From the NCBI RefSeq assembly GCF_000243115.2, contig NZ_CP007035.1, positions 4,526,001 to 4,590,000 of the forward strand: 64,000 bases of DNA. The letters run 5' to 3'. This DNA is from Niabella soli DSM 19437. GTDB taxonomy: Bacteria; Bacteroidota; Bacteroidia; Chitinophagales; Chitinophagaceae. The position numbers and the translations under genes are program-made. The notes beneath the pieces are model-generated. The model had not been told where the DNA came from, did no database searches, and worked only from the letters and a program-made list of their open reading frames with translations. Shown in pieces: positions 1-64,000 of this stretch (position 1 is its first letter; each line of letters opens with the position of its first letter).

Positions 1-900
1 ACTTTTGATACAGGTGCCGAAGGCGAATACCTTACGGACAGGCAAAGCAGTGAGGCGGCCAGCTTTATTCAACGCAATAAAAAGGCTCCTTTCTTCCTGT
101 ACCTGACCTTTTATAGTGTGCACACCCGGCTGGATGCGCCCGGGGCCCTGGTAAATAAGTACAAGGCCAAGTTCGACAAAAAGTATGGAGCGGGAAAAGC
201 GGAGGCTTTATATGGCCCGCAAAATAAACGACATGAGGCGAACCACCTGGACAATCCGTACCTGGCCGCCATGATTGAGCGGATTGATAATGGGGTGGGA
301 CTTATAATGGAAACACTAAAAAAAGAAGGCATTGATAAAAATACGATTGTATTCTTTTTTTCAGATAACGGCGGGGTGTGGAAGCTGGGCAATAACGGGA
401 TTTTACGCGCCGGAAAATCCTGGTTGTATGAAGGGGGTGTCCGGGAAAATTTATTGGCAAGATGGCCCGGTGTTATTAGACCCAATACGGTTGTGAATAC
501 ACGGGTGATGGCAACTGATTTTTACCCTACCTTCCTGGAGTTGGCTAAGACTAAAAAGAAAAAAGATATACTGCTGGATGGCAAAAGTATCCTGCCTTTG
601 CTGAAAGGGAAATCCCTGCAAGAGCCCCGGGAGCCTTTTTACTGGCATTATCCTTCTGAAACCGGCAGATGGGTGCCCCGCATGTGCAGTGCTGTTCGGG
701 ATGGCGATTATAAATTATTGTATTTCTATAAAGCCAACCGCACAGAGTTGTATAACTTAAAAGATGATCCGTCGGAGCAGAAAGATATTGCAAAAGAAAA
801 TCCTGAAAAAACAACAGCACTGAAAAGAAAGCTGGATCAGTGGTTAAAAGATGTAAATGCGGAAATGCCCGATGTAAGCGGGGCTAAACCACAGTTGTAA
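1..900 (+). CDS. Sulfatase (arylsulfatase family), C-terminal part; 5' end outside window
   Basis: This is the carboxy-terminal 299 codons of a formylglycine-dependent sulfatase, which would hydrolyse sulfate esters, probably from glycans in the periplasm. The frame is open from base 1, so the gene starts upstream of the window. The first visible residues (TFDTGAEGEYLTDRQSSEAA, then PFFLYLTFYSVHTR) match the mid-sulfatase region, followed by the conserved SDNGG motif near codon 125 and the family-typical ending ELYNLKDDPSEQKDIA. The CxPSR site that becomes formylglycine lies in the missing third, so activity cannot be judged here. The aldose epimerase gene follows after 67 bp on the same strand. 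The family is certain; the substrate is not. Confidence 0.9.
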   Translation, partial: TFDTGAEGEYLTDRQSSEAASFIQRNKKAPFFLYLTFYSVHTRLDAPGALVNKYKAKFDKKYGAGKAEALYGPQNKRHEANHLDNPYLAAMIERIDNGVGLIMETLKKEGIDKNTIVFFFSDNGGVWKLGNNGILRAGKSWLYEGGVRENLLARWPGVIRPNTVVNTRVMATDFYPTFLELAKTKKKKDILLDGKSILPLLKGKSLQEPREPFYWHYPSETGRWVPRMCSAVRDGDYKLLYFYKANRTELYNLKDDPSEQKDIAKENPEKTTALKRKLDQWLKDVNAEMPDVSGAKPQL

Positions 901-967
901 CTTATTGCAATGCTGCAAAATAAAACGGGCCCTTTTACAGTTTCTATCTATTTAAATTGCATCAGTT

Positions 968-1849
968 ATGCCGGATGTTTACGAGTTAAAAAATCAATAC
1001 ATTAATATTGCCGTTGCCAGCCATGGTGCAGAACTGCAAAGTATAACGGACGTTACCAATGGCCAGGAATATATGTGGTCCGGCGATCCGGCTGTTTGGG
1101 GAAAGCATTCTCCCGTATTGTTCCCGATTGTGGGGGCGTTAAAGGATAATACCTATTTCTTTAACGGTAAGGCCTACAACCTTAACCGGCATGGCTTCGC
1201 AAGGGACATGGATTTTTCATTATCGGACCGGCAGCCGGATCAGTTGGTTTTTTCACTGAAGAGTTCGGCGGCTACGTTAAAAAATTACCCGTTCCCTTTT
1301 GAATTAACTATAAGCTACCGGCTCAGTGAAAAATCAGTGCAGGTTACTTATGCTGTAAAGAACTCCGGAGACGGGGATATGTGGTTTTCAATTGGCGGGC
1401 ACCCGGCCTTTAAACTGCCGCTCTTTACTGGTGATGCTTATGTCGAATATCATCTTGAATTTGAACAGCCGGAAACAACAGGGAGATGGCCTATAGCAGC
1501 GGGAGGGCTCATTGCTGCGATGCCGGCTCCTTTTTTAGAAAATAAACAGCGGCTGGACCTTGATAAAAGTTTATTTGCAAAAGATGCACTGGTGTTGAAG
1601 CACCTGCGATCTGAGCAGATAGCCGTTGTTTCCAACAAAACAGGCAAAGGTTTTTTATTTTCCTGGAAGGACTTTCCTTTTTTTGGGATCTGGGCCGCTT
1701 CCGGAGCGGATTTTATTTGCCTGGAACCCTGGTGCGGCATTGCAGACGGTGTCAATTCCAGCCAGGATATTACACAGAAAGAAGGGATCAACCGTTTGGC
1801 ACCCGGTAAACATTTTGAGCGTAGCTGGGCGGTAACGATCAATAATTGA
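968..1849 (+). CDS. Aldose 1-epimerase family protein (LacX-like mutarotase)
   Basis: A 293-residue galactose-mutarotase-fold protein that would interconvert alpha and beta anomers of a hexose or hexose phosphate in the cytoplasm. Features seen are the N-terminal SHGAELQSI, the NRHGF motif near residue 76, GGHPAFKLPL near residue 142 (the two histidines are the usual catalytic and binding pair) and CLEPWCG near residue 258, which supplies the usual glutamate. There is no signal peptide, and the length is normal for the LacX-like branch. It follows the sulfatase by 67 bp and may be co-transcribed. Which sugar it handles cannot be told from sequence. Confidence 0.9.
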   Translation: MPDVYELKNQYINIAVASHGAELQSITDVTNGQEYMWSGDPAVWGKHSPVLFPIVGALKDNTYFFNGKAYNLNRHGFARDMDFSLSDRQPDQLVFSLKSSAATLKNYPFPFELTISYRLSEKSVQVTYAVKNSGDGDMWFSIGGHPAFKLPLFTGDAYVEYHLEFEQPETTGRWPIAAGGLIAAMPAPFLENKQRLDLDKSLFAKDALVLKHLRSEQIAVVSNKTGKGFLFSWKDFPFFGIWAASGADFICLEPWCGIADGVNSSQDITQKEGINRLAPGKHFERSWAVTINN

Positions 1850-2364
1850 AGCAGCAGTTGAGGTCGTTATGCTTATAGTTTGGCAAAGCGCGGCGACGAT
1901 AAGCTCAATCGATAAAAACAAAACCTTTCTGTGGCCCGTTGATCTGCGCAGCTCGTTCGTACAACACTCATCCGCGAAAATCTGCGGAGAACTTATGCCA
2001 AGTCTGCAAAATCGAAAGAACCTTTCTCGCCGGATTCCGGTAGCTGCTGCCCTGTGTGCTGCAGTACAAGAGTGCGACGCAACGAAGCTGATAGAAGTAT
2101 TGCTGCCGGGCCCATAACAAAAACAGCCGTTTACGGGCGTTTGACAAATTCACTCTTAATGAAGCAACGTTATATTCAAACGGAGCGGCTATGGCTCCAG
2201 AGGGCCCTGTGTTTATAGGATCGTTGTTATGAATCGCATCGGCCCCGGCAGGAGGCCGCGTGAACACGGGGGCGTACTACGGAGCCCAATCCCTCCCTTG
2301 CATATTTTCTATAAACACGTCGCTCCTGTCGGAGCTGAAGCGGTAAATTTGTTATACCTCCCCG
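1850..2364. repeat. Gene-free stretch with dispersed REP-like repeats
   Basis: No credible gene lies in this stretch. It holds one copy (2056-2094) of a dispersed element beginning GTGCTGCAG and ending CAACGAAGCTGATAG; related copies lie at 50103-50139 and, inverted, at 44430-44466. A second element is bounded by GTGTTTATAG (about 2209-2218) and its inverted copy CTATAAACAC (about 2309-2318), with small GGAGC/GCTCC stems inside and beside it. This looks like an accumulation of non-coding REP-type elements upstream of the TonB receptor gene. Confidence 0.6.
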
Positions 2365-2395
2365 TTTACCGATAACCCAATGTTCCCTATTTTTG
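2365..2395 (+). promoter_or_regulatory. Bacteroidota-type promoter of the TonB receptor gene
   Basis: TTTA at 2365-2368, a 19-bp spacer, then TATTTTTG at 2388-2395. This fits the Bacteroidota housekeeping consensus TTTG-N19-TAnnTTTG with one mismatch in the -33 box. It lies 22 bp before the ATG chosen for the receptor gene. Confidence 0.55.
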
Positions 2396-2417
2396 TTAGA
2401 TTGAGTTGTCTACGTTG

Positions 2418-4742
2418 ATGATGAAACGATTTATTGTGATTACCATATCGCTCCTGAGTGTATTTGCTGCGGCCGCGCAGGAAAAATATACGCTTAGCGG
2501 TACCATAAGAACAGCTAAAGCCGGCGAAACCGTTATTGGCGCAAGCATTTCCGTAGACAGTGCCGGTGCGAACACCGTTTCCAACGAATACGGATTTTAT
2601 TCGCTCACGCTTCCCAAAGGAAATTATGTGATTACCTATTCCGCCGTGGGATTTGAAAGTGTTACTGATACGATCCATTTAAATAGTAATAAAGTGCAAC
2701 CGGTTGTATTGGCAGATCACGTGGTAGATCTGGAAGCCGTAACCGTAGCCACCAATACTAAAGGAAGAACGATCTCCGGAACCCAAATGGGCGTGGAACA
2801 TCTGAATATGAAAGAAGTAAACACCATTCCGATGCTGCTGGGGGAGCGGGATATTTTAAAAGCGATCCAGCTATTGCCGGGAATAAAATCAGCAGGGGAT
2901 GGTAACAGCGGGTTTTATGTAAGGGGCGGATCAACGGATCAGAACCTGATCCTGCTGGATGAAGCAAACGTGTACAATGCGTCGCATCTTATGGGTTTTT
3001 TTTCAACATTCAATTCGGACATCGTAAAGGATGTAACCATTTATAAAGGCGGCATGCCGGCCCAGTATGGCGGCCGTTTATCTTCGGTGCTGGATGTAAA
3101 GATGAATGAAGGCAACAACCAGCATTATGTGGTGAGCGGCGGGATAGGCCTCATCTCCGCCAAATTAAACGTGGAAGGCCCGATACAACAGGATAAATCA
3201 TCATTTCTTGTTTCAGGAAGAAGGTCCTATGCCGACCTGTTTTTACCCCTCCTGGGCGATTCTGCCAATAAAGGCACCCGCCTCTACTTTTATGATCTGA
3301 ATACAAAAATGAATTATATCCTTGGGAAAAAAGACCGGTTGTATCTTTCCGCTTACCTGGGCAGGGATGTGCTGAAACTGGAGAAACAATTTGGACTGGA
3401 TTGGGGCAACAAGACTGGTACGCTGCGGTGGAATCATATTTTTAATGACCGTGTATTTTCCAATACCTCCCTTATCTATAGTAATTTTAATTATAATATT
3501 GCTATTGACAACCCCAATAATAACCTCAATATTTTTTCCCAGATCAAGGACCTGAATTTAAAAGAAGAAATACAGTGGTATGCGGGAAGCGCACATGCAC
3601 TGCGTTTAGGGTTCAACTCCATTTATCATACCATTACTCCTGGCGAAATAACCAGTTCAGGAAAAGAAAGTTATAATGATTTGATATTACAGAACCGCTA
3701 CGCATGGGAAAATGCAGCTTTTGCTACGGATACCTGGAAAATGTCAAACAGCTTTAGCCTGACCTATGGTTTGCGGGTATCCTCTTTTGCCATTATGGGG
3801 CCTGGAGATTACTACCGCCTGGACGCCGAGGGTAATGTTAAAGACACACTCCGGTACAAAAAAGGTGACCTGGTGGAAAACTATTGGAACCTGGAACCCC
3901 GTCTGGCGGCGGGTTTTAAGCTGAGCAGCACTGCATCAATAAAAATTTCCTATGCAAGGAACGCCCAAAATATGCACCTGATCTCTAACTCAGCAACTAA
4001 TGTGCCTACGGATAAATGGATCGCCAGCACCAATAATATAAAACCGGAGATAGCGGATATCTACTCGGCGGGCTGGTATAAAAATATGGGGAATAATGTG
4101 TATGAGCTTACCGTGGAGTCCTATTACAAATGGCTGCAGCACCAGATCGATTACCGGACCGGAGCAGATGTTTATACCAACAATGCCATTGAATCGCAAT
4201 TATTAACCGGCATCGGCAGGGCTTACGGAATTGAATTTTTGATGAAGAAGAAACGAGGAAAACTAACGGGCTGGCTGGGCTATACGCTTTCCAAATCTGA
4301 ACGGAAAATTGACGGTATTAATGATGGCGAATGGTACAATGCCCGGCAGGATCGCACGCACGATATTGCGGTAGTGGCCAATTACCAGGTAAGCAAAAAA
4401 TGGAATTTGTCTGCCAACTGGGTATATTACACCGGGGATGCCGTAACGTTTCCTGCCGGAAAATATGTGATCGACAAGCAGATCGCTTTTTATTACACGA
4501 AACGGAATGCCTACCGGATGCCCGCCTATCACCGGCTCGATCTGGGCGCCACCTTGCAGTTAAAAACAAGGCACAGGGGCTTTTCTTCAGAGCTGGCGTT
4601 TAGCTTATATAATGCTTACGGCAGACAGAACGCCTTTGTAATTACCTTTCAACAAAGCGATACCAATCCGGATGTTACCGAAATCGTTAAAACATCGCTG
4701 TTTCGTTTTGTGCCATCGGTATCCTATCATTTTAAATTTTAA
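2418..4742 (+). CDS. TonB-dependent receptor with carboxypeptidase-regulatory-like N-terminal domain
   Basis: An outer-membrane active transporter of about 774 residues. The chosen ATG gives MMKRFIVITISLLSVFAAAA, a clean signal peptide cut before the QEKYTLSG start of the mature protein; a TTG four codons upstream is less likely. Order of parts: a CarboxypepD_reg-like beta-sandwich (about residues 20-105), a plug with FYVRGGSTDQNLILLDE near 165-185 and IYKGGMPAQYGGRLSSVLDV near 210-230, then a 22-strand barrel ending in the aromatic SYHFKF expected for outer-membrane insertion. There is no STN domain, so it is not expected to signal to a FecR. The DUF4249 lipoprotein gene starts 4 bp after the stop, the usual partner arrangement. 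The ligand is unknown. Confidence 0.92.
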   Translation: MMKRFIVITISLLSVFAAAAQEKYTLSGTIRTAKAGETVIGASISVDSAGANTVSNEYGFYSLTLPKGNYVITYSAVGFESVTDTIHLNSNKVQPVVLADHVVDLEAVTVATNTKGRTISGTQMGVEHLNMKEVNTIPMLLGERDILKAIQLLPGIKSAGDGNSGFYVRGGSTDQNLILLDEANVYNASHLMGFFSTFNSDIVKDVTIYKGGMPAQYGGRLSSVLDVKMNEGNNQHYVVSGGIGLISAKLNVEGPIQQDKSSFLVSGRRSYADLFLPLLGDSANKGTRLYFYDLNTKMNYILGKKDRLYLSAYLGRDVLKLEKQFGLDWGNKTGTLRWNHIFNDRVFSNTSLIYSNFNYNIAIDNPNNNLNIFSQIKDLNLKEEIQWYAGSAHALRLGFNSIYHTITPGEITSSGKESYNDLILQNRYAWENAAFATDTWKMSNSFSLTYGLRVSSFAIMGPGDYYRLDAEGNVKDTLRYKKGDLVENYWNLEPRLAAGFKLSSTASIKISYARNAQNMHLISNSATNVPTDKWIASTNNIKPEIADIYSAGWYKNMGNNVYELTVESYYKWLQHQIDYRTGADVYTNNAIESQLLTGIGRAYGIEFLMKKKRGKLTGWLGYTLSKSERKIDGINDGEWYNARQDRTHDIAVVANYQVSKKWNLSANWVYYTGDAVTFPAGKYVIDKQIAFYYTKRNAYRMPAYHRLDLGATLQLKTRHRGFSSELAFSLYNAYGRQNAFVITFQQSDTNPDVTEIVKTSLFRFVPSVSYHFKF

Positions 4743-4746
4743 GAAA

Positions 4747-5550
4747 ATGAAACGATTCAAAAGAAACTTGTTACTGCTGATCGTTTTAGGGGCAATGAGT
4801 GCAGGCTGCCAAAAAGTTATTCATCTTTCTATTGAGGGCGTTGCTAAAAAATATGTTATCGAAGCAACGGTTGCTGATAATACTGATTTCTACAATGTCA
4901 TTATTTCACAAACGCTCAATATTGCAGATTCCAATCTTTTTAGGGGCGTCCCTAATGCGTTGGTAACGATTAGCGAAGACGGCAAGACCCCCGTACCGCT
5001 TGCGGATAAAGGGAATGGGATCTATCATGCCAATGTAAGCGGCCGCCCGGGGCATACGTATAATCTTGTGGTTAAGGTTGACGGACAGGTATTTACGGCA
5101 AGTTCCACCATGCCTGTAAAAGTTCCGCTGGATTCCGTTTATATCAATGAGCGGCCGTTTTTGGGACGCATGCAAAAAATTGCGGCAGTTGCTTTTACTG
5201 ACCCTCCGGGGGAAGGCAATGCCTATCGCTTTACGCAATATGTGAACGACCGGAAAGAAATTACCATTTTTGTAACCAATGATAAGCTGTTTGACGGCCG
5301 GAGCGTATCCTACGAACTGCTGGTTTTTTCCAGTGACGAGGAGTCGGATCTGAAAACCGGCGATCATCTGAAAGTGGAGATGCGCTGCATCAGTATGGAT
5401 AATTATATGTATTGGTACAGCCTTTCGCAAAGCGCATTAGGGCAGAACCAAAGCGCATCCCCGGGCAACCCTGTTACGAATATAACGGGAGGGGCGCTGG
5501 GCCATTTCAGCGCAAACACCTATGCCACCAAAACAATAATTGTACGTTAA
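4747..5550 (+). CDS. DUF4249 family outer-membrane lipoprotein
   Basis: A lipoprotein of 267 residues. The ATG at 4747 is chosen because it is followed by a lipoprotein signal peptide ending in the lipobox MSAGC and it sits 4 bp after the receptor stop; a longer reading frame upstream overlaps the receptor and is rejected. The mature part (beginning QKVIHLSIEG, then KYVIEATVAD) is beta-rich and matches the DUF4249 family, which is routinely encoded next to TonB-dependent receptors of the preceding type. It probably forms a surface-exposed or periplasmic accessory to that receptor. No enzymatic residues are evident and its molecular role is not established. Confidence 0.8.
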   Translation: MKRFKRNLLLLIVLGAMSAGCQKVIHLSIEGVAKKYVIEATVADNTDFYNVIISQTLNIADSNLFRGVPNALVTISEDGKTPVPLADKGNGIYHANVSGRPGHTYNLVVKVDGQVFTASSTMPVKVPLDSVYINERPFLGRMQKIAAVAFTDPPGEGNAYRFTQYVNDRKEITIFVTNDKLFDGRSVSYELLVFSSDEESDLKTGDHLKVEMRCISMDNYMYWYSLSQSALGQNQSASPGNPVTNITGGALGHFSANTYATKTIIVR

Positions 5551-5559
5551 CTTTATAAG

Positions 5560-5976
5560 ATGAATCCAACACATATTGAACATATCGGCCTTGCCGTAAA
5601 AAATCTGGAGGAGAGCATCCGCTATTGGGAAACGATTTTTGGACTAAAATGTTACCGTGTGGAGGAAGTGGCGGATCAAAAAGTGCGCACAGCATTTTTC
5701 CGGGTAGGCGCTACAAAAATTGAGCTGCTGGAATCCACGGATCCCGCTGGCCCCATTGGAAAGTTTATTGAAAAACGAGGCGAGGGGATGCACCATATTG
5801 CCTTTGCGGTTAATGATGTAAAGGAGGCGCTGGCAGATGCGACGGAGAAAAATATAGCCGTAATTGATCAAGTGCCCCGTTCGGGTGCGGAAGGATTAGA
5901 GATCGCGTTTCTTGATCCGCGCGCTACTTATGGCGTGCTTACCGAGTTATGCTCAACACCCCAATCCGAAAAATGA
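5560..5976 (+). CDS. mce: Methylmalonyl-CoA epimerase
   Basis: A 138-residue enzyme of the vicinal-oxygen-chelate fold that interconverts (2R)- and (2S)-methylmalonyl-CoA, linking propionyl-CoA metabolism to succinyl-CoA. Two VOC half-repeats are visible: HIGLAVKNLEESIRYWETIF (from residue 8) and HHIAFAVNDVKEAL (from residue 78). The metal ligands His in HIGLAV, His in MHHIAF and Glu in VLTELC near the C-terminus are in place. Length is normal. It sits 9 bp after the DUF4249 gene and overlaps the most upstream possible start of the next gene, so it is probably co-transcribed although unrelated in function. Confidence 0.93.
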   Translation: MNPTHIEHIGLAVKNLEESIRYWETIFGLKCYRVEEVADQKVRTAFFRVGATKIELLESTDPAGPIGKFIEKRGEGMHHIAFAVNDVKEALADATEKNIAVIDQVPRSGAEGLEIAFLDPRATYGVLTELCSTPQSEK

Positions 5977-5987
5977 TTCCTATGCAA

Positions 5988-7064
5988 ATGAAACGGTTGT
6001 TTTTTTTCCTGGCATTTACCTGGATTGTTTCCGGGGGGAACGCCCAGAAAATGGATTATGCGCAAGAGTACCGGCAATTGAGCGATAGCATTCAACGCTA
6101 TTTTTATAAGGCAGGAAATGATTTTTATAAGGAACAGCTACCGGCAGCGCCTAATGAACGGCAGGCTTCTTACCTATGGCCCCTTTGTGCCTTGTTTGAA
6201 GCCTACCAGGTGGGGGGAGCGCTCAACGGCGACTTTAAGAACTTTGACCATGTTGCAACCATAATAAAAAAATATCACACGGATAAATCTCCGGCACCCG
6301 GCTTCGCCTCCTTCCCGCCGGTATATGGCGGTGGCGACCGGTTTTATGATGACAACCAATGGATCGGCATTACCGCGATGAATCAATACGGGCGCACCCA
6401 TGATAAAACCTGGCTGGCGCTGGGGGCGGAGATCTATAATTTTATGATGACCGGTGCTGATACGGTTTCCGGCGGCGGATTGTACTGGCAGGAGGGCGTT
6501 AAAAAAACAAAAAATACCTGCAGCAACGGACCGGGGATATTGCTGGCCCTGCAATTATATAATGCTACGAAAGACCAAAAATATCTGAATACCGCAATGG
6601 GGTTATATACATGGGTAACTACCCGTTTAATATCGCCGGAAGGCCTGTTTTACGATAACCTGCGGATGAAAGACGGTACTATTGATACACATTTGTATTC
6701 TTATAATACGGGAACGATGCTGCAGGCGGCTATTTTCCTGTATGAGATCACCAAGGACGAAAAATATCTTCGGGAAGCGAAGAAGACGGCAAATGCTGCC
6801 GCTTCCTATTTTTTAGCCGAAGGAAAATTCCGGGATAACTATTGGTTTAACGCTGTATTGCTGCGGGCATTGGAGCAGTTGCTGCAATATGATAAGAATA
6901 CCTGGTACCTGCAGCTTTTTCAGAAAGCGGTGAACCGGGCGGCGGCAGAAAAGGATATACATGGTTTTTGGGGAGCCGCCACAACGAAAAACCTGGTGCC
7001 CCAGGGCGGCATGCTCGAAATACTGGGCCGGCTGGCCCTGCTCCGCAAACAGGGAGTATTATAA
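5988..7064 (+). CDS. Glycoside hydrolase family 76 protein (alpha-1,6-mannanase type)
   Basis: A secreted (alpha/alpha)6-barrel glycosidase of about 358 residues; characterised GH76 enzymes cut alpha-1,6-mannan. The start at 5988 gives the signal peptide MKRLFFFLAFTWIVSGGNAQ; in-frame ATGs at 5949, 5973 and 5982 would only lengthen the N-terminus, and the one at 5973 overlaps the mce stop as ATGA. The family's paired catalytic aspartates are visible in GGDRFYDDNQWIGI near residue 117. Further GH76 features include GGGLYWQEGVKKTKNTCSNG and SYNTGTMLQAAIFLY. No SusCD pair adjoins it, so it may act as an isolated mannan-trimming enzyme. Confidence 0.88.
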   Translation: MKRLFFFLAFTWIVSGGNAQKMDYAQEYRQLSDSIQRYFYKAGNDFYKEQLPAAPNERQASYLWPLCALFEAYQVGGALNGDFKNFDHVATIIKKYHTDKSPAPGFASFPPVYGGGDRFYDDNQWIGITAMNQYGRTHDKTWLALGAEIYNFMMTGADTVSGGGLYWQEGVKKTKNTCSNGPGILLALQLYNATKDQKYLNTAMGLYTWVTTRLISPEGLFYDNLRMKDGTIDTHLYSYNTGTMLQAAIFLYEITKDEKYLREAKKTANAAASYFLAEGKFRDNYWFNAVLLRALEQLLQYDKNTWYLQLFQKAVNRAAAEKDIHGFWGAATTKNLVPQGGMLEILGRLALLRKQGVL

Positions 7065-7082
7065 TAAATGTTGTTTTTTTCT

Positions 7083-7148
7083 CTCACAGATTTCGCAGAT
7101 TTACACAGATTTTAAAAAGCGTTCTGTGAAAATCCGTGCTCCTGTGAG
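7083..7148. repeat. Dispersed CTCACAGATT...CTGTGAG inverted-repeat element, copy 1
   Basis: The left arm begins CTCACAGATTTCGCAGATTT and is followed by an ACACAGATTTT word. The right arm, TCTGTGAAAATCCGTG then CCTGTGAG, is its imperfect inverted copy. The same architecture recurs at 41684-41759 and 63881-63949. It lies just downstream of the GH76 gene and abuts the tandem array. Confidence 0.65.
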
Positions 7149-7160
7149 ATCCTTTAGCAC

Positions 7161-7535
7161 TTTTGAAAGCAATCCGCTGCGCCGTTGCTCCGCTGCGTTC
7201 GCCGCGAGAAATTTAAGCGTGAAAGCATCTGTGAAAATACGTGCAATCCGTGAGCCTCTTTAGCGCTTTTGAAAGCAATCCGCCGCGCCGTTGCTCCGCT
7301 GCGTTCGCCGCGAGAAATTTAAGCGTGAAAGCATCGGTGAAAATCCGTGCAATCTCCTGTGAGTCCTTTTAGCGCTTTTGAAAGCAATCCGCCGCGCCGT
7401 TGCTCCGCTGCGTTCGCCGCGAGAAATTTAAGCGTGAAAGCATCTGTGAAAATACGTGCAATCCGTGAGCCTCTTTAGCACTTTTGAAAGCAATCCGCTG
7501 CGCCGTTGCTCCGCCGTTTTCGCCGCGAGAAATCT
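7161..7535. repeat. Tandem repeat, about 106-bp unit, four copies (last one partial)
   Basis: Units begin at 7161, 7267, 7376 and 7482, each with TTTTGAAAGCAATCCGC, so the periods are 106, 109 and 106 bp. Units continue with a GC-rich segment (CGCCGTTGCTCCGCTGCGTT) and an AAATTTAAGCGTGAAAGCAT segment, and end with a copy of the CTGTGAAAATnCGTG arm found in the neighbouring dispersed repeat. The units are nearly identical. The array fills most of a 599-bp gap between the GH76 and deacetylase genes and encodes no convincing protein. Confidence 0.9.
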
Positions 7536-7663
7536 AACCACAAAGAAGTTTGTAAGAAAACAAAAAATACGATGCGTAATAATGCTGTAGGATAGCTTTA
7601 TATTTGCAGTGGAAAAGCACAGGCAGGTGTTTGTTTTGTGGCTAACCAGACAGAAAATTGATT

Positions 7664-8563
7664 ATGAAAAATTATTTGATGCGCCCGTATTCCGGAGCTG
7701 CACGTTTTGTCACTTTTGTTTTTATTCTTTTGGGTTGGTGCGCGTGTAACCCTTCGGGCAATACTGATACAACCAATCAGGCGGCCACTGCTGATACGGC
7801 AGTCGTTCAGGCGGCTCCGGCGGATTCATTACGGGAAGCCCTGGCAGATACCCTGCCACCCTCAAATAAAAAAAGGATATATCTTACTTTTGATGATGGC
7901 CCCAACCTGGGTACGAAGAATTTGCTCACTATCCTGCAAGACGAAAAAGTGCCTGCAACCATGTTCCTTATCGGCTTGCATACCGGCGCCAGCCCCGAAC
8001 AGAAACTGATGTGGAATAAATTGCAGACCTTTCCGGGAATAGAATTGTGCAACCATAGCTATTCTCATGCCTGGCGGAATAAATTTACCCCCTTTTATCA
8101 GCATGCTGATTCGGTAATTGCAGACTTTAACCACGCGGAAACATTGATGGCATTGAAGGCGCCCATAGCCCGTACGCCCGGAAGGAATGCCTGGCGGATC
8201 GATAGCATTACCCGCACAGATCTGCTCAAAAACAAAAAAACCATTGATACATTGCAATCAAAAGGAGGGTATGTGCTTATTGGGTGGGACCTGGAGTGGA
8301 TGTTTAATCACCGGAATAACCAGGCCGTTCAGACCGCGGACCAGCTATACGCCCAGGTGAATCATTTATTTGGTAGCAATAAAACCCTGATCCCCAATAA
8401 CCTGGTGATCCTGGCGCATGATCAGATGTGGCGGACATCTGTAGATTCACTGCGGTTAGTGGATTTTATCCGCAAACTGAAAGCAAGCCCTGACTATGAA
8501 TTAGCGCTGATCAGCAATTACCCGGGCGTGAGGCGCGCACTTTTGAAAGGCAAAGGGATATAA
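7664..8563 (+). CDS. Polysaccharide deacetylase (NodB homology domain), membrane-anchored
   Basis: A 299-residue carbohydrate esterase family 4 type protein that would remove N- or O-acetyl groups from a polysaccharide such as peptidoglycan or chitin oligomers. The ATG at 7664 gives a hydrophobic N-terminus ending in GWCACNPSG, which looks like a somewhat atypical lipoprotein signal. NodB motifs are present: TFDDGPN (motif 1, near residue 74), NHSYSHAW with the HxxxH metal pair (motif 2, near residue 130), ARTPGRNAWR (motif 3) and ILAHDQMW (motif 5). The catalytic aspartates and histidines are therefore intact. The gene stands alone, after the repeat array. Confidence 0.9.
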   Translation: MKNYLMRPYSGAARFVTFVFILLGWCACNPSGNTDTTNQAATADTAVVQAAPADSLREALADTLPPSNKKRIYLTFDDGPNLGTKNLLTILQDEKVPATMFLIGLHTGASPEQKLMWNKLQTFPGIELCNHSYSHAWRNKFTPFYQHADSVIADFNHAETLMALKAPIARTPGRNAWRIDSITRTDLLKNKKTIDTLQSKGGYVLIGWDLEWMFNHRNNQAVQTADQLYAQVNHLFGSNKTLIPNNLVILAHDQMWRTSVDSLRLVDFIRKLKASPDYELALISNYPGVRRALLKGKGI

Positions 8564-8683
8564 AGTTTTTCATTAGCGAACGTTCGGCATCCACTGTTGG
8601 GCGTTCAGCATTTTGCATTTCGCATTGGGCGTTCAGCATTCCGCTGTTTTTCTATAAATTCGTTTGTTATAACAAGTTAACAA

Positions 8684-9508
8684 ATGAAGTATATTTTTTT
8701 ATGGCTCGGCCTCCTGGCCGGTATGTTCTCTGCATCTGCAGCAAAAGTGGATACTTTGGAAGTGTATAGTCCTTCCATGAAAAAGAATATAAAAACCGTA
8801 GTAGCCCTTCCGGATAATTATAACCCTGCAAAGAAATACCCCGTGGTTTACCTGCTGCACGGGTATAGCGGCAATTATGCTGCGTATGCCAGGATGCCCG
8901 GCGTAATGGAGACGGCCGATCTATACCAGGTGCTGCTGGTATGCCCCGATGGCGGGTACGGCAGTTGGTACTGGGATAGCCCGGTGGATCCTGCTTTTAA
9001 ATATGAAACATTTGTATCGGATGAGTTGGTGCATTGGGTCGACAAGTCCTATGCAACCATTGCGGCCCGCACCGGCCGGGCGATCCTGGGCCTGAGCATG
9101 GGCGGCCATGGCGCGCTGTACCTGGCAATCAAGCACCCGGATGTGTTTGGCGCCACCGGCAGTATGAGCGGTGGAGTGGATATCCGGCCCTTTCCTGATA
9201 ATTGGGATATGGCAAAAAGATTGGGAAAATATTCAAAGTATCCCGAACGCTGGGAGCAAAATACCGTTATTAATTTATTGTACCGGATCGAACCCAATAC
9301 GCTAAAAATAATTATTGACTGTGGCACCAGCGATTTCTTCTATCCGGTGAATGAGGCGTTGCATAAAGAATTATTATTGCGCAATATTCCACATGACTAT
9401 ATTACCCGGCCGGGGGCACACAACACGGAATACTGGCAGAATTCGATCCAGTATCAATTGCTGTTTATGCACCGGTTTTTTGAGAACGGGGCAAAAAACA
9501 AAAAATAA
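8684..9508 (+). CDS. Secreted alpha/beta-hydrolase esterase (esterase D / FrmB-like family)
   Basis: A 274-residue esterase with a signal peptide (MKYIFLWLGLLAGMFSASAA). Visible parts are the oxyanion segment YPVVYLLHGYSG near residue 46, the nucleophile elbow GLSMGGHGALYLA near residue 140 (the serine of GLSMG), an acid in DCGTSDFFY near 213 and the catalytic histidine in PGAHNTEYW near 245. The fold is the one shared by S-formylglutathione hydrolases, mycolyltransferases and feruloyl or acetyl-xylan esterases. A secretion signal argues against formaldehyde detoxification, so a sugar-ester substrate is more likely. The 120-bp gap upstream holds a 14-bp direct repeat at 8599 and 8627. Confidence 0.87.
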   Translation: MKYIFLWLGLLAGMFSASAAKVDTLEVYSPSMKKNIKTVVALPDNYNPAKKYPVVYLLHGYSGNYAAYARMPGVMETADLYQVLLVCPDGGYGSWYWDSPVDPAFKYETFVSDELVHWVDKSYATIAARTGRAILGLSMGGHGALYLAIKHPDVFGATGSMSGGVDIRPFPDNWDMAKRLGKYSKYPERWEQNTVINLLYRIEPNTLKIIIDCGTSDFFYPVNEALHKELLLRNIPHDYITRPGAHNTEYWQNSIQYQLLFMHRFFENGAKNKK

Positions 9509-9560
9509 CGGTGTTATGGAGTTGTATTTTTTTTAAAAAGCTCATCTTTTTGTTTATTTT

Positions 9561-10367
9561 ATGAATGATCCGAAACAAACATACTCTGAAGCCTTTGACC
9601 GGCTGGTTGCAATAATGGATGAATTGCGGGTGAAATGCCCCTGGGATCGTAAGCAAACCACCCAGACCCTGCGGCAGATGACGATTGAAGAAACCTATGA
9701 ACTCGGAGACGCGATCATTGAAAATGACTGGAAGGGCATCAAAGAAGAGCTGGGAGATCTTTTATTGCATATCGTTTTTTATACAAAGATCGCTACGGAG
9801 CAAAACGCGTTTACACTTGAAGAAGTAATTACGGGCATTAGCGAAAAGCTCATCAGGCGCCACCCGCATATTTATCCCCCGGACGGCGGTATGGCCGGAC
9901 TGAAAGCCGTGCAAACGGAAGAAGACGTAAAGCAGAACTGGGAACAGTTGAAATTAAAAGAAGGTAAAAAATCAGTGCTGAGCGGCGTGCCAAAATCATT
10001 GCCCGCACTGGTAAAAGCCATGCGCCTGCAGGAAAAAGCAAAACAGGTGGGGTTTGAGTGGGAGACACCCGCGCAGGTGTGGGAGAAAGTAGAAGAGGAA
10101 TCCGGCGAACTGCAGGAAGTGGTACAATCCGCCGATGCGGAAAAAATTAATGAGGAATTTGGCGACCTGCTCTTTTCCCTGATCAATTATGCACGTTTTT
10201 TGAAGGTTGATGCTGAAGCGGCGCTGGAGGGCACTAATAAAAAGTTCATCAACCGCTTTACCCGGATGGAAGCGCTGGCGGCAGAAAAGAAAACCACTTT
10301 AGCAGCATTATCATTAGTGGAAATGGATACATTGTGGAACAAGGCAAAGGCCGAAGCGCGCAAATAA
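9561..10367 (+). CDS. mazG: Nucleoside triphosphate pyrophosphohydrolase MazG
   Basis: A 268-residue cytoplasmic enzyme that hydrolyses (d)NTPs to the monophosphate and pyrophosphate, a house-cleaning role. Two all-alpha MazG domains are seen. The N-terminal one has CPWDRKQT then EETYELGDAI and EELGDLLLHI, the EExxE...ExxD metal-binding pattern; the C-terminal one has VEEESGELQEVVQ and EEFGDLLFSLINYAR. Length matches the E. coli enzyme (263 residues). The histidine kinase gene begins 4 bp after the stop, so the two are probably co-transcribed. Confidence 0.95.
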   Translation: MNDPKQTYSEAFDRLVAIMDELRVKCPWDRKQTTQTLRQMTIEETYELGDAIIENDWKGIKEELGDLLLHIVFYTKIATEQNAFTLEEVITGISEKLIRRHPHIYPPDGGMAGLKAVQTEEDVKQNWEQLKLKEGKKSVLSGVPKSLPALVKAMRLQEKAKQVGFEWETPAQVWEKVEEESGELQEVVQSADAEKINEEFGDLLFSLINYARFLKVDAEAALEGTNKKFINRFTRMEALAAEKKTTLAALSLVEMDTLWNKAKAEARK

Positions 10368-10371
10368 AAGA

Positions 10372-13300
10372 TTGAAAACAAAGAATAAATATCGCTGGGA
10401 ATTGACCCTTTTGATAGCTGCCGTGATCATCTTTATGACCGGCATGCTGCTCAGTTCCCGCTTTGTCAAAAATACTTCCCTTGCCCAGCAGACGGTTTTT
10501 TTTGAAAGGGAAATTGCCAAGCGGGTTAGCTATTTTGAAGATCTGGTAAAGGATGAGCAGTTGATGAACCGGTTGACACAATCGAGGGAAAGCCTGAATG
10601 ATTTAAAGAATATTTATAACAGCCCGTTTTATTTTTTTCTCTATAAAAAAGATGAGAACAAGCAGTTTCTCCGGTTTTGGAACACCGGGATCGTCATTCC
10701 TTCAGATGAGTTGCTGTACGACAGCAGCAATGAACGCGTGCTGAAACTGCCCAACGGGTACTATTATTCACTGCGTAAACCGGTACCGGGTTACGACGAT
10801 TTTAACGTTTACTGCCTTATACTGATCAAATCATCTTTTTTTATCGAAACCGAGTATTTTAAAGATGATTTTCCGTTTGATAATACAATGGATAACCTCA
10901 TGGACGTTTCGCTGAGCCCTACGCCCTACGCGGTAAAGAGTGTCAGCGGAGCCCCCCTGTTTTATTTACAGTATAAACCGCATATTACCGTTGCAAAAGA
11001 TTCGGAGGCCTCTGTAATAATGAAGATTGTTGGATTGTTTCTGATCTTCCTGGCATTGTACCTTATTTTGGCCAAACGTTTTACAACACCCGATCCTTTA
11101 TACCAGATCTATCTTTTTGTAGGGTGCCTTTTGGTGTTCCGGGTTGTCTTATATCTCATGGAGGCGCATTGGTGGTTCGCCGAATTCTCTCTTTTTAACC
11201 GGGAGGTCTACAATGCCGGGTACCTATTGCCTACTTTGGGTGATCTGCTTATTAACAGCCTTCTGTTTTGCTGGGTCAGCGTGTTTGTATGGAACCGGCT
11301 TTCGGTACGGTCATTTAATGTAGCCAAATATTCACGCCGTGTGGTGGTGGTAGCGGGGGTGAGCTGGCTGATAATATTGATCGCCACTACATTCAGTATC
11401 GCCGGTGTTATAAAAAGTTTGATCGCATCACCAAAAATATCTTTTGATGTGACCAATGTATCCAGCCTGTCTGTTTTTACCGCAGTCGGCTTTATCGTAC
11501 TTGCCTGTTTATGCCTGGGGTTCTATTATTTAAGCCGCACTATTTATAAATATGTATTAGTAGTCTTTAAGAACAGCTACCGCCTGATCTATTTCTCCAT
11601 TGCCGTTATTGGGCTATTGTTTGTTACCATGGTTAGTAAAGAAGACCTGGTTGTTTTTTATTTGCCGGTACTGGGCTGGCTGCTGGTATATACTTTTATT
11701 TTTATTAAAGAAGCGGTCATCTACCGTTATATCCAGGCCAGTGTTTCAGGGACGGTTTTGTGGATCTTTGTCTTCTCTGTAAGTGTATCCCTGCTGATGC
11801 TGAAGGAGATCAACAAGACAGAACTGTTGCTTCGAAAAAAATATATTGAGAAACTGGCTACCCAAACGGACCCCGCCAGTGAGCGTCTGATCAGTATCGC
11901 GAACAAATACATGGACAGCACCTATTTTCAGAACAATTTCTGGAGGCTGTATAACCAGCGGGAGAACGGGTATATGCGCGATAGTATCCGTAACCGTAAC
12001 TACATCGGCTACCTTAATAACTATATAACCAACCTGTATTTTTTTGATAGTTTAAATAACCCGCTGTTTAATGAGTTCCCTTATACGGCTGCAGCATTGG
12101 ATAACATTATAGCCAATAAATCGAAACCGACTTCTTTTCCCGATATGTATTTTTATGAATCGGAGGCAGATAATTTCGCGTATATAACAAGAAGAGTCAT
12201 CTGGAATGAAAAAAACGACCGGCTCATCGGTACTATTTATATTGTTTCCAACCCCCGGAAATTTGCTGTGGCCAACCTCCGGCCGGAGCTGTTCCGGCAA
12301 TTCCGGCAATGGGAATATTCCAATTCATTAGTATATCAATATGCCATTTACCAGGACAATCAATTAAAATCCTCATCAAAAAAATATCCGTTTACCTCCT
12401 ATCTGACGCCGGGCCAGATACCGCAAACACGCTTTGAGATCCGGGAGAAAGAAGGGTACAGCGAAATGTGGTACCACGCCAGCGCTTCAAAAGTGATCGT
12501 GATGGTGCGTAAAAGCGAGCTTTTTTTAGAGGCGATTACGCTTTTCTCCTACACCTTTTGTTCTTTCCTTTTGCTGATGGCGCTGATCAACCTGCTGATC
12601 ATTATCCTGAATGCTTTTATCAGCCGGAAGTCAGTAAAGAATGCTACCATCTTTCCCACTATCAAAAGCCAGATCCATGGAACCTTTGTATTAATTAATG
12701 TACTGGCATTCCTGATCGTGGGTGCCGCAACCATATCCTTTTTCGTAAACCGGTTCGAGGAGTCCAATAATGATAAGCTCAGCCGCACTATGAACATCAT
12801 GTTAAATGAATTGAATTTGCATGATAGTTTGCGAAATATTTTGAGGGAAAAAGGAAGCCAGGAAGATCTGTTCAGTGCCAACGCATTAACGGAAGTGATC
12901 AAAAGGATCTCTGATATTCACGGGGTGGACGTAAACGTATACGACCGCACCGGGGAACTGCGCGCTTCCAGTCAGCCGGACATTTACAGCCGTGGGGTAT
13001 TAAGTAACCGGATGATGCCCAAGGCTTTTTATTATTTGCTGCGTTTACGAAGGGTGGAGTACACGCAAAAAGAAGAAGTTTCCAAACTCTCGTATAATAC
13101 GATCTATGCACCGGTGGGAGAGAATAGTGCACAACCCTACGCTTATATAAGTATTCCTTATTTTACGTCGCAGCAGGAGCTGAGCCAGGAGATATCAAGC
13201 TTTTTGATCACGTTGATTAATTTGTATGCTTTTATCTTCCTGCTAACCGGGCTGCTGGCATTGCTGATCACCAACAGGATTACGGGGTCGTTTACTGTTA

Positions 13301-14115
13301 TTGGTAATAAAATGAAACAGATAAGCCTTTCCAGCGATAATGAAGCAATTGTATGGGACCGGAATGATGAGATCGGGCAACTGGTAAAAGAATATAACAA
13401 AATGGTTTCAAAGTTGCAGGAAAGCGCCGATGCCCTGGCGCGCTCTCAAAGAGAAGAGGCCTGGAGAGAGATGGCACGGCAGGTGGCGCATGAAATAAAA
13501 AACCCGCTGACGCCTATGAAGCTGAGTTTACAATATCTTCAAAAGGCGATCAAAGAAAAAAGCCCGAATATACAGCCGTTAACTTCCAGTGTGGCGCGCA
13601 CGTTGGTAGAGCAGATCGATCACCTCTCAAAGATCGCAGCAGATTTCTCACAATTCGCGAATATTAATCATGTAAAGGCCGAGCTCTTTGATCTGCATGA
13701 AGTATTGCAGCCGTTGGAAAGTATTTACAGTAAGAACCCGAACGTAGCGTTTAAATGGAACCCCCTGCCCGGCCATGTTTTTATAATGGCCGATAAAACA
13801 CAGCTAAACCGGCTGTTTACCAATCTTTTTGTAAACGCTATTGACGCCTGTGAAGACAAATCCAAGTGCATGCTTACCGTTACCGAACGTTTGGAGGCGC
13901 AATATGTAATCATAAGCGTGGCGGATAACGGAAGCGGCATCAGCGAAGTGATGCAAACGAAGATCTTCATGCCCAATTTTACAACCAAAAGCTCCGGAAC
14001 GGGTCTTGGACTGGCGATGTGCAAAGGCATTGTGGAAAAAGCCAATGGCAGCATCTGGTTTGAAACCCAGCCAGGTAAGGGAACAACGTTCTTTGTTACG
14101 TTTCCGGTGGTTTAG
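10372..14115 (+). CDS. Very large membrane sensor histidine kinase (NtrY-like)
   Basis: A 1247-residue histidine kinase. The TTG at 10372 is taken as the start: it lies 4 bp after mazG, opens MKTKNKYRWELTLLIAAVIIF with a first membrane segment, and the first in-frame ATG would cut into that helix. A block of several membrane helices spans about residues 215-475, another helix lies near 715-740, and further ones flank a second extracytoplasmic region near 770-960. A HAMP-like linker (about 960-1015) follows. The H-box is ARQVAHEIKNPLTPMKL with the phospho-acceptor His near residue 1040, and the ATPase has DNGSGIS and GTGLGLAMCKGIVE. No receiver gene is adjacent, so the partner is unknown. The length is unusual for the family. 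Confidence 0.88.
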   Translation: MKTKNKYRWELTLLIAAVIIFMTGMLLSSRFVKNTSLAQQTVFFEREIAKRVSYFEDLVKDEQLMNRLTQSRESLNDLKNIYNSPFYFFLYKKDENKQFLRFWNTGIVIPSDELLYDSSNERVLKLPNGYYYSLRKPVPGYDDFNVYCLILIKSSFFIETEYFKDDFPFDNTMDNLMDVSLSPTPYAVKSVSGAPLFYLQYKPHITVAKDSEASVIMKIVGLFLIFLALYLILAKRFTTPDPLYQIYLFVGCLLVFRVVLYLMEAHWWFAEFSLFNREVYNAGYLLPTLGDLLINSLLFCWVSVFVWNRLSVRSFNVAKYSRRVVVVAGVSWLIILIATTFSIAGVIKSLIASPKISFDVTNVSSLSVFTAVGFIVLACLCLGFYYLSRTIYKYVLVVFKNSYRLIYFSIAVIGLLFVTMVSKEDLVVFYLPVLGWLLVYTFIFIKEAVIYRYIQASVSGTVLWIFVFSVSVSLLMLKEINKTELLLRKKYIEKLATQTDPASERLISIANKYMDSTYFQNNFWRLYNQRENGYMRDSIRNRNYIGYLNNYITNLYFFDSLNNPLFNEFPYTAAALDNIIANKSKPTSFPDMYFYESEADNFAYITRRVIWNEKNDRLIGTIYIVSNPRKFAVANLRPELFRQFRQWEYSNSLVYQYAIYQDNQLKSSSKKYPFTSYLTPGQIPQTRFEIREKEGYSEMWYHASASKVIVMVRKSELFLEAITLFSYTFCSFLLLMALINLLIIILNAFISRKSVKNATIFPTIKSQIHGTFVLINVLAFLIVGAATISFFVNRFEESNNDKLSRTMNIMLNELNLHDSLRNILREKGSQEDLFSANALTEVIKRISDIHGVDVNVYDRTGELRASSQPDIYSRGVLSNRMMPKAFYYLLRLRRVEYTQKEEVSKLSYNTIYAPVGENSAQPYAYISIPYFTSQQELSQEISSFLITLINLYAFIFLLTGLLALLITNRITGSFTVIGNKMKQISLSSDNEAIVWDRNDEIGQLVKEYNKMVSKLQESADALARSQREEAWREMARQVAHEIKNPLTPMKLSLQYLQKAIKEKSPNIQPLTSSVARTLVEQIDHLSKIAADFSQFANINHVKAELFDLHEVLQPLESIYSKNPNVAFKWNPLPGHVFIMADKTQLNRLFTNLFVNAIDACEDKSKCMLTVTERLEAQYVIISVADNGSGISEVMQTKIFMPNFTTKSSGTGLGLAMCKGIVEKANGSIWFETQPGKGTTFFVTFPVV

Positions 14116-14182
14116 ATGCCGAGCGCTTAATGCGGAATGCTTAACGCAGAAGGCCTGGAACCTGTAACCAGCAACCAGCAAC

Positions 14183-15868
14183 TCATCTTTCAATGCCCGC
14201 TTTACGTTTTGTAACAAACGCCTCAAACTCGGCCAATGAGAAACTGCTCAGGTTGGAGGCGGCCGTCAGCCCTCCTTTTTGCGAAGCGATGGCGCCGTAT
14301 ACAATATCATCAAACCCTTCGATGGTATGGGCATCGGGATTAATGGATAACAATGCGTTTTTGCTTAAAGCATATTCGATCCAGCGCCAGTCCAGATCCA
14401 GCCGGTGCGGGTTGGCGTTTATTTCAATAACCACGTTATGCGCCACGCAGGTATCTATTATCTTTTTATGATCGATAGGATAGCCATTCCGGCTTAGTAA
14501 TAACCGGCCCGTCAAATGACCTAATATAGTGGTGTAGGGGTTTTCAATGGCTTTGGTTAACCGCTCCATGGCCTTTGTTTCATTCATATATAAGTTGCTA
14601 TGCACGGAAGCGATCACCAGGTCAAAACTCTTTAAAACATCATCGCTGTAATCTAGGCTGCCGTCTCCCAATATATCGCATTCTATACTTTTAAAGATCT
14701 TAAATGGCGCCAGTTTCTGATTCAGTTCATCTATGAGTAATTGCTGTTGAACGATCCGCTCTTCTGTAAGGCCATTGGCATAAGCGGCGGATTTAGAGTG
14801 GTCGGAGATGACCAGGTATTCCATGCCCTTTGCTATGAGTGCAGTTGCCATTTCTTCAAGGGTAAAAAGTCCGTCGGACCAGTTACTGTGGTTGTGAATA
14901 ATCCCTTTTATATCGCCTGGCTCAATCAGCTTCGGCAAGGTATTATTTGCGGCGCGTTCAATGATGGTGGGCGACTCCCGCAAGGCAGCCGGGATAAAAG
15001 GTAATTTGGCGTTTTCGAAAATAGCCGCTTCATTTTTAAAAGCGTTTGTTTCAAAATTATCAGGGTAATAGTTTTTGATAAATGCATCAGCGAATTCCGG
15101 CGCGGAAGCAGTTCGAAAAAGAAATTGCGGAATATTTTTTTGAACAGAATGGATGCGTAACCGCAGACCGTTATTCAATTTATACAAGATAGCATTTTCC
15201 GTTTCTTCTAAAAGTTCCGGAGGATAAGCCGTCTGAAATTTTTGTTTGATGGTAGGCATATCTGCGGTAACAATATATTCCAGTTCATACAGCGTGGGCA
15301 GTTGGCGGTAATAATTGCCCGTATTCCACAAGGCGTCTTTCCCAAAAAGTTTTTCAAGATAAGCTTGTATCGATGGGTAGATCTGGTGTATTTGTGAATA
15401 AAGAAAATGCCCTTTGTTCTGGTTATAGAAATTAATAGACTCAAGAATTTTTACCTGGGTTTTTTCACCAAATCCTTTATAACGGGTCAACCGGTTCTCG
15501 TTGCAGGCATATTCCAGTTCCCCGATAGATTCAATGTTCATTTCTTTCCAGATGATGTGGATCTTTTTAGGTCCCAGCCCCTTAAGCTCCAGCATTTCGA
15601 TGATGCCCTTGGGTGTTTCCGCGATCAGTTCCTCCAGGGCCTGCATATGACCGGTATCGATCAGCTCTGCGATCTTGGTCGCAACGGACGTTCCCAAACC
15701 CTTTATGCTGCTGTATTCCCGGCGATCGGTCACCGTTAACTGTTCTTCCAGCCGTTCAATATGAAACGCGGCTATAGAATAGGTTTTAGACTTAAACGAG
15801 TTGGCCCCGTGTATGTCCATTAGTTTGGAAAGCAGGGTGAAATGATCGGCTATGGCACTGTTGTTCAT
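14183..15868 (-). CDS. polX: PolX-like protein: helix-hairpin-helix region, degenerate polymerase domain, intact PHP domain
   Basis: A 561-residue protein of the bacterial PolX family (DNA polymerase beta-like domain plus PHP 3'-5' exonuclease), with a presumed role in DNA repair. The start at 15868 (MNNSAIADHFTLL) is the family-typical N-terminus; an upstream in-frame start would add nine residues. HhH motifs are seen in IKGLGTSVATKIAEL and LELKGLGPKKI. At the nucleotidyltransferase site the expected GDLD-type acidic motif reads LYELEYIVTAD, so polymerase activity is doubtful. The PHP site is intact: HNHSNWSDG, ISDHS, ECDIL, SVHSN, GHLTGR, EINANPHR and NPDAH. It probably acts as a nuclease. 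Confidence 0.87.
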   Translation of the reverse strand: MNNSAIADHFTLLSKLMDIHGANSFKSKTYSIAAFHIERLEEQLTVTDRREYSSIKGLGTSVATKIAELIDTGHMQALEELIAETPKGIIEMLELKGLGPKKIHIIWKEMNIESIGELEYACNENRLTRYKGFGEKTQVKILESINFYNQNKGHFLYSQIHQIYPSIQAYLEKLFGKDALWNTGNYYRQLPTLYELEYIVTADMPTIKQKFQTAYPPELLEETENAILYKLNNGLRLRIHSVQKNIPQFLFRTASAPEFADAFIKNYYPDNFETNAFKNEAAIFENAKLPFIPAALRESPTIIERAANNTLPKLIEPGDIKGIIHNHSNWSDGLFTLEEMATALIAKGMEYLVISDHSKSAAYANGLTEERIVQQQLLIDELNQKLAPFKIFKSIECDILGDGSLDYSDDVLKSFDLVIASVHSNLYMNETKAMERLTKAIENPYTTILGHLTGRLLLSRNGYPIDHKKIIDTCVAHNVVIEINANPHRLDLDWRWIEYALSKNALLSINPDAHTIEGFDDIVYGAIASQKGGLTAASNLSSFSLAEFEAFVTKRKAGIER

Positions 15869-15894
15869 AACTGCAAAGTAGGAAAGAGGGCGCA

Positions 15895-15924
15895 ATAAAA
15901 AAAGCCCTCCGTAAAGGAGGGCTT
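15895..15924 (-). terminator. Rho-independent terminator of the histone-like gene
   Basis: AAGCCCTCC at 15902-15910 pairs perfectly with GGAGGGCTT at 15916-15924 around a 5-base loop. On the minus strand the stem is followed by a run of T (the A-tract at 15895-15903). It lies between the KA-rich histone-like gene and polX, so polX probably has its own promoter or depends on readthrough. Confidence 0.85.
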
Positions 15925-15949
15925 CAATTCGTATAAGAAATTTAAATTC

Positions 15950-16156
15950 TTATTTTTTCTTTGCTGCTGCTTTTTTAGGAGCTGCTTTCTTAGCAGGAGC
16001 TTTTTTTGCTGCTGCTTTTTTAGGAGCTGCTTTCTTAGCAGGAGCTGCTTTTTTAGCGGGAGCTTTCTTTGCTGCTGCTTTTTTAGGAGCTGCTTTTTTA
16101 GCGGGAGCTTTTTTTGCTGCTGCTTTCTTAGGAGCAGCTTTTTTTGCTGTTGCCAT
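15950..16156 (-). CDS. Histone H1-like lysine/alanine-rich DNA-binding protein
   Basis: A 68-residue protein built almost entirely of lysine, alanine and proline in KKAAPKKAAAKKAPAK-type repeats, resembling the C-terminal tail of eukaryotic H1 and bacterial Hc1/AlgP-like proteins. Such tails bind DNA non-specifically through charge, so a nucleoid role is likely. There is no folded domain. The short length and repetitive DNA make copy-number change by slippage plausible. It is followed by a strong terminator and preceded by a plausible promoter (16201-16231), so it is probably its own transcript. Confidence 0.8.
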   Translation of the reverse strand: MATAKKAAPKKAAAKKAPAKKAAPKKAAAKKAPAKKAAPAKKAAPKKAAAKKAPAKKAAPKKAAAKKK

Positions 16157-16200
16157 TTTTTTTGAATTTAATGTTTAGTAAAAAAATTGGGTTGTCGGCG

Positions 16201-16231
16201 TAAAATTATACAATTATTTAGTCCTGCCAAA
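16201..16231 (-). promoter_or_regulatory. Probable promoter of the histone-like gene
   Basis: On the minus strand, TTTG (CAAA at 16228-16231) is followed after 19 bp by TAATTTTA (16201-16208). This matches the Bacteroidota TTTG-N19-TAnnTTTG consensus except for the final base. The region is strongly AT-rich. Confidence 0.4.
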
Positions 16232-16276
16232 TTTTTTTTCCACAATTTATTCAGTAGCAACAGCTAAAGACATTTA

Positions 16277-16537
16277 TTATGCCTGTGCTTCGTTAACAGA
16301 AACAAAGGTTCTGTTCTTTCTTCCTTTTCTGAATTCAACAACACCGTCAGCCAGTGCGAATAAAGTAAAGTCTTTACCAACACCAACATTTTTTCCGGGA
16401 TGGTATTCAGTACCGCGCTGGCGAATGATGATGTTTCCGGCAATAGCAGGCTGGCCTCCAAAAATTTTAACGCCTAAACGTTTGCTTTCTGAATCGCGGC
16501 CATTTTTTACACTACCTTCTCCTTTCTTATGTGCCAT
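16277..16537 (-). CDS. rpmA: 50S ribosomal protein L27
   Basis: An 86-residue ribosomal protein near the peptidyl-transferase centre. It begins directly with the mature-type [16 protein letters not shown], without the cleavable N-terminal extension of Firmicutes, and contains the family signature [19 protein letters not shown]. Paired with rplU 106 bp upstream in the usual rplU-rpmA order. The gap between them carries the spacer word GTTGATAAGTT twice. Confidence 0.98.
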
Positions 16538-16643
16538 TTTTTATGAGTTTAAAAGTTGATAAGTTTAAATGTTGATAAGTTGGAAGGTCTCTTAAGTATG
16601 CTCTACTTATTAACCTGTTTACTTGTCAACCCGTCAACTATGA

Positions 16644-16943
16644 TTAAGCAATATTAGTTACCTTAATTTTAGTATAAGCGGTACGATGGCCTTTCTTTTT
16701 GTGAAAGCCTTTTCTTCTTTTTGTTTTATACGCAATAACAGTGTCCCCTTTAATGTGGTCTACAATTTCTGCGCTTACCTTAGTGGCAATAGCACCACCT
16801 ACAGATAATTTTCCATCGGCATGTGCTAATAAAACATCAAGGTTTATAGCCTCACCGGTTTTGCCTTCGATATGTGGTACAAACAGGGTTTGATCTTTTT
16901 CAACCTTAAATTGCTGACCTGCTACCTTAATAATTGCTATCAT
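16644..16943 (-). CDS. rplU: 50S ribosomal protein L21
   Basis: A 99-residue 23S rRNA-binding protein of the large subunit. It opens with the diagnostic MIAIIKVAGQQFKVEKDQ and carries the basic RRKGFHKKKGHRTAYTKIKV near the C-terminus, the conserved L21 signature. First gene of the rplU-rpmA unit, read from a near-perfect promoter at 16963-16993. Confidence 0.98.
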   Translation of the reverse strand: MIAIIKVAGQQFKVEKDQTLFVPHIEGKTGEAINLDVLLAHADGKLSVGGAIATKVSAEIVDHIKGDTVIAYKTKRRKGFHKKKGHRTAYTKIKVTNIA

Positions 16944-16962
16944 TGTCTAAAAATTAGGACGG

Positions 16963-16993
16963 CAAAGGTAAGGAGATTTTTTAATTTCGCAAA
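16963..16993 (-). promoter_or_regulatory. Consensus Bacteroidota promoter of rplU-rpmA
   Basis: On the minus strand, TTTG (CAAA at 16990-16993), a 19-bp spacer, then TACCTTTG (CAAAGGTA at 16963-16970). Both boxes match the consensus exactly. The -7 box ends 19 bp before the rplU ATG, so the 5' leader is very short and leaves little room for a leader-based control. Confidence 0.8.
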
Positions 16994-17085
16994 CAGATCT
17001 TACAAATATATATTCCGGCTCCTTAAACAAACAGTATATTTGTAGTTACTGTTGCGCACAGGCGCAGATAAAATGGATTAATGCA

Positions 17086-18582
17086 ATGAAAATCAAATCG
17101 TTCCTGGCCAAGCCCTTTGCATCGATGGTGTCCAAAAATATAAAAAAAGGGATGTTGACGGCTGTGGAAGACCAGGAAGCTATTTTAAAGTCGCTGATCA
17201 AAACGGCAAAGACCACCCAGTTTGGCAAAGAGCACAAGTTTACCGAAATAAATGATTATAAAGATTTTGCACAGGCCGTACCCGTGCGGAGTTATGAAGG
17301 ATTGAGGCAGTATATAGAAGAAATAAAGGCCGGCCGGCATAATGTTTTGTGGCGCGGACAGCCCATTTATTTTGCAAAAACATCGGGCACGGTAAGCGGT
17401 ACCAAGTATATTCCCATAACAAAAGATTCTATCAGTAATCATATCAATGGGGCCCGCAACGCCTTATTATGTTATATGGCAGAAACGGGAAATTCCGTAT
17501 TTGCAGACGGGAAACTGATCTTTTTAAGCGGTTCACCCGTGCTGGAGCGAGTGGGCGGCATCCCCACCGGACGCCTTAGCGGTATTGTGAATCACCATAT
17601 TCCCCGCTACCTGCGCCGGAACCAGTTACCTGAATATGAGACCAACTGTATTGAAGATTGGGAAACCAAGCTGAATAAAATAGTAGATGAAACCATTAAT
17701 CAGCGCATGACCCTCATCAGCGGCATACCCCCATGGATGCAGATGTATTTTGATGAATTGATCAAACGGTCCGGGAAACCGGTAGGGGAGCTCTTCCCTG
17801 ATTTTTCGGTGATGGTATATGGCGGCGTTAATTTTGAACCGTATAAGCCCAAATTATTCGAAAGTATCGGCAGGAAAGTAGATGGCATCGAAACCTTTCC
17901 CGCCTCTGAAGGTTTTTTTGCGTTCCAGGATACGCAAACAGAACCAGGTTTATTGCTGAATACCGACAGCGGTATTTTCTTCGAATTCATCCCGCAAGAG
18001 GAGATCGGCAAGGAACAGCCTAAAAGATTGTCATTGGGAGAAGTGGAAACCGGCGTTAACTATGCGCTCATCATCAACAGCAATGCGGGCCTTTGGGGGT
18101 ATGATATAGGGGATATGGTCAAGTTTGTTTCTACCAACCCCTACCGGCTGGTGGTTACAGGAAGGACCAAGCATTTTATATCCGCCTTTGGCGAACATGT
18201 AATAGGGGAAGAGGTAGAATACAGCCTGCTGAAGGCAGCTACGGCGGCAAATATTCATATTACGGAATTTACGGTTGCGCCTTTTATCAGTACCGATAAA
18301 GGAAAATCGTATCATGAATGGTTTATCGAGTTTGAGAACGAACCCGAAAACCTGCAGCGCTTTTCCGAACAGATCGACCAGTTTCTGCGTGAAAAAAATT
18401 CTTATTATGATGATCTTATTGCGGGAAACATTTTACAAAAATTGATTATAACCCCCGTAAAGAAAAACGGGTTTATTGATTATATGCGCTCTATTGGCAA
18501 GCTGGGCGGACAAAATAAAGTGCCCCGGCTGAGCAACGACCGCAAAATAGCAGACGGATTAACCCAATGGGCAAAAAATTAG
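17086..18582 (+). CDS. GH3 auxin-responsive promoter family protein (acyl-adenylate/amide synthetase fold)
   Basis: A 498-residue member of the GH3 family. Plant GH3 enzymes adenylate a carboxylic acid and conjugate it to an amino acid; bacterial members are widespread in Bacteroidota but their substrates are not established. Seen: YFAKTSGTVSGTKYIPIT near residue 101 (the P-loop-like ATP motif of the superfamily), MVYGGVNFEPYK near 244, FPASEGFFAFQD near 268 and YDIGDMVKFVST near 338 with the ATP-contacting aspartate, then VTGRTKHFISAFGEHV. Length is normal. A perfect -7 box TATATTTG lies at 17035-17042. The gene is divergent from rplU and 52 bp upstream of dxr. Confidence 0.85.
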   Translation: MKIKSFLAKPFASMVSKNIKKGMLTAVEDQEAILKSLIKTAKTTQFGKEHKFTEINDYKDFAQAVPVRSYEGLRQYIEEIKAGRHNVLWRGQPIYFAKTSGTVSGTKYIPITKDSISNHINGARNALLCYMAETGNSVFADGKLIFLSGSPVLERVGGIPTGRLSGIVNHHIPRYLRRNQLPEYETNCIEDWETKLNKIVDETINQRMTLISGIPPWMQMYFDELIKRSGKPVGELFPDFSVMVYGGVNFEPYKPKLFESIGRKVDGIETFPASEGFFAFQDTQTEPGLLLNTDSGIFFEFIPQEEIGKEQPKRLSLGEVETGVNYALIINSNAGLWGYDIGDMVKFVSTNPYRLVVTGRTKHFISAFGEHVIGEEVEYSLLKAATAANIHITEFTVAPFISTDKGKSYHEWFIEFENEPENLQRFSEQIDQFLREKNSYYDDLIAGNILQKLIITPVKKNGFIDYMRSIGKLGGQNKVPRLSNDRKIADGLTQWAKN

Positions 18583-18634
18583 GTTTTTTATTCTTAAAAC
18601 GGCGCTTAACTTAGCCGCTTTGTAAAAAACAGTA

Positions 18635-19804
18635 ATGGAAGAACAACGGATAAAGAAAAGAATAGCCATTTTTGGCTCAACAGGTTCTATTGGCCGGCAG
18701 GCTTTGGAGGTCATTCAAAGTCACCCGGATCTTTTTACGGCGGAAGTGCTCACCGCTTTTTCAAATGATGCACTGTTGATTGAACAGGCGCTTGCCGTTA
18801 ATCCGAATATTGTTGTAATTGGCGATCCGGCTAAATATGGTGCAGTGAAAGATGCCCTGGCCGAAACCGATATTAAAGTTTTTGCAGGCGATGAAGCGCT
18901 GGAAGAAGTGGCTGCCATGGACGTGTACGACCTGATGTTGGCCGCCATCGTTGGTTTTGCGGGATTTAAACCTACCATCAAGGCCATTGAAAATGGTAAA
19001 GCCATCGGCCTGGCCAATAAGGAAACATTAGTGGTAGCCGGGGATATCGTTATGAATATGGCCGTGGAAAACCGCGTGCCCATTATACCGGTGGATTCGG
19101 AACATTCCGCTATTTTTCAATGCCTCATCGGGGAAGTGCGCAATAAGATTGAAAAAGTATACCTCACCGCTTCCGGCGGACCGTTTATAGGACGTAAACC
19201 CAATTACCTGGTGAATGTGAAACGGGAGCACGCGTTGCAGCACCCCAATTGGGAGATGGGGGCCAAGATCTCTATCGATTCGGCAACTTTGATGAACAAA
19301 GGGCTGGAGATGATCGAGGCGAAATGGTTGTTTAACCTGGAACCGGATCAGATCGATGTGCTGATCCATCCCCAAAGCGCCATCCACAGCATGGTGCAGT
19401 TTGAGGACGGAAGTGTTAAGGCGCAGATCGGGCTGCCGGACATGCGGCTGCCGATCCAGTATGCCATGGGTTTTCCCTACCGTATAAAAAACGACCATCC
19501 GCGGTTCGATTTTAAGCGCATGAACAACCTCAGTTTTGAAGAGCCCGATACAAAAACCTTCCGGAACCTCGCCCTGGCTATTGAAGCGTTAGAGAAGGGA
19601 GGCAACCTGCCTTGTGTGATGAATGCCGCTAACGAAATAGCCGTATATGCATTTCTCAGAAACCGGATCGGTTTCCTGGAAATGACCGATGTTATTGAAA
19701 AAGTAATGAGCCAGGTGGCCTTCATTCAGAAACCTTCCCTTGCCGATTATTTCGACAGCGATGCCGAAGCCAGGACCCTGGCAGCAGACATTATCAAATT
19801 ATAA
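18635..19804 (+). CDS. dxr: 1-deoxy-D-xylulose-5-phosphate reductoisomerase
   Basis: A 389-residue enzyme that converts DXP to 2-C-methyl-D-erythritol 4-phosphate with NADPH, the committed step of the MEP isoprenoid pathway. The NADPH-binding GSTGSIG is at residues 14-20, with LANKETLVVAG near 128. The metal and substrate region reads VDSEHSAIFQ near 152 and SIDSATLMNKGLEMIEA near 212. The signature IHPQSAIHSMVQF follows. Length is typical. It makes precursors that the UbiA and toroid enzymes elsewhere in the window would consume, though the genes are not linked. Confidence 0.97.
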   Translation: MEEQRIKKRIAIFGSTGSIGRQALEVIQSHPDLFTAEVLTAFSNDALLIEQALAVNPNIVVIGDPAKYGAVKDALAETDIKVFAGDEALEEVAAMDVYDLMLAAIVGFAGFKPTIKAIENGKAIGLANKETLVVAGDIVMNMAVENRVPIIPVDSEHSAIFQCLIGEVRNKIEKVYLTASGGPFIGRKPNYLVNVKREHALQHPNWEMGAKISIDSATLMNKGLEMIEAKWLFNLEPDQIDVLIHPQSAIHSMVQFEDGSVKAQIGLPDMRLPIQYAMGFPYRIKNDHPRFDFKRMNNLSFEEPDTKTFRNLALAIEALEKGGNLPCVMNAANEIAVYAFLRNRIGFLEMTDVIEKVMSQVAFIQKPSLADYFDSDAEARTLAADIIKL

Positions 19805-19882
19805 CGGGGCGCTATTGACTATTCACCATTGCCTATTCACTGTTATCTTTGCGAACATTAAAAATTCTTATATTAAAAATAC

Positions 19883-21238
19883 ATGGTCTTATTAGCATTT
19901 AACTGGTCAGCGTTTGGAGCCAATGTGGGTCAGTTTATTTTGTCATTTTCCATCCTGATTGCTTTACACGAATTTGGACATTTTATCACGGCCAAGTGGT
20001 TCGGATGCCGGGTTGAAAAATTTTATCTGTTCTTTAATCCCTGGTTCTCTCTTTGGAAAAAGAAGATCGGGGAAACAGAATATGGGGTTGGCTGGGTACC
20101 ACTGGGCGGCTATGTGAAGATCAGTGGTATGATCGACGAAAGCATGGACAAGGAAGCCATGAAACAACCGGCCCAGCCCTGGGAGTTCCGCTCCAAACCC
20201 GCCTGGCAGCGGCTGATCATTATGCTGGCAGGTGTCATTATCAATTTCGTGCTGGCATTGATCATTTTTTCCATGATCCTTTTTAAATGGGGCGAAGAGA
20301 AATTGCCGGTTGCCAATATGAAATATGGTATTACCGCCGATTCGATGGCCCTGAAAGTGGGGCTAAAAGACGGGGATCTGATCACGAAAGTGAACGATAA
20401 AGAGCTGAAATATTTTGACGATCTGCCCAAAGCATTGCTGCTGAATGAAAAGAATACGCTTACGGTAAACAGGAACGGGAAGGATACGCTTATTAGCTTT
20501 CCTCCGGGATTTTTGAGCGAGCTCACAAAGAATCAATTGAAGAATTTTGTTTCGGTACGGTTCCCGAATGTGGTGGACAGTGTAGATGCGTCCAAGGCTA
20601 AATTTACGTCGGGCAAATTAATAAACGGCGATAAGATCGTGGGTATTGATGGTAAGCCCGTGGAGTATTTTAGCGATTTTGCAAAAGAACTGCGGAACTA
20701 CAAAGGCAAAACGGTAACCCTCGCGGTGATCCGGAATAATACCGATTCAATCAAGGTAGGTGCCGCTATTGATGATGCGGGCAAGCTGGGCTATTATCCA
20801 AAACCCGGGATCGACTTTATTTCATTTGAGACAAGGAAATACGGCTTCCTGGAATCGATCCCCGCAGGGATACGTTACGGGGTCAATCGTCTGGTAGAGT
20901 ATGTTGAGAACCTTAAATTATTATTTACTTCCAAAGAACACAAAGTAAGTGATAACTTGGGCAGCGTCATCAGCATTGGCAAAACCTTTGGCGGTACCTG
21001 GGATTGGGAGCGCTTCTGGACGATGACGGGCCTGTTTTCCATTATCCTTGCCTTTATGAACGTGTTGCCCATACCCGCATTGGATGGGGGCCACGCGTTG
21101 TTTACCCTTTATGAAATGATCACCGGCCGCAAACCCGGCGATAAGTTTATGGAATACGCCCAAATGGTTGGGATGATATTACTGTTAGGGTTGATGGCCT
21201 ATGCCCTCGGGCTGGATATATTCCGGTTGTTTAGGTAG
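19883..21238 (+). CDS. rseP: RIP site-2 protease RseP family
   Basis: A 451-residue intramembrane zinc metalloprotease that cuts anti-sigma factors or signal-peptide remnants within the inner membrane. The zinc motif HEFGH is at residues 29-33 in the first membrane helix. Two PDZ regions follow, and the third ligand is in NVLPIPALDGGH near residue 395, in the penultimate helix. A -7 box TATCTTTG lies at 19844-19851, 31 bp before the ATG. It follows dxr, as in many genomes. In this genus it could process the FecR-type anti-sigma factors such as the one in this window; that link is inference. Confidence 0.95.
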   Translation: MVLLAFNWSAFGANVGQFILSFSILIALHEFGHFITAKWFGCRVEKFYLFFNPWFSLWKKKIGETEYGVGWVPLGGYVKISGMIDESMDKEAMKQPAQPWEFRSKPAWQRLIIMLAGVIINFVLALIIFSMILFKWGEEKLPVANMKYGITADSMALKVGLKDGDLITKVNDKELKYFDDLPKALLLNEKNTLTVNRNGKDTLISFPPGFLSELTKNQLKNFVSVRFPNVVDSVDASKAKFTSGKLINGDKIVGIDGKPVEYFSDFAKELRNYKGKTVTLAVIRNNTDSIKVGAAIDDAGKLGYYPKPGIDFISFETRKYGFLESIPAGIRYGVNRLVEYVENLKLLFTSKEHKVSDNLGSVISIGKTFGGTWDWERFWTMTGLFSIILAFMNVLPIPALDGGHALFTLYEMITGRKPGDKFMEYAQMVGMILLLGLMAYALGLDIFRLFR

Positions 21239-21431
21239 CAGCACCGATTTTGGCCGGTAAGGCGTGGAAGCGGTAAGGCTGAGGCAATTAAAAGCCCTGG
21301 TCTTCCCGCTTTTCCGTCTTCCCGGCTGAATAATTGCTCGGCGGCTTTCAGTTAGGTTCGTCCAAAAACTGACAATATGACCAACCCTCATGCTGTGGTA
21401 TTGCATTTGATACCCATCACAAAAATAAATT

Positions 21432-23318
21432 ATGATTCAAGAAAAAGGTTCCATCTCCATACATACGGAGAATATATTCCCTATAATTAAAAAATTCCTC
21501 TATTCCGACCACGAAATCTTTCTTCGTGAGCTGGTTTCCAACGCAGTAGATGCTATTCAAAAAGCAAAACGCCTGGCTTCCCTGGGGCAATTCAACGGCG
21601 AAATAGGAGCGCCGCTGGTGCAGGTAAAAGTGGATAAAGAAGCCAAAACCATCACCGTTTCTGACAACGGTATAGGGATGACGGCTGACGAAATAAAAAA
21701 ATACATCAACCAGATCGCTTTCTCCGGTGCTGAAGAATTTATGGAGAAATTTAAAGAAGCCAAAGACGCTTCTGAGATCATCGGTCGTTTTGGATTGGGC
21801 TTTTACTCGGCTTTTATGGTGGCCGATAGGGTCGAAATTCAGACCCTGAGTTACCAGCCCGGCGCCGAGCCTGCCCAATGGACCTGCGACGGAAGCACCG
21901 AATTCGAGATCAGTGCGGGCAGCCGTACTACCCGCGGCACGGACGTGATCCTTTATGTGAATGAGGAGAACAAAGAATTCCTGGAAGAGGGTCGTATCGA
22001 AAGCATCCTGAAAAAATATGCAAAATTTCTTCCGGTGCCGGTTCAGTTCGGAACAAAAACCGAAAGCGAACCGGATGGGGAAGATGCCGAAGGGAAACCG
22101 AAATACAAAGAAGTGGAGGTGCCTAATATCATTAATACCGGCGTGCCTATCTGGACCATCGCGCCCAGCGAACTGAAAAAGGAAGACTACCTTAATTTTT
22201 ACCGCGAACTGTATCCCTTTAGCGAAGACCCGTTGTTCTGGATCCATCTGAATGTAGACTATCCTTTTCATTTAACAGGGGTATTGTATTTCCCGAAAAT
22301 CAAGAATGATATTGAGCTGCAGCGCAACAAGATCCAGCTATACAGCCGTCAGGTGTTTATTACCGATGAGGTGAAGGATATTGTTCCCGAATTTTTGATG
22401 CTGTTGCACGGGGTCATCGATTCACCGGATATTCCGCTGAACGTATCGCGTTCCTTCCTGCAGTCAGACAGTAATGTAAAAAAGATCAATACTTATATTA
22501 CCCGTAAGGTAGCCGATAAATTGGCAGAATTATTTAAAAGCGATCGTAAAAGTTATGAAGAAAAATGGGGCGATATCGGCATATTTGTGAAATATGGCTC
22601 CATCAGCGATCCGAAGTTCTGGGAACGGGCCAAAGATTTTGTGCTCCTTGAAAATACCAAAAAAGAGTATTTTACTTTAAGTGAATACAGCGAAAAAGTA
22701 GCGCCCACACAAACCGATAAAGATGGAAACGTAGTGTACTTGTACACCCCGAATCCCGAGCGCCAGGATGGATATATCCAGGCGGCCAATAAAAAAGGAT
22801 ACGATGTATTGTTGATGAACAGCCCGCTGGATAATCATTTCATCAGTCACCTGGAACGCGATCTGGAAAAAACGCAGATCAAGCGCGTGGATGCCGATGT
22901 GTTGGAAAAGCTGATTGATAAAGGGGAGGAAGTGGCCAGCAATTTATCGGAAGAGCAGACAAAAGAAATAAAGGATATTTACGAAAAAGCGATCACCCAA
23001 CCCGGCATGGAGGTGTCTGTAGAGAATCTTTCGCCGGAGGCGATGCCGGTAACGGTAACTATGGATGAGTTTATGCGCCGGATGAAAGATATGGCGGCGC
23101 TGGGCGGCGGTATGAGCTTTTATGGCTCGATGCCCGACCGGTATAAAGTAGCGGTAAATGCGAATCATCCATTGGCAACAAAGATCCTTTCGGAAACGAA
23201 TGACGATACCCGTAAGGCGTTGGCGCAACAGGCATTTGATCTGGCGCTTTTGGCACAGGGAATGCTGACGGGTGCGGCATTGACTTCTTTTGTGGAAAGA
23301 AGCATGAAGATGATATAA
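21432..23318 (+). CDS. htpG: Molecular chaperone HtpG (Hsp90)
   Basis: A 628-residue bacterial Hsp90, an ATP-driven homodimeric chaperone in the cytoplasm. The N-terminal ATPase has FLRELVSNAVDAIQKAK, the DNGIGMT loop and GRFGLGFYSAFMV. The middle domain has LYSRQVFITDEVKDIVPEFL and LNVSRSFLQSD, and the C-terminal dimerisation region follows. Length agrees with the family. The 193-bp upstream gap holds only CTTCCCG-type spacer words; no heat-shock element was recognised. Confidence 0.97.
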   Translation: MIQEKGSISIHTENIFPIIKKFLYSDHEIFLRELVSNAVDAIQKAKRLASLGQFNGEIGAPLVQVKVDKEAKTITVSDNGIGMTADEIKKYINQIAFSGAEEFMEKFKEAKDASEIIGRFGLGFYSAFMVADRVEIQTLSYQPGAEPAQWTCDGSTEFEISAGSRTTRGTDVILYVNEENKEFLEEGRIESILKKYAKFLPVPVQFGTKTESEPDGEDAEGKPKYKEVEVPNIINTGVPIWTIAPSELKKEDYLNFYRELYPFSEDPLFWIHLNVDYPFHLTGVLYFPKIKNDIELQRNKIQLYSRQVFITDEVKDIVPEFLMLLHGVIDSPDIPLNVSRSFLQSDSNVKKINTYITRKVADKLAELFKSDRKSYEEKWGDIGIFVKYGSISDPKFWERAKDFVLLENTKKEYFTLSEYSEKVAPTQTDKDGNVVYLYTPNPERQDGYIQAANKKGYDVLLMNSPLDNHFISHLERDLEKTQIKRVDADVLEKLIDKGEEVASNLSEEQTKEIKDIYEKAITQPGMEVSVENLSPEAMPVTVTMDEFMRRMKDMAALGGGMSFYGSMPDRYKVAVNANHPLATKILSETNDDTRKALAQQAFDLALLAQGMLTGAALTSFVERSMKMI

Positions 23319-23327
23319 AAACAAATT

Positions 23328-23389
23328 AATAGCCGGGAAGTCGGAAATGCGGGAAGTTGATTTACCGCGGCACCGTCTTCCCAGCTATT
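23328..23389. terminator. Bidirectional terminator-like inverted repeat between htpG and a metallophosphoesterase gene
   Basis: AATAGCCGGGAAG (23328-23340) and CTTCCCAGCTATT (23377-23389) are inverted copies with one mismatch, separated by 36 bp that contain a further GGGAAG. The two flanking genes converge on it. It is followed by a T-run on the plus strand. Its CGGGAAG words also occur in the gap before htpG. Confidence 0.55.
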
Positions 23390-23391
23390 TG

Positions 23392-24603
23392 CTATTTTTT
23401 AGTAACCGTATAAGCGCCCACTTCTTTGCCCGAATCATCCAGCATTACTACTTTAATTTCTTTTTTGGTAGCGGTTACCTGGGTCAGCGTCCGGTTGCCG
23501 TCCTGCGGGCCTCCGCCGATAATAATAGGGTAATGGTTTGCATTTTTATCCGGCTGGTGGATCTTATACCGGTGCGTATGGCCGCTTAAGACCAGGTCCA
23601 CTTTTCCCTTGTTCATTAATGGCTCAAACAGTTTCGTGCAATGGGTAGCGCCATGCCACTCGCCCGAATACCGGGGCGGTATATGCATTAAAACAATCCG
23701 GAACGGAGCCGCTTTGAATTCCCTGCTGTTGATCTCCTGTTCCAGCCACCGGGCTTGTTCCTCACGATAAGCATCAAAATCTACTATCCCTGCATAAACG
23801 GGATGGGTATCTTCCTTGTCTTCACCGGTATCCAGGATCACAAAACGCACCGGCCCCTGGGTAAAGGCCGTGTAGCCCACATGCTGAAAATAATCCGCCA
23901 TTTGCCGGCAAAATTTCCCCCGGGTTTCATGGTTGCCGCGCACATAAACAAAGGGTATATTTTTGGCAAAGCTATCCACACAGGGCTGCAGCATATGGTC
24001 GATAATTTGCTGCTCATCTGTATGGTAGTTAAAAACATCGCCGTTAAAGAATACAAAATCCCGTTCCTTCCCTTTATCCAGGTTCATCAGGAGCGGTATG
24101 GACTGGGGCCGGTCGTGTATATCATTGATCATTACGAACGACACTTCTTTTTTTGAGGGATCTGTATTTACAAACTGTTCCACCGTACCGCTCAGTTCGG
24201 GACCATAAGTTAATTTGTAGGGCTGAAAATCACTGATCTCTTTTGACTGGATTTTATAGTAATAAGTAGCACCGGGCTTTAAGCCGCTGAGTGTAACGCA
24301 ATTGATACGTCCGGCGGGCTTTAACCCTAATTCGCTTTTTCCAAAGGCTTTTAAATCCAAGTTGTCTTTATCAGTTCCATAAGTTACCCAACTGGCGGCA
24401 TTCTTATTGGTGAGCCACAAAATAGCAATCGTGTTGCCAAAGGTAGTTTGCAGGTAAGGACCGGCAATAATTTTAAAGGGTTCCTCTGCAACTGTCTTTG
24501 GCGCTGCTGCAATAGCTCCGGGATGCATCAGCGTTAAGCCGCCAATGGTCAATCCATTTTTTAAAAAGGAGCGTCTGTTGTTTTTAGAAATATTTTGTTT
24601 CAT
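23392..24603 (-). CDS. Secreted metallophosphoesterase with purple-acid-phosphatase-like N-terminal domain
   Basis: A 403-residue calcineurin-like phosphoesterase. The N-terminus NNRRSFLKNGLTIGGLTLMH is a twin-arginine-like signal, implying export in folded, metal-loaded form. A fibronectin-III-like domain follows (about 45-150). Metal-site motifs are all present: NDIHD near 172, FFNGDVFN near 202, YVRGNHETRG near 237, MHIPP near 321 and SGHTHRYKIH near 353. It is a paralogue of the next gene upstream and the third of three predicted phosphoesterases trailing the SusCD genes. The substrate is unknown; a phosphomonoester or diester made available by the outer-membrane system is a reasonable inference. 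Confidence 0.88.
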   Translation of the reverse strand: MKQNISKNNRRSFLKNGLTIGGLTLMHPGAIAAAPKTVAEEPFKIIAGPYLQTTFGNTIAILWLTNKNAASWVTYGTDKDNLDLKAFGKSELGLKPAGRINCVTLSGLKPGATYYYKIQSKEISDFQPYKLTYGPELSGTVEQFVNTDPSKKEVSFVMINDIHDRPQSIPLLMNLDKGKERDFVFFNGDVFNYHTDEQQIIDHMLQPCVDSFAKNIPFVYVRGNHETRGKFCRQMADYFQHVGYTAFTQGPVRFVILDTGEDKEDTHPVYAGIVDFDAYREEQARWLEQEINSREFKAAPFRIVLMHIPPRYSGEWHGATHCTKLFEPLMNKGKVDLVLSGHTHRYKIHQPDKNANHYPIIIGGGPQDGNRTLTQVTATKKEIKVVMLDDSGKEVGAYTVTKK

Positions 24604-24698
24604 AATAAGTTTTTAAATAAACCACATAATTACATAGCTTTTGTATAGCTCAGGGGGAAAGCAACACAAATATTTTTATTAAAATAGGTACACATAAG

Positions 24699-24753
24699 TG
24701 GTTTGTGAAGACACAAACCATTGCCCTGCCCCGGTCAGTGTCTTCACTGACCG
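24699..24753. repeat. Pair of perfect hairpins with complementary loops
   Basis: Hairpin 1 at 24699-24720 has a 9-bp stem TGGTTTGTG/CACAAACCA and loop AAGA. Hairpin 2 at 24732-24753 has a 9-bp stem CGGTCAGTG/CACTGACCG and loop TCTT. The core GTGAAGACAC of the first is the reverse complement of GTGTCTTCAC in the second, so the two can also pair with each other. They lie between two paralogous phosphoesterase genes. There is no T-run, so this is not a standard terminator. Confidence 0.7.
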
Positions 24754-24773
24754 AGAAGAGAGCCGGTTCATTA

Positions 24774-25952
24774 TTAGTGTATACTTAATTCATCCACCAG
24801 CTTGCCAGCCGGGTCAAAAATACGGAACCGGGCTTCTTTATCCGATATGCTCGCTTTAATAATATCATTGTTGGAATTAACAATGATGGGGAATTTTGCG
24901 AAAGATTTATCGATCCGGTGCCGGTGCTCATGTGCGCTCAGCATGACCTGGATACCCGCTTCATTCAATAGCGGCATAAATTTCTTCGTGATCTCCTGAT
25001 TGCCATGCCATCCGTTTGCGGGAGGAATATGACAGATAGCGATCTTGTATTTCGCTTTTTTAAAAGCCTCCGTCTTTACAATTTCGCTCAACCACTTTGC
25101 CTGCTGCGTTCTGTAATAGTCCATATCGGTAATACCGCTGTATTCAATATCAGTGTCGGGTTTGTCTTCCCCGCCATCCAACACAATAAAGCAGGCATCT
25201 CCTTTGGTGAACATATAGTACAGGTGCCCGTTGGGGCTGGGAAAATAATTGGGGAACTGCGCGGCAAAGGGACCCCGCGTTTCATGATTTCCCCGGGCAT
25301 AATACATGGGTGTTTCACTGGCAAATAAAAGGGTAGCGGTGTCCATAAAACCACGAAACAGTTGTTCCTCGCTCATAGAGCTATTGATCATATCACCATT
25401 AAAAACAATAAAGTCTGTTTTTGAAAAATTCACCTGTTTCAGCAATTGTGTCAGCAGATTATTCCGTTCATGAATATCATTCACCACCGCAAATTCAAAA
25501 GGCCCCGGCCTTCCGTTCGTAACAAATGTCAACGGCTTCTTTTGATACACACTGGTAGCGGCTACTTCGCCATATTGCACGATCACCCATTCATGCTTCA
25601 ACACTTCCTGACTATACACACGATAACGATACTTTGTGTTAGGCATTAGTCCTTTCAGCTCCACACTATGAACGGTACCAGTGTTCTTTAATCCATTGGA
25701 TGCGCTGAAAAATTTTGGCCGCTCTTTCTGGTAAAAATTACTGCCGTCATCCGGCGCCAGCTCCACCCAGGCGGTTGCCTTTTTGTTGGTTGTCCATACG
25801 ATAGACACACTGGAATCGGTCATTGCCTGCAGGTAAGGGCCATGCGATATCCTGATTTTTTCCTGCGCATTGCTTTGCAGGCTACTTGTAAAAACCAAAC
25901 AGAGCAGCCACCCAACCGGCAAAAAGTACTTTCCTGATTTTTTAATTTTCAT
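24774..25952 (-). CDS. Secreted metallophosphoesterase (paralogue of the 23392 gene)
   Basis: A 392-residue calcineurin-like phosphoesterase with a standard Sec signal (MKIKKSGKYFLPVGWLLCLV to SNAQ) rather than a twin-arginine one. It has the same layout as its neighbour: fibronectin-like domain with GPYLQAMTDSSVSIVWTTNKKATAWVEL-type repeats near the start, then NDIHERN, VFNGDMINS, YARGNHETRG and CHIPP. The last motif reads SAHEHRHRID where the family norm and its paralogue have GHxH; the histidines are kept and only the glycine differs. It starts 29 bp after the endonuclease-like gene ends, so the two are probably one transcript. Confidence 0.87.
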   Translation of the reverse strand: MKIKKSGKYFLPVGWLLCLVFTSSLQSNAQEKIRISHGPYLQAMTDSSVSIVWTTNKKATAWVELAPDDGSNFYQKERPKFFSASNGLKNTGTVHSVELKGLMPNTKYRYRVYSQEVLKHEWVIVQYGEVAATSVYQKKPLTFVTNGRPGPFEFAVVNDIHERNNLLTQLLKQVNFSKTDFIVFNGDMINSSMSEEQLFRGFMDTATLLFASETPMYYARGNHETRGPFAAQFPNYFPSPNGHLYYMFTKGDACFIVLDGGEDKPDTDIEYSGITDMDYYRTQQAKWLSEIVKTEAFKKAKYKIAICHIPPANGWHGNQEITKKFMPLLNEAGIQVMLSAHEHRHRIDKSFAKFPIIVNSNNDIIKASISDKEARFRIFDPAGKLVDELSIH

Positions 25953-25981
25953 ATGTATCTGTTGTTACCGTTCCCGTTAAA

Positions 25982-26788
25982 TCATTTACCTGCCAGCTCC
26001 AGGGTCACCAGTACCGGCTTATGATCCGATGCATCTTCATTATCGATCACCTCTACTTGTTTCACTTTCCAGGTAGTTCCTTGGTTCAGGAAAACATAAT
26101 CCAGCCGAACCCTGGGTTTGGTATATGGGAAAGTGAGTTGCGGATTACCAAACCGTACCGCTGCATCATCCATTCGTTCGGTGATCGCACCGTAGGCCTT
26201 TGTGTCCGGTGTAATATTAAAATCGCCGGCTATGGCTACGGGCATATTTGTCTCCAATAATATGTCAGTAATGGCTTTTGCCTGCACCAGCCGGTTTGCC
26301 TCAAATTCATGACAGAGATGCGTTCCGGCGAATACCATTTTTTTCCCATTGGCAAACCGGTGCTCTATGGTGATGAGCGCCCTGCCTTCTCCACCCGCAG
26401 GCGTAGGTAAGTGGTGCACAACCGGCCGGGCTGCGTCCCTCGACAATAAGCCTTCACCATACCCGCCATCACTGTAGTCCATGGCCTTGCCAAAATAGCC
26501 GTGCATGCCCGTTAATTTTGCCAGTTCTGCAACCAGGTCCTTTTTCACGCCGTTATTAAAGGTTGCGGTCCTTTTGGTCATGCTGTCCACCTCCTGCATG
26601 GCCACAAAGTCTGGCTTATAGCGATTGATCACCGCCGCAATTTTTTTCAGGTTACTTTTCCCGTTGGCATAATTTTCCTCTCCATGATAAATATTATACG
26701 TAAGGATCTTTATGGTTTGGGCATTGGCCCAATTATTTGCTACACAAGCCATCAGCAGCAGGGCGGCGATTATACTGTTCTTTTTCAT
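25982..26788 (-). CDS. Secreted endonuclease/exonuclease/phosphatase family protein
   Basis: A 268-residue DNase I-like fold enzyme with a signal peptide (MKKNSIIAALLLMACVANNWANA). Active-site segments are ILTYNIYHGE near residue 29, FVAMQEVDSMTKR near 61 (metal-binding Glu), GDFNITPD near 189 and the terminal SDHKPVLVTLEL. The superfamily includes nucleases, sphingomyelinases and inositol-phosphate phosphatases, all acting on phosphoesters, and sequence alone does not separate these. First of three phosphoesterase genes downstream of susD, after a terminator. Confidence 0.87.
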   Translation of the reverse strand: MKKNSIIAALLLMACVANNWANAQTIKILTYNIYHGEENYANGKSNLKKIAAVINRYKPDFVAMQEVDSMTKRTATFNNGVKKDLVAELAKLTGMHGYFGKAMDYSDGGYGEGLLSRDAARPVVHHLPTPAGGEGRALITIEHRFANGKKMVFAGTHLCHEFEANRLVQAKAITDILLETNMPVAIAGDFNITPDTKAYGAITERMDDAAVRFGNPQLTFPYTKPRVRLDYVFLNQGTTWKVKQVEVIDNEDASDHKPVLVTLELAGK

Positions 26789-26850
26789 TGCGATTGGGTT
26801 TCGTTCATTTAATAGTAGTGCTTATTAACGCAACTGTTACACAGCACTAA

Positions 26851-26896
26851 TAAAAACAAGGGAAATACTGGTGCAAAACACACCGGTATTTCCCTC
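26851..26896 (-). terminator. Terminator after susD
   Basis: AGGGAAATACTGGTG (26859-26873) pairs with CACCGGTATTTCCCT (26881-26895), 14 of 15 positions with one G-T, around a 7-base loop. On the minus strand it is followed by TTGTTTTTATT. It separates the susCD transcript from the phosphoesterase genes, though partial readthrough would still join them. Confidence 0.75.
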
Positions 26897-26906
26897 TGTT
26901 TCCTGA

Positions 26907-28655
26907 TTATTTCCAATTGGGGTTTTGTACCAGGCTGGGGTTTAACTGCATTTCCTGAACCGGGATGGGATTCAGGTAATCCCGCGTTTCATCAAACACT
27001 TTGGCGATCTGCGGGTTTACTACAATCAAGCCTCCGGTATTATTTTCAAGGATCACTTCGCTACCCAGTTTCAGGTATTGCGGTCCTGTTGTGGTAGGTT
27101 TTGTTCCCGTATAAATATATACATCAACTTTCCCGTCGCCATCCAGGTCGTAAGGGCCTACGCCGGGGAAATACATCCCCTTAAACTGCTCGGCAAAAAG
27201 GTGGCCTTCTTTCCATCTTAGCAAATCGCGGCGACGGAAGCTTTCCATTACCAGCTCAATCCGTCTTTCCCGGCGGATCTCCAATATAACCCCTTTATTG
27301 GTTCCCGAAACATTGGTGTACTGGCCTGCCAGGTAACTATCCGGGTTGGCATTAGCTGCTGCCATATCCATATCGGGCATAGCTACCCGGTCTCTCAGGA
27401 GTTTGATAGATTTATTAATATCTGCCTGGGTCAGCGTTCCTAACTCGGCTTTAGCCTCTGCAAAATTTAAAAGCACTTCCGCATAGCGCACAAGCGGCAT
27501 ATCGTTGGTGGAGCGGTTATAAAAATCCTCGGCTTCAGAAGTTACAAATTTCACCAACTGGTACCCCGTAACCGTACCTGTAAAATCAGGCGCCAGTTTT
27601 TTGGTATTCCCAATGCGCGTGTAGCCGGGTGTTCTGATGGTTTGAGAAAGACGCGGATCACGGTTCTGCGTTTCATCAAAAAATTGAAGCGTGCTATAAC
27701 CCGGCTTGTCGGTAAAACGGGTGCCGTCTTTCATCAGGTAACTGTTCACCAGTTTTTTTTCGAGGCCCGGCCGGCCATAAGAAGCGGTTAATGTGTAATA
27801 ATTAACGTTGTGCCATATCTGCAGGTCATTACTATACCTGCGGGTAAGAATGACTTCCACATCCTTGGCGTCTTTTGAAGAAAACAGTTCAAGATAGGCT
27901 TTATCCGGAGTACTTGTGTACAACTTATATGGGCCTTTGTCAATCAGCTCTTCCGCGGCCTTGGCTGCTTCTGCCAGGAACTTGTCTGCATTCGGCAGGT
28001 TAAACTCCGGGTGGTATTTCCGGAAAGTGCCTTCAAACAAACAGATCCTCGATTTATATGCCAGCGCCGTCCACTTGGTAACTTTTTCAACAGATTTTGT
28101 GGTGTTCATCCAACTGATGGCGCTATCCAGGTCAGCCAGTACACTGTCCATCACCAATGTCCGCTTATCACGGGGCCGGTTCAATAAAGAGGAATCCTTA
28201 ATATCGATCACCGCACTATACCAGGGCACATCACCAAAAGTGGCCACTTTATCATAATAAAACAATGCACGGAACAGGCGTGCCACACCGCCATAATGTT
28301 TTGCGGCAGGAACCTGTGCCTTTTTATAGTTCATTAAAAAATAATTGATATTTCTTAAGTCATACCAGCTCCAGCCACCTCCGGAAACCGGAACCACCCG
28401 CTTCCCGGTTAAAAAATCACTCAGGCCGTTTTTTATAACATTGTCATCATCTTCATTATATACCCCTTCTGCGTTGGGTATAACCGCACTATTGTTATAG
28501 AAAGAATTGGTGTAAAGCTCCAGGTCTTTTTCTCCATTAAAAAAGATATCGGGAGTAATTTCACTTTGGGGCGTTCTGTCCAGGAATCCTTTTTTGCATT
28601 GCACCAGGAACCCCGATAAAAAAACAAACAGCACCACTATTTTATATTGCTTCAT
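26907..28655 (-). CDS. SusD/RagB family outer-membrane substrate-binding lipoprotein
   Basis: A 582-residue surface lipoprotein that acts as a lid on its SusC partner and captures substrate. The start at 28655 gives the signal MKQYKIVVLFVFLSGFLVQC with lipobox cysteine at residue 20; a start 12 codons upstream is disfavoured. SusD features include DRTPQSEITPDIFF after the lipobox, YYDKVATFGDVPWYSAVI, TKWTALAYKSRICLFEGTF and the C-terminal ILEIRRERRIELVMESFRRRDLLRW. The TPR-like helices carry VRYAEVLLNFAEAKAELG. Its gene begins 13 bp after susC ends. Confidence 0.95.
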   Translation of the reverse strand: MKQYKIVVLFVFLSGFLVQCKKGFLDRTPQSEITPDIFFNGEKDLELYTNSFYNNSAVIPNAEGVYNEDDDNVIKNGLSDFLTGKRVVPVSGGGWSWYDLRNINYFLMNYKKAQVPAAKHYGGVARLFRALFYYDKVATFGDVPWYSAVIDIKDSSLLNRPRDKRTLVMDSVLADLDSAISWMNTTKSVEKVTKWTALAYKSRICLFEGTFRKYHPEFNLPNADKFLAEAAKAAEELIDKGPYKLYTSTPDKAYLELFSSKDAKDVEVILTRRYSNDLQIWHNVNYYTLTASYGRPGLEKKLVNSYLMKDGTRFTDKPGYSTLQFFDETQNRDPRLSQTIRTPGYTRIGNTKKLAPDFTGTVTGYQLVKFVTSEAEDFYNRSTNDMPLVRYAEVLLNFAEAKAELGTLTQADINKSIKLLRDRVAMPDMDMAAANANPDSYLAGQYTNVSGTNKGVILEIRRERRIELVMESFRRRDLLRWKEGHLFAEQFKGMYFPGVGPYDLDGDGKVDVYIYTGTKPTTTGPQYLKLGSEVILENNTGGLIVVNPQIAKVFDETRDYLNPIPVQEMQLNPSLVQNPNWK

Positions 28656-28668
28656 ATTATTTGATATT

Positions 28669-31600
28669 TTAAAAAGAAAGATCCAAACCAAATGAATAGA
28701 TTTTGCTGATCGGGTAAATGCGCCCGTTTGCTTCTGCAGCGGCCATTTCCGGATCGATGTATTTTGTTTTTAGTTTGGTTGCCGTAAAGATGTTATCCCC
28801 GCTCAGATAGATCCGGCATCTTGAAATTTTGGCTTTGGACAATATGCCCGCCGGCAGTGAATATCCAACGGTCAGGTTCTTCAAACGGATGTATGCCAGG
28901 TTCTGAAGGTAGCGATCGTTCGGAGCATTTAAAGATCCCCCGGCATTCAGGGCTTCATAGCCCCGAAGCTTTGGAAAATAAGCATTGGGATTGTCTTCAC
29001 TCCATACTTTTTCGGGGAAATCAACCGGGACAAAAGAGTAGTAAGGACGGGAATAGGGCCCCCAGAACTTATCCGCATTTGCTCCCGGGTACCAGTCCTG
29101 CTTTCCAATACCCTGAAGGAAAACGGATACGTCGAATCCACTCCAATCTGCTCCTAAATTCACTCCAAAAGTATAACGGGGCTGCTTGTTGCCGATTTTT
29201 ACCAGGTCTCCATGGTCGGCCAGGGTATTCTTCCCGTTATTCACAAATCCGTCTCCGTTTACATCCACAAACTTCATATCGCCGGCCATCAGCTTCGCCC
29301 AGTTGCCGGGCGCACCCAGGCGCTGTTTGTTTACAAAATCCTGGTTCACTGTTTTTTGATAATCCGTGGCTTCGGCATCGGTCTTAAAGAACCCGCCAAT
29401 TTTATAGCCCCAGATCTCCCCCAGTTCCTGTCCAACATAATAGTTGCTTAAAAGGTTTTGCGGGTTATCGAACCGGGTGATCTTTGCCTTATAATCACCC
29501 ACGCCCACACTTACATTATAGCTAAGGGGTTTTCCGGCCACTAACTTATGATCGCTCCAGGCTACCATTACTTCCCAGCCTCTTGTCTGCATATCGCCGG
29601 CATTGGTTTTGGGGGATGCCTCTCCAAAAACGGAAGGCAATGTTTTACCCGCAATCAGCATGCCCAGCGTATTGCGCACATACCAGTCGCAGGTGATGCT
29701 AAGACGATTGTTGAGCAACCCCATATCCACCCCAAAGTCAACCGACTTGGAGCGCTCCCAGGTGAGATCCTGCGAAATGGGGACCGGTACCGCCAGCGAC
29801 TGCGCGCGCGCGCCATTAAAAATATAGCTCAAAGTTGACCGGCGCAATGTTTGAATATAGCCGTAGGTAGCAGCTTCCTGCTGGTTACCCAGCGAACCAT
29901 AGGATCCCCTCAACTTAAATTCGTTGATACCTCCTTTTAGTGCCTGCCAGAAGGGTTCCTGGCTCACCCGCCAGCCTCCGGATACGGATGGGAAAAAACC
30001 ATAGCGCTTGCCGTCAGGAAAGCGGGAAGACCCATCATACCGCCCGTTGAACTCGAGTAAGTATTTTCCTCTGTAATCGTAGTTCAGCCTGGAGAAATAA
30101 CCCTGTAAGGCCCATTCTTCCGCCTGCCCATCAAGCGTAGCCTGGCCCGTAGCCAGCCGGAAAGCATTCAGATCTTCGGAAAGCAAGTCCGTATTGCGTG
30201 CGCTGATCTGCTTATACGTGCGTAACTCCCGGTTGTATCCGGCCATTAATTTAAAATCATGATCTCCCAGCTTTTTGGTATAGCTGCCGTAAAGATTGGT
30301 AGCCTGATATTGTATCAAATTAACCTCTTCCGCAAGATAATCGTTCCCTACATAGCTGATCACGCCCGGATTGATAGACCAGGGCGCCCTGGTACGGCGC
30401 TGCATGGTGGAATACGGATTGAACGTGTAGGAATAGTTACCTGTGATCTCCAATCCTTTAACGGGCTTAAAAGTGGCTCCTACCAGGTTGATCAGCTCTA
30501 ACCGCTTTTCATCCCCTTTTGATTTGCCGTGCAACAGGTCGGCATAGATACCATCACCGATTGAATAACTATTCAAACCGGAACTATAGGTGGCCGTTCC
30601 GTCCGGATTTACGGGAACATAGGAAGGCAACGCATGCACGGTAATAGAAACAAAGTTGGAGTTATAGCCCCAACCCGGGTAGGTATATTTGCTCGTATTA
30701 AAATAGGTGTTGGTGAATAGCTCCAGTTTAGAGGTTAAACGCGCGGTTATTTTAGCCCTGAAGTTATAGGAACTATAATTATCCTGGTTGATACGCATCA
30801 TACCGTCCTTGCCATAAGCCCGGCCGGATACCAGGAAATCGATCTTTTCTGATCCTCCGGTGATCGTTAAGGAATGTTCTCTTGATGGCTGCCAGTCTCT
30901 GAACATGGTGTGCCACCAATCCGTATTGCCATAATACATATACTGATCTTTTCCGCTACGGTTGGTGATCACCACACTGGGCAATGATTTATCGGTCTGC
31001 CGTTTTTTCAGTTCTTCATAATCCTCTTCCGTATAGCGGGTGTAAGTGTTACCCGTTGCCCGTAAGAAGGCCTCATCATTTAATTTTGCGGAAGTATAAC
31101 CATCTGTTATAAAATCAGTGCGCGTGGTTAACCCGGCCCAACCAAAGTTATTGCCGTAGTTCACGTTCATTTTCCCGCGTTTGGCTTTCTTGGTGGTTAC
31201 CAGGATCACACCAAAGGATCCCCGCGCACCATAGATCGCTGCTGATGCGGCGTCTTTCAATACGCTGATATTCTCTACATCTCTCGGATTGATATTATTA
31301 AGGTTTCCAGGAACCCCGTCGATCAGCACCAGGGGAGCGCCTCCTCCGTTTATGGACGTGTTTCCCCTGATGTTAAAACTACCTTCAGCGCCTGGTCTGC
31401 CGCTGTTAAAATTGATATTCACGTTGGGGATCGCGCCCTGTAATGCCTGCGAAATATTGGCCACCGGCCGGTTGTCCAGCACTTCCGATCCCACCTGGGC
31501 TACCGCACCGGTAAGGTTCACTTTTTTCTGCGTTCCATAACCCACTACAATTACTTCATCCAGTTTGTTCTCTTCCTTTTTAAGAACGATGCGCTCATAG

Positions 31601-32181
31601 TTGTGATTTTTGACCGCAACCTCTAACGGAACGTATCCCACATTGGAAACGATCAACACCGCATTTTCTCCGGATACCTTCAGTGAAAAGTTGCCGTCCT
31701 CGCCGGTTGAAGTTCCGTTTACCGTGCCCTTTTCAACAATGCTCACACCGGCGAGCGGGGCGCCGGTTTCGTCTACTATTTTTCCTTTTATATCCATGAT
31801 GGCGATGGCATCCGGCTGCCCGATGATCACTACCAGACCATCATTTATTTTTTTATAGGAATAGCCCGTTAAGCTCAACAGTTGATGCATTACAGAATCA
31901 ATCGTTGCATTCTTTGCCATCAGGTCGATTTTCCGGCTACCCAACCCTAATTCATCTGTATAAAAGAAACGATACTCATACCGCGCCTGTATTTTGCTTA
32001 AAACAGACGATATGGAAGCGTTTTTAACCTCCATGGTGATCCGGCTCTGACCGGTACTATTTATGGAGAAGGCCTGGAAGGAAGTAATAAGAAGAATAAA
32101 AATACTAAGCTTCATCAGCAATAGATATTTGATAATCAAATGCCCTGGCATAAGCGTTCCAGGGCAATCATTTTTTTTCAT
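28669..32181 (-). CDS. SusC/RagA family TonB-dependent transporter with STN signalling domain
   Basis: A 1170-residue outer-membrane importer. The ATG at 32181 is chosen because it leads into a long signal region ending FSINSTGQS; an upstream start would add 16 residues. Parts in order: STN domain (about 48-115, with MEVKNASISSVLSKIQARYE and FFYTDELGL), carboxypeptidase-regulatory-like domain (about 130-205), the SusC-type plug starting DEVIVVGYGTQKK, VNLTGAVAQVGSE and VLIDGVPGN, then the barrel ending YSFGLDLSF. The STN domain is what lets such a receptor signal through FecR to an ECF sigma factor, and both genes lie directly upstream. Substrate is unknown; three phosphoesterases downstream hint at a phosphorylated one. 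Confidence 0.95.
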   Translation of the reverse strand: MKKNDCPGTLMPGHLIIKYLLLMKLSIFILLITSFQAFSINSTGQSRITMEVKNASISSVLSKIQARYEYRFFYTDELGLGSRKIDLMAKNATIDSVMHQLLSLTGYSYKKINDGLVVIIGQPDAIAIMDIKGKIVDETGAPLAGVSIVEKGTVNGTSTGEDGNFSLKVSGENAVLIVSNVGYVPLEVAVKNHNYERIVLKKEENKLDEVIVVGYGTQKKVNLTGAVAQVGSEVLDNRPVANISQALQGAIPNVNINFNSGRPGAEGSFNIRGNTSINGGGAPLVLIDGVPGNLNNINPRDVENISVLKDAASAAIYGARGSFGVILVTTKKAKRGKMNVNYGNNFGWAGLTTRTDFITDGYTSAKLNDEAFLRATGNTYTRYTEEDYEELKKRQTDKSLPSVVITNRSGKDQYMYYGNTDWWHTMFRDWQPSREHSLTITGGSEKIDFLVSGRAYGKDGMMRINQDNYSSYNFRAKITARLTSKLELFTNTYFNTSKYTYPGWGYNSNFVSITVHALPSYVPVNPDGTATYSSGLNSYSIGDGIYADLLHGKSKGDEKRLELINLVGATFKPVKGLEITGNYSYTFNPYSTMQRRTRAPWSINPGVISYVGNDYLAEEVNLIQYQATNLYGSYTKKLGDHDFKLMAGYNRELRTYKQISARNTDLLSEDLNAFRLATGQATLDGQAEEWALQGYFSRLNYDYRGKYLLEFNGRYDGSSRFPDGKRYGFFPSVSGGWRVSQEPFWQALKGGINEFKLRGSYGSLGNQQEAATYGYIQTLRRSTLSYIFNGARAQSLAVPVPISQDLTWERSKSVDFGVDMGLLNNRLSITCDWYVRNTLGMLIAGKTLPSVFGEASPKTNAGDMQTRGWEVMVAWSDHKLVAGKPLSYNVSVGVGDYKAKITRFDNPQNLLSNYYVGQELGEIWGYKIGGFFKTDAEATDYQKTVNQDFVNKQRLGAPGNWAKLMAGDMKFVDVNGDGFVNNGKNTLADHGDLVKIGNKQPRYTFGVNLGADWSGFDVSVFLQGIGKQDWYPGANADKFWGPYSRPYYSFVPVDFPEKVWSEDNPNAYFPKLRGYEALNAGGSLNAPNDRYLQNLAYIRLKNLTVGYSLPAGILSKAKISRCRIYLSGDNIFTATKLKTKYIDPEMAAAEANGRIYPISKIYSFGLDLSF

Positions 32182-32338
32182 AATTTTGTTTTTTACGATG
32201 AGATAGAAAAATGATTGCAGGTACTGCAATTATGTACTGTCTTATTATGGGGAATGTTCCAGCATTTCCCATTTTTATTATATATGTGCTATTTTATTTA
32301 TTCATTTCATATGATTTAATTTTTGGTTTAAGCAATTG

Positions 32339-33367
32339 TTAGTAAATAATTACGATCCCTTTTTCTATTTTATATTTTATTCCGGCAGAGAGTTTTAACG
32401 ATTGTAATACATCTTCAAGGGCATCATTGTCAAATGTGCCGCTAAATGTTCTTGTATTGTTCTTATTCCTGAGCACAATTTTTACGTTATACCAACGCTC
32501 CAGTTCAGGAATAATATTTTCCAGGTATTCTTTTTTAAATACGAGCTTATTATTGACCCATTGGGTTTCCGCAACCGATGAGTCGGCAGCACTGAACGGG
32601 GCCGTCAGTAATTCGATCTGGGGCTGATCCGGCAGGCCGGAGTCTTTGCCCTGTTGCGAATACGTATTTTGCACCACCAGTTTTTCATTAGGCTCCAGCA
32701 TGATCTTTTTATCTTTTGCATGCTTCAGGCATACCTGTACGGAGCCTCTTATTAATGTTGTTTGGGCGCTGGAATCATCAGCATAACAGCGTACATTAAA
32801 GGCTGTTCCAAAAACCCTTACATCAATATTTCTTGTGTGCACGATAAACGGGCGGTCCGGATCATGAGTTACATCAAAAAAAGCCTCACCTGATAATTCC
32901 ACTTCCCTTGTTTTCTTGCCAAATGACTGTTCGTATGTCAACCGGCTGTCGGCGTTGATCCAGACTTTTGTTCCGTCAGGCAGTACAATATTTGTTTTGT
33001 TACCTTTTTTGGTGGCCACAATATTCGGAGCAATATTTCGCACGGGCCTGTTTGAGAAATATAAAAGGCTTGCGGCAATCATTAATAACGACGCAGCAAC
33101 GGCGCTTGCTATCTTCCAGTTAACCGATACGAGCCGGCTCCTTTTTTTGTTTATTTTTTTATGTACCTCCCGGATAAAACTATCTGTTTCAGTATCTGAA
33201 ACAGATGCGTAGTGGGTAGTGGTGGCTATTAAATCATTAAAAAAAGCAGCATAAGCCTGTGCGGCATCCTGCTGCTGAATGAGCTGATGCAGTTCCAACT
33301 GCTCCTGCAGGGTAAGCTCCCCTGCACTTTTTTTCGTTAATAGCTCCCAAATCCGGTTGTTGTCCAT
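32339..33367 (-). CDS. FecR family anti-sigma factor
   Basis: A 342-residue inner-membrane regulator that holds the ECF sigma factor until the SusC STN domain signals occupancy. The start at 33367 (MDNNRIWELLTKKSAGELT) is the family-type N-terminus; a longer frame adds 14 unlikely residues. The cytoplasmic part is about 1-78, the membrane helix is IASAVAASLLMIAASLLYF near 86-104, and the periplasmic FecR domain has IVLPDGTKVWINADSRLTY, GEAFFDVTHDPDRPFIVHT and VFGTAFNVRCY. The C-terminal DUF4974 region ends LKLSAGIKYKIEKGIVIIY. It lies 70 bp after the sigma gene and 157 bp before susC. Confidence 0.95.
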   Translation of the reverse strand: MDNNRIWELLTKKSAGELTLQEQLELHQLIQQQDAAQAYAAFFNDLIATTTHYASVSDTETDSFIREVHKKINKKRSRLVSVNWKIASAVAASLLMIAASLLYFSNRPVRNIAPNIVATKKGNKTNIVLPDGTKVWINADSRLTYEQSFGKKTREVELSGEAFFDVTHDPDRPFIVHTRNIDVRVFGTAFNVRCYADDSSAQTTLIRGSVQVCLKHAKDKKIMLEPNEKLVVQNTYSQQGKDSGLPDQPQIELLTAPFSAADSSVAETQWVNNKLVFKKEYLENIIPELERWYNVKIVLRNKNNTRTFSGTFDNDALEDVLQSLKLSAGIKYKIEKGIVIIY

Positions 33368-33437
33368 TTTAATATCACGATCTGATACTAAAGTGTGTTT
33401 TTGGAACAAAGACCCCTAAATGAAAAGTCTCTTTTTT

Positions 33438-34025
33438 TTAAGATGACCTGGATTTTTTTATAAAGAAGTTGTTTTTATATTCCGGGAAAGCAGCTTCCAG
33501 GGTTTTGGCAAGGCTTTTTAATGCAATGGTCATTTGGGCTTCTACTGTTTTTATCGAGAGATCTAAAATACCGGCCACCTCATTGTATTTCAGTCCCTCA
33601 TCTTTGATCAGCCGGAAGATCAGCCTGCATTTCGGAGGTAATTTATTTACGGCATCAGCAATGAACTTCAGGTTTTCATTGCTCAACATTTTTGAGTCGG
33701 AGTGGGTGTACGCCACCGCAAATGATTCTCCAAATTCATTATAACATACCCGCTTCTTTTTTTTCAGGTGCCCGAAACAGGCATATTTAACCGCTATATA
33801 TAAATAATTAGAGAGACTATTAATGGCGGGCAATGTTTTTTTATTTTCCCATAGTTGTACAAATATATCCTGGATCACTTCTTCTGCCAGCGAACGATCG
33901 TTAAGGATAGAGTTTGCAAAGGACAATAACCCCGGGTAATAGTATCTAAGCAGTTCATTAAAAGCATTTTCATCGCTCTGTTCTGCAACCAGCCTCGTCA
34001 AATAGGGTAAATCCAATCGTTTCAT
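33438..34025 (-). CDS. RNA polymerase ECF sigma factor (sigma-70 family, Bacteroidetes FecI-like)
   Basis: A 195-residue ECF sigma factor. The start at 34025 gives MKRLDLPYLTRLVAEQSD; an upstream start would add 19 residues and is not preferred. Region 2 is NELLRYYYPGLLSFANSILN through EEVIQDIFVQLWENK, and region 4 is LPPKCRLIFRLIKDEGLKYN with the helix-turn-helix EVAGILDLSIKTVEAQM. It should transcribe the susCD genes when FecR releases it. The recognition promoter could not be identified with confidence in the 157 bp before susC. Confidence 0.95.
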   Translation of the reverse strand: MKRLDLPYLTRLVAEQSDENAFNELLRYYYPGLLSFANSILNDRSLAEEVIQDIFVQLWENKKTLPAINSLSNYLYIAVKYACFGHLKKKKRVCYNEFGESFAVAYTHSDSKMLSNENLKFIADAVNKLPPKCRLIFRLIKDEGLKYNEVAGILDLSIKTVEAQMTIALKSLAKTLEAAFPEYKNNFFIKKSRSS

Positions 34026-34268
34026 GAGGCCGCTAAAGTAGAAAATGTATTTTAAATATTTGTAAATGCCTGAAAAAGGCATAAGGCATCCGGCGTAAAT
34101 AAAATAGAATCCATCCCAGATAAATCCGTTTTAAACCGGTTGAACATTTTTGACAGAAGCATTTCTATAGAAATCTTATATTCGCTTTTGGATGAAACGG
34201 TAACGCCAATGAACTAACTTATTTTTACTGTTATTAAATAATGCTCCAAAATATTAAGAACGAACGCT
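34026..34268. promoter_or_regulatory. Divergent control region between the sigma factor and the peptide-exporter operon
   Basis: An AT-rich 243-bp spacer from which the sigma/FecR genes run left and the biosynthetic operon runs right. It holds a small hairpin (ATGCCT/AGGCAT near 34066-34082) and a candidate -7 box TATATTCG near 34187, but no convincing -33 partner at the right spacing. A 13-codon ORF (ATG 34241, stop at 34282) overlaps the 26-codon ORF start in another frame and is not credited. Confidence 0.35.
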
Positions 34269-34349
34269 ATGAAAGTGCGTAAAAGTATATTTACAAAGCT
34301 TGAAAGATACTTGAACCGGATCAATAACCCGAAAACCAAGAGCTCTTGA
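34269..34349 (+). CDS. Small basic peptide ORF (26 codons), translationally coupled to the ABC exporter
   Basis: ATG at 34269 to TGA at 34347-34349. The peptide starts MKVRKSIFTKLERYLNRINN and ends in a short Lys/Ser-rich tail: 8 basic residues to 1 acidic, an amphipathic-looking first half, then an NNP turn. It has no signal peptide, no cysteine and no double-glycine site. Its stop codon overlaps the TTG start of the ABC transporter as TTGA, an arrangement typical of coupled translation, which is the main reason to believe it is translated. It could be a ribosomal precursor peptide for the downstream enzymes, or a leader that sets exporter translation. No family is recognised. Confidence 0.45.
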   Translation: MKVRKSIFTKLERYLNRINNPKTKSS

Positions 34350-36157
34350 TTCAAATTAGCGAAAAAGTCCGCCAGCTAAGGAACAACATCAGCCTTTCTA
34401 AAATCATTTCCCTTGTAAAAAAATCATCGGGGAACAGGCTTTATGTAACCTTTCTTTTTATCCTACTGGAATCGGTGGTGTTTTTTGCTTCGCTCTACCT
34501 GCTTAAAAAACTGGTTGATGTTGTTTCCCATGCACAAAAGAGCTCGGCGGCAGCTTACCACCAGATCATTACCTATGTGGTGGCAGCCGGAGCCGTAGGA
34601 ATCATCTATTTTATCATCCGCTCTTTCAGCGCTTACCTGGTAGAAGCCCAATCTACCCGGGCGGCGGAATATGTAAACGAACAGATCCACTCCAAGGCCG
34701 TTCGCATGGAGCTCGCTTTCTATGAAAGCCCTTCTTATTATGATGTGCTGAAAAGAGCCATGGACAGTGGCGGGGAACGCCCCGGCCAGGTGATAACGGC
34801 ATTGATCGACATTATCAAAAATGCGGCATCCCTGGTAGCCGTGGGGTCTGTCCTCATCATCATTAACTGGATGTTGCTGCCGCTGCTGGCGCTTTTTATT
34901 TTGCCCACCTTGCTGGTTCGGCTCTATTATTCAAAAAAATTAAATAACTGGCGCATTGCGCAAACTCCGCTGGAGCGAAAATCAGCCTATTACAGCAGTC
35001 TGATCACTACTGATACGGCGGCCAAAGAAATTCGTGCATATAACCTGGGCAACTATCTGAAAGACCAGTTTAGTGTTATCCGCCGGATACTCATGAAGGA
35101 AAAACTTTCCATCAACCTCAAAAGAACAAAGCTGGAGGCGGTAACCACCGCTATGTCGAACCTGGGCGTCTTTGCCTGCATCGGCTTTATAGCGTTAAAA
35201 ACCATAAGCGGCGAGGCCTCGCCTGGCGATATAACCTTATTCCTGGTTGCCTTTCCGCAGTCGTTTAGTATTCTTCAAAATATTTCGGGGGGCATTTCTA
35301 TCCTGTTTCAAAACAGCATTTATGTAAACAGCGTGTTTGAATTACTGGAGCTGCCTGCGGGAGAAGCGGCGGCCGGCGTGACCAGCCCTTCTGCGCTTCA
35401 ATCCGTAAAAGAATTACGTTTTCAAAATGTATCTTTTACCTATCCTTACAACACCCGGCCTACTTTAAAGAATATCAATTTGTCCATTCCCGCCGGAAAA
35501 ATTATTGCCATTGCCGGGCCTAACGGCGCAGGTAAATCTACTTTAATAAAGCTGCTTTGCCGTCTGTATGATCCCACGGAAGGTTCGGTGATGTTGGATG
35601 AAACGGATTTTCGAAACTATGACCCGAAGGAATTGCGGGGGATCATGGGCGCTGTTTTTCAGGACTTTAACAAGTACAGTTTTACTGCTGCTGAAAATAT
35701 TTACCTGGGCAATATTCATATACCGTTTGACGCATTGCGGGCAAAGGAAGCTGCTGAAAAATCCGGAGCGGCGCCATTTATAGACCAGTTGCCCCGGCAA
35801 TATGATACGGTTATGGGGCGCCTGTTTGAGGACGGACAGGAGGTGAGCATCGGGCAATGGCAAAAGCTGGCGCTGGCGCGCTGTTTTTATTCCGATGCGC
35901 AGTTCCTGATCCTTGATGAAGCTACCAGTGCACTGGATACAGCATCCGAAGCAGCGCTCTTTAATACGCTTCGTGAAAAACTGAACAACAGAACGGCAAT
36001 CATTATCAGTCACCGGCATTCTGCCCTGCAGCATGCGGACTATATCTATTTTCTTTCCAATGGCTCCATTGCAGAAGAGGGGACAGACGCGGCGTTGATA
36101 CGCAATAACGGGCCTTATGCAAAACTATTTTTAAACAAAAGCAAAAAAGTAACGTGA
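34346..36157 (+). CDS. ABC transporter, fused permease and ATPase (peptide/lipid exporter type)
   Basis: A 603-residue half-transporter, functional as a homodimer in the inner membrane. The start is TTG at 34346: it is the only start codon after the last in-frame stop that keeps the first 115 residues, and it overlaps the preceding ORF's stop. Six membrane helices span about residues 30-320. The ATPase has Walker A GPNGAGKST near 391, the signature VSIGQWQKLALAR near 499 and Walker B FLILDEATSALD near 520. The GQWQK form of the signature is common in bacteriocin and lanthipeptide exporters. No C39 peptidase domain is present, so it would not cut a leader. First enzyme-sized gene of a six-gene overlapping operon. 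Confidence 0.9.
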   Translation: MIQISEKVRQLRNNISLSKIISLVKKSSGNRLYVTFLFILLESVVFFASLYLLKKLVDVVSHAQKSSAAAYHQIITYVVAAGAVGIIYFIIRSFSAYLVEAQSTRAAEYVNEQIHSKAVRMELAFYESPSYYDVLKRAMDSGGERPGQVITALIDIIKNAASLVAVGSVLIIINWMLLPLLALFILPTLLVRLYYSKKLNNWRIAQTPLERKSAYYSSLITTDTAAKEIRAYNLGNYLKDQFSVIRRILMKEKLSINLKRTKLEAVTTAMSNLGVFACIGFIALKTISGEASPGDITLFLVAFPQSFSILQNISGGISILFQNSIYVNSVFELLELPAGEAAAGVTSPSALQSVKELRFQNVSFTYPYNTRPTLKNINLSIPAGKIIAIAGPNGAGKSTLIKLLCRLYDPTEGSVMLDETDFRNYDPKELRGIMGAVFQDFNKYSFTAAENIYLGNIHIPFDALRAKEAAEKSGAAPFIDQLPRQYDTVMGRLFEDGQEVSIGQWQKLALARCFYSDAQFLILDEATSALDTASEAALFNTLREKLNNRTAIIISHRHSALQHADYIYFLSNGSIAEEGTDAALIRNNGPYAKLFLNKSKKVT

Positions 36158-37332
36158 AGCAGCATTACCACCTGTCCATTGTGTCCTGCTGCATCGATGA
36201 TTGGGGCGGAAGCGAAGAGCTGTGGGCCCGGAGCATTCCCCTGTTGCAAAAAAGCAATTGCCGGTTCACGCTTTATAAGGAGAGGATCAATTCCGGTCAT
36301 CCCGAAATCAAAAAGCTGGCAGCGTTGGGCGTGCACTTTACGGAACTCAATCCTCCCCGTTCTATTGTAAGCCGTGCTGCCCGCAAAATACGGGCTTCAA
36401 CCGCTGCGTTGCGTAGCAGGTCCCCGGGGAATTTGATTACCAGCAGTGTGTTGCCGGTACGTTTTCGTAAACACCTTAAAGCGGAGCGCCCGGACCTCGT
36501 AATAGTGGCACAGGGCATCAACTTTGATGGACTGGAATTTGCATTTGAATGTATGCAATTAAGGATCCCTTATGTGATCATTACCCAGAAGGGCGTTGAT
36601 TTTTACTGGCCTCCCCCTGCATCCCGGAGTGCCATGCGCAGCACGCTGCTGGCTGCAAAGCAATGTTATTTTGTATCCAGACATAATCAGCAACTTACAG
36701 AAGAACAGTTTAGCATAAGGCTGTCTAATGCAACGCTTGTATCTAACCCTGTAAAACTGATCAGGGAGCCGCTGCCCTTTCCTCCTGCCGATAAGACGTA
36801 CCGGCTGGCTTGTGTGGGCCGCCTGTTTATAATTGACAAGGGACAGGATATCCTGTTACGGATACTGAGCAGGGAACCCTGGCGCAGCAGGAACATTGAA
36901 GTTTCTTTTATAGGAAGGGGTACAGATGAAGAAGCCATCAGGGAACTGGCTCAATTCCTCGATGTTCCGCATACTGCATTTCATGGGTATAGCGAGGACA
37001 TCAGTGCCATTTGGCAAACGCATCATGCGCTTTTACTACCTTCGCGTAGTGAGGGTATGGCACTATCTGTATTGGAGGCCATGGCTGCGGGAAGAGTAGC
37101 CATTGTTACCAATGCCGGTGGGCACGGTGAAATTATTGACCACGGCACCAATGGATTTATCAGCGATGCCACGGAAACCGCCTTCGAACAGAACATGGAA
37201 CAGGCCTGGCAACAACGGCACGCCTGGAAAGCTATCGGGGAAAATGCGGCTGCCTATATTCATGATCATATACCTCAATCACCAGAAACTGAATTTTCAC
37301 TATCAATATTGAAACAACTCCATGACATCTAA
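36154..37332 (+). CDS. Glycosyltransferase family 4 protein (GT-B fold)
   Basis: A 392-residue GT-B enzyme expected to move a sugar from a nucleotide donor. The start is GTG at 36154, overlapping the exporter's TGA by 4 bp. The C-terminal donor domain has RLACVGRLFIIDKGQDILLR near 221, FIGRGTDEEAIREL near 250, FHGYSED near 273 and the family signature PSRSEGMALSVLEAMAAGR near 295 with its E-x7-E pattern, followed by VTNAGGHGEIIDHGTNGF. The N-terminal acceptor half is less conserved and gives no clue to the acceptor. Overlaps the next gene by 11 bp. Confidence 0.88.
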   Translation: MKQHYHLSIVSCCIDDWGGSEELWARSIPLLQKSNCRFTLYKERINSGHPEIKKLAALGVHFTELNPPRSIVSRAARKIRASTAALRSRSPGNLITSSVLPVRFRKHLKAERPDLVIVAQGINFDGLEFAFECMQLRIPYVIITQKGVDFYWPPPASRSAMRSTLLAAKQCYFVSRHNQQLTEEQFSIRLSNATLVSNPVKLIREPLPFPPADKTYRLACVGRLFIIDKGQDILLRILSREPWRSRNIEVSFIGRGTDEEAIRELAQFLDVPHTAFHGYSEDISAIWQTHHALLLPSRSEGMALSVLEAMAAGRVAIVTNAGGHGEIIDHGTNGFISDATETAFEQNMEQAWQQRHAWKAIGENAAAYIHDHIPQSPETEFSLSILKQLHDI

Positions 37333-38302
37333 ACCTCTTGTATCGATTATAATGCCGACCTATAACAGAGCTGATTCTATTGTGCACGCGGTAAACAGTG
37401 TGTTAAAACAAACCTACCCGTCTATCGAAGTGTTGGTTGTTGACGACGGTTCCACCGACCATACCCGATCGGTTCTGGAAAATATTGAGGGCATCCGGTA
37501 TATATTACAGGAACATGGCGGGCAGGCAAAAGCAAGAAATACGGGGCTGCAGCACGCTTCCGGAAAAATTATTGCCTCCCTGGACTCTGATGATATCTGG
37601 TATCCTGATTTCCTTGAAACCTGTGTTGCAAAACTGGTTGCAGGGAATTATGATTTTGTTTTTGCGAACTGGGATCAGCAATGGGAGGACGGAACCGTTA
37701 CGGACTTCCTTTCCCAGGATCTTTACCTGCAGCCTTATTTTCCAAAAAACGGGGAGGATTGGGTCACATTGAATAATGAAGAAATAAGAAAGATCTATCT
37801 GCATGGCTGCCCATCGCCTTCTTCGTCACTGATCTTCAAACGCTCTTCAACAAAATCGGGGTGGAACAATGAAATCAGGGTCGGGGATGATTGGTTTATG
37901 TACCTGGATATGATCCTTACGGCGCCCCGGACTGCGGCCTTTACGCTAAAACGTTTATGGTCCAAACGGATTGATAAAAAAAATATCTACGACGGGCGCA
38001 AAAGAAACGAGGTGCTGGAAAATCTTTACGTTGCTGATTTGCATAAAATGATACAGGCTTTCAAAAGCAGGCTCTCGAAAAATGAAATAAAAGCGCTTGA
38101 GAATAAGCATATTTACAGCCTGGTGGAACTGGCAAAGCACCATTTGATCCGGGAATTTAATGTCAGAGAAACAGGGAAACTGTTGGGCCGCTCTTTTAGC
38201 ATCAATGCCCTGCGCACATTTAAATCAATTCCAGAAGTGATCAGTTTCGGTTTCAACAGAAAGACGGGCCGGCATAAGACCAGCCGTAACCGCCCCCATT
38301 AA
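37322..38302 (+). CDS. Glycosyltransferase family 2 protein (GT-A fold)
   Basis: A 326-residue GT-A enzyme. Seen: VSIIMPTYNRADSIVHAVNS at the start, VLVVDDGSTDHT near 39 (nucleotide binding), KARNTGLQHASG near 69 and the DxD-type ASLDSDDIWYP near 84, where the metal and sugar nucleotide bind. The second half carries no recognised extra domain; FKRSSTKSGWNNEIRVGDDW fits the usual acceptor-side GDDW motif. No membrane helices. It is the second sugar-transfer enzyme of the operon, 8 bp before the toroid gene, suggesting at least a disaccharide on the product. Confidence 0.9.
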   Translation: MTSKPLVSIIMPTYNRADSIVHAVNSVLKQTYPSIEVLVVDDGSTDHTRSVLENIEGIRYILQEHGGQAKARNTGLQHASGKIIASLDSDDIWYPDFLETCVAKLVAGNYDFVFANWDQQWEDGTVTDFLSQDLYLQPYFPKNGEDWVTLNNEEIRKIYLHGCPSPSSSLIFKRSSTKSGWNNEIRVGDDWFMYLDMILTAPRTAAFTLKRLWSKRIDKKNIYDGRKRNEVLENLYVADLHKMIQAFKSRLSKNEIKALENKHIYSLVELAKHHLIREFNVRETGKLLGRSFSINALRTFKSIPEVISFGFNRKTGRHKTSRNRPH

Positions 38303-38310
38303 CATAGTAA

Positions 38311-39390
38311 ATGACAGAGGAAGCCATGCCTGCCGCAATAATACAGCTCGATCGCAGCATTGACAAAGGGCTCTGCTTTTTAACAGACCACCAGTTACAG
38401 AATGGGGAATTCGTCTGTTATTTCTCTGCCGATCCGCTTATGAAAGAATGGTGCGTTCCTGATTCCGTAACCTTTATAACGGCACTGGTCTGCAATTGCC
38501 TGCTTCCTTTCTCGGAACGCCCGGATGTAAAAACCGCACTGACCCGTTCCTCCAATTTTATCGAATACCAGCGTATGCGGGGCGGTGTTTGGTCCTTTTA
38601 CACAAAATGGCATCCCTCTTTTCCTTATCTGCCCCCCGATATTGATGATACCTGTATGGCTTTGGAGTTCCTCAAAGGCATGGGCAACGACACCCGGCAG
38701 CATTTGCCCGTATTGTATGCAAATCGCAATTCAAAAGGATTGTTTTATACCTGGTTTACGCTGCATCCTACGTTCCCGCTGCATCGCGACAGTTGGCTGG
38801 TGCGTTTGCGCTTTTTGAAACGCCCCTTTAAAAGCTTTTTTTATTTTTTAAGAAATGAGTTCTCCGTTAACGACACCGACGCATTAGTGAACGCAAATGT
38901 TCTGTATTATCTTGGAGCATCAGACAACACCAAAGATGTGATCGCTTATTTGATCAGCTTGTTTGAAAAAGGACAGGAACTGCAAAAGGATAACTGGTAT
39001 CAGAATCCCTTTATTGCCTATTATCTTTATGCCCGTTTGTTTACAAAACCGGTCCCCGGCCTCGCGCCCATCCGTGAAGTGCTACGCGACCGGTTGCTAC
39101 GGCTTATTTCCACACAGGAGCAGTGGCAGGATATAGAACTTGCGGTAACGGTAGCCTCGCTGGTTTACCTGGGGTTTGCAGGCCGGCAGTTGGACGAATT
39201 GACAGCGTTGCTCCTGGAGCGACAACAGTCCAATGGTTCCTGGAGGCGTCATTTCTTTTATGTGGTGCCTTCGGGAAGTTATGGTTGGGGAAGCGAGGAG
39301 ACGACAACTGCCTTTGCTGTGGAAGCGTTGAACGCTTACCGGAACTTTCTGCTTATAAAAAATGATTTGATATCGAATGAAAATCGCTGA
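38311..39390 (+). CDS. Alpha/alpha-toroid protein with class II terpene-cyclase DxDD motif
   Basis: A 359-residue helical protein of the prenyltransferase/squalene-oxidase-repeat type. It contains LPPDIDDTCMALEFL with DIDD at residues 110-113, the acid motif that protonates the substrate in class II terpene cyclases. There is a QW-like repeat QQSNGSWRRHFF at 305-316, and VNANVLYYLG and GSEETTTAFAVEAL as repeat cores. Known two-domain cyclases are larger (about 500-700 residues), so this would be a single-toroid form, or a relative that kept the motif for another use. No signal or membrane segment. It overlaps the UbiA gene by 14 bp, which supports a shared isoprenoid step. Confidence 0.65.
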   Translation: MTEEAMPAAIIQLDRSIDKGLCFLTDHQLQNGEFVCYFSADPLMKEWCVPDSVTFITALVCNCLLPFSERPDVKTALTRSSNFIEYQRMRGGVWSFYTKWHPSFPYLPPDIDDTCMALEFLKGMGNDTRQHLPVLYANRNSKGLFYTWFTLHPTFPLHRDSWLVRLRFLKRPFKSFFYFLRNEFSVNDTDALVNANVLYYLGASDNTKDVIAYLISLFEKGQELQKDNWYQNPFIAYYLYARLFTKPVPGLAPIREVLRDRLLRLISTQEQWQDIELAVTVASLVYLGFAGRQLDELTALLLERQQSNGSWRRHFFYVVPSGSYGWGSEETTTAFAVEALNAYRNFLLIKNDLISNENR

Positions 39391-40372
39391 GATCACCCGT
39401 TCTTCTGAATGGTGGGAGTATAAGCTTTCACCGTTGCTGGCCATTGGTTATGCAACGATTTTGAGCGCGGGGAAGGAGATTGGTGATTATTGGACAAGAC
39501 TATTGCTCATCTTACTTTCGCTGGCCGCCGGGGCTGCTTACGTTAGCATCATAAATGATATAACAGATCTGAAAGACGATCGGATGGCGGGGAAAAAGAA
39601 CCGCATGCAGAACCTGCCGGCTTATTATCGGTGGTTGCTTCCGGTTGCAGGTCTCTTATCGGGCCTTTTCTTCGAATATGTACTTTATTATCCTGATACC
39701 CGCTCCATGATCTTCTATGCCGTTCCATGGGTCTTATTCAGCCTGTATTCTTTTCCCCCCTTCCGGTTCAAGAAGCGGGGTATCCCGGGCATCCTCTGCG
39801 ATGCGGGAGGTTCCCATGTTTTCACGGGTTTATTAATGATCAGCAGTACCTGCTTCGCCATGCACGAGAGGGTGCCTCCGTTGTGGATGTTTGCCATAGG
39901 CGTCTGGTCATTTTGCTATGGACTTCGGGGCATTTTATGGCATCAATATACCGACCGCGTGAACGATCAGCGTGCCGGTTTGCAAACCGTTGCGGTGCGG
40001 ATCCCGCCACATAAATTCAAACGAATAGAAGCGGGCCTGTTTGTAACAGAGCTTCTGGCCACATTGGGTATTTTTTTATACCTGGGCAATCCCTGGGTTA
40101 TCGGGGTCTATCTATGTTATCTGTTGCTCTGTTTTTTACGTTACCGTTTTTTGAAATTGGCGCCGGTAGTGGTATTAAGTAAACCGGATACGCCCATTCA
40201 GATCCTGCAATTGGACTATTTTCAATGTCTTTTTCCGCTAACCTTGCTGGTCTGTGCCGCTGTTCAGAATATATACAACCTGTTGCCGCTGGCTTTTCAT
40301 CTGCTGCTTTTTCACGGCACCCTTCGCCGCATTTTTGCTGATCTGAAACTAATCTACAAGGTGTATGCCTGA
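39377..40372 (+). CDS. UbiA-family membrane prenyltransferase
   Basis: A 331-residue polytopic membrane protein with both UbiA aspartate motifs: NDITDLKDD at 60-68 (NDxxDxxxD) and DRVNDQRAG at 193-201 (DxxxDxxxG). These bind the magnesium-diphosphate of a prenyl donor. About eight or nine membrane helices are visible, the expected number. Quinone or heme pathway genes are absent here; instead it closes an operon of exporter, two glycosyltransferases and a toroid protein, so it more likely prenylates a specialised product or acts as a UbiA-type terpene cyclase. It ends 10 bp from the convergent DUF3037 gene. Confidence 0.85.
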   Translation: MKIAEITRSSEWWEYKLSPLLAIGYATILSAGKEIGDYWTRLLLILLSLAAGAAYVSIINDITDLKDDRMAGKKNRMQNLPAYYRWLLPVAGLLSGLFFEYVLYYPDTRSMIFYAVPWVLFSLYSFPPFRFKKRGIPGILCDAGGSHVFTGLLMISSTCFAMHERVPPLWMFAIGVWSFCYGLRGILWHQYTDRVNDQRAGLQTVAVRIPPHKFKRIEAGLFVTELLATLGIFLYLGNPWVIGVYLCYLLLCFLRYRFLKLAPVVVLSKPDTPIQILQLDYFQCLFPLTLLVCAAVQNIYNLLPLAFHLLLFHGTLRRIFADLKLIYKVYA

Positions 40373-40382
40373 AAGGGAACGG

Positions 40383-40769
40383 CTATAGCACCATTTTTTC
40401 CAATAAGGTATGAACCAGTCCTTCAGTGCTTACCGCAAGACCGGGATGTACTTTTGAACATTGAATCATCGTACTTCGCGTAGCGGTCAGCCAGCGGAAC
40501 CGGGATGCGGCGTCCAGCAAGGCAATGCCCGATCCGGACTGTCGGTCGCCTGCCGCAATGGCCTGAAAGGCGCACAGGTTCTCCTCTATTCCATTCATAT
40601 CTACCTCGGCGTAAAGACTAAAAATTTTTTCTTTTTTCAGTGAAACCGCACACTCAATCATTTTCCTGCTTTTGCAAAAAACGATTACGCCCACATTAAC
40701 GAATTCCTCTCTTTCCACACGGGGCACTACGCGCAGCACCGCGTACTCATATACCAGCAGCTCTTGCAT
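40383..40769 (-). CDS. DUF3037 family protein
   Basis: A 128-residue cytoplasmic protein that starts MQELLVYEYAVLRVVPRVER, with REEFVNVGVIVFCKSRKMIE near 20-40, which is the DUF3037 signature. Its function is not known. The ATG lies inside the end of the HipA-like kinase gene (23-bp overlap), and this kinase-DUF3037 pairing is a recurrent neighbourhood in Bacteroidota, suggesting that the two proteins act together. No catalytic residues are evident. Confidence 0.8.
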   Translation of the reverse strand: MQELLVYEYAVLRVVPRVEREEFVNVGVIVFCKSRKMIECAVSLKKEKIFSLYAEVDMNGIEENLCAFQAIAAGDRQSGSGIALLDAASRFRWLTATRSTMIQCSKVHPGLAVSTEGLVHTLLEKMVL

Positions 40770-41532
40770 CTAATGCGGTTTTTAGAAAAGTAAAGGAATT
40801 TTTTAAACGCCACGACAAAAATTGAAGATACACTTCTCTTGCGGCTTCCGGGTCGCCCTGCGCTTCTTCATATTGCAACCACTCCATCGGCAACAGGTTT
40901 ACGATCTCATGTAGCTTTTGCTGGGTTAACAGGCTTTTGCAAAATTCGTCTGCTTCTTTCAACAGGGAGGCTTCCTGAAGCAACACATGATCTTTTATTA
41001 AAGGGAACGCGCTTTTCATTTGCACAGGCCAGCTTTCCCAGTTATGATGAAAATATAAACAGGCCCCATGATCAATCAGCCAAAGTTCATTGTGCCACAT
41101 AAGCATATTGGTGTTGCGCGCGGTGCGGTCCATATTGGTAAGAAAGGCATCCATCCATACGATTATTGATGCCATCATAGGCTCCACTTTTGTAACGGCC
41201 GGATCAAAGGTTATGGCGCCGCTTAAATAATGCAAGGCCAGGTTCAGCCCCCTGCTTGCTTTCAACAGATCCTGGATCTCTTCATCCCCTTCGGTTCTTC
41301 CAAAAGCTTCATCCAAATGGGCATACACCAATTCCGGAACTTTTAATTTCAATTCCCGGGCCACCTCACCGCCGATGAATTCGGCCACCAGGGCTTTTAC
41401 CCCCTGGCCGGCCCCACGGAATTTCAAGGCGTATAAAAAGCCGTCGTCGGCTTCTGCAATAGCCGGAAGGGACCCTCCTTCCCGTAGCGGTGTTACATAT
41501 CTTGTTACCTGAACTGACCGGATCTCCTGCAT
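40747..41532 (-). CDS. HipA-like kinase-fold protein
   Basis: A 261-residue protein related to the kinase half of HipA. The glycine-rich start is GSLPAIAEADDGFLYALKFRG with a candidate ATP lysine near 37. The catalytic loop is DAFLTNMDRTARNTNM at 128-143 (D-x-x-x-x-N-x-D with later N), and the DFG-equivalent is LIDHGACLYF at 152-161. It lacks the N-terminal HipA domain and there is no HipB-like antitoxin gene beside it; instead DUF3037 overlaps its 3' end. A -7 box TAGGTTTG on the minus strand (41553-41560) fits its promoter. It could be toxin-like or a small-molecule kinase; untested. Confidence 0.8.
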   Translation of the reverse strand: MQEIRSVQVTRYVTPLREGGSLPAIAEADDGFLYALKFRGAGQGVKALVAEFIGGEVARELKLKVPELVYAHLDEAFGRTEGDEEIQDLLKASRGLNLALHYLSGAITFDPAVTKVEPMMASIIVWMDAFLTNMDRTARNTNMLMWHNELWLIDHGACLYFHHNWESWPVQMKSAFPLIKDHVLLQEASLLKEADEFCKSLLTQQKLHEIVNLLPMEWLQYEEAQGDPEAAREVYLQFLSWRLKNSFTFLKTALDARAAGI

Positions 41533-41802
41533 CGGATTAATAATAATTTGATCAAACCTACATAAATTTTTTGTCTCTTGCTAAAGTAGGGGTTTCATGC
41601 AAAGACGCCAGTGTTTCTCGCAGTGGTGCAGCGGGGCGGCGGCACAAGGGCGTGAGGTGTTTCTCGCAAAGGCGTTAAAGGTTCTCACAGATGCCACAGA
41701 TTTACACAGATGCGGAGAGATTTTTGAGACCTTCTGTGATAATCCGTGTAATCTGTGAGCCATCCCTCATACGCCATTCGTTGCTTCCTCGCGTCTTCGT
41801 TG
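41533..41802. repeat. Gap with dispersed inverted-repeat element, copy 2
   Basis: The segment 41684-41759 has the same CTCACAGAT...CACAGATTTACACAGAT left arm and TCTGTGATAATCCGTGTAAT...CTGTGAG right arm as the copies near 7083 and 63881. The 100 bp before it carry degenerate TTTCTCGCA words. No gene is seen. Confidence 0.65.
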
Positions 41803-42819
41803 TTAAATCAGATTTACTTCCGGATGCAATGGTACCCCGTATTTATCAGACACCGTCTGCATAACAAGATCACACAATTTCAGAATATCATTTCCGGTTG
41901 CGTTGCCATAATTTACCAATACCAGGGCCTGCTTTTCATGTACCCCGGCATCGCCTTGGCGGTAACCCTTCAAACCTGCCTGTTCAATCAGCCAGCCAGC
42001 CGCCAGTTTCATGGAACCATCGGCGTTTTCATACGCAACAATGCCCGGGAAATTTGCTTTCAGCGACAGGTAGGCGTCTATTGGTACGGAAGGATTCTTG
42101 AAGAAACTGCCGGCATTGCCGATTTTCGCCGGATCCGGAAGCTTGGACGAACGGATGGCAATTACTGCCGCCGCTATCTCCCGGATAGAGAGCTCAGTAA
42201 TATGCCGCTTTTCCAGCTCCTGGCGGATGGCGCCGTATGCTATATGATATACCGGTTTCTTGCGCAGGCGATAGGTTACGTCTGTAATGACGAACTGGTC
42301 TTTATAAATATTTTTAAAGACGCTTTCCCGGTAGCCAAAATTGCACTCCTTCAGACTGAATGTTCTTTTGGTGAGTTCTGTTTTGTGTAAGGCGGTGAGC
42401 TCGTGAAAAACATCTTTTATTTCTACCCCATAGGCGCCGATATTCTGCATGGGCGAAGCACCCACACAGCCGGGTATTAACGCCAGGTTTTCCACGCCGG
42501 CGTAATGATGTTCCAGGCAGTATAAAACAAAGGAATGCCATTGTTCACCTGCCTGTACTTTTATATAAATAAAATCTTCATCTTCCTTTATTTTTTCATA
42601 GCCCGATAACTCATTTTTTATAACCAGACCATCGTAATCTTTTGTCAATAAAATATTACTTCCGCCACCGATGATCAGGGGCCGCTGGTTGTTTTTTTTT
42701 GCCCAGGACAAAGCCTCCTTCAGTGCATCCGTGGAAGCAACTTTTGCAAAATGACGCGCCCGTTGTTCAATGCCAAAAGTATTAAATGACCGCAGGGAGC
42801 TATTATTCAGAATTTCCAT
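41803..42819 (-). CDS. murB: UDP-N-acetylmuramate dehydrogenase (UDP-N-acetylenolpyruvoylglucosamine reductase)
   Basis: A 338-residue FAD enzyme that reduces UDP-GlcNAc-enolpyruvate to UDP-MurNAc with NADPH, an essential step of peptidoglycan synthesis. FAD-binding segments are LIIGGGSNILLTKDYDGLVI near 48 and LALIPGCVGASPMQNIGAYG near 116. The type I loop motif GYRESVFK is at about 167. The catalytic serine is in GNAGSFFKNP near 230 and the terminal glutamate in HPEVNLI. Length matches the type I enzymes such as that of E. coli. Confidence 0.97.
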   Translation of the reverse strand: MEILNNSSLRSFNTFGIEQRARHFAKVASTDALKEALSWAKKNNQRPLIIGGGSNILLTKDYDGLVIKNELSGYEKIKEDEDFIYIKVQAGEQWHSFVLYCLEHHYAGVENLALIPGCVGASPMQNIGAYGVEIKDVFHELTALHKTELTKRTFSLKECNFGYRESVFKNIYKDQFVITDVTYRLRKKPVYHIAYGAIRQELEKRHITELSIREIAAAVIAIRSSKLPDPAKIGNAGSFFKNPSVPIDAYLSLKANFPGIVAYENADGSMKLAAGWLIEQAGLKGYRQGDAGVHEKQALVLVNYGNATGNDILKLCDLVMQTVSDKYGVPLHPEVNLI

Positions 42820-42852
42820 AGCTTTAATCTATTGTTGCAAAATAACGTTTAA

Positions 42853-43539
42853 ATGGCTACAGAGAAAAAAACAGCAGCGATAATTGGCGCTACAGGTCTT
42901 ACAGGTTCCTGCGTTCAGCGGTTTCTTTTTGACGATCCGGATTACGGCTGTGTTCGCTCATTAGTGCGCTGGCCCGCAGAGCCCATCCATGCAAAGCATG
43001 AAGTAAAACTGGTCGATTTCAATGATCCGGAGTCCATTCTATTGGCGTTAACAGGCGTATCGGTTGTATTTTGTGCAATCGGCACTACCAATAAAAAAGT
43101 AAAAGGCGACCGTAATTTATACTGGCAAATAGATCACGACATCCCCGTACGCGCATGTAAAATGGCGCTGGAAGCCGGATGCCGCACATTTGTATTTGTA
43201 TCCTCCGCGGGCGCTAATCCCAAAAGCAGCGCCTTTTATTTGCGATTAAAAGGTAAGGCGGAGGATGCTATTATTGCAACAGGCATGCCCGCCGTACACC
43301 TTATGCGCCCCGGCCAGCTATTGGGAAAGAGAACTGAGCATCGCCGGCTGGAATCATGGATCCAGGGGATCATGAAACCTTTGTCCGGATTGTTTTTTGG
43401 CTCATGGGCCCAATACAAGGCCATTGATGCTACGATCGTTGCAAAAGCCATGGTGGTAGCGGCTGCGAAACAGGAAACCGGGGTTTTTCGGTATACTTAT
43501 AAAGAAATGATACAGATGGCAAAGGGGGAGGGGTATTGA
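42853..43539 (+). CDS. NAD(P)H-binding oxidoreductase (HTATIP2/atypical SDR family)
   Basis: A 228-residue Rossmann-fold protein. The nucleotide loop is AIIGATGLTGSCVQRFL (GxxGxxG) near residue 9, then VSVVFCAIGTT near 71 and FVFVSSAGANPKSSAFYLRLKGKAED near 115-140, where the SSAGA...YxxxK arrangement of atypical short-chain dehydrogenases is seen. MRPGQLLGKR near 155 is also typical. The substrate is unknown, and some members serve as regulators or chaperones rather than enzymes. Divergent from murB with 33 bp between starts. Confidence 0.82.
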   Translation: MATEKKTAAIIGATGLTGSCVQRFLFDDPDYGCVRSLVRWPAEPIHAKHEVKLVDFNDPESILLALTGVSVVFCAIGTTNKKVKGDRNLYWQIDHDIPVRACKMALEAGCRTFVFVSSAGANPKSSAFYLRLKGKAEDAIIATGMPAVHLMRPGQLLGKRTEHRRLESWIQGIMKPLSGLFFGSWAQYKAIDATIVAKAMVVAAAKQETGVFRYTYKEMIQMAKGEGY

Positions 43540-43714
43540 CACCTGGTTTCTGCACAGAATACCGGGATTGATGTTCAAAGTTTAAGGTTCAAGGTTTGGT
43601 CCGCATTCAGCATTGAGCGTTTGGCGTTCTGCCTTCTTTTCACCATTTTCCCTATACCAATAAGTTTATTTCAAACGCCAAATAATTTCCCGGTTTTAAT
43701 TTGTAACTTACAGC

Positions 43715-44302
43715 ATGAACTGGGAGTTTCAGGCAATTACTGCCACGGCATTAGGCATTGCATTAGCCGCCTGTTGCGGTTTCCGGGTTTTTGTGCCGCT
43801 GCTTGTTGCGGGCCTCGCCAGCCGGTTCCATTTTTTTCATTTCTCTGAAAGCTTTCTCTGGCTTTCCTCCACACCGGCACTCATCGCATTGGGTGCCGCA
43901 ACCATTATTGAAATTGCAGGCTATTACATTCCTTTTGTTGACAATATCCTGGATACCATTGCCGCGCCCATGGCCACAATTGCCGGAACGGTTCTGGCCA
44001 CTTCCGTAATTCCAATAGACAACGAATGGGTAAAATGGATCGCGGGCATTATTACCGGTGGCGGCAGTGCTGGTTTGATCGCATCCGGCACGGGCATTTT
44101 ACGGCTTTTCAGTACAAAAACTACCTTAGGTACGGGAAATAATTTTGTGGCAACGGGTGAAAACACTGCGGCTGTTGCAGGCTCGATACTCAGCTTCATT
44201 ATTCCTGTTGTGATGGCGGTAATTTTTCTTTTTTTTATTGTATGGGTGCTTAGAAAGGTTTGGAAGAAGATGAGGGGTCGCCGGCAGGTAAGGACTGTTT
44301 GA
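43715..44302 (+). CDS. DUF4126 family membrane protein
   Basis: A 195-residue inner-membrane protein with about four hydrophobic helices. It shows the DUF4126 start ALGIALAACCGFRVFVPLLV, then IEIAGYYIPFVDNILDTIAAP with acidic residues between helices, and IAGIITGGGSAGLIASGTG. The C-terminal tail after the last helix is strongly basic. No function is established for this family. The spacer upstream holds AAGGTTCAAGGTTT-type words and an imperfect -7 box TTAATTTG. Confidence 0.75.
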   Translation: MNWEFQAITATALGIALAACCGFRVFVPLLVAGLASRFHFFHFSESFLWLSSTPALIALGAATIIEIAGYYIPFVDNILDTIAAPMATIAGTVLATSVIPIDNEWVKWIAGIITGGGSAGLIASGTGILRLFSTKTTLGTGNNFVATGENTAAVAGSILSFIIPVVMAVIFLFFIVWVLRKVWKKMRGRRQVRTV

Positions 44303-45098
44303 CTACGCCGGTGTTATCACTCACAGGAGATCTCAAAGATTTTTACAGAAAAAGTTTGCCAATTGGTACTGGCCGGATGCGAGCCTCTTTTTGTACGTAA
44401 AATAATAAGGTAGTCAGCTTTTGCGCTACTGGCAGCCCGGTTGCGTCGCACTCTGGGGCTGCAGCACTGCTATCAGCAGTTTAAAGATGGGTCGTACGTT
44501 TGTTTTTGCTCACAGATGCCACGGATTTTCACAGAAGCCAACTATCTTTTGCGTTCATTTATAATGAACTGGTATCAAAATTATCATAATGGGTTTATCT
44601 GCTTCCCTCTCATTGCCATCAATGTGAACACAACTACAAGCAATTAAAAAAAAGTCCGGAGTTCCTGAACCAGGCGCTACTTTTAAGTTCAAATGGGTCG
44701 TGCCTATGGCACTCCATTTTCTACCTGACTCTTTAATTCGGAATAAATTCCGGATTTACCTGATGAACAAGCCGCTGGCTTTCTGTGAAATAAGGAATAT
44801 TATTGTACGGAGCCGAACGCCCCACTCGTGAATTTGAAAGAGGCGTAGCCTCGGCTTAATGGGTTAACAAGGAGCTTCAGCTCCTTGTTAACCCGAGCTA
44901 AGTAATCAGAGAGCCATAGGCTCGACCTATAAATCGGCCGGACAAATAGTATTCTTTTCAATCAACAAGACAGTGGTATTTTAATAAAGTTGATACCGGA
45001 TTATTACTAATCTTTTCTATCCTGTGAGAATCTGGGAATCTGTGAGAGCTCTGATATCCAGTTCTTAAAATTTCCCACTTGTCCGGAGGTACTTTTCA
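44303..45098. repeat. 796-bp gene-free region packed with REP-like hairpins and dispersed repeats
   Basis: No credible coding sequence. Contents in order: a decayed CTCACAG element near 44320; an inverted copy of the GTGCTGCAG...GTGCGACGCAAC element at 44430-44466; another CTCACAGAT fragment near 44509; hairpin GTGCC-TAT-GGCAC at 44700-44712; hairpin GAGGC-GTA-GCCTC at 44840-44852; a perfect 15-bp stem, GGGTTAACAAGGAGC with loop TTCA, at 44861-44894; hairpin GAGCC-ATA-GGCTC at 44911-44923; and a CCTGTGAGAATC fragment near 45021. The genes on both sides point toward it. It may terminate transcription from both directions. Confidence 0.7.
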
Positions 45099-46949
45099 TC
45101 ATCCTTTAATCCGGAGCACAATAATCTTTCCGTCCATGGTGGTAACCACAATTTTGCGATCGTCCATAAATTGCAGATCATGTATCAGGCAATTGGCCAC
45201 TTTATGTATCCATTTGGTACGGCCCGTTGCGCGGTCAAACGCGGCAATGACGCCTTTGTCGCTAAACGCATACACCACACCTTTGCGCTCTGTAATTACG
45301 GAGGGGTTCAGTTCATAATTAAATACATTATCGGTCTTCCAAACAATCGTTGCCGTATCTGCCCTGGTGGCTACCCCAATTAGTTGCCCCTGCATCGTTT
45401 TCGCAAAAACAATAGCACTGTCGTTGGATAGTCCCATTGATTCGCGTACCCAGTATTCATTCCATCTTTTTTTCCAGATCAGCTTTCCTGTTGCCGCGTC
45501 AAGAGCCGTCATATACCGGTCCGGCGCCACAATAAACACCCGGCCGTTCGTTGCAACGGGCAAACAGGAGGCGGGGGAGAACATGCGGTTGGTGTATCCA
45601 TCGTTATAGACCCAATCGGCAGTTCCTGTTTTCATATTAAGCGCATACAATTCATTGCCCCAGCTTCCAAAAATCAGTTTGCCATCGTAAACCAGCGGCA
45701 TTGCTTTTACAAAATTCTTCACCCGGTCATAGGTCCAGATGATCTTACCCGTGTTTAGATCCAGCGCGCGGAACAGGCCTTCCGACGAACCTGCAAATAC
45801 TTTTCCCTCCCTGATGACCGGCGTTGCAACAATAGACTTTGGGGTAGCGGTGGTCCAATAGGGTTTACCTGTTGCGGCATCCAGGCAATAGATCGTGCCG
45901 TCTGTTGAGGGAACTACGAAACGATTACCTGCTATTGCCGGCGATGCATATATCTTTCCATTTGTCGCAAACCGCCATACCACTTTGTTTTTTATGGGAT
46001 CCACAGCCAGAACGCGGCCGCGGCTGTCCGGCGTAATGATCAGCCCCTTATACAAGGCAAACCCGTTTCCGATATCAGAAGAATCCTGGAACCGCCCGAT
46101 TTCCCGCACCTGCGGGTACTGGTCATTTATCGCATAAGAGGGCCGGGGATATTTTTTCAGTTCTTTGTCAAAATGATGATCTTGTAAGGCTACAGCCGCC
46201 CAGGGCGCTTTCGTGATGCTGCCGGGAATTCTTGTGCTGTAGGAGATGCTTCCCTTTTCGATCGTTACAATATTATACCCGCCAATACTGTCTTTTGCGC
46301 GCAGGTTCGACCGGCCCATAATACCCGGAATGCCTTCGAAATCAAAGCGCCGGTTTTGGTGCCCATGACCGCAAAGCCATGCCTCGATATTATGTTTTTT
46401 TAAACGATCTGCCACCTCGTACCAATTATTCAGGGAGGAATCCAGGGGGTAATGATCTACGAAAATGACCGGCTCCCTGCCGGGAATGGTTGCCAAAACG
46501 GAATCCAGCCAAACAATATTACCATACGGTACCTGGCCGGGGCTCATTTTCATATTAGGGCCACAGTTCGCCCCCAGGAAATGGATCCCTTCATATTCAA
46601 AAGCAAATACTTCGTTGCCAAACACCCGGTTAAAAGTATTGGTACCGCTTTCCGACCAGTTGTCATCATGATTGCCGGGAATAATATACAGTGGTTTATT
46701 GAGGGAATCCAGGATTTGTTTGGCCAGTTTTATTTCTGTATCGGCGCCAAATTCGGTAATGTCGCCGGAAGCGATCACAAACTTAAGATCGGGATTGGCG
46801 TTTATATCCCGGACGGTTCTTCTCAGATCTTCGTCGGCATTATTGGAGCCGATATGCAGATCGGAAATATGGGCAAATTGAAAACGGGCTTGTGCGCGGA
46901 TCGCCTGGCAAAATAAACAAAGCAACAGCGCGGCAACTATTTTTTTCAC
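45099..46949 (-). CDS. Secreted fusion of a metallophosphoesterase with a PQQ-like beta-propeller
   Basis: A 616-residue exported protein (signal MKKIVAALLLCLFCQAIRAQ). The N-terminal calcineurin-like domain (about 21-260) has all the metal motifs: HISDLHIGS, VIASGDITEFG, IIPGNHDDNW, VDHYPLD and CGHGHQNRRFD. From about residue 300 to the end there are BamB/PQQ-dehydrogenase-type blades, for example SPAIAGNRFVVPSTDGTIYCL, LDAATGKPYWTT, LDLNTGKIIWTYD and LDAATGKLIWKKRW. No PQQ-binding residues are claimed; such propellers often serve as binding scaffolds. Phosphatase plus scaffold suggests a periplasmic enzyme docked to a partner or polymer. Confidence 0.88.
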   Translation of the reverse strand: MKKIVAALLLCLFCQAIRAQARFQFAHISDLHIGSNNADEDLRRTVRDINANPDLKFVIASGDITEFGADTEIKLAKQILDSLNKPLYIIPGNHDDNWSESGTNTFNRVFGNEVFAFEYEGIHFLGANCGPNMKMSPGQVPYGNIVWLDSVLATIPGREPVIFVDHYPLDSSLNNWYEVADRLKKHNIEAWLCGHGHQNRRFDFEGIPGIMGRSNLRAKDSIGGYNIVTIEKGSISYSTRIPGSITKAPWAAVALQDHHFDKELKKYPRPSYAINDQYPQVREIGRFQDSSDIGNGFALYKGLIITPDSRGRVLAVDPIKNKVVWRFATNGKIYASPAIAGNRFVVPSTDGTIYCLDAATGKPYWTTATPKSIVATPVIREGKVFAGSSEGLFRALDLNTGKIIWTYDRVKNFVKAMPLVYDGKLIFGSWGNELYALNMKTGTADWVYNDGYTNRMFSPASCLPVATNGRVFIVAPDRYMTALDAATGKLIWKKRWNEYWVRESMGLSNDSAIVFAKTMQGQLIGVATRADTATIVWKTDNVFNYELNPSVITERKGVVYAFSDKGVIAAFDRATGRTKWIHKVANCLIHDLQFMDDRKIVVTTMDGKIIVLRIKG

Positions 46950-47045
46950 TTGTACGTTTTTATGATCAGCTAAGATATAAAAACGGCGGGGATTTCCTGC
47001 CCGGTATAGATTTTGCTGATTATTTTATTATAAAATCGACAATAA

Positions 47046-47417
47046 ATGAAAAGAGTATTTTTCGCCCTAATAGCGGGCCTTTTGGTAAGCAGCGCTGTTG
47101 CTGCTCAAACAGCGCCGGCAAAGCAAAAACAAAGTACAGACAAATATCAAAAAGTAGCGGGGCTTACCGCTGCCCAGCAGCAACAGTTGCAAAAAATAAA
47201 GACCGATGCCAAAATCAAAAGAGATGCCATTCAGAATAACACGGCGCTCAGCAAGGCGGATAGAAACAAACAAATACAGCAATTGAATGAACAGGAGCAC
47301 CAGCAACGATTGGCGGTGCTAACGCCCGATCAGCAGCAGCAGTTAAAACAAACCCATAAAATCAAAGCGGCGAAACCGGTTGCCAAACCAGCGCCTACGC
47401 CTGCAGCGAAGCAATAG
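47046..47417 (+). CDS. Small periplasmic Spy/CpxP-like protein with LTxxQ motifs
   Basis: A 123-residue exported protein: signal MKRVFFALIAGLLVSSAVAA, then a Gln/Lys-rich helical body. Two LTxxQ motifs are present, LTAAQQQQLQKI near residue 40 and LTPDQQQQLKQT near 93, the hallmark of Spy and CpxP, envelope-stress chaperones. The tail is a Lys-Ala-Pro-rich low-complexity stretch. Shorter than E. coli Spy (161 residues). The role as a periplasmic chaperone is inferred from the motifs only. Confidence 0.7.
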   Translation: MKRVFFALIAGLLVSSAVAAQTAPAKQKQSTDKYQKVAGLTAAQQQQLQKIKTDAKIKRDAIQNNTALSKADRNKQIQQLNEQEHQQRLAVLTPDQQQQLKQTHKIKAAKPVAKPAPTPAAKQ

Positions 47418-47433
47418 CTGTTTTTCATATAAC

Positions 47434-47470
47434 AAAAAAGGTGATGCCGGATTATAGCATCACCTTTTTT
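47434..47470. terminator. Bidirectional terminator between the Spy-like gene and tmRNA
   Basis: GGTGATGC (47440-47447) pairs perfectly with GCATCACC (47457-47464) around a 9-base loop, with an A-tract before and a T-tract after, so it works in both directions. It ends the plus-strand Spy-like gene and, on the minus strand, the tmRNA, whose 3' end lies 3 bp away. Confidence 0.88.
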
Positions 47471-47472
47471 TG

Positions 47473-47847
47473 TGGAGGCGACCGGACTCGAACCGGTGTC
47501 CAAACACATTCCCCAAAAGCCTTCTACATGCTTATTTCTTGTATTGATTGTCGGCGAAAAACAGGGAAAGAACAAACCGATTTTTCACTTAGCTGTATGG
47601 GTCTTTTGTTACAGGCACAGCCTAATGCAACAGCATCCTGTTTTTGTTTTATAAGTCGGCGGCGGAGCGTGGTAACAGAACAACCGGCTCAACGCGGCCC
47701 TAATGACTACTTAATCACTGATTAGGCAGCCATGGCATACTGAGTATTGCCATTTATGATTTGAGTATTCAGATTTACAGGCTAATTACACAACGCCTGA
47801 CATGCTTCTGCTTTCAAAGATCTATGCTGTCAAAACCAAGCGCCCCC
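47473..47847 (-). ncRNA. ssrA: Transfer-messenger RNA (tmRNA)
   Basis: Rescues stalled ribosomes. On the minus strand the 5' end GGGGGCG (47841-47847) pairs with CGCCTCC (47474-47480) to give the 7-bp acceptor stem with one G-U. The T-arm is the segment ACCGGTTCGAGTCCGGT just before it. After the discriminator A the genome reads CA, not CCA, so CCA must be added. The tag reading frame GNTQYAMAA-stop lies at 47751 down to 47722, with the resume codon taken as GGC. About 375 nt, a normal one-piece tmRNA. The tag start rests on comparison with other Bacteroidota tags. Confidence 0.95.
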
Positions 47848-47882
47848 CGGTTCTGGAATAAAAAGCCAGCATACAAAGGTAC

Positions 47883-47921
47883 GAAAAAAAACCTGTGAGG
47901 TTTCAAAAACCTCACAGGTTT
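47883..47921 (-). terminator. Terminator of the thioesterase gene
   Basis: AAACCTGTGAGGTTT (47889-47903) and AAACCTCACAGGTTT (47907-47921) form a perfect 15-bp stem with a 3-base loop. On the minus strand a T-run follows (A-tract 47883-47890). It isolates the thioesterase from the tmRNA gene downstream. Confidence 0.85.
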
Positions 47922-47957
47922 ATCGCTCTAAAAAAGTCGCTCACCGGGTTGCCGGGT

Positions 47958-48386
47958 CTATTCAAATGGCTGCTTCGGAATAATCGCAACCGTTAGCCGG
48001 CTGATGCAGGTAAGCTGTTCCTGTTCGTTATAGATCCTGATATCCCATACATGCGTTTTCCTGCCAAGATGCAGCGGGCTGCACACCGCTTTTACGGCGC
48101 CGGAGGTTACCGGCTTCAGATGATTGGCATTTACCTCCAGTCCTACAGCCATTGATACAGCCGGGTCCATAACCAGGGCGCTCGCATAAGATCCCACCGT
48201 TTCCGCCAGCACAACAGAAGCGCCGCCATGCAATATGCCATAGGGTTGCTTTACCTTTTGAGTGACGGGCATGGTAGCGGTGAGCGTGTTGCCCGTAACA
48301 CCGGTAAATTGTATGTTGAGGAAAGTGCCCATGTACTCAGGCGCATTATTCAGACTTTCCAGGTTGACCGGTTGCCTCCAGATCAT
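47958..48386 (-). CDS. PaaI-family hotdog-fold thioesterase
   Basis: A 142-residue cytoplasmic acyl-CoA thioesterase. The hotdog signature is YGILHGGASVVLAETVGSYAS near residue 48, containing the HGG turn and the glutamate used in PaaI-type catalysis. The C-terminal strand LTCISRLTVAIIPK is typical. Acts as a tetramer in the family, clearing aryl- or acyl-CoA esters. The start at 48386 is the first ATG; a shorter form is possible. Substrate is not predictable. Confidence 0.88.
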   Translation of the reverse strand: MIWRQPVNLESLNNAPEYMGTFLNIQFTGVTGNTLTATMPVTQKVKQPYGILHGGASVVLAETVGSYASALVMDPAVSMAVGLEVNANHLKPVTSGAVKAVCSPLHLGRKTHVWDIRIYNEQEQLTCISRLTVAIIPKQPFE

Positions 48387-48554
48387 GTTTTTTGGACTAA
48401 AGTTAGCGTATTGTTACGAGGCAGTAAAAACGACTGTTCGTGTATTTCGAAAGTCATGGTTTTGCTAAAATAATATAAAAGGAATAGGATTGAGTGTGGA
48501 ACTTTATTTGAATCGTTATAATTTTGCGCATCCTGAAATATAAAATAGTAAAGC

Positions 48555-50042
48555 GTGGCAAAGAGAAAAGAAATAAAGACAGACGTGGTATTGATCGGCG
48601 CTGGTATAATGAGCGCTACCTTAGGTGCTTTTATTAATGAGCTGGAGCCCGGGAATTCAATCCACATTTTTGAGCGGCTGGGGCGGGTAGCCGGCGAAAG
48701 CTCCGACGCCTGGAATAATGCCGGAACAGGGCATTCCGCACTTTGCGAGCTCAATTATACGCCCGAGAAAGGAGACGGTACCATCGATACACATAAAGCA
48801 TTGGATATTATCGAGCAGTTTGAAGTATCCAAACAGTTCTGGTCGTACCTCGTAAAAGATCAACAGATCAATGACCCTGCAGATTTTATCCGTACCGTAC
48901 CACATATGAGTTTTGTGCGTGGAAGTAAGGATGTTAAATACCTTAAAAAACGCTACACGGCCCTGCAAAAATATAAACTGTTCCAGGGGATGGAATATTC
49001 CGAAGATCCGGCGGTTATCAAAAAATGGATCCCGCTGGTAGTGGAAGGGCGCGATCCGAAAGAAAAAGTGGCTACCACTTATGCTGCGTGGGGTACGGAT
49101 GTTGATTATGGGGCATTAACAAGAATTTTGATTGATAATATGGTTGCCCGGGGCAATGCCCATTTACATCTCTTGCATGAAGTGTATGACCTCATCAGGC
49201 AGGACGACGGAAGATGGAAAGTGAAAGTGAAGAATATGGCAACGGGCGAGAAAACCATCATTTACAGCCGTTTTGTTTTTATTGGCGCCGGGGGCGGATC
49301 CTTAGCGTTATTACAGGATAGTGATATTCCCGAAAGCAAGCTGTATGGCGGGTTTCCCGTAGGCGGACAATGGCTGGTGTGCAACAACCCGGCAGTGGTA
49401 AAAAAGCATGAAGCCAAGGTTTACGGGCAGGCCTCGGTAGGGGCGCCACCTATGAGCGTACCGCACCTGGATACCCGGGTGATGGGGGATGAGAAATCTA
49501 TCCTGTTTGGTCCCTTTGCATCCTTTTCCACAAAATTTTTGAAGGAAGGATCCTATTGGGATCTTTTTGAATCGATCAAATACTGGAATATTTTTTCGAT
49601 GATGAAAGTAGGATTGAAAAATTATGACCTGGAAAAATACCTGGTACAGCAACTGAGCCTTTCTTTTGAGGATCGGATTGAAGCATTGAAAGTGTTTTAC
49701 CCCAACGCAAAAGCAAAAGACTGGAAGCTGGAAGATGCAGGGCAACGGGTGCAGATTATTTTTAAAGACCCTGAAAAAGGAGCGAGCCTGCAATTCGGGA
49801 CAGAGATAGTAGCCAGCGAGGACGGAACTATTGGCGCTTTATTAGGCGCTTCTCCCGGCGCGTCCACCGCTGTTTCGATCATGCTGACGTTATTGGAAAA
49901 ATGTTTTCCTGACCGTTTCCAGGGCAAGTGGAAGAAAAAATTAAGAATGATGATCCCTTCCCTGGGGCAGCGCCTGGAAGAAAATGAAGAATTGTGCAAT
50001 AAAATAAGGACCGAGACCACCGCGTTGTTGCGACTGCAGTAA
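48555..50042 (+). CDS. mqo: Malate:quinone oxidoreductase
   Basis: A 495-residue FAD-dependent peripheral membrane enzyme that oxidises L-malate to oxaloacetate and reduces quinone, bypassing NAD-malate dehydrogenase. The start is GTG at 48555. FAD loop: VVLIGAGIMSATLGAFI near residue 11. Family signatures GESSDAWNNAGTGHSALCELNYTP near 47, VTTYAAWGTDVDYGALT-like region near 170, FIGAGGGSLALLQ near 243 and LLGASPGASTAVSIML near 430 are visible. Length is normal. A -7 box TAATTTTG lies at 48519-48526. Confidence 0.96.
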   Translation: MAKRKEIKTDVVLIGAGIMSATLGAFINELEPGNSIHIFERLGRVAGESSDAWNNAGTGHSALCELNYTPEKGDGTIDTHKALDIIEQFEVSKQFWSYLVKDQQINDPADFIRTVPHMSFVRGSKDVKYLKKRYTALQKYKLFQGMEYSEDPAVIKKWIPLVVEGRDPKEKVATTYAAWGTDVDYGALTRILIDNMVARGNAHLHLLHEVYDLIRQDDGRWKVKVKNMATGEKTIIYSRFVFIGAGGGSLALLQDSDIPESKLYGGFPVGGQWLVCNNPAVVKKHEAKVYGQASVGAPPMSVPHLDTRVMGDEKSILFGPFASFSTKFLKEGSYWDLFESIKYWNIFSMMKVGLKNYDLEKYLVQQLSLSFEDRIEALKVFYPNAKAKDWKLEDAGQRVQIIFKDPEKGASLQFGTEIVASEDGTIGALLGASPGASTAVSIMLTLLEKCFPDRFQGKWKKKLRMMIPSLGQRLEENEELCNKIRTETTALLRLQ

Positions 50043-50521
50043 TGTGAATCAATTTAAAAGCTGCCACGAATCCTCCAGAAGCGGACACTGTTCCATCATT
50101 CTGTGTTGCAGTATGATTTAAGGATACAACGAAACTGATCCCTGCAGATCAGCGGGTCAAAAGGCCTCCCGCATTCCGATTTATCGGAAGCAGACTATCT
50201 CAGATGAATGAAGTGTAATCCGCGCCGTTGGCGCTCCCGATAGCCATCGGGATGCGTAAATCTGCGGGCCAAAAAAATTAGCTTGAACGGTTTTGTTGTA
50301 CAGAATGCACGAATGAGTTGTCTGGTGTTTCAACTTCAAAAAAATAGACAGGAACCTAAATGCGTCAACAACGTATATGGATTCGTGCATTCATGGCATT
50401 CGGGATTAGCATAAAAAGCCTTTTGTTTAAATAATTACTCCCTTAATGTGGGCAATGGAGTGTCCTTACCAACCCATTACACCAGCATTTTGATAAAACT
50501 AATTTCAGCTCATTAATTAGG
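50043..50521. repeat. Gene-free stretch with a diverged dispersed element and hairpins
   Basis: Contains a diverged copy (50103-50139) of the GTGyTGCAGTA...ACAACGAArCTGAT element, and hairpins TTCCGAT/ATCGGAA (near 50176-50191) and TCCCGAT/ATCGGGA (near 50237-50254). No coding sequence is credible. A terminator at 50522-50545 ends this stretch, although the last gene on this strand stopped 480 bp earlier. Confidence 0.55.
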
Positions 50522-50545
50522 GCCTCCATAAACGGAGGCTTTTTT
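50522..50545 (+). terminator. Rho-independent terminator upstream of blaI
   Basis: GCCTCC (50522-50527) and GGAGGC (50534-50539) form a 6-bp stem with a 6-base loop and a following run of six T. It either ends a long mqo 3' UTR or an unannotated RNA from the gap, and shields the blaI promoter from readthrough. Confidence 0.75.
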
Positions 50546-50556
50546 ATAAAAAATTT

Positions 50557-50607
50557 TTTGGTTTCAATTTTATCTCTACATTTGTAGAAACAAATCTATA
50601 ATTGTAG
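50557..50607 (+). promoter_or_regulatory. blaI promoter with two BlaI-type operators
   Basis: TTTG at 50557-50560 and TACATTTG at 50577-50584 (16-bp spacer) fit a Bacteroidota promoter. Two dyads of the BlaI/MecI class, CTACATTTGTAG (50576-50587) and CTATAATTGTAG (50596-50607), are centred 20 bp apart, two helical turns. The first covers the -7 box, and the second ends one base before the blaI ATG. This is a textbook layout for autorepression. Confidence 0.75.
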
Positions 50608-50608
50608 A

Positions 50609-50998
50609 ATGGTTAAGTTGTCAAAATCAGAGGAACAGTTGATGGAATATATCTGGAAAGCCGGGCGCGCCTTTATGAAGGACCTGATCGATAGCTTTCC
50701 CGACCCGAAACCCGCAAACACAACGGTGGCAACACTTTTAAAGCGGATGACAGAAAAAGGGGTGATCAGTTATACCCAATACGGGAACTCCCGCGAATAT
50801 TACCCGCTGATCAAAAAGGCCGATTATTTTTCAAAACACGTCAACAGTATGATCCGAAATTATTTTGATGACTCTGTTTTGCAGTTTGCTTCTTTTTTTA
50901 CCAAAGAGACCAATTTAAGCAAAGAGCAGTTGGAAGAACTGAAGCAAATCGTAGACCACCAGATAGAATCCCTTGGGAAACGAAAAAAGAAAAAATGA
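50609..50998 (+). CDS. BlaI/MecI/CopY family transcriptional repressor
   Basis: A 129-residue winged-helix repressor. It starts MVKLSKSEEQLMEYIWKAGR, has the helix-turn-helix NTTVATLLKRMTEKGVISYT near 39-58, then the wing GNSREYYPLIKK, and a C-terminal dimerisation helix with LSKEQLEELKQIVDHQ. In the BlaI-BlaR system, cleavage of the repressor lifts control; here the neighbour is an M56 peptidase without a penicillin-sensing domain. Its stop overlaps the next start as ATGA, so the two are translationally coupled. Likely represses its own operon. Confidence 0.93.
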   Translation: MVKLSKSEEQLMEYIWKAGRAFMKDLIDSFPDPKPANTTVATLLKRMTEKGVISYTQYGNSREYYPLIKKADYFSKHVNSMIRNYFDDSVLQFASFFTKETNLSKEQLEELKQIVDHQIESLGKRKKKK

Positions 50999-52620
50999 TT
51001 ATCTATCTTTTAAAAATGATCGCCTGCAGCGGCTTGTTGTACGCCTTTTATTTCTTTTTTCTCCGGAAAGAAAAGATGCTGGTGTTTAACCGGTTTTATT
51101 TGCTGGGGAGCATTATTCTCTCTTTTTTAATCCCGTTGTGTCGTTTTGAAACGAAGATGTCCGATAAGATCGGGTTGCCCGATAAGCCGTTTATTGAAAT
51201 GTATTCAGTGACTAAGGAACCGTTGTTCTCTGAAAAGGCCGTTATTAACCTATTGCCAAAAAAGACAACAGTTGCCGCCGGCACCATTGTATATATTGTT
51301 TTTATCAGCGTTTCGCTGCTGTTGTTTTTTCGCTTTGTTATAAATCTGTTCCATTACCGGAGGTTGATAAAAAATAATCCGAAAATTAAAAAGGGACGCT
51401 TTTCAATCATCCTGTTAGAACAGGATATATTGCCCCATTCCTTTATAAACAGTATATTTTTGAGCCGCAGTACTTATGAAGGAGGGCTTATTGACCAGGA
51501 GATTCTGCTCCATGAAGAGGCCCATATAACACAGCGCCATTCTTTTGACATACTGTTTGTGGAGGCGGTAATGATTGTGTTCTGGTTTAATCCTTTTTTA
51601 CTGCTGTTCAGAAAGTATATCAGGATCAATCACGAGTTTCTGGCGGATACTTGTGTCGTTCAAAATACCGGGGATAGAAGCCGTTATGCCGAAGCAATGC
51701 TTAAAATGGCTTGCCCCGTTTGTAAAAATTCACTTGCCAGTAATTTCTATTTTATTACAAAAAAACGATTAATGATGCTTTACAAAGAAACTTCAGTAAA
51801 AGTTAAACTGACACGAGGCCTGATCACCCTGTTTGTTTTTGTGTCCCTGATACTTATTTTTTCAGACAGGCTGAATGGAACGGGTCAGAAAATGAATCTT
51901 CCGGGCGACGCCGGAAAGGATGCATCTGGTTTAATAAATCCAGGCAATCGGCATGTGGGGTATACTGCAATTCAGAAGGATGTTCCGGAAGAAGGTAATA
52001 GGGAAAAAGCCGGGATCGAACAAGGAGCCGCAATTTTGAAAGCGGACGGGATAAAAGACCTGCCGGTTAATAATGAAGGTGCTCCCGTTGCAAAACCGGA
52101 AGGGACAACTATCCCCGGGGCTGCATTATCGATAGAAAAAGATTCTTTGGATATTCCCTATAAATCATACCCCGTTAATAAGGGATTGTCAGAAGAAAAA
52201 ATGACTGAGTTTAATAAGTTTATTGAAAAATATGTAATGGAGGTGAATGGTGAAAAAGTTTTTTGGTATAAACAAATGTTGCGGCCTGCCCTCGATCTGT
52301 ATTTTGGCATGACCGATCAGCAACGTTCCGGTGTAAATAAAAACCTTCCCCAACTATTTCTTGCAGCCGGTAATAATGAGTTAGTACGGCTAAATGGAGC
52401 CTATAGAAATAATAGGGGCAAGCTATTCGCAGTTTACCCGGATGGAAAAACCGTGAGTGCAACCATAACCAACAGTGAGGAGAAAAAGCATTTTATAGAG
52501 AATTTTACATTGGACATAAACAGGTATCCCAATCAGGATTGTGCCTTTAGAACGTATTTATATAAGGGGAAAAGTGTAGCTATGTTCGTAATGTTTTATT
52601 CAGTAAAGAAAGAGGGCTGA
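50995..52620 (+). CDS. M56 family metallopeptidase (BlaR1-like, no penicillin-binding domain)
   Basis: A 541-residue integral membrane zinc peptidase. Membrane helices lie at about 1-22, 34-50, 94-117 and near 275-295. The active site is HEEAH at 173-177 within LLHEEAHITQRHSFDILF, followed by VFWFNP and the conserved RINHEFLADTCVV near 212. In BlaR1 such a site cleaves or triggers cleavage of BlaI. The periplasmic tail (about 300-541) lacks a beta-lactam sensor and instead contains one copy of a repeat unit: LSEEKMTEFNKFI near 398 and LYFGMTDQQR near 431. Its first ~38 codons are almost identical in DNA to the next gene. Confidence 0.9.
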   Translation: MIIYLLKMIACSGLLYAFYFFFLRKEKMLVFNRFYLLGSIILSFLIPLCRFETKMSDKIGLPDKPFIEMYSVTKEPLFSEKAVINLLPKKTTVAAGTIVYIVFISVSLLLFFRFVINLFHYRRLIKNNPKIKKGRFSIILLEQDILPHSFINSIFLSRSTYEGGLIDQEILLHEEAHITQRHSFDILFVEAVMIVFWFNPFLLLFRKYIRINHEFLADTCVVQNTGDRSRYAEAMLKMACPVCKNSLASNFYFITKKRLMMLYKETSVKVKLTRGLITLFVFVSLILIFSDRLNGTGQKMNLPGDAGKDASGLINPGNRHVGYTAIQKDVPEEGNREKAGIEQGAAILKADGIKDLPVNNEGAPVAKPEGTTIPGAALSIEKDSLDIPYKSYPVNKGLSEEKMTEFNKFIEKYVMEVNGEKVFWYKQMLRPALDLYFGMTDQQRSGVNKNLPQLFLAAGNNELVRLNGAYRNNRGKLFAVYPDGKTVSATITNSEEKKHFIENFTLDINRYPNQDCAFRTYLYKGKSVAMFVMFYSVKKEG

Positions 52621-52667
52621 AATGATTCGATAAGGTAAAAATATTTTTATTACCAAAATCAGGAAAA

Positions 52668-54164
52668 ATGTTTGTCTATCTTTTAAAAATGATCGCCTGC
52701 AGCGGCTTGTTGTACGCCTTTTATTTCTTTTTGCTTCAGAAAGAAAAGATGCTGGTATTTAACCGGTTTTATCTGTTGGGAGCAGTGGCAGTTTCTTTCC
52801 TTATCCCGTTGACCCTGTTCCGGATAACCATTGAAACGACAGTTTTGCAACAGCCAGCTTTTGTTCCGTCGGGCACAGCTTCATCGCCGGTAACGGCAAA
52901 ACATTTGCCTTTTATCGATTGGTTAGCTGTGTTGGTTTATGGCATGATACTGCTGGTAAGCCTGGTATTGCTCCTTCGGTTTGCTTATCGCCTCTGGACG
53001 GTAAAACGCATCATCCGGAAGCAGGTATGTCAATCTTTTTATGAGGCCCGTATTGTATTATCAGTTGAAGACTGCCTGCCCCATTCGTTTTTGAAATATA
53101 TTTTTTTAAACAGGGCGCAATTTGAACGGGGCGATATTGATACCGCTATTTTACAACATGAGCTGGCGCATGTGCGGCAAAAACATTCTTTGGATATCCT
53201 GCTTATTGAATTAATACAGATCATGTGCTGGTTTAATCCCTTTATCTGGTTTTATAAAAAATCCATTCAGTTGAATCATGAATTCCTCGCAGATCATGCA
53301 GTCGTTAAAAGAACCGGCAACACGCAGGGCTATCAACGGCTGTTGCTAAAAAATGTTTACGTAAACAATTCCATACCACTTGCAAGCAGCTTTTATTTTT
53401 TCACCACAAAAAAACGTTTACTTATGCTACAACTTCATCAATCAAAGTTTGCGGTTTTAAAAGGGCTGCTGCTGCTCCCTTTGCTGGGAGCGCTTATCGG
53501 CATTTTTTCAGAGAAAGTCTATTCGCAACAGGAAGTAAAACGGTTCAGCCCACCCAGGATTGTGAAGGACTTGTCCGAAAATGATATTCTTGAGTATAAA
53601 ACAATTATGGCGCGTGATTACAGTAAGACCGCTAAGGGCTATAAGATGGATAAGGATGATTATAATCGCGCAAAATATTTGTATGATCATATGACTGCAG
53701 AAGACGCTAAAACTGTTGTTAATTTTAAAAAGGCAAAAATTTTTGTACGTCCAACCGTTATCAGGGATGCCCGGGTTGAACAGCCGGAGCACCCGGGAGC
53801 AACAGCAGAAGAAATGGTGGAATACAAAAAAGTTGAAAACAGCTTAAGAGTTCCCGGCAAACCAGGAAGCTATCGGGGAGCAGATTGGGCCGCCTCTGAA
53901 CGGGCCGCCGATCTTTATTCCAATAAAATGACAGAAGAGCAACGGGCTACTGTGCGCAAAATGCCTCCTCCTCCGCCTCTGCCCGGCAGGGATCAATCAG
54001 CACCAGTGCCACCACCACCGGCAGCGCCCAAAAATGGAAAGCAGCTTGCCCCGCCCAGGATTGTAAGGGACAAAAAGAACCGTGCATTTACGCCACCGAA
54101 AATTATAAACGATGAAAGAACCAGGTTCACCCCGCCGAAGATTGTAAAAGATACGGCGAAGTGA
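52668..54164 (+). CDS. M56 family metallopeptidase, tandem duplicate with proline-rich repeat tail
   Basis: A 498-residue paralogue of the preceding gene. N-terminal helices are YLLKMIACSGLLYAFYFFLL and others near 34-50 and 84-105. The zinc motif is HELAH at 164-168 with MCWFNPFIWFYK and LNHEFLADHAVV following. After the last helix near 265-285 the periplasmic tail holds two copies of the unit also seen in the neighbour (LSENDILEYK near 302 with LYDHMTAEDAK near 337; ATAEEMVEYKK near 378 with LYSNKMTEEQR near 415). It also holds a PPPPPLPG stretch and four short repeats of the PP(K/R)I(V/I)xD type. It ends at a terminator. Confidence 0.88.
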   Translation: MFVYLLKMIACSGLLYAFYFFLLQKEKMLVFNRFYLLGAVAVSFLIPLTLFRITIETTVLQQPAFVPSGTASSPVTAKHLPFIDWLAVLVYGMILLVSLVLLLRFAYRLWTVKRIIRKQVCQSFYEARIVLSVEDCLPHSFLKYIFLNRAQFERGDIDTAILQHELAHVRQKHSLDILLIELIQIMCWFNPFIWFYKKSIQLNHEFLADHAVVKRTGNTQGYQRLLLKNVYVNNSIPLASSFYFFTTKKRLLMLQLHQSKFAVLKGLLLLPLLGALIGIFSEKVYSQQEVKRFSPPRIVKDLSENDILEYKTIMARDYSKTAKGYKMDKDDYNRAKYLYDHMTAEDAKTVVNFKKAKIFVRPTVIRDARVEQPEHPGATAEEMVEYKKVENSLRVPGKPGSYRGADWAASERAADLYSNKMTEEQRATVRKMPPPPPLPGRDQSAPVPPPPAAPKNGKQLAPPRIVRDKKNRAFTPPKIINDERTRFTPPKIVKDTAK

Positions 54165-54505
54165 TGAACGCGATGAACCGATTGAGGAATTTAGTAATGG
54201 CAGGCAATTAATGGCTGCCATTTTTTTTACATTTATTTAACACTGGAAATACGATCCGCTTTATTGCAAAAAATAGCCTCAACCAATTGCAAAAAAAATG
54301 ATAAAATCGATCCAAACGGATTACCTAGTAAACTTTTTGCAGTCTAATAATCGTCTGAGTTATATAGAGAAATGGGAATGATCCTATTTAACCCAAATCT
54401 TTATTTTAGCAAAGGAGCCATAGGAGTCCAGCATACAGCAATGCAATGATTATTTTGGCGATTCCGGTAGCTATCTGATAAATTAAAAACAAAAAAATCA
54501 AACAG
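54165..54505. other. Intergenic region with terminator, then AT-rich porin leader
   Basis: Apart from the terminator at 54196-54228, this 341-bp gap holds only AT-rich sequence before the porin gene. No gene, operator or repeat was recognised in it. Confidence 0.5.
54196..54228 (+). terminator. Terminator of the blaI-M56-M56 operon
   Basis: AATGGCAG (54196-54203) pairs with CTGCCATT (54215-54222) around an 11-base loop, followed by a T-run. It lies 32 bp after the second M56 stop. Confidence 0.82.
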
Positions 54506-55225
54506 ATGAAACAAAACAAATCCTATCTGAAACTATTAATTTTAGCGGTAACCGTAACTATTGCAGGTACTGCCATGGCGCAGGTAGACCTGGGTATTAA
54601 AGCCGGTTTGAATCTTTCCAGTTTGCATATCCAGGATCAGAACGGAAACCGGATCACCGGCGCCCAACTGACACCCGGGGCCAACTTGGGCCTTACTTTT
54701 GATATTCCTGTGGGCTATGAGTTTTTTATACAGCCAGCAGCCTTGTTTAGCATGAAAGGCGCTAAAATGACTTACGATGCCAACGATTATATGTGGCAGG
54801 ACGGCAGTACTTCTCAAAATGGGGACTACACCCGTATCAATACATATAACGTGGAAGTTCCGATCAATTTCCTTTATAAGCCGCAGGCAGGTAGTGGCCA
54901 CTTCATGATCGGTGTAGGCCCTTATTTTGCCTATGCCGCCGGAGGTAATTATAGAAGTGTACTTAACGGAAATACAACAACCGGTAAAATGGAATTCATT
55001 AATGACTACGCTAAAGAAGATGGAAATAATAACACATTAGTGTTGGGAAAACCTTTTGATGTGGGTGGTAATATCCTGATCGGCTATGAATTTTATAACC
55101 GCGTTTCGGTGCAATTGAACGGGCAAACCAGTTTTTCCAACCTGGAGCCGAAAGATCATGGCAACCGGAATGGGGCCGTGCTCCGGAACGGAGGCCTGGG
55201 GATTTCAGTGGGATACCGGTTTTAA
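54506..55225 (+). CDS. Outer-membrane beta-barrel porin-family protein
   Basis: A 239-residue small outer-membrane barrel of the OMP_b-brl_2 type common in Bacteroidota. The signal is MKQNKSYLKLLILAVTVTIA to AMAQ. The mature part starts VDLGIKAGLNLSSLHIQDQN, alternating strands follow (YEFFIQPAALFSMKGAKMTY, VPINFLYKPQAGSGHFMIGV), and it ends LGISVGYRF with the terminal aromatic recognised by the Bam machinery. No substrate or pore data are available. A terminator follows at 55291. Confidence 0.88.
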   Translation: MKQNKSYLKLLILAVTVTIAGTAMAQVDLGIKAGLNLSSLHIQDQNGNRITGAQLTPGANLGLTFDIPVGYEFFIQPAALFSMKGAKMTYDANDYMWQDGSTSQNGDYTRINTYNVEVPINFLYKPQAGSGHFMIGVGPYFAYAAGGNYRSVLNGNTTTGKMEFINDYAKEDGNNNTLVLGKPFDVGGNILIGYEFYNRVSVQLNGQTSFSNLEPKDHGNRNGAVLRNGGLGISVGYRF

Positions 55226-55290
55226 GAGTGAATAGTCAATAGTTAGAAGTGAAGGGACGTTTTCCTGATCACTATCATCAAAAAATAATA

Positions 55291-55325
55291 AAAGCCGCTT
55301 TCTGTTCAGGAAGGCGGCTTTTTTT
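55291..55325 (+). terminator. Terminator after the porin gene
   Basis: AAGCCGC and GCGGCTT arms (about 55292-55298 and 55313-55320), with a TTTC/GGAAG inner stem containing a bulge, followed by a T-run. It separates the porin from the rhamnose genes. Confidence 0.8.
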
Positions 55326-55440
55326 ATTTAAACGTATAAGATGGGGCCCGGAGCATGACAGTGCATGACAGTTAGCTTTTTTTTATTGAATATTTTTGAT
55401 CGGTAACAGATTGCTTAATGATATTGAATAAATAGAGTTC

Positions 55441-56523
55441 ATGAATGCATTATTAGGGGTTATTTTCCATTTTATTGGCGGTTTTGCTTCCGGAAGTTTT
55501 TACATTCCCTATAAGAAAGTAAAGGGGTGGTCCTGGGAATCTTACTGGCTGGTGGGCGGCATTTTTTCGTGGTTAATTGTTCCACCACTGGCGGCATGGT
55601 TGACCATTCCCAATTTTTGGGAGATCATTAAAACGAGCGGAGCCGGTACGCTGGGCTATGCTTATTTATTTGGTTTATTGTGGGGGATCGGCGGACTTAC
55701 CTATGGATTAGGCGTTCGCTATCTGGGGGTATCATTGGGCAGCAGCATTATCCTCGGACTTTGCATGGTTTTTGGCGCATTGATACCAGCGTTGTATTAC
55801 CAGGTAAATCCTGCGGAAGGAAAAGATACCATCGGTATGTTGTTTGGTACCGGCTGGGGCAAGGTCATCATGCTGGGTTTATTGGTTTGTATTATTGGTA
55901 TTATCATTTCCGGCAGGGCCGGCGTGCGCAAAGAAAAAGAACTGGCGGGCCAGGAACATGATCATTTATCAGGAAAAGATGAATATAAGTTTGGATTGGG
56001 ATTGCTGGTAGCCATTATTTCCGGCGTATTAAGCGCCTGTTTTAATTTTGGGATTGAAGCGGGAAAGCCGATGGCCGATACGGCAAACGCCTTATGGAAA
56101 GCTGCACACCCGGGGCAGGGAGAGTTTCTCTTCCAGAATAATGTGTCGTATGTTGTGATCCTTTGGGGCGGACTGACGACTAACCTGATCTGGTGCTTGA
56201 TCTTAAATGCGCGCAACAAAACCTTTGGCGATTATACCAATGCAAAAACACCCCGGTTATCCAATATTATTTTTTGTGCCCTAGCGGGAACCACTTGGTT
56301 CTTACAGTTCTTCTTTTATGGCATGGGAGAAAGCAAGCTGGGGAATGGTCCCAGTTCCTGGATTCTGCATATGGCGTTTATTATTCTTATTGCCAATGTA
56401 TGGGGATTAGTGTTAAAAGAATGGAAAGGTGTTAGCAAGAAAACACTGACCACCGTGGTGTTAGGGATCATCATAATATTAGTGTCCGTATTGCTGGTGG
56501 GATACGGCAATTCATTAAGATAG
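55441..56523 (+). CDS. rhaT: L-rhamnose:H+ symporter
   Basis: A 360-residue inner-membrane carrier with about ten helices that takes up L-rhamnose with a proton. RhaT signatures are HFIGGFASGSFYIPYKKVKG near residue 11, LFGLLWGIGGLTYGLGVRYLG near 75, LGSSIILGLCMVFGALIPAL near 98 and CALAGTTWFLQFFFYGMGES near 280. First gene of the L-rhamnose cluster, 29 bp before the aldolase-dehydrogenase gene. Confidence 0.95.
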   Translation: MNALLGVIFHFIGGFASGSFYIPYKKVKGWSWESYWLVGGIFSWLIVPPLAAWLTIPNFWEIIKTSGAGTLGYAYLFGLLWGIGGLTYGLGVRYLGVSLGSSIILGLCMVFGALIPALYYQVNPAEGKDTIGMLFGTGWGKVIMLGLLVCIIGIIISGRAGVRKEKELAGQEHDHLSGKDEYKFGLGLLVAIISGVLSACFNFGIEAGKPMADTANALWKAAHPGQGEFLFQNNVSYVVILWGGLTTNLIWCLILNARNKTFGDYTNAKTPRLSNIIFCALAGTTWFLQFFFYGMGESKLGNGPSSWILHMAFIILIANVWGLVLKEWKGVSKKTLTTVVLGIIIILVSVLLVGYGNSLR

Positions 56524-56552
56524 TTCATTAAAATAATTAAGAATAAAGAAAT

Positions 56553-58673
56553 ATGAGTGCTCAAGCAAAAACGTTTCAATACGTAAGTTATTTGTGGGAT
56601 GATGCTAAAGCTGCTGAACTGGCAGGAGATGAAGTGGCATTACTGATCTACCGTTCCAACTTATTGGGAGCCGACCTGCGGCTGACCAATTATGGCGGCG
56701 GCAATACTTCCTGTAAAGTAATGGCTAAGGATCCGCTGACCAATGAAGAAAAAGAGATCATGTACGTAAAAGGCAGTGGAGGAGACCTGGGTACCCTGAA
56801 AAAGAGTGGCCTTGCAGCTTTATATGTAGACCGCCTGCGCAGCCTGAAAGCGATTTATCGCGGAATCGAACATGAAGATGAAATGGTAGAACTGTTCAAT
56901 CATTGTATTTATGACCTGAACTCAAAAGCGCCTTCTATCGACACCCCGTTGCACGGATTTCTCCCTTTTAAACATATAGACCATTTGCATCCAGATGCGG
57001 CCATCGCAATAGCGGCGGCAAAAGATGGTAAAAAAATTACCGAAGAACTTTTTGGAGGAACGATCGGTTGGGTACCCTGGCAGAAACCGGGATTTGACCT
57101 GGGCCTGCAGCTAAAGCAATGCCTGGATGAAAACCCGGGAATCCGCGGTATTATGCTGGGTTCGCACGGATTATTTACCTGGGGCGATACGGCCTATGAC
57201 AGCTATATCAATACGCTGGAGGTGATTGAAAAATGCGCGGCGTATATTGAAGAACATACCGGCAAGAACGGCCCTGTTTTCGGTGGCGAAAAAGTAAAGG
57301 CCCTCCCGGCAGCAGCGCGGCAGCAAAGAGCCGCAGCCCTGGCCCCGGTATTAAGAGGGTTCTGTTCTTCGAATATAAAGATGGTAGGTCATTTTACCGA
57401 TAATGAAAAAGTATTAGAATTTATTGATTCAAATGACCTGGACCGTTTGGCGCCATTGGGTACTTCCTGTCCGGATCACTTTTTGCGTACCAAGATCAGC
57501 CCGCTGGTATTAAATCTGTCTACAGACGAGAACCTGGAGGACGTAAAAGTGGTAAAAGAAAAGATAGCGCCGCTGTTTGAAGCGTACCGGAAAATGTATG
57601 CAGAGTATTATGATACCTGCAAACATCCCAACAGTCCGGCTATGCGTGATCCGAACCCGGTTGTGATCATTTATCCCGGTGTGGGGATGTTTACCTTTTC
57701 AAAGGATAAACAGACCGCCAGAGTTGCGGCGGAATTTTACACCAATGCCATCAACGTGATGCGTGGCGCGGAAGCTATTTCATCCTACACTTCACTGCCC
57801 CGGCAGGAAGCGTTCAATATTGAATACTGGTTGCTGGAAGAGGCAAAGCTGCAACGGATGCCCAAACCCAAGCCGTTGAGCGGCCGTGTAGCGCTGATTA
57901 CCGGAAGCGGTGGCGGCATCGGCAAAGCCATTGCCAAAAAATTTGCCCGCGAAGGCGCCTGCGTGATCATTAACGATATTAACCAGGAGCGTATTGATGA
58001 AACAACAGCCGAATTTCAAAAGGAATTTGGTAAGGATGCAGCGGCCCCGGTTGTATTGGACGTAACCAATGAGGAGTCTATAAAAGTGGCCATAGATAAA
58101 GCAGTACTGTCTTTTGGCGGGCTGGATATCATTGTGAACAATGCGGGGATCAGTATTTCAAAGTCGATCACAGATCACTCCATTGAAGAGTGGGACCGGT
58201 TGTATGATATTTTGGTGAAAGGACAGTTCATGGTCTCCAAACAAGGCGTAGCGGTGATGCGGAAACAGGAAATGGGAGGCGATATTATTAACATCGTGTC
58301 TAAAAACTCTGTCGTTTCAGGCCCCAATAATGCGGGCTACGGTTCCGCAAAAGCGGCACAGGCCCACCTTTCGCGCCTGCTGGCAGCGGAGCTGGGCGGG
58401 GATAAGATCCGCGTGAACAGCGTGAACCCGGATGCGGTGATTGCCAATTCCAATATCTGGGCAGGCGGCTGGGCCGAAGGACGTGCAAAGGCTTACGGCA
58501 TTACCGTGGAGGAATTGCCGGCTTATTATGCCAAACGCACCCTGATGAATGAAATGATCCTTCCGGAAGATATTGCCGATGCCTGTTTTGTATTTGTAAG
58601 CGGCTTGCTAAACAAATCCACCGGAAATGTGCTCAATGTAGATGGAGGAGTGGCTGCGGCTTTTTTAAGATAA
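56553..58673 (+). CDS. Bifunctional rhamnulose-1-phosphate aldolase / short-chain dehydrogenase (RhaEW type)
   Basis: A 706-residue fusion. The N-terminal class II aldolase domain (to about 410) has NYGGGNTSCKVMAKD near 47, YVKGSGGDLG near 72, the metal histidines in FKHIDHLHPDA near 138 and GSHGLFTWGDTAYDSY near 205. The C-terminal SDR domain starts GRVALITGSGGGIGKAIAKKF near 442 with NNAGISISKSI near 530 and catalytic S...YxxxK in GYGSAKAAQAHLSRLLA near 590. In the characterised B. subtilis RhaEW it cleaves L-rhamnulose-1-phosphate and oxidises the lactaldehyde to lactate, giving DHAP plus L-lactate. A terminator follows. Confidence 0.94.
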   Translation: MSAQAKTFQYVSYLWDDAKAAELAGDEVALLIYRSNLLGADLRLTNYGGGNTSCKVMAKDPLTNEEKEIMYVKGSGGDLGTLKKSGLAALYVDRLRSLKAIYRGIEHEDEMVELFNHCIYDLNSKAPSIDTPLHGFLPFKHIDHLHPDAAIAIAAAKDGKKITEELFGGTIGWVPWQKPGFDLGLQLKQCLDENPGIRGIMLGSHGLFTWGDTAYDSYINTLEVIEKCAAYIEEHTGKNGPVFGGEKVKALPAAARQQRAAALAPVLRGFCSSNIKMVGHFTDNEKVLEFIDSNDLDRLAPLGTSCPDHFLRTKISPLVLNLSTDENLEDVKVVKEKIAPLFEAYRKMYAEYYDTCKHPNSPAMRDPNPVVIIYPGVGMFTFSKDKQTARVAAEFYTNAINVMRGAEAISSYTSLPRQEAFNIEYWLLEEAKLQRMPKPKPLSGRVALITGSGGGIGKAIAKKFAREGACVIINDINQERIDETTAEFQKEFGKDAAAPVVLDVTNEESIKVAIDKAVLSFGGLDIIVNNAGISISKSITDHSIEEWDRLYDILVKGQFMVSKQGVAVMRKQEMGGDIINIVSKNSVVSGPNNAGYGSAKAAQAHLSRLLAAELGGDKIRVNSVNPDAVIANSNIWAGGWAEGRAKAYGITVEELPAYYAKRTLMNEMILPEDIADACFVFVSGLLNKSTGNVLNVDGGVAAAFLR

Positions 58674-58701
58674 GAATGTCTTCATATAACAAGCAATACA
58701 A

Positions 58702-58737
58702 GAGTTGATGATTTTCTAATCGGTCAACTCGTTTTTT
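58702..58737 (+). terminator. Terminator between the aldolase-dehydrogenase and isomerase genes
   Basis: GAGTTGA (58702-58708) pairs with TCAACTC (58724-58730), with an inner GATT/AATC extension, followed by seven T. It divides the rhamnose cluster into two transcripts or makes the distal genes less expressed. A weak TATATTTA box near 58762 could restart transcription. Confidence 0.75.
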
Positions 58738-58807
58738 TAAATTGCGCAAAACTGGTTTTAGTATATTTATCAAAACCTTTTTAATCACTCGTTGCTAAAA
58801 TAATTTT

Positions 58808-60082
58808 ATGCTACTGACAAAATCACAAATAGATCAACATAATGACGCCTTGCTGCAACAGCATCAGCGGGGACTGGAATATGTATCCGGCAACGTTCCG
58901 GATGCTGCTGCTATTATAAATAAACTGGCCGCTTTCCAGGTAGCGATCCCTTCCTGGGCCCTGGGAAACGGCGGCACGCGCTTTGGCCGCTTTGCCGGAA
59001 AAGGAGAGCCGTCCACGCTGGAGCAAAAACTGGAGGATGTAGGCTTATTACATCAGCTTAACCGGTCCAGCGGAGCCATCTCCCTGCATATTCCCTGGGA
59101 TATTCCAAAAAATGTGAGTGCCTTAAAGCAACTGGCGACACAGTTGGATCTGAAATTTGATGCGATGAATTCCAATACCTTCCAGGATCAGCCGGATCAG
59201 CAACACAGTTACAAATACGGCTCGCTGCAGCATGTTGATAAAGCGGTGCGTCAGCAGGCGATCGATCACAACATCGAAGTAATTAAATATGGGCAGGAAC
59301 TGGGATCACAATCGCTGACCGTTTGGTTGGCCGACGGATCCTGTTTCCCCGGGCAATTGAATTTCCGCGGTGCTTTTAATAATACGCTGGAAAGCCTGGG
59401 CGAGATCTACAACGCCTTACCTGACGACTGGAAAGTATTTGTGGAGTATAAGGCTTTTGAACCTAATTTTTATTCAACTACGGTTGGCGACTGGGGACAG
59501 TCTTATTTATATGCAAGTAAACTGGGCGCGAAAGCCTATACCCTGGTAGACCTGGGGCATCATCTGCCCAATGCCAATATTGAGCAGATCGTGGCGCTGT
59601 TATTGAACGAGAAAAAACTCGGGGGCTTTCATTTTAACGACAGCAAATACGGTGATGATGATCTTACGGTAGGAAGTATCAAACCCTATCAGTTGTTTCT
59701 TATTTTTAAAGAACTGGTGGAAGGGATGGATGCCCGCGGAATGGATCATACAAAAGACCTGGGCTGGATGATTGATGCCAGTCATAACGTTAAGGATTCC
59801 CTGGAAGATTTATTACAAAGTGTAGAGGCAATTAATATTGCCTATGCACAGGCCTTATTGGTAGATAACACGAAACTGTTGGCCGCGCAGCAAAATAATG
59901 ATGTGGCGCAGGCCCAGGAAATTTTGCAGGACGCCTATCGTACTGATGTGCGTCCACTGGTTGCCGAGGCAAGGCTGAAAGCCGGGGCAGCACTGGATCC
60001 TATAGGATTGTTCCGCCAGTTAAAAGTGCGCGACCAGTTGGTAAAAGAGCGTGGTGCAAACACAGTTGCAACCGGATTGTAG
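58808..60082 (+). CDS. rhaI: L-rhamnose isomerase (Pseudomonas-type, TIM barrel)
   Basis: A 424-residue metal-dependent aldose-ketose isomerase converting L-rhamnose to L-rhamnulose, of the P. stutzeri RhaI branch rather than E. coli RhaA. The barrel's metal ligands fit VEYKAFEPNFYS near 212 (Glu), LVDLGHHLPNANIE near 243 (Asp and His) and FHFNDSKYGDDDLTVG near 276 (His, Asp, Asp), with MIDASHNVKDSLEDL near 320. Length matches RhaI (about 430). It lies after a terminator and 49 bp before the kinase gene. Confidence 0.92.
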   Translation: MLLTKSQIDQHNDALLQQHQRGLEYVSGNVPDAAAIINKLAAFQVAIPSWALGNGGTRFGRFAGKGEPSTLEQKLEDVGLLHQLNRSSGAISLHIPWDIPKNVSALKQLATQLDLKFDAMNSNTFQDQPDQQHSYKYGSLQHVDKAVRQQAIDHNIEVIKYGQELGSQSLTVWLADGSCFPGQLNFRGAFNNTLESLGEIYNALPDDWKVFVEYKAFEPNFYSTTVGDWGQSYLYASKLGAKAYTLVDLGHHLPNANIEQIVALLLNEKKLGGFHFNDSKYGDDDLTVGSIKPYQLFLIFKELVEGMDARGMDHTKDLGWMIDASHNVKDSLEDLLQSVEAINIAYAQALLVDNTKLLAAQQNNDVAQAQEILQDAYRTDVRPLVAEARLKAGAALDPIGLFRQLKVRDQLVKERGANTVATGL

Positions 60083-60131
60083 TTTTGTCCTGTTTTACAT
60101 TTACTATTCGATATTTTAAATTTCATCTTCC

Positions 60132-61466
60132 GTGTCTGCAATTCCCGGGATAGCTGTTTTTGATATAGGGAAAACCAATAAAAAGTTTTTCTTCTTCGAT
60201 GAGGATTACCAGATCGTGGAAGAGACCTCTCAGGCTTTTGACGAAACGGTTGATGAGGACGGTTTTCCCTGTGATGATATCCGCCGGCTGACCGAATGGA
60301 TGAAAGATACGCTGGATGTCAAATTAAAAGATCCTCGATTCCTGGTAAAGGCGATCAATTTCTCTACCTACGGTGCCAGTTTTGTTCATTTAAATGGATC
60401 CGGCGCAGTTCTTACTCCTTTATACAACTATTTGAAACCTTTTCCAAAAGAACTGGCAGCCAATTTTTATCCGAAGTATGGAGGGGCAGAATTGTTTGCG
60501 ACAGAGACGGCTTCACCGGTTTTGGGTAACCTGAATTCGGGGTTGCAGCTCTACCGGATAAAGGAACAACAGCCGGAGTTATTTGACCAGATAAAGACCT
60601 CACTGCATCTGCCGCAGTACATGGGCTATTTGGTTCATGGCGAATTGTTTTCGGATATTACGAGTATTGGCTGTCATACGGCGCTTTGGAATTTTAATAA
60701 TAACCACTATCACCGCTGGGTGGCAGCAGAAGGCATTGGCCGGAAGCTGGCTCCGGTTTTCTCGTCAAAAGATACGATTACCGCAACCGTTAATGGCGTA
60801 CAATTGAGGTGTGGCGTGGGTTTGCACGATAGTTCCGCTGCGTTCATCCCTTATATGCAGGTGATCAAAGAATCCTTTATTTTATTGTCGACCGGTACCT
60901 GGTGCATTTCCATGAACCCGTTTAACCGGCATTCCCTAACGGCGAGGGAATTGGCACAGGACTGTTTGGCTTATCTTACTTATAACGGAAGCGCTGTAAA
61001 GTCGTCAAGATTGTTTTCGGGGAACGAGCATGAGCAGGAGGTGAAAAAGCTGGCGGAACATTTTAATGTTGCGCCCCGCTATTTTCATAGTATCCCATAT
61101 GACCCGCAGTTGGTGGATGGCAACCCGGATGATGCGATCGTTGAGGTTTTTCAGTTTTCAGGATCGGGGACGGCTGAAAAAGCTTACCATGATCTAATGC
61201 TGCACCTGATTAAAAAACAAAAACGATCCACACAATTGGTGTTGGAGGATGCCCCGGTAAAACAGCTATATGTGGATGGAGGCTTTGCGCGTAATGCTAT
61301 CTTTATGAACCTGCTGGCGAAAGCCTTCCCGCAACTGGAAGTGTACGCAGCTTCTGTGTCTCAGGCCACTGCTGTGGGAGCGGCACTTGCTATTCATTCC
61401 TCCTGGAATGCGAAAGATAAGATCGATCATTTGGTGGAAGTGAAACGGTACCGGGCTGGGGCTTGA
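60132..61466 (+). CDS. FGGY-family carbohydrate kinase, probable rhamnulokinase
   Basis: A 444-residue sugar kinase expected to phosphorylate L-rhamnulose at O-1. The start is GTG at 60132. ATP-site phosphate-1 motif GIAVFDIGKTNKKFFFFDED near residue 6, catalytic-side GVGLHDSSAAFIPY near 232 (Asp base), LSTGTWCISMNP near 252 and the adenosine motif VDGGFARNAIFMNLLAKAF near 378. Function is assigned from the motifs plus position at the end of a cluster that otherwise lacks this step. Shorter than E. coli RhaB (489). Confidence 0.88.
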   Translation: MSAIPGIAVFDIGKTNKKFFFFDEDYQIVEETSQAFDETVDEDGFPCDDIRRLTEWMKDTLDVKLKDPRFLVKAINFSTYGASFVHLNGSGAVLTPLYNYLKPFPKELAANFYPKYGGAELFATETASPVLGNLNSGLQLYRIKEQQPELFDQIKTSLHLPQYMGYLVHGELFSDITSIGCHTALWNFNNNHYHRWVAAEGIGRKLAPVFSSKDTITATVNGVQLRCGVGLHDSSAAFIPYMQVIKESFILLSTGTWCISMNPFNRHSLTARELAQDCLAYLTYNGSAVKSSRLFSGNEHEQEVKKLAEHFNVAPRYFHSIPYDPQLVDGNPDDAIVEVFQFSGSGTAEKAYHDLMLHLIKKQKRSTQLVLEDAPVKQLYVDGGFARNAIFMNLLAKAFPQLEVYAASVSQATAVGAALAIHSSWNAKDKIDHLVEVKRYRAGA

Positions 61467-61526
61467 TACTGGATTCTGGATACGCGTTGCATCGAGTATC
61501 CAGTGACTAGCAACCAGCATCCGTTA

Positions 61527-62006
61527 TCAATGGGGCAACCGTTCCCTTAACAGTCCGTACACCCAGGTTCCGGCAATAGCGCTTAGTAAAGTAACGCTTA
61601 CAACAGTAGCCCCGGTGCCGATCTGGGCAAATAAGGGGCCGGGGCAGGCGCCGGTTAGGGCCCATCCCGCACCAAAGATCAGACCGCCGATGATCTGTCC
61701 CTTATCGAATTTTTTAGAAGGTATTTTGATGGGCTCGCCAGAGAGGGTTTTAATATTAAAACGTTTAATCAGCGCTACCGATATAGCTCCGACCAGCACG
61801 GCACTGCCGATGACGCCATACATATGGAACGATTGCAAACGAAACATTTCCTGGATGCGAAACCAACTGATCACCTCTGCCTTGGTCAGTACGATGCCAA
61901 AAATAATACCTGCCACCAGGAATTTAATATTGGCACCCCATTGCACCGATGTTTCGGGACTATCTGATTCGATAAATTCATCTTGTGTATCTGTTGTATG
62001 CTTCAT
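61527..62006 (-). CDS. YeeE/YedE-family membrane protein, second half (DUF6691 type)
   Basis: A 159-residue membrane protein with four or five helices. It carries the family cysteine in GWALTGACPGPLFAQIG near 113 and FGIVLTKAEVISWFRIQEMF near 36. Pairs of such half-size proteins correspond to the two halves of the single-chain YeeE thiosulfate channel and are proposed to move sulfur compounds. Its partner is the next gene upstream (114-bp gap). Transport of thiosulfate or a persulfide is inference. Confidence 0.85.
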   Translation of the reverse strand: MKHTTDTQDEFIESDSPETSVQWGANIKFLVAGIIFGIVLTKAEVISWFRIQEMFRLQSFHMYGVIGSAVLVGAISVALIKRFNIKTLSGEPIKIPSKKFDKGQIIGGLIFGAGWALTGACPGPLFAQIGTGATVVSVTLLSAIAGTWVYGLLRERLPH

Positions 62007-62071
62007 TTTTTCTTTGATTATTGTGTTTTGTTTTCGAACGGTATGCTACGCGCTGTGGAAAGCTACAGCGG

Positions 62072-62113
62072 CACTGAAGCACAGCTATTTTTCAGTGTCT
62101 CTGTGCTTCAGTG
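62072..62113. repeat. 13-bp perfect inverted repeat between the two YeeE-type genes
   Basis: CACTGAAGCACAG (62072-62084) and CTGTGCTTCAGTG (62101-62113) are exact inverted copies separated by 16 bp, and the spacer contains a further CAGTGTCT. There is no T-run on either side. It resembles CACTGAAG/CACAGAGAC dispersed repeats and may be a REP-like insertion in the operon. Confidence 0.65.
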
Positions 62114-62120
62114 GCAAGGG

Positions 62121-62684
62121 CTATAACGAAAGCACCCAGGGTAACACAAGATTGGCCACCACAAAGCCTCCGGCCATGAAACAGATCGTAGCTATTAAAG
62201 AGGGGATCTGAAGGTTAGAAAGGCCCATGATGGAATGCCCGCTGGTACAGCCACCGGCGTACCGGGTACCAAAGCCCACCAGAAACCCTCCAACAACCGT
62301 TAGGATGAATCCCCGGGGAGTGAGCAGTGCCGGCCAATTGATAAGGTCTTTGGGGACAAGACTGCTATAATCGTGTACGCCATATTTAGCCAGGTCGGTA
62401 GCCAACTGTGGCGCTACTTTTACCGGTTCCGGCCCGGTAAGGAAATGTGCTGTCAACGCACCACCAGCCAGGACCCCGAGCACAAAAAACAGGTTCCATA
62501 TTTCTTTCTTCCAGTTGTACCTGAAAAAAGAAATATTGGAAGGAACACATGCGGCACAGATATGTCTTAAGGACGAGCTGATGCCCAACGCTTTGTTGTC
62601 CAGGAGCAGGAGCGCAGGCACCATAAGCCCTATGAGCGGCCCGGCTATATACCAGGGCCAGGGTTGTTGTAAAAGAGCGGTCAT
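62121..62684 (-). CDS. YeeE/YedE-family membrane protein, first half
   Basis: A 187-residue membrane protein. The family motif GFGTRYAGGCTSGHSIMGLSN near residue 138 holds the conserved cysteine expected to bind a sulfur substrate. Hydrophobic helices lie near 12-30, 62-82, 125-145 and 160-180. It is the partner of the gene that follows and is 30 bp from the methyltransferase gene upstream. A PmpA/PmpB-like sulfur transport role fits, but is unproven. Confidence 0.85.
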   Translation of the reverse strand: MTALLQQPWPWYIAGPLIGLMVPALLLLDNKALGISSSLRHICAACVPSNISFFRYNWKKEIWNLFFVLGVLAGGALTAHFLTGPEPVKVAPQLATDLAKYGVHDYSSLVPKDLINWPALLTPRGFILTVVGGFLVGFGTRYAGGCTSGHSIMGLSNLQIPSLIATICFMAGGFVVANLVLPWVLSL

Positions 62685-62714
62685 TATAATTGTTTGAGCT
62701 ACTAAGCTATTAAA

Positions 62715-63302
62715 TTATTTTCTGATGCATTCAATAAATAATTCATTGCCGGTGCGCTGCGGGATACTATTATAACAGACCTCCAAATGCTGTATTTTAA
62801 AACCAGGTTGAAACAATTGCCGGTATTCCTGCGCTGTTCCGCCAAAGGGTGGCCCGGGATTGGGGAATTCATTCGCAAATAACAATCCTGCCAGGATCCC
62901 CCCGGGATTTAAAAGGGCATGCATCTTTTCTACATACTTTTTTCTTAGCGACGGATCCAATGCGCAGAAGAATGTTTGCTCCAGGATGATCTCATAATGT
63001 CCGTTATGTTCAAAAAAATCAGCGCATACGCAATTGATCGTGTTGGTAAACTTTACGGCAAGACGCTCTACGGCAACAGGGGAAATGTCTACCAGCGTAA
63101 TATGGTGAAACCCCAGTTCCAGAAGCATTTCCGCTTCGTAGGCATTTCCACAGCCGGGAATAAGGATAGCTGCGTCCCTGTTCCGGGTTTCCATGTATGC
63201 CCTGATCGCAGGGGCCGCATACCCAATATCCCAGCGGGTTTCATTGTTTTGCCAGCGACTATCCCAGTATTCTTTGTTAAGTGCAGGTGCGGAAGTGCTC
63301 AT
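62715..63302 (-). CDS. TPMT-like SAM-dependent methyltransferase
   Basis: A 195-residue class I methyltransferase of the thiopurine-methyltransferase branch. The N-terminus NKEYWDSRWQNNETRWDIG (about 8-26) is diagnostic, followed by the SAM loop ILIPGCGNAYEAEMLLELGF near 46, VDISPVAVERL near 71, and EQTFFCALDPSLRKKYVEKM near 108. In bacteria these methylate thiols, selenium or tellurium compounds. Its neighbours are sulfur-transport-type genes, which suits a thiol-related substrate, though this is only suggestive. Confidence 0.87.
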   Translation of the reverse strand: MSTSAPALNKEYWDSRWQNNETRWDIGYAAPAIRAYMETRNRDAAILIPGCGNAYEAEMLLELGFHHITLVDISPVAVERLAVKFTNTINCVCADFFEHNGHYEIILEQTFFCALDPSLRKKYVEKMHALLNPGGILAGLLFANEFPNPGPPFGGTAQEYRQLFQPGFKIQHLEVCYNSIPQRTGNELFIECIRK

Positions 63303-63394
63303 GTTTCAGCTATTTTGATAAACAAGATAGCAACAAAAAATAAAATACTATGCGGGTAGCAGGGAACATTTATCGGGCTGATGCTGATAGTAAA

Positions 63395-63868
63395 CTAGCT
63401 TTTCCCCACGGCTATCCAGAAGGTATCGGCGTGTGTATCGGCGGGTGTGTTTGCATGTAATTGTTGCAAGGTGTCGCCAATGCCGGCCAGTTGTGTTGCT
63501 GTTAATGTTTCTTCCAGGTGGGGGAAAAGAACGCGTTCTTCAAAGCGGATGTGCGCGTCTGTAAGATCGGCTAATGATAACAGTGCGGGGGCGTCTGCGT
63601 CCCCTTCTGTAATTTCCCGGATGCGCCCGGCTATTTCCCGGTGCTCATTGATCGCCCTTTGGCACAAGGGGTCGGCACTGGCAACAAAAAGGATGGTTTC
63701 CTCCTCCTGGAAATGAGGCTGCAAATGCGTTTCATAAAAATAACGGATGTACGCTAGAATCCGCTCAGCGGCAATATTCAATGCGATCCCCTGCCGTATC
63801 TTCCAGCAAAATAACAGTCCGTGATGATGGTCGCGCGATAGCGCTACCAGGTGGATATTTCTTTTCAT
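63395..63868 (-). CDS. Hemerythrin-domain protein
   Basis: A 157-residue cytoplasmic four-helix protein predicted to bind a di-iron centre. Ligand candidates are seen in LSRDHHHGLLFCWKIR near 10, ETHLQPHFQEEETILF near 47, REIAGRIREI with INEH before it near 75, and AHIRFEERVLFPHLEETL near 107; this is the HHE pattern of the family. Roles of such proteins include oxygen, nitric-oxide or iron sensing and storage; none can be chosen here. The start at 63868 fits the usual MKRxxxLxxLSRDHH opening. Confidence 0.88.
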   Translation of the reverse strand: MKRNIHLVALSRDHHHGLLFCWKIRQGIALNIAAERILAYIRYFYETHLQPHFQEEETILFVASADPLCQRAINEHREIAGRIREITEGDADAPALLSLADLTDAHIRFEERVLFPHLEETLTATQLAGIGDTLQQLHANTPADTHADTFWIAVGKS

Positions 63869-63880
63869 ATTTTTTATACG

Positions 63881-63949
63881 CTCACAGATTGCGCAGATTT
63901 ACACAGATTTTGGAAACTTTCTGAGACAATCCGTGAAATTTCCTGTAAG
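63881..63949. repeat. Dispersed CTCACAGATT...CTGTAAG inverted-repeat element, copy 3
   Basis: The left arm starts CTCACAGATTGCGCAGATTT and runs into ACACAGATTTT, matching copy 1 closely. The right arm is TCTGAGACAATCCGTGAAATT then CCTGTAAG. It sits just upstream of the hemerythrin gene. The remaining 51 bp to the window edge show nothing recognisable. Confidence 0.65.
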
Positions 63950-64000
63950 CAAATTTTTCAGTGGCTTACGGAAATGATATCAACTCTTTTTGGTCTCACC

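Follow-up and report, generated by a model that had tools for sequence, protein, structure and literature searches.

In Niabella soli DSM 19437, five adjacent genes encode an ABC exporter (ABC), two glycosyltransferases (GT4 and GT2), a toroid protein (TOR), and a UbiA-superfamily membrane protein (UBI), and the same set recurs in other genera of Bacteroidota. There is about an even chance that the exported product of this operon is a glycosylated cyclic terpenoid or else a lipid that carries one. It was analysed within a window of 64,000 nucleotides, the whole stretch of DNA under study. The compact five-gene pathway is apparently undescribed: neither the literature searched nor Pfam and NCBIfam described the gene set or assigned it to a known pathway, which agrees with the original prediction on this point.

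Gene layout and protein families

Five large reading frames occupy positions 34346-40372 of the plus strand and are real, co-directional, and tightly packed, as judged by a frame check. ABC (34346-36157) encodes a half-size exporter of 603 aa with a TTG start (Pfam ABC_membrane and ABC_tran), GT4 (36154-37332) a GT-B glycosyltransferase of 392 aa with a GTG start and an N-terminal WGGSEELW motif (Pfam Glycos_transf_1), and GT2 (37322-38302) a GT-A glycosyltransferase of 326 aa (Pfam Glycos_transf_2), followed by TOR (38311-39390; 359 aa) and UBI (39377-40372; 331 aa). The overlaps amount to 4 bp (ABC/GT4), 11 bp (GT4/GT2), and 14 bp (TOR/UBI), with a gap of 8 bp between GT2 and TOR, and coupled translation from a single transcript may be supposed for the five genes. 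Of the six overlapping frames originally predicted, the five large ones stood together with their overlaps and gap, while the sixth, of 26 codons, is not a credible gene; the exporter, glycosyltransferase, toroid, and UbiA identities were borne out by Pfam for ABC, GT4, GT2, and UBI and by PDB sequence search and fold for TOR.

TOR matched no Pfam or NCBIfam model, and the idea of an orphan fold was ruled out by the PDB sequence search and Foldseek matches. Its AF2 model (pLDDT 93.3) is an alpha/alpha toroid like those of solved class II cyclases, with a drimenol synthase as the nearest solved structure; Foldseek matched AsDMS (E 7.4e-14) and MstE (E 5.2e-8), and the weaker matches included complement C4 fragments of the same general fold. 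Sequence and model identify TOR as a class II terpene cyclase beta domain in single-domain form, with predicted cyclisation activity. Its DIDD motif spans residues 110-113, and D110 and D112 are invariant in all 26 aligned TORs, an alignment that omits the frameshifted Niabella copies L014 and L015 (DVDD and DSDD) and the distant L038. The third Asp position of DxDD is D in 18, S in six, and N in two of these proteins, and the eight S or N cases were counted against the terpenoid reading.

UBI scored 49.0 bits against Pfam UbiA (curated cutoff 34.2), and its NDxxDxxxD and HQxxDxxxD motifs are kept in 24/24 aligned proteins, in an alignment that omits the fragmentary copies (L010, L015, and L036 among them). 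A phmmer search of the PDB with UBI alone returned no match. By family match and modelled fold, UBI is a UbiA-superfamily member, and prenyl transfer is the predicted activity. As for the exporter, the nearest NCBIfam model was MsbA (TIGR02203; 273.4 bits, below the 602-bit cutoff), PglK was also matched (131.6 bits, cutoff 1000), and ABCB-type chains came first in a PDB search. MsbA and PglK are lipid-linked glycan flippases and, like ABC, half-transporter exporters; because ABC falls below both cutoffs and its closest PDB chains are ABCB-type, its cargo is not readable from homology.

Recurrence of the set and replacement of the cyclase

All five genes occur together in 14 of the 22 loci found with the toroid, and in five more the exporter is of another kind, an ABC-2-type permease with a separate ATPase, beside TOR, UBI, GT4, and GT2. 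The set is not seen in the remaining three, which were counted against the terpenoid reading: in L028 TOR lies at a contig edge, in L036 ABC is truncated, UBI is broken, and GT4 and GT2 were not found, and in L038 a TOR of 26% identity is fused to PhyH, with UBI also present. This recurrence is far beyond chance, and the synteny outside the strain on which the original prediction depended does exist. Named strains of Niabella, Pedobacter, Chitinophaga, and Paracnuella carry the five-gene set, and Hymenobacter and Fibrivirga carry it with another exporter, of Wzm/Wzt type in the Hymenobacter copies. TOR and UBI are found in the same seven of 17 Niabella genomes and neither is found in the other ten. 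Distance correlations, with shared species history uncontrolled, were higher for TOR-ABC (0.77) than for GT4-ABC (0.71), a point counted against the terpenoid reading. A wide occurrence of TOR was considered and rejected, as only 7/99 relatives carry it, all of the same genus; a phylum sample gave 8/395 genomes, comprising the genome itself, three with E <1e-90, and four weak matches (3e-23 to 2e-4).

Of 145 Pedobacter genomes (the genus of G173), 30 carry UBI and 21 of those 30 also carry TOR, which was never found without UBI (Fisher p 1.4e-18, relatedness uncorrected). In the nine of these 30 genomes with UBI but not TOR, eight loci were read and all eight kept the other four genes. Two TOR-less loci (G173 and G486) have a methyltransferase beside ABC, which could act on a sugar, and two (L138 and L142) have a nearby protein tentatively labelled CrtC-like from its sequence. 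Five of six Pfam matches of the CrtC-like proteins were below cutoffs, CrtC in L142 reaching 23.5 against 22.5 bits; no NCBIfam family was matched, and a PDB search gave CghA at E 0.031. GT4 and GT2 are kept in relatives' loci, with exceptions in Pedobacter that were counted against the terpenoid reading: G482, one of eight TOR-bearing loci read, has no GT2 nearby, and G258 has none at the threshold used. The gene set and its conservation, the families, folds, and motifs, the co-occurrence, and this replacement pattern are direct observations. Since related strains differ in the cyclase gene, the role of ring closure can be tested by comparing them.

Genes of other kinds accompany some copies. 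An acyltransferase-P450 fusion lies beside four Hymenobacter loci and G200 (by clustering, with Pfam on three of the five), and this terpenoid-type tailoring was counted for the terpenoid reading. A sulfotransferase match exceeded its cutoff in L038 but not in G200 (24.6 against 27), and L051 includes one protein that we take to be C39-like.

Proposed product and competing explanations

For a glycosylated cyclic terpenoid, the following sequence of reactions may be proposed, along with acceptor, sugars, and destination. A prenyl diphosphate, probably C15 or C20, would be supplied by housekeeping synthases, and the genome holds two prenyl synthase genes. UBI, as an integral-membrane, Mg2+-dependent prenyltransferase, would transfer the prenyl chain to an acceptor from primary metabolism, and TOR would protonate the far double bond through D112, the middle Asp of DxDD, so that the rings close, acting either on the free diphosphate, as in drimenol synthases, or on the prenylated product, as in MstE. 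GT2 and GT4 would then add sugars, and ABC would carry the glycoconjugate across the inner membrane. UBI, GT2, GT4, and the exporter would form a core, to which TOR would add a tailoring step that can be exchanged. The original prediction had envisaged an exported, glycosylated isoprenoid, possibly on a peptide; the coherent and conserved set of cyclase, UbiA enzyme, glycosyltransferases, and exporter speaks for it, and the peptide part did not hold.

A bolder and distinctly tentative extension is that a family of modular pathways for terpenoid glycoconjugates is spread across Bacteroidota. Its fixed core would consist of the UbiA enzyme, GT2, GT4, and an exporter, the latter exchangeable between MsbA-like and Wzm/Wzt-like types, and the position of the prenyl-chain enzyme would be filled by a class II cyclase, a methyltransferase, a CrtC/AsqO/Diels-Alderase-like protein, or nothing. 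The products would be terpenoid glycolipids, exported or in the envelope, of a class not yet seen, and TOR and UBI might share one substrate like the two domains of HAD-TCbeta enzymes. The compact five-gene pathway itself would open up terpenoid glycoconjugates of Bacteroidota as a class not yet explored.

An envelope or capsule-type polysaccharide is unlikely, though it is the strongest competitor: GT2 and GT4 would assemble a short glycan carried by a polyprenyl lipid, ABC would flip it, and UBI and TOR would add or alter an isoprenoid portion of the carrier or anchor. The MsbA/PglK-type neighbours of ABC fit this explanation, as do the Wzm/Wzt-type transporters of Hymenobacter (Wzt_C above cutoff in L032) and G266, with UBI and GT2 alone on a 12-kb contig. 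Because the NCBIfam relatives of GT2 and GT4 belong mostly to polysaccharide or LPS synthesis, and because many Pedobacter copies read have neighbours for sugar nucleotides and glycans (FdtA and DegT, for instance), TOR and UBI might instead work for a polysaccharide; Core-2/I-branching and GT-C genes likewise adjoin Pedobacter copies. However, Pfam identified no polymerase and no initiating sugar-phosphate transferase or phosphoglycosyltransferase among the five operon proteins, the frames listed around L031 and L048 include no glycan genes and presumably represent housekeeping functions, and P450-acyltransferase fusions would be unusual in such a pathway.

It is rather improbable that UBI acts as a UbiA-type (class I-type) terpene synthase on a cyclic diphosphate from TOR, releasing a free terpene alcohol for glycosylation by GT2 and GT4 with no prenylation at all. 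TOR and UBI adjoin or overlap here, as they do in most of the Pedobacter TOR copies that were read, which suits this scheme, and PMC9128629 describes AsDMS as likewise cyclising first and then losing the diphosphate through its HAD domain. On the other hand, the two genes lie apart in the copies from Hymenobacter and other Niabella, and UBI persists in the nine TOR-less Pedobacter genomes; therefore the substrate of UBI need not be the product of TOR.

A DGGGP-synthase-like UBI that prenylates prenylglyceryl phosphate is quite improbable; the outcome would be an ether lipid of archaeal type, its chains cyclised by TOR and its head group glycosylated by GT2 and GT4. The fold of UBI is nearest to archaeal UbiA (4tq3) and then to DGGGP synthase (7bpu), with which it shares the Asp-rich motifs, but the identity to the archaeal enzymes is 15-19%, and 16-19% for 4tq3 and 7bpu. 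A PcrB/GGGPS-like gene is present in all 17 Niabella genomes; because it is equally present in the ten module-less ones, PcrB is no specific partner of the module.

The weakest explanation, a prenylated or glycosylated ribosomal peptide with the 26-codon ATG frame (34269-34349, plus strand) as its precursor, can be dismissed as extremely improbable. The frame does exist and shares TTGA with the start of ABC. Three-frame translation of the region before ABC, inspected by eye, gave no counterpart in six other Niabella carriers, and alignment of that region, as originally suggested, revealed a promoter-like block, TATATTTA (34285-34294, plus strand; about 60 bp ahead of ABC), inside the frame. 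Its TAnATTT is invariant in 7/7 aligned Niabella upstream regions and lies 56-65 bp before the ABC start in six of seven Niabella loci measured. The Bacteroidota -7 promoter consensus is TAnnTTTG, and TATATTTA ends in A where this consensus has G. TAnnTTTG was absent from all 11 measured loci of other genera, six of which had no TAnnTTT at all, so the TAnATTT element is regarded as a Niabella feature. When the 263-bp intergenic region was dinucleotide-shuffled 2000 times, 29.8% of the shuffles contained an ATG frame of at least 26 codons, a length thus expected by chance, and the peptide ORF is very probably spurious. A conserved precursor peptide, as expected of a RiPP, was not found at this locus, and Pfam matched no RiPP maturation enzyme, leader peptidase, or C39 peptidase domain in the five operon proteins, ABC included. 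A structured RNA across the peptide region was also rejected (z 0.12).

Comparison with known terpenoid systems

Terpenoids are made and glycosylated in the moenomycin, phenalinolactone, and brasilicardin clusters, with other enzymes, hosts, and cluster make-up. MstE pairs with a UbiA-type prenyltransferase, and we know of no glycosyltransferase and exporter module with it. This type II terpene cyclase of Scytonema (PDB 6sbb-6sbg) is a standalone beta domain of similar length to TOR, at 15-18% identity. The HAD-TCbeta drimenol synthases (AsDMS; PDB 9m7d, 9m7f, and 9mhs) and fungal AstC have the beta-domain toroid in common with TOR, and HMMER alignment matched their acidic D-x-D region and C-terminal GS-x-ELTTAF-like stretch with those of TOR. 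Unlike them, TOR is a toroid of 359 aa without a fused N-terminal HAD domain with DDxxE and is encoded with a UbiA enzyme, two glycosyltransferases, and an exporter; its motif is DxDD (or DxDS, DxDN), whereas the drimenol synthases have DxDTT according to PMC9128629. The origin of drimenol synthases has been proposed, in PMC12365925, to be the fusion of a beta domain to a HAD phosphatase, and TOR would be a relative of that beta domain that occurs naturally on its own.

The operon and the region before its exporter gene

The module at 34346-40372 on the + strand lies in a genome of 4.70 Mb on a single contig. Rechecking the sequence recovered all six + strand frames of the original prediction with their overlaps (TTGA, 4, 11 and 14 bp) and 8-bp gap, and Pfam bore out the half-size ABC exporter (ABC), the glycosyltransferases GT4 and GT2, and the UbiA-superfamily membrane protein (UBI). 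The toroid cyclase (TOR) had no match in Pfam or NCBIfam. Divergent from the operon is an ordinary Bacteroidota uptake locus (26907-34082, minus strand) with an ECF sigma factor, FecR, a SusC-like TonB receptor and a SusD-like protein. A pair of DUF3037 and HipA_2-like kinase genes (40383-41532, minus strand) points toward the operon and occurs near the module in all seven Niabella carriers, fragmented in some assemblies; in the Niabella locus L012 (genome G011), whose ABC is 74% identical to that of the window, an extra gene separates the pair from the module. Farther along, a calcineurin-like phosphoesterase is fused to a PQQ-type beta-propeller (45099-46949, minus strand).

The 26-codon ATG frame at 34269-34349, once proposed to encode a ribosomal peptide, is concluded from sequence comparison to be a chance frame. 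Three-frame translations read by eye revealed no counterpart upstream of ABC in six other Niabella carriers, and when the 263-bp intergenic sequence was shuffled 2000 times, an ATG frame of at least 26 codons arose in 29.8% of cases (54.3% with GTG and TTG starts allowed). The frame also contains a TAnATTT block, invariant across seven aligned Niabella upstream regions. The distance from the first base of this block to the ABC start is 60 bp in the window and ranges from 56 to 65 bp in the six of seven Niabella loci measured. We infer that the region before ABC is a promoter. The window copy of the block has a final A, not G, and among 11 measured loci of other genera the Bacteroidota -7 consensus TAnnTTTG was found in none, which counts against a wider role of the block; TAnnTTT within 220 bp was missing in six of these 11. 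In five of the six further Niabella carriers the order is TOR, then the block, then ABC, so ABC-GT4-GT2-UBI may have a separate transcript start there.

Recurrence of the gene set in Bacteroidota

A contig scan with a seven-sequence toroid alignment, which finds only sequences matching one of two short patterns, reduced 105 pattern matches to 22 confirmed loci, every title being Bacteroidota. The full five-gene set was present in 14 of the 22, so that synteny outside this strain was observed, with an order of module genes that differs between loci. Five further loci (four Hymenobacter, one Fibrivirga) contain TOR, UBI, GT4 and GT2 without the window-type exporter and have an ABC-2-type permease family in common, which Pfam recognised in L032 but not in L026. 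Both loci tested for the ATPase encode one with Wzt_C, whose score passes the cutoff in L032 and falls short of it in L026. As for the others, L036 has a truncated ABC and a broken UBI with no glycosyltransferases found, L028 holds a toroid at a contig edge, and L038 carries UBI beside a PhyH-TOR fusion.

Among 17 Niabella genomes, seven have both TOR and UBI and ten have neither. In a phylum sample of 395 genomes, TOR was found in 8 and UBI in 62; only six UBI matches, own genome included, had E below 1e-60, four of them with TOR. G266, one of the two lacking TOR, has UBI and GT2 only, on a 12-kb contig; in G258, which has TOR, UBI and GT4, neither GT2 nor a window-type ABC passed the thresholds used; and in G200 the window-type ABC is the only member missing.

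Clustering identified one protein family common to the four Hymenobacter loci and G200, which in the three members tested is an unusual fusion of a PKS/FabD-like acyltransferase domain and a cytochrome P450 (L024 6283-8757, L032 6500-8761, L049 10593-12839). Acyl_transf_3 proteins adjoin the L032, L048 and L138 copies, with similar genes by some others, and sulfotransferase-like genes occur in G200 (below the Pfam cutoff) and L038 (above it). The distant L038 cyclase (9128-10993) bears its PhyH-type dioxygenase at the N-terminus and has UBI, the sulfotransferase and a member of the Wzm-like permease family in its vicinity; in Fibrivirga algicola, two diverged toroid cyclases stand in tandem (L026 8905-11059). 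Another distant toroid (L051 1803-2762, genome G308, E 3e-23) is near large ABC exporters, one with an N-terminus that we take to be C39-peptidase-like, and perhaps belongs to a different system.

The cyclase as a possibly exchangeable part in Pedobacter

UBI was found in 30 of 145 Pedobacter genomes and TOR in 21, all among those 30. Eight of the nine genomes with UBI and without TOR were read (G564, a contig-edge match, was left out), and ABC, GT4, GT2 and UBI are retained in all eight. A methyltransferase sits between ABC and GT4 in G173 and G486, and a CrtC/AsqO/Diels-Alderase-like protein on the opposite strand overlaps the UBI end in G525 and G609, with weak scores; no replacement for TOR was recognised in four of the eight loci. 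In G535, GT4 and UBI are spaced by 98 bp, at the position where P. yonginense has TOR. Coordinates for CrtC/AsqO/Diels-Alderase-like proteins with weak family scores, beside UBI in cyclase-less Pedobacter loci, are L138 6926-7996 and L142 6661-7725. Eight of the 21 TOR-bearing loci were read, all with ABC, GT4 and UBI and seven with GT2 nearby.

The distance correlations agree, but weakly, with a view of TOR as the more freely exchanged member: uncorrected for kinship, correlations between the pairwise distances of the four proteins UBI, GT2, GT4 and ABC are 0.71-0.86 (26 loci, 20 for ABC), and those of TOR, in the same loci and likewise uncorrected, at 0.50-0.60 with UBI, GT4 and GT2 and 0.77 with ABC. 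FdtA, DegT and TIGR04325 methyltransferase genes flank many of the Pedobacter copies read, and next to several of these copies there are HAD and GMC oxidoreductase genes together with a UbiA that resembles decaprenyl-phosphate phosphoribosyltransferase. With such neighbours, the module may have a role in polysaccharide synthesis.

Predicted chemistry and relation to known cyclases

UBI exceeded the Pfam UbiA cutoff (49.0 bits, cutoff 34.2), its profile matched chlorophyll synthase (E 2e-4), and its two Asp-rich motifs were retained in 24/24 aligned sequences. The nearest folds to its AF2 model (pLDDT 91.0) were an archaeal UbiA (2.3e-5), DGGGP synthase (6.2e-3) and a membrane phosphoribosyltransferase (8.6e-3). 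In the proposed pathway, housekeeping synthases (the genome has two PF00348 genes) would supply a prenyl diphosphate, UBI would transfer the prenyl group, TOR would close rings in a proton-initiated step before or after UBI, GT2 and GT4 would attach sugars, and ABC would export the product. A PcrB/GGGPS-like gene in 17/17 Niabella genomes (one copy, L163, at G000:C1:2146969-2147637) makes prenylglyceryl phosphate a possible glycerol-ether acceptor, but this gene occurs equally often where the module is absent.

For TOR, a single-sequence search matched drimenol synthase (E 4.5e-9), and a 26-sequence profile matched drimenol synthase (7.7e-14), AstC (7.9e-9) and squalene-hopene cyclase (1.8e-6). 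Foldseek with its AF2 model (20-sequence alignment, pLDDT 93.3) placed the drimenol synthase AsDMS at the top (7.4e-14), followed by the Actinoplanes protein 6ij1, myxobacterial squalene-hopene-type cyclases, MstE and drimenyl diphosphate synthase; fragments of complement C4, a related toroid, also matched at about 1e-5. The D-x-D motif was present in 26/26 aligned sequences, the next residue being D in 18 of them, S in six and N in two; in AsDMS the middle Asp of DxDTT is reported to be critical for cyclisation (PMC9128629). HAD-TCbeta enzymes such as AsDMS possess a HAD domain, whereas TOR has none and is thereby ruled out as a member of that group.

No description of this gene combination was found in searches of open-licence PMC literature. 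Every enzyme of the set is a member of a known superfamily, and the gene set is conserved, compact and open to testing. Since the Scytonema cyclase MstE is, like TOR, a standalone beta-domain enzyme, the domain arrangement of TOR by itself is not new.
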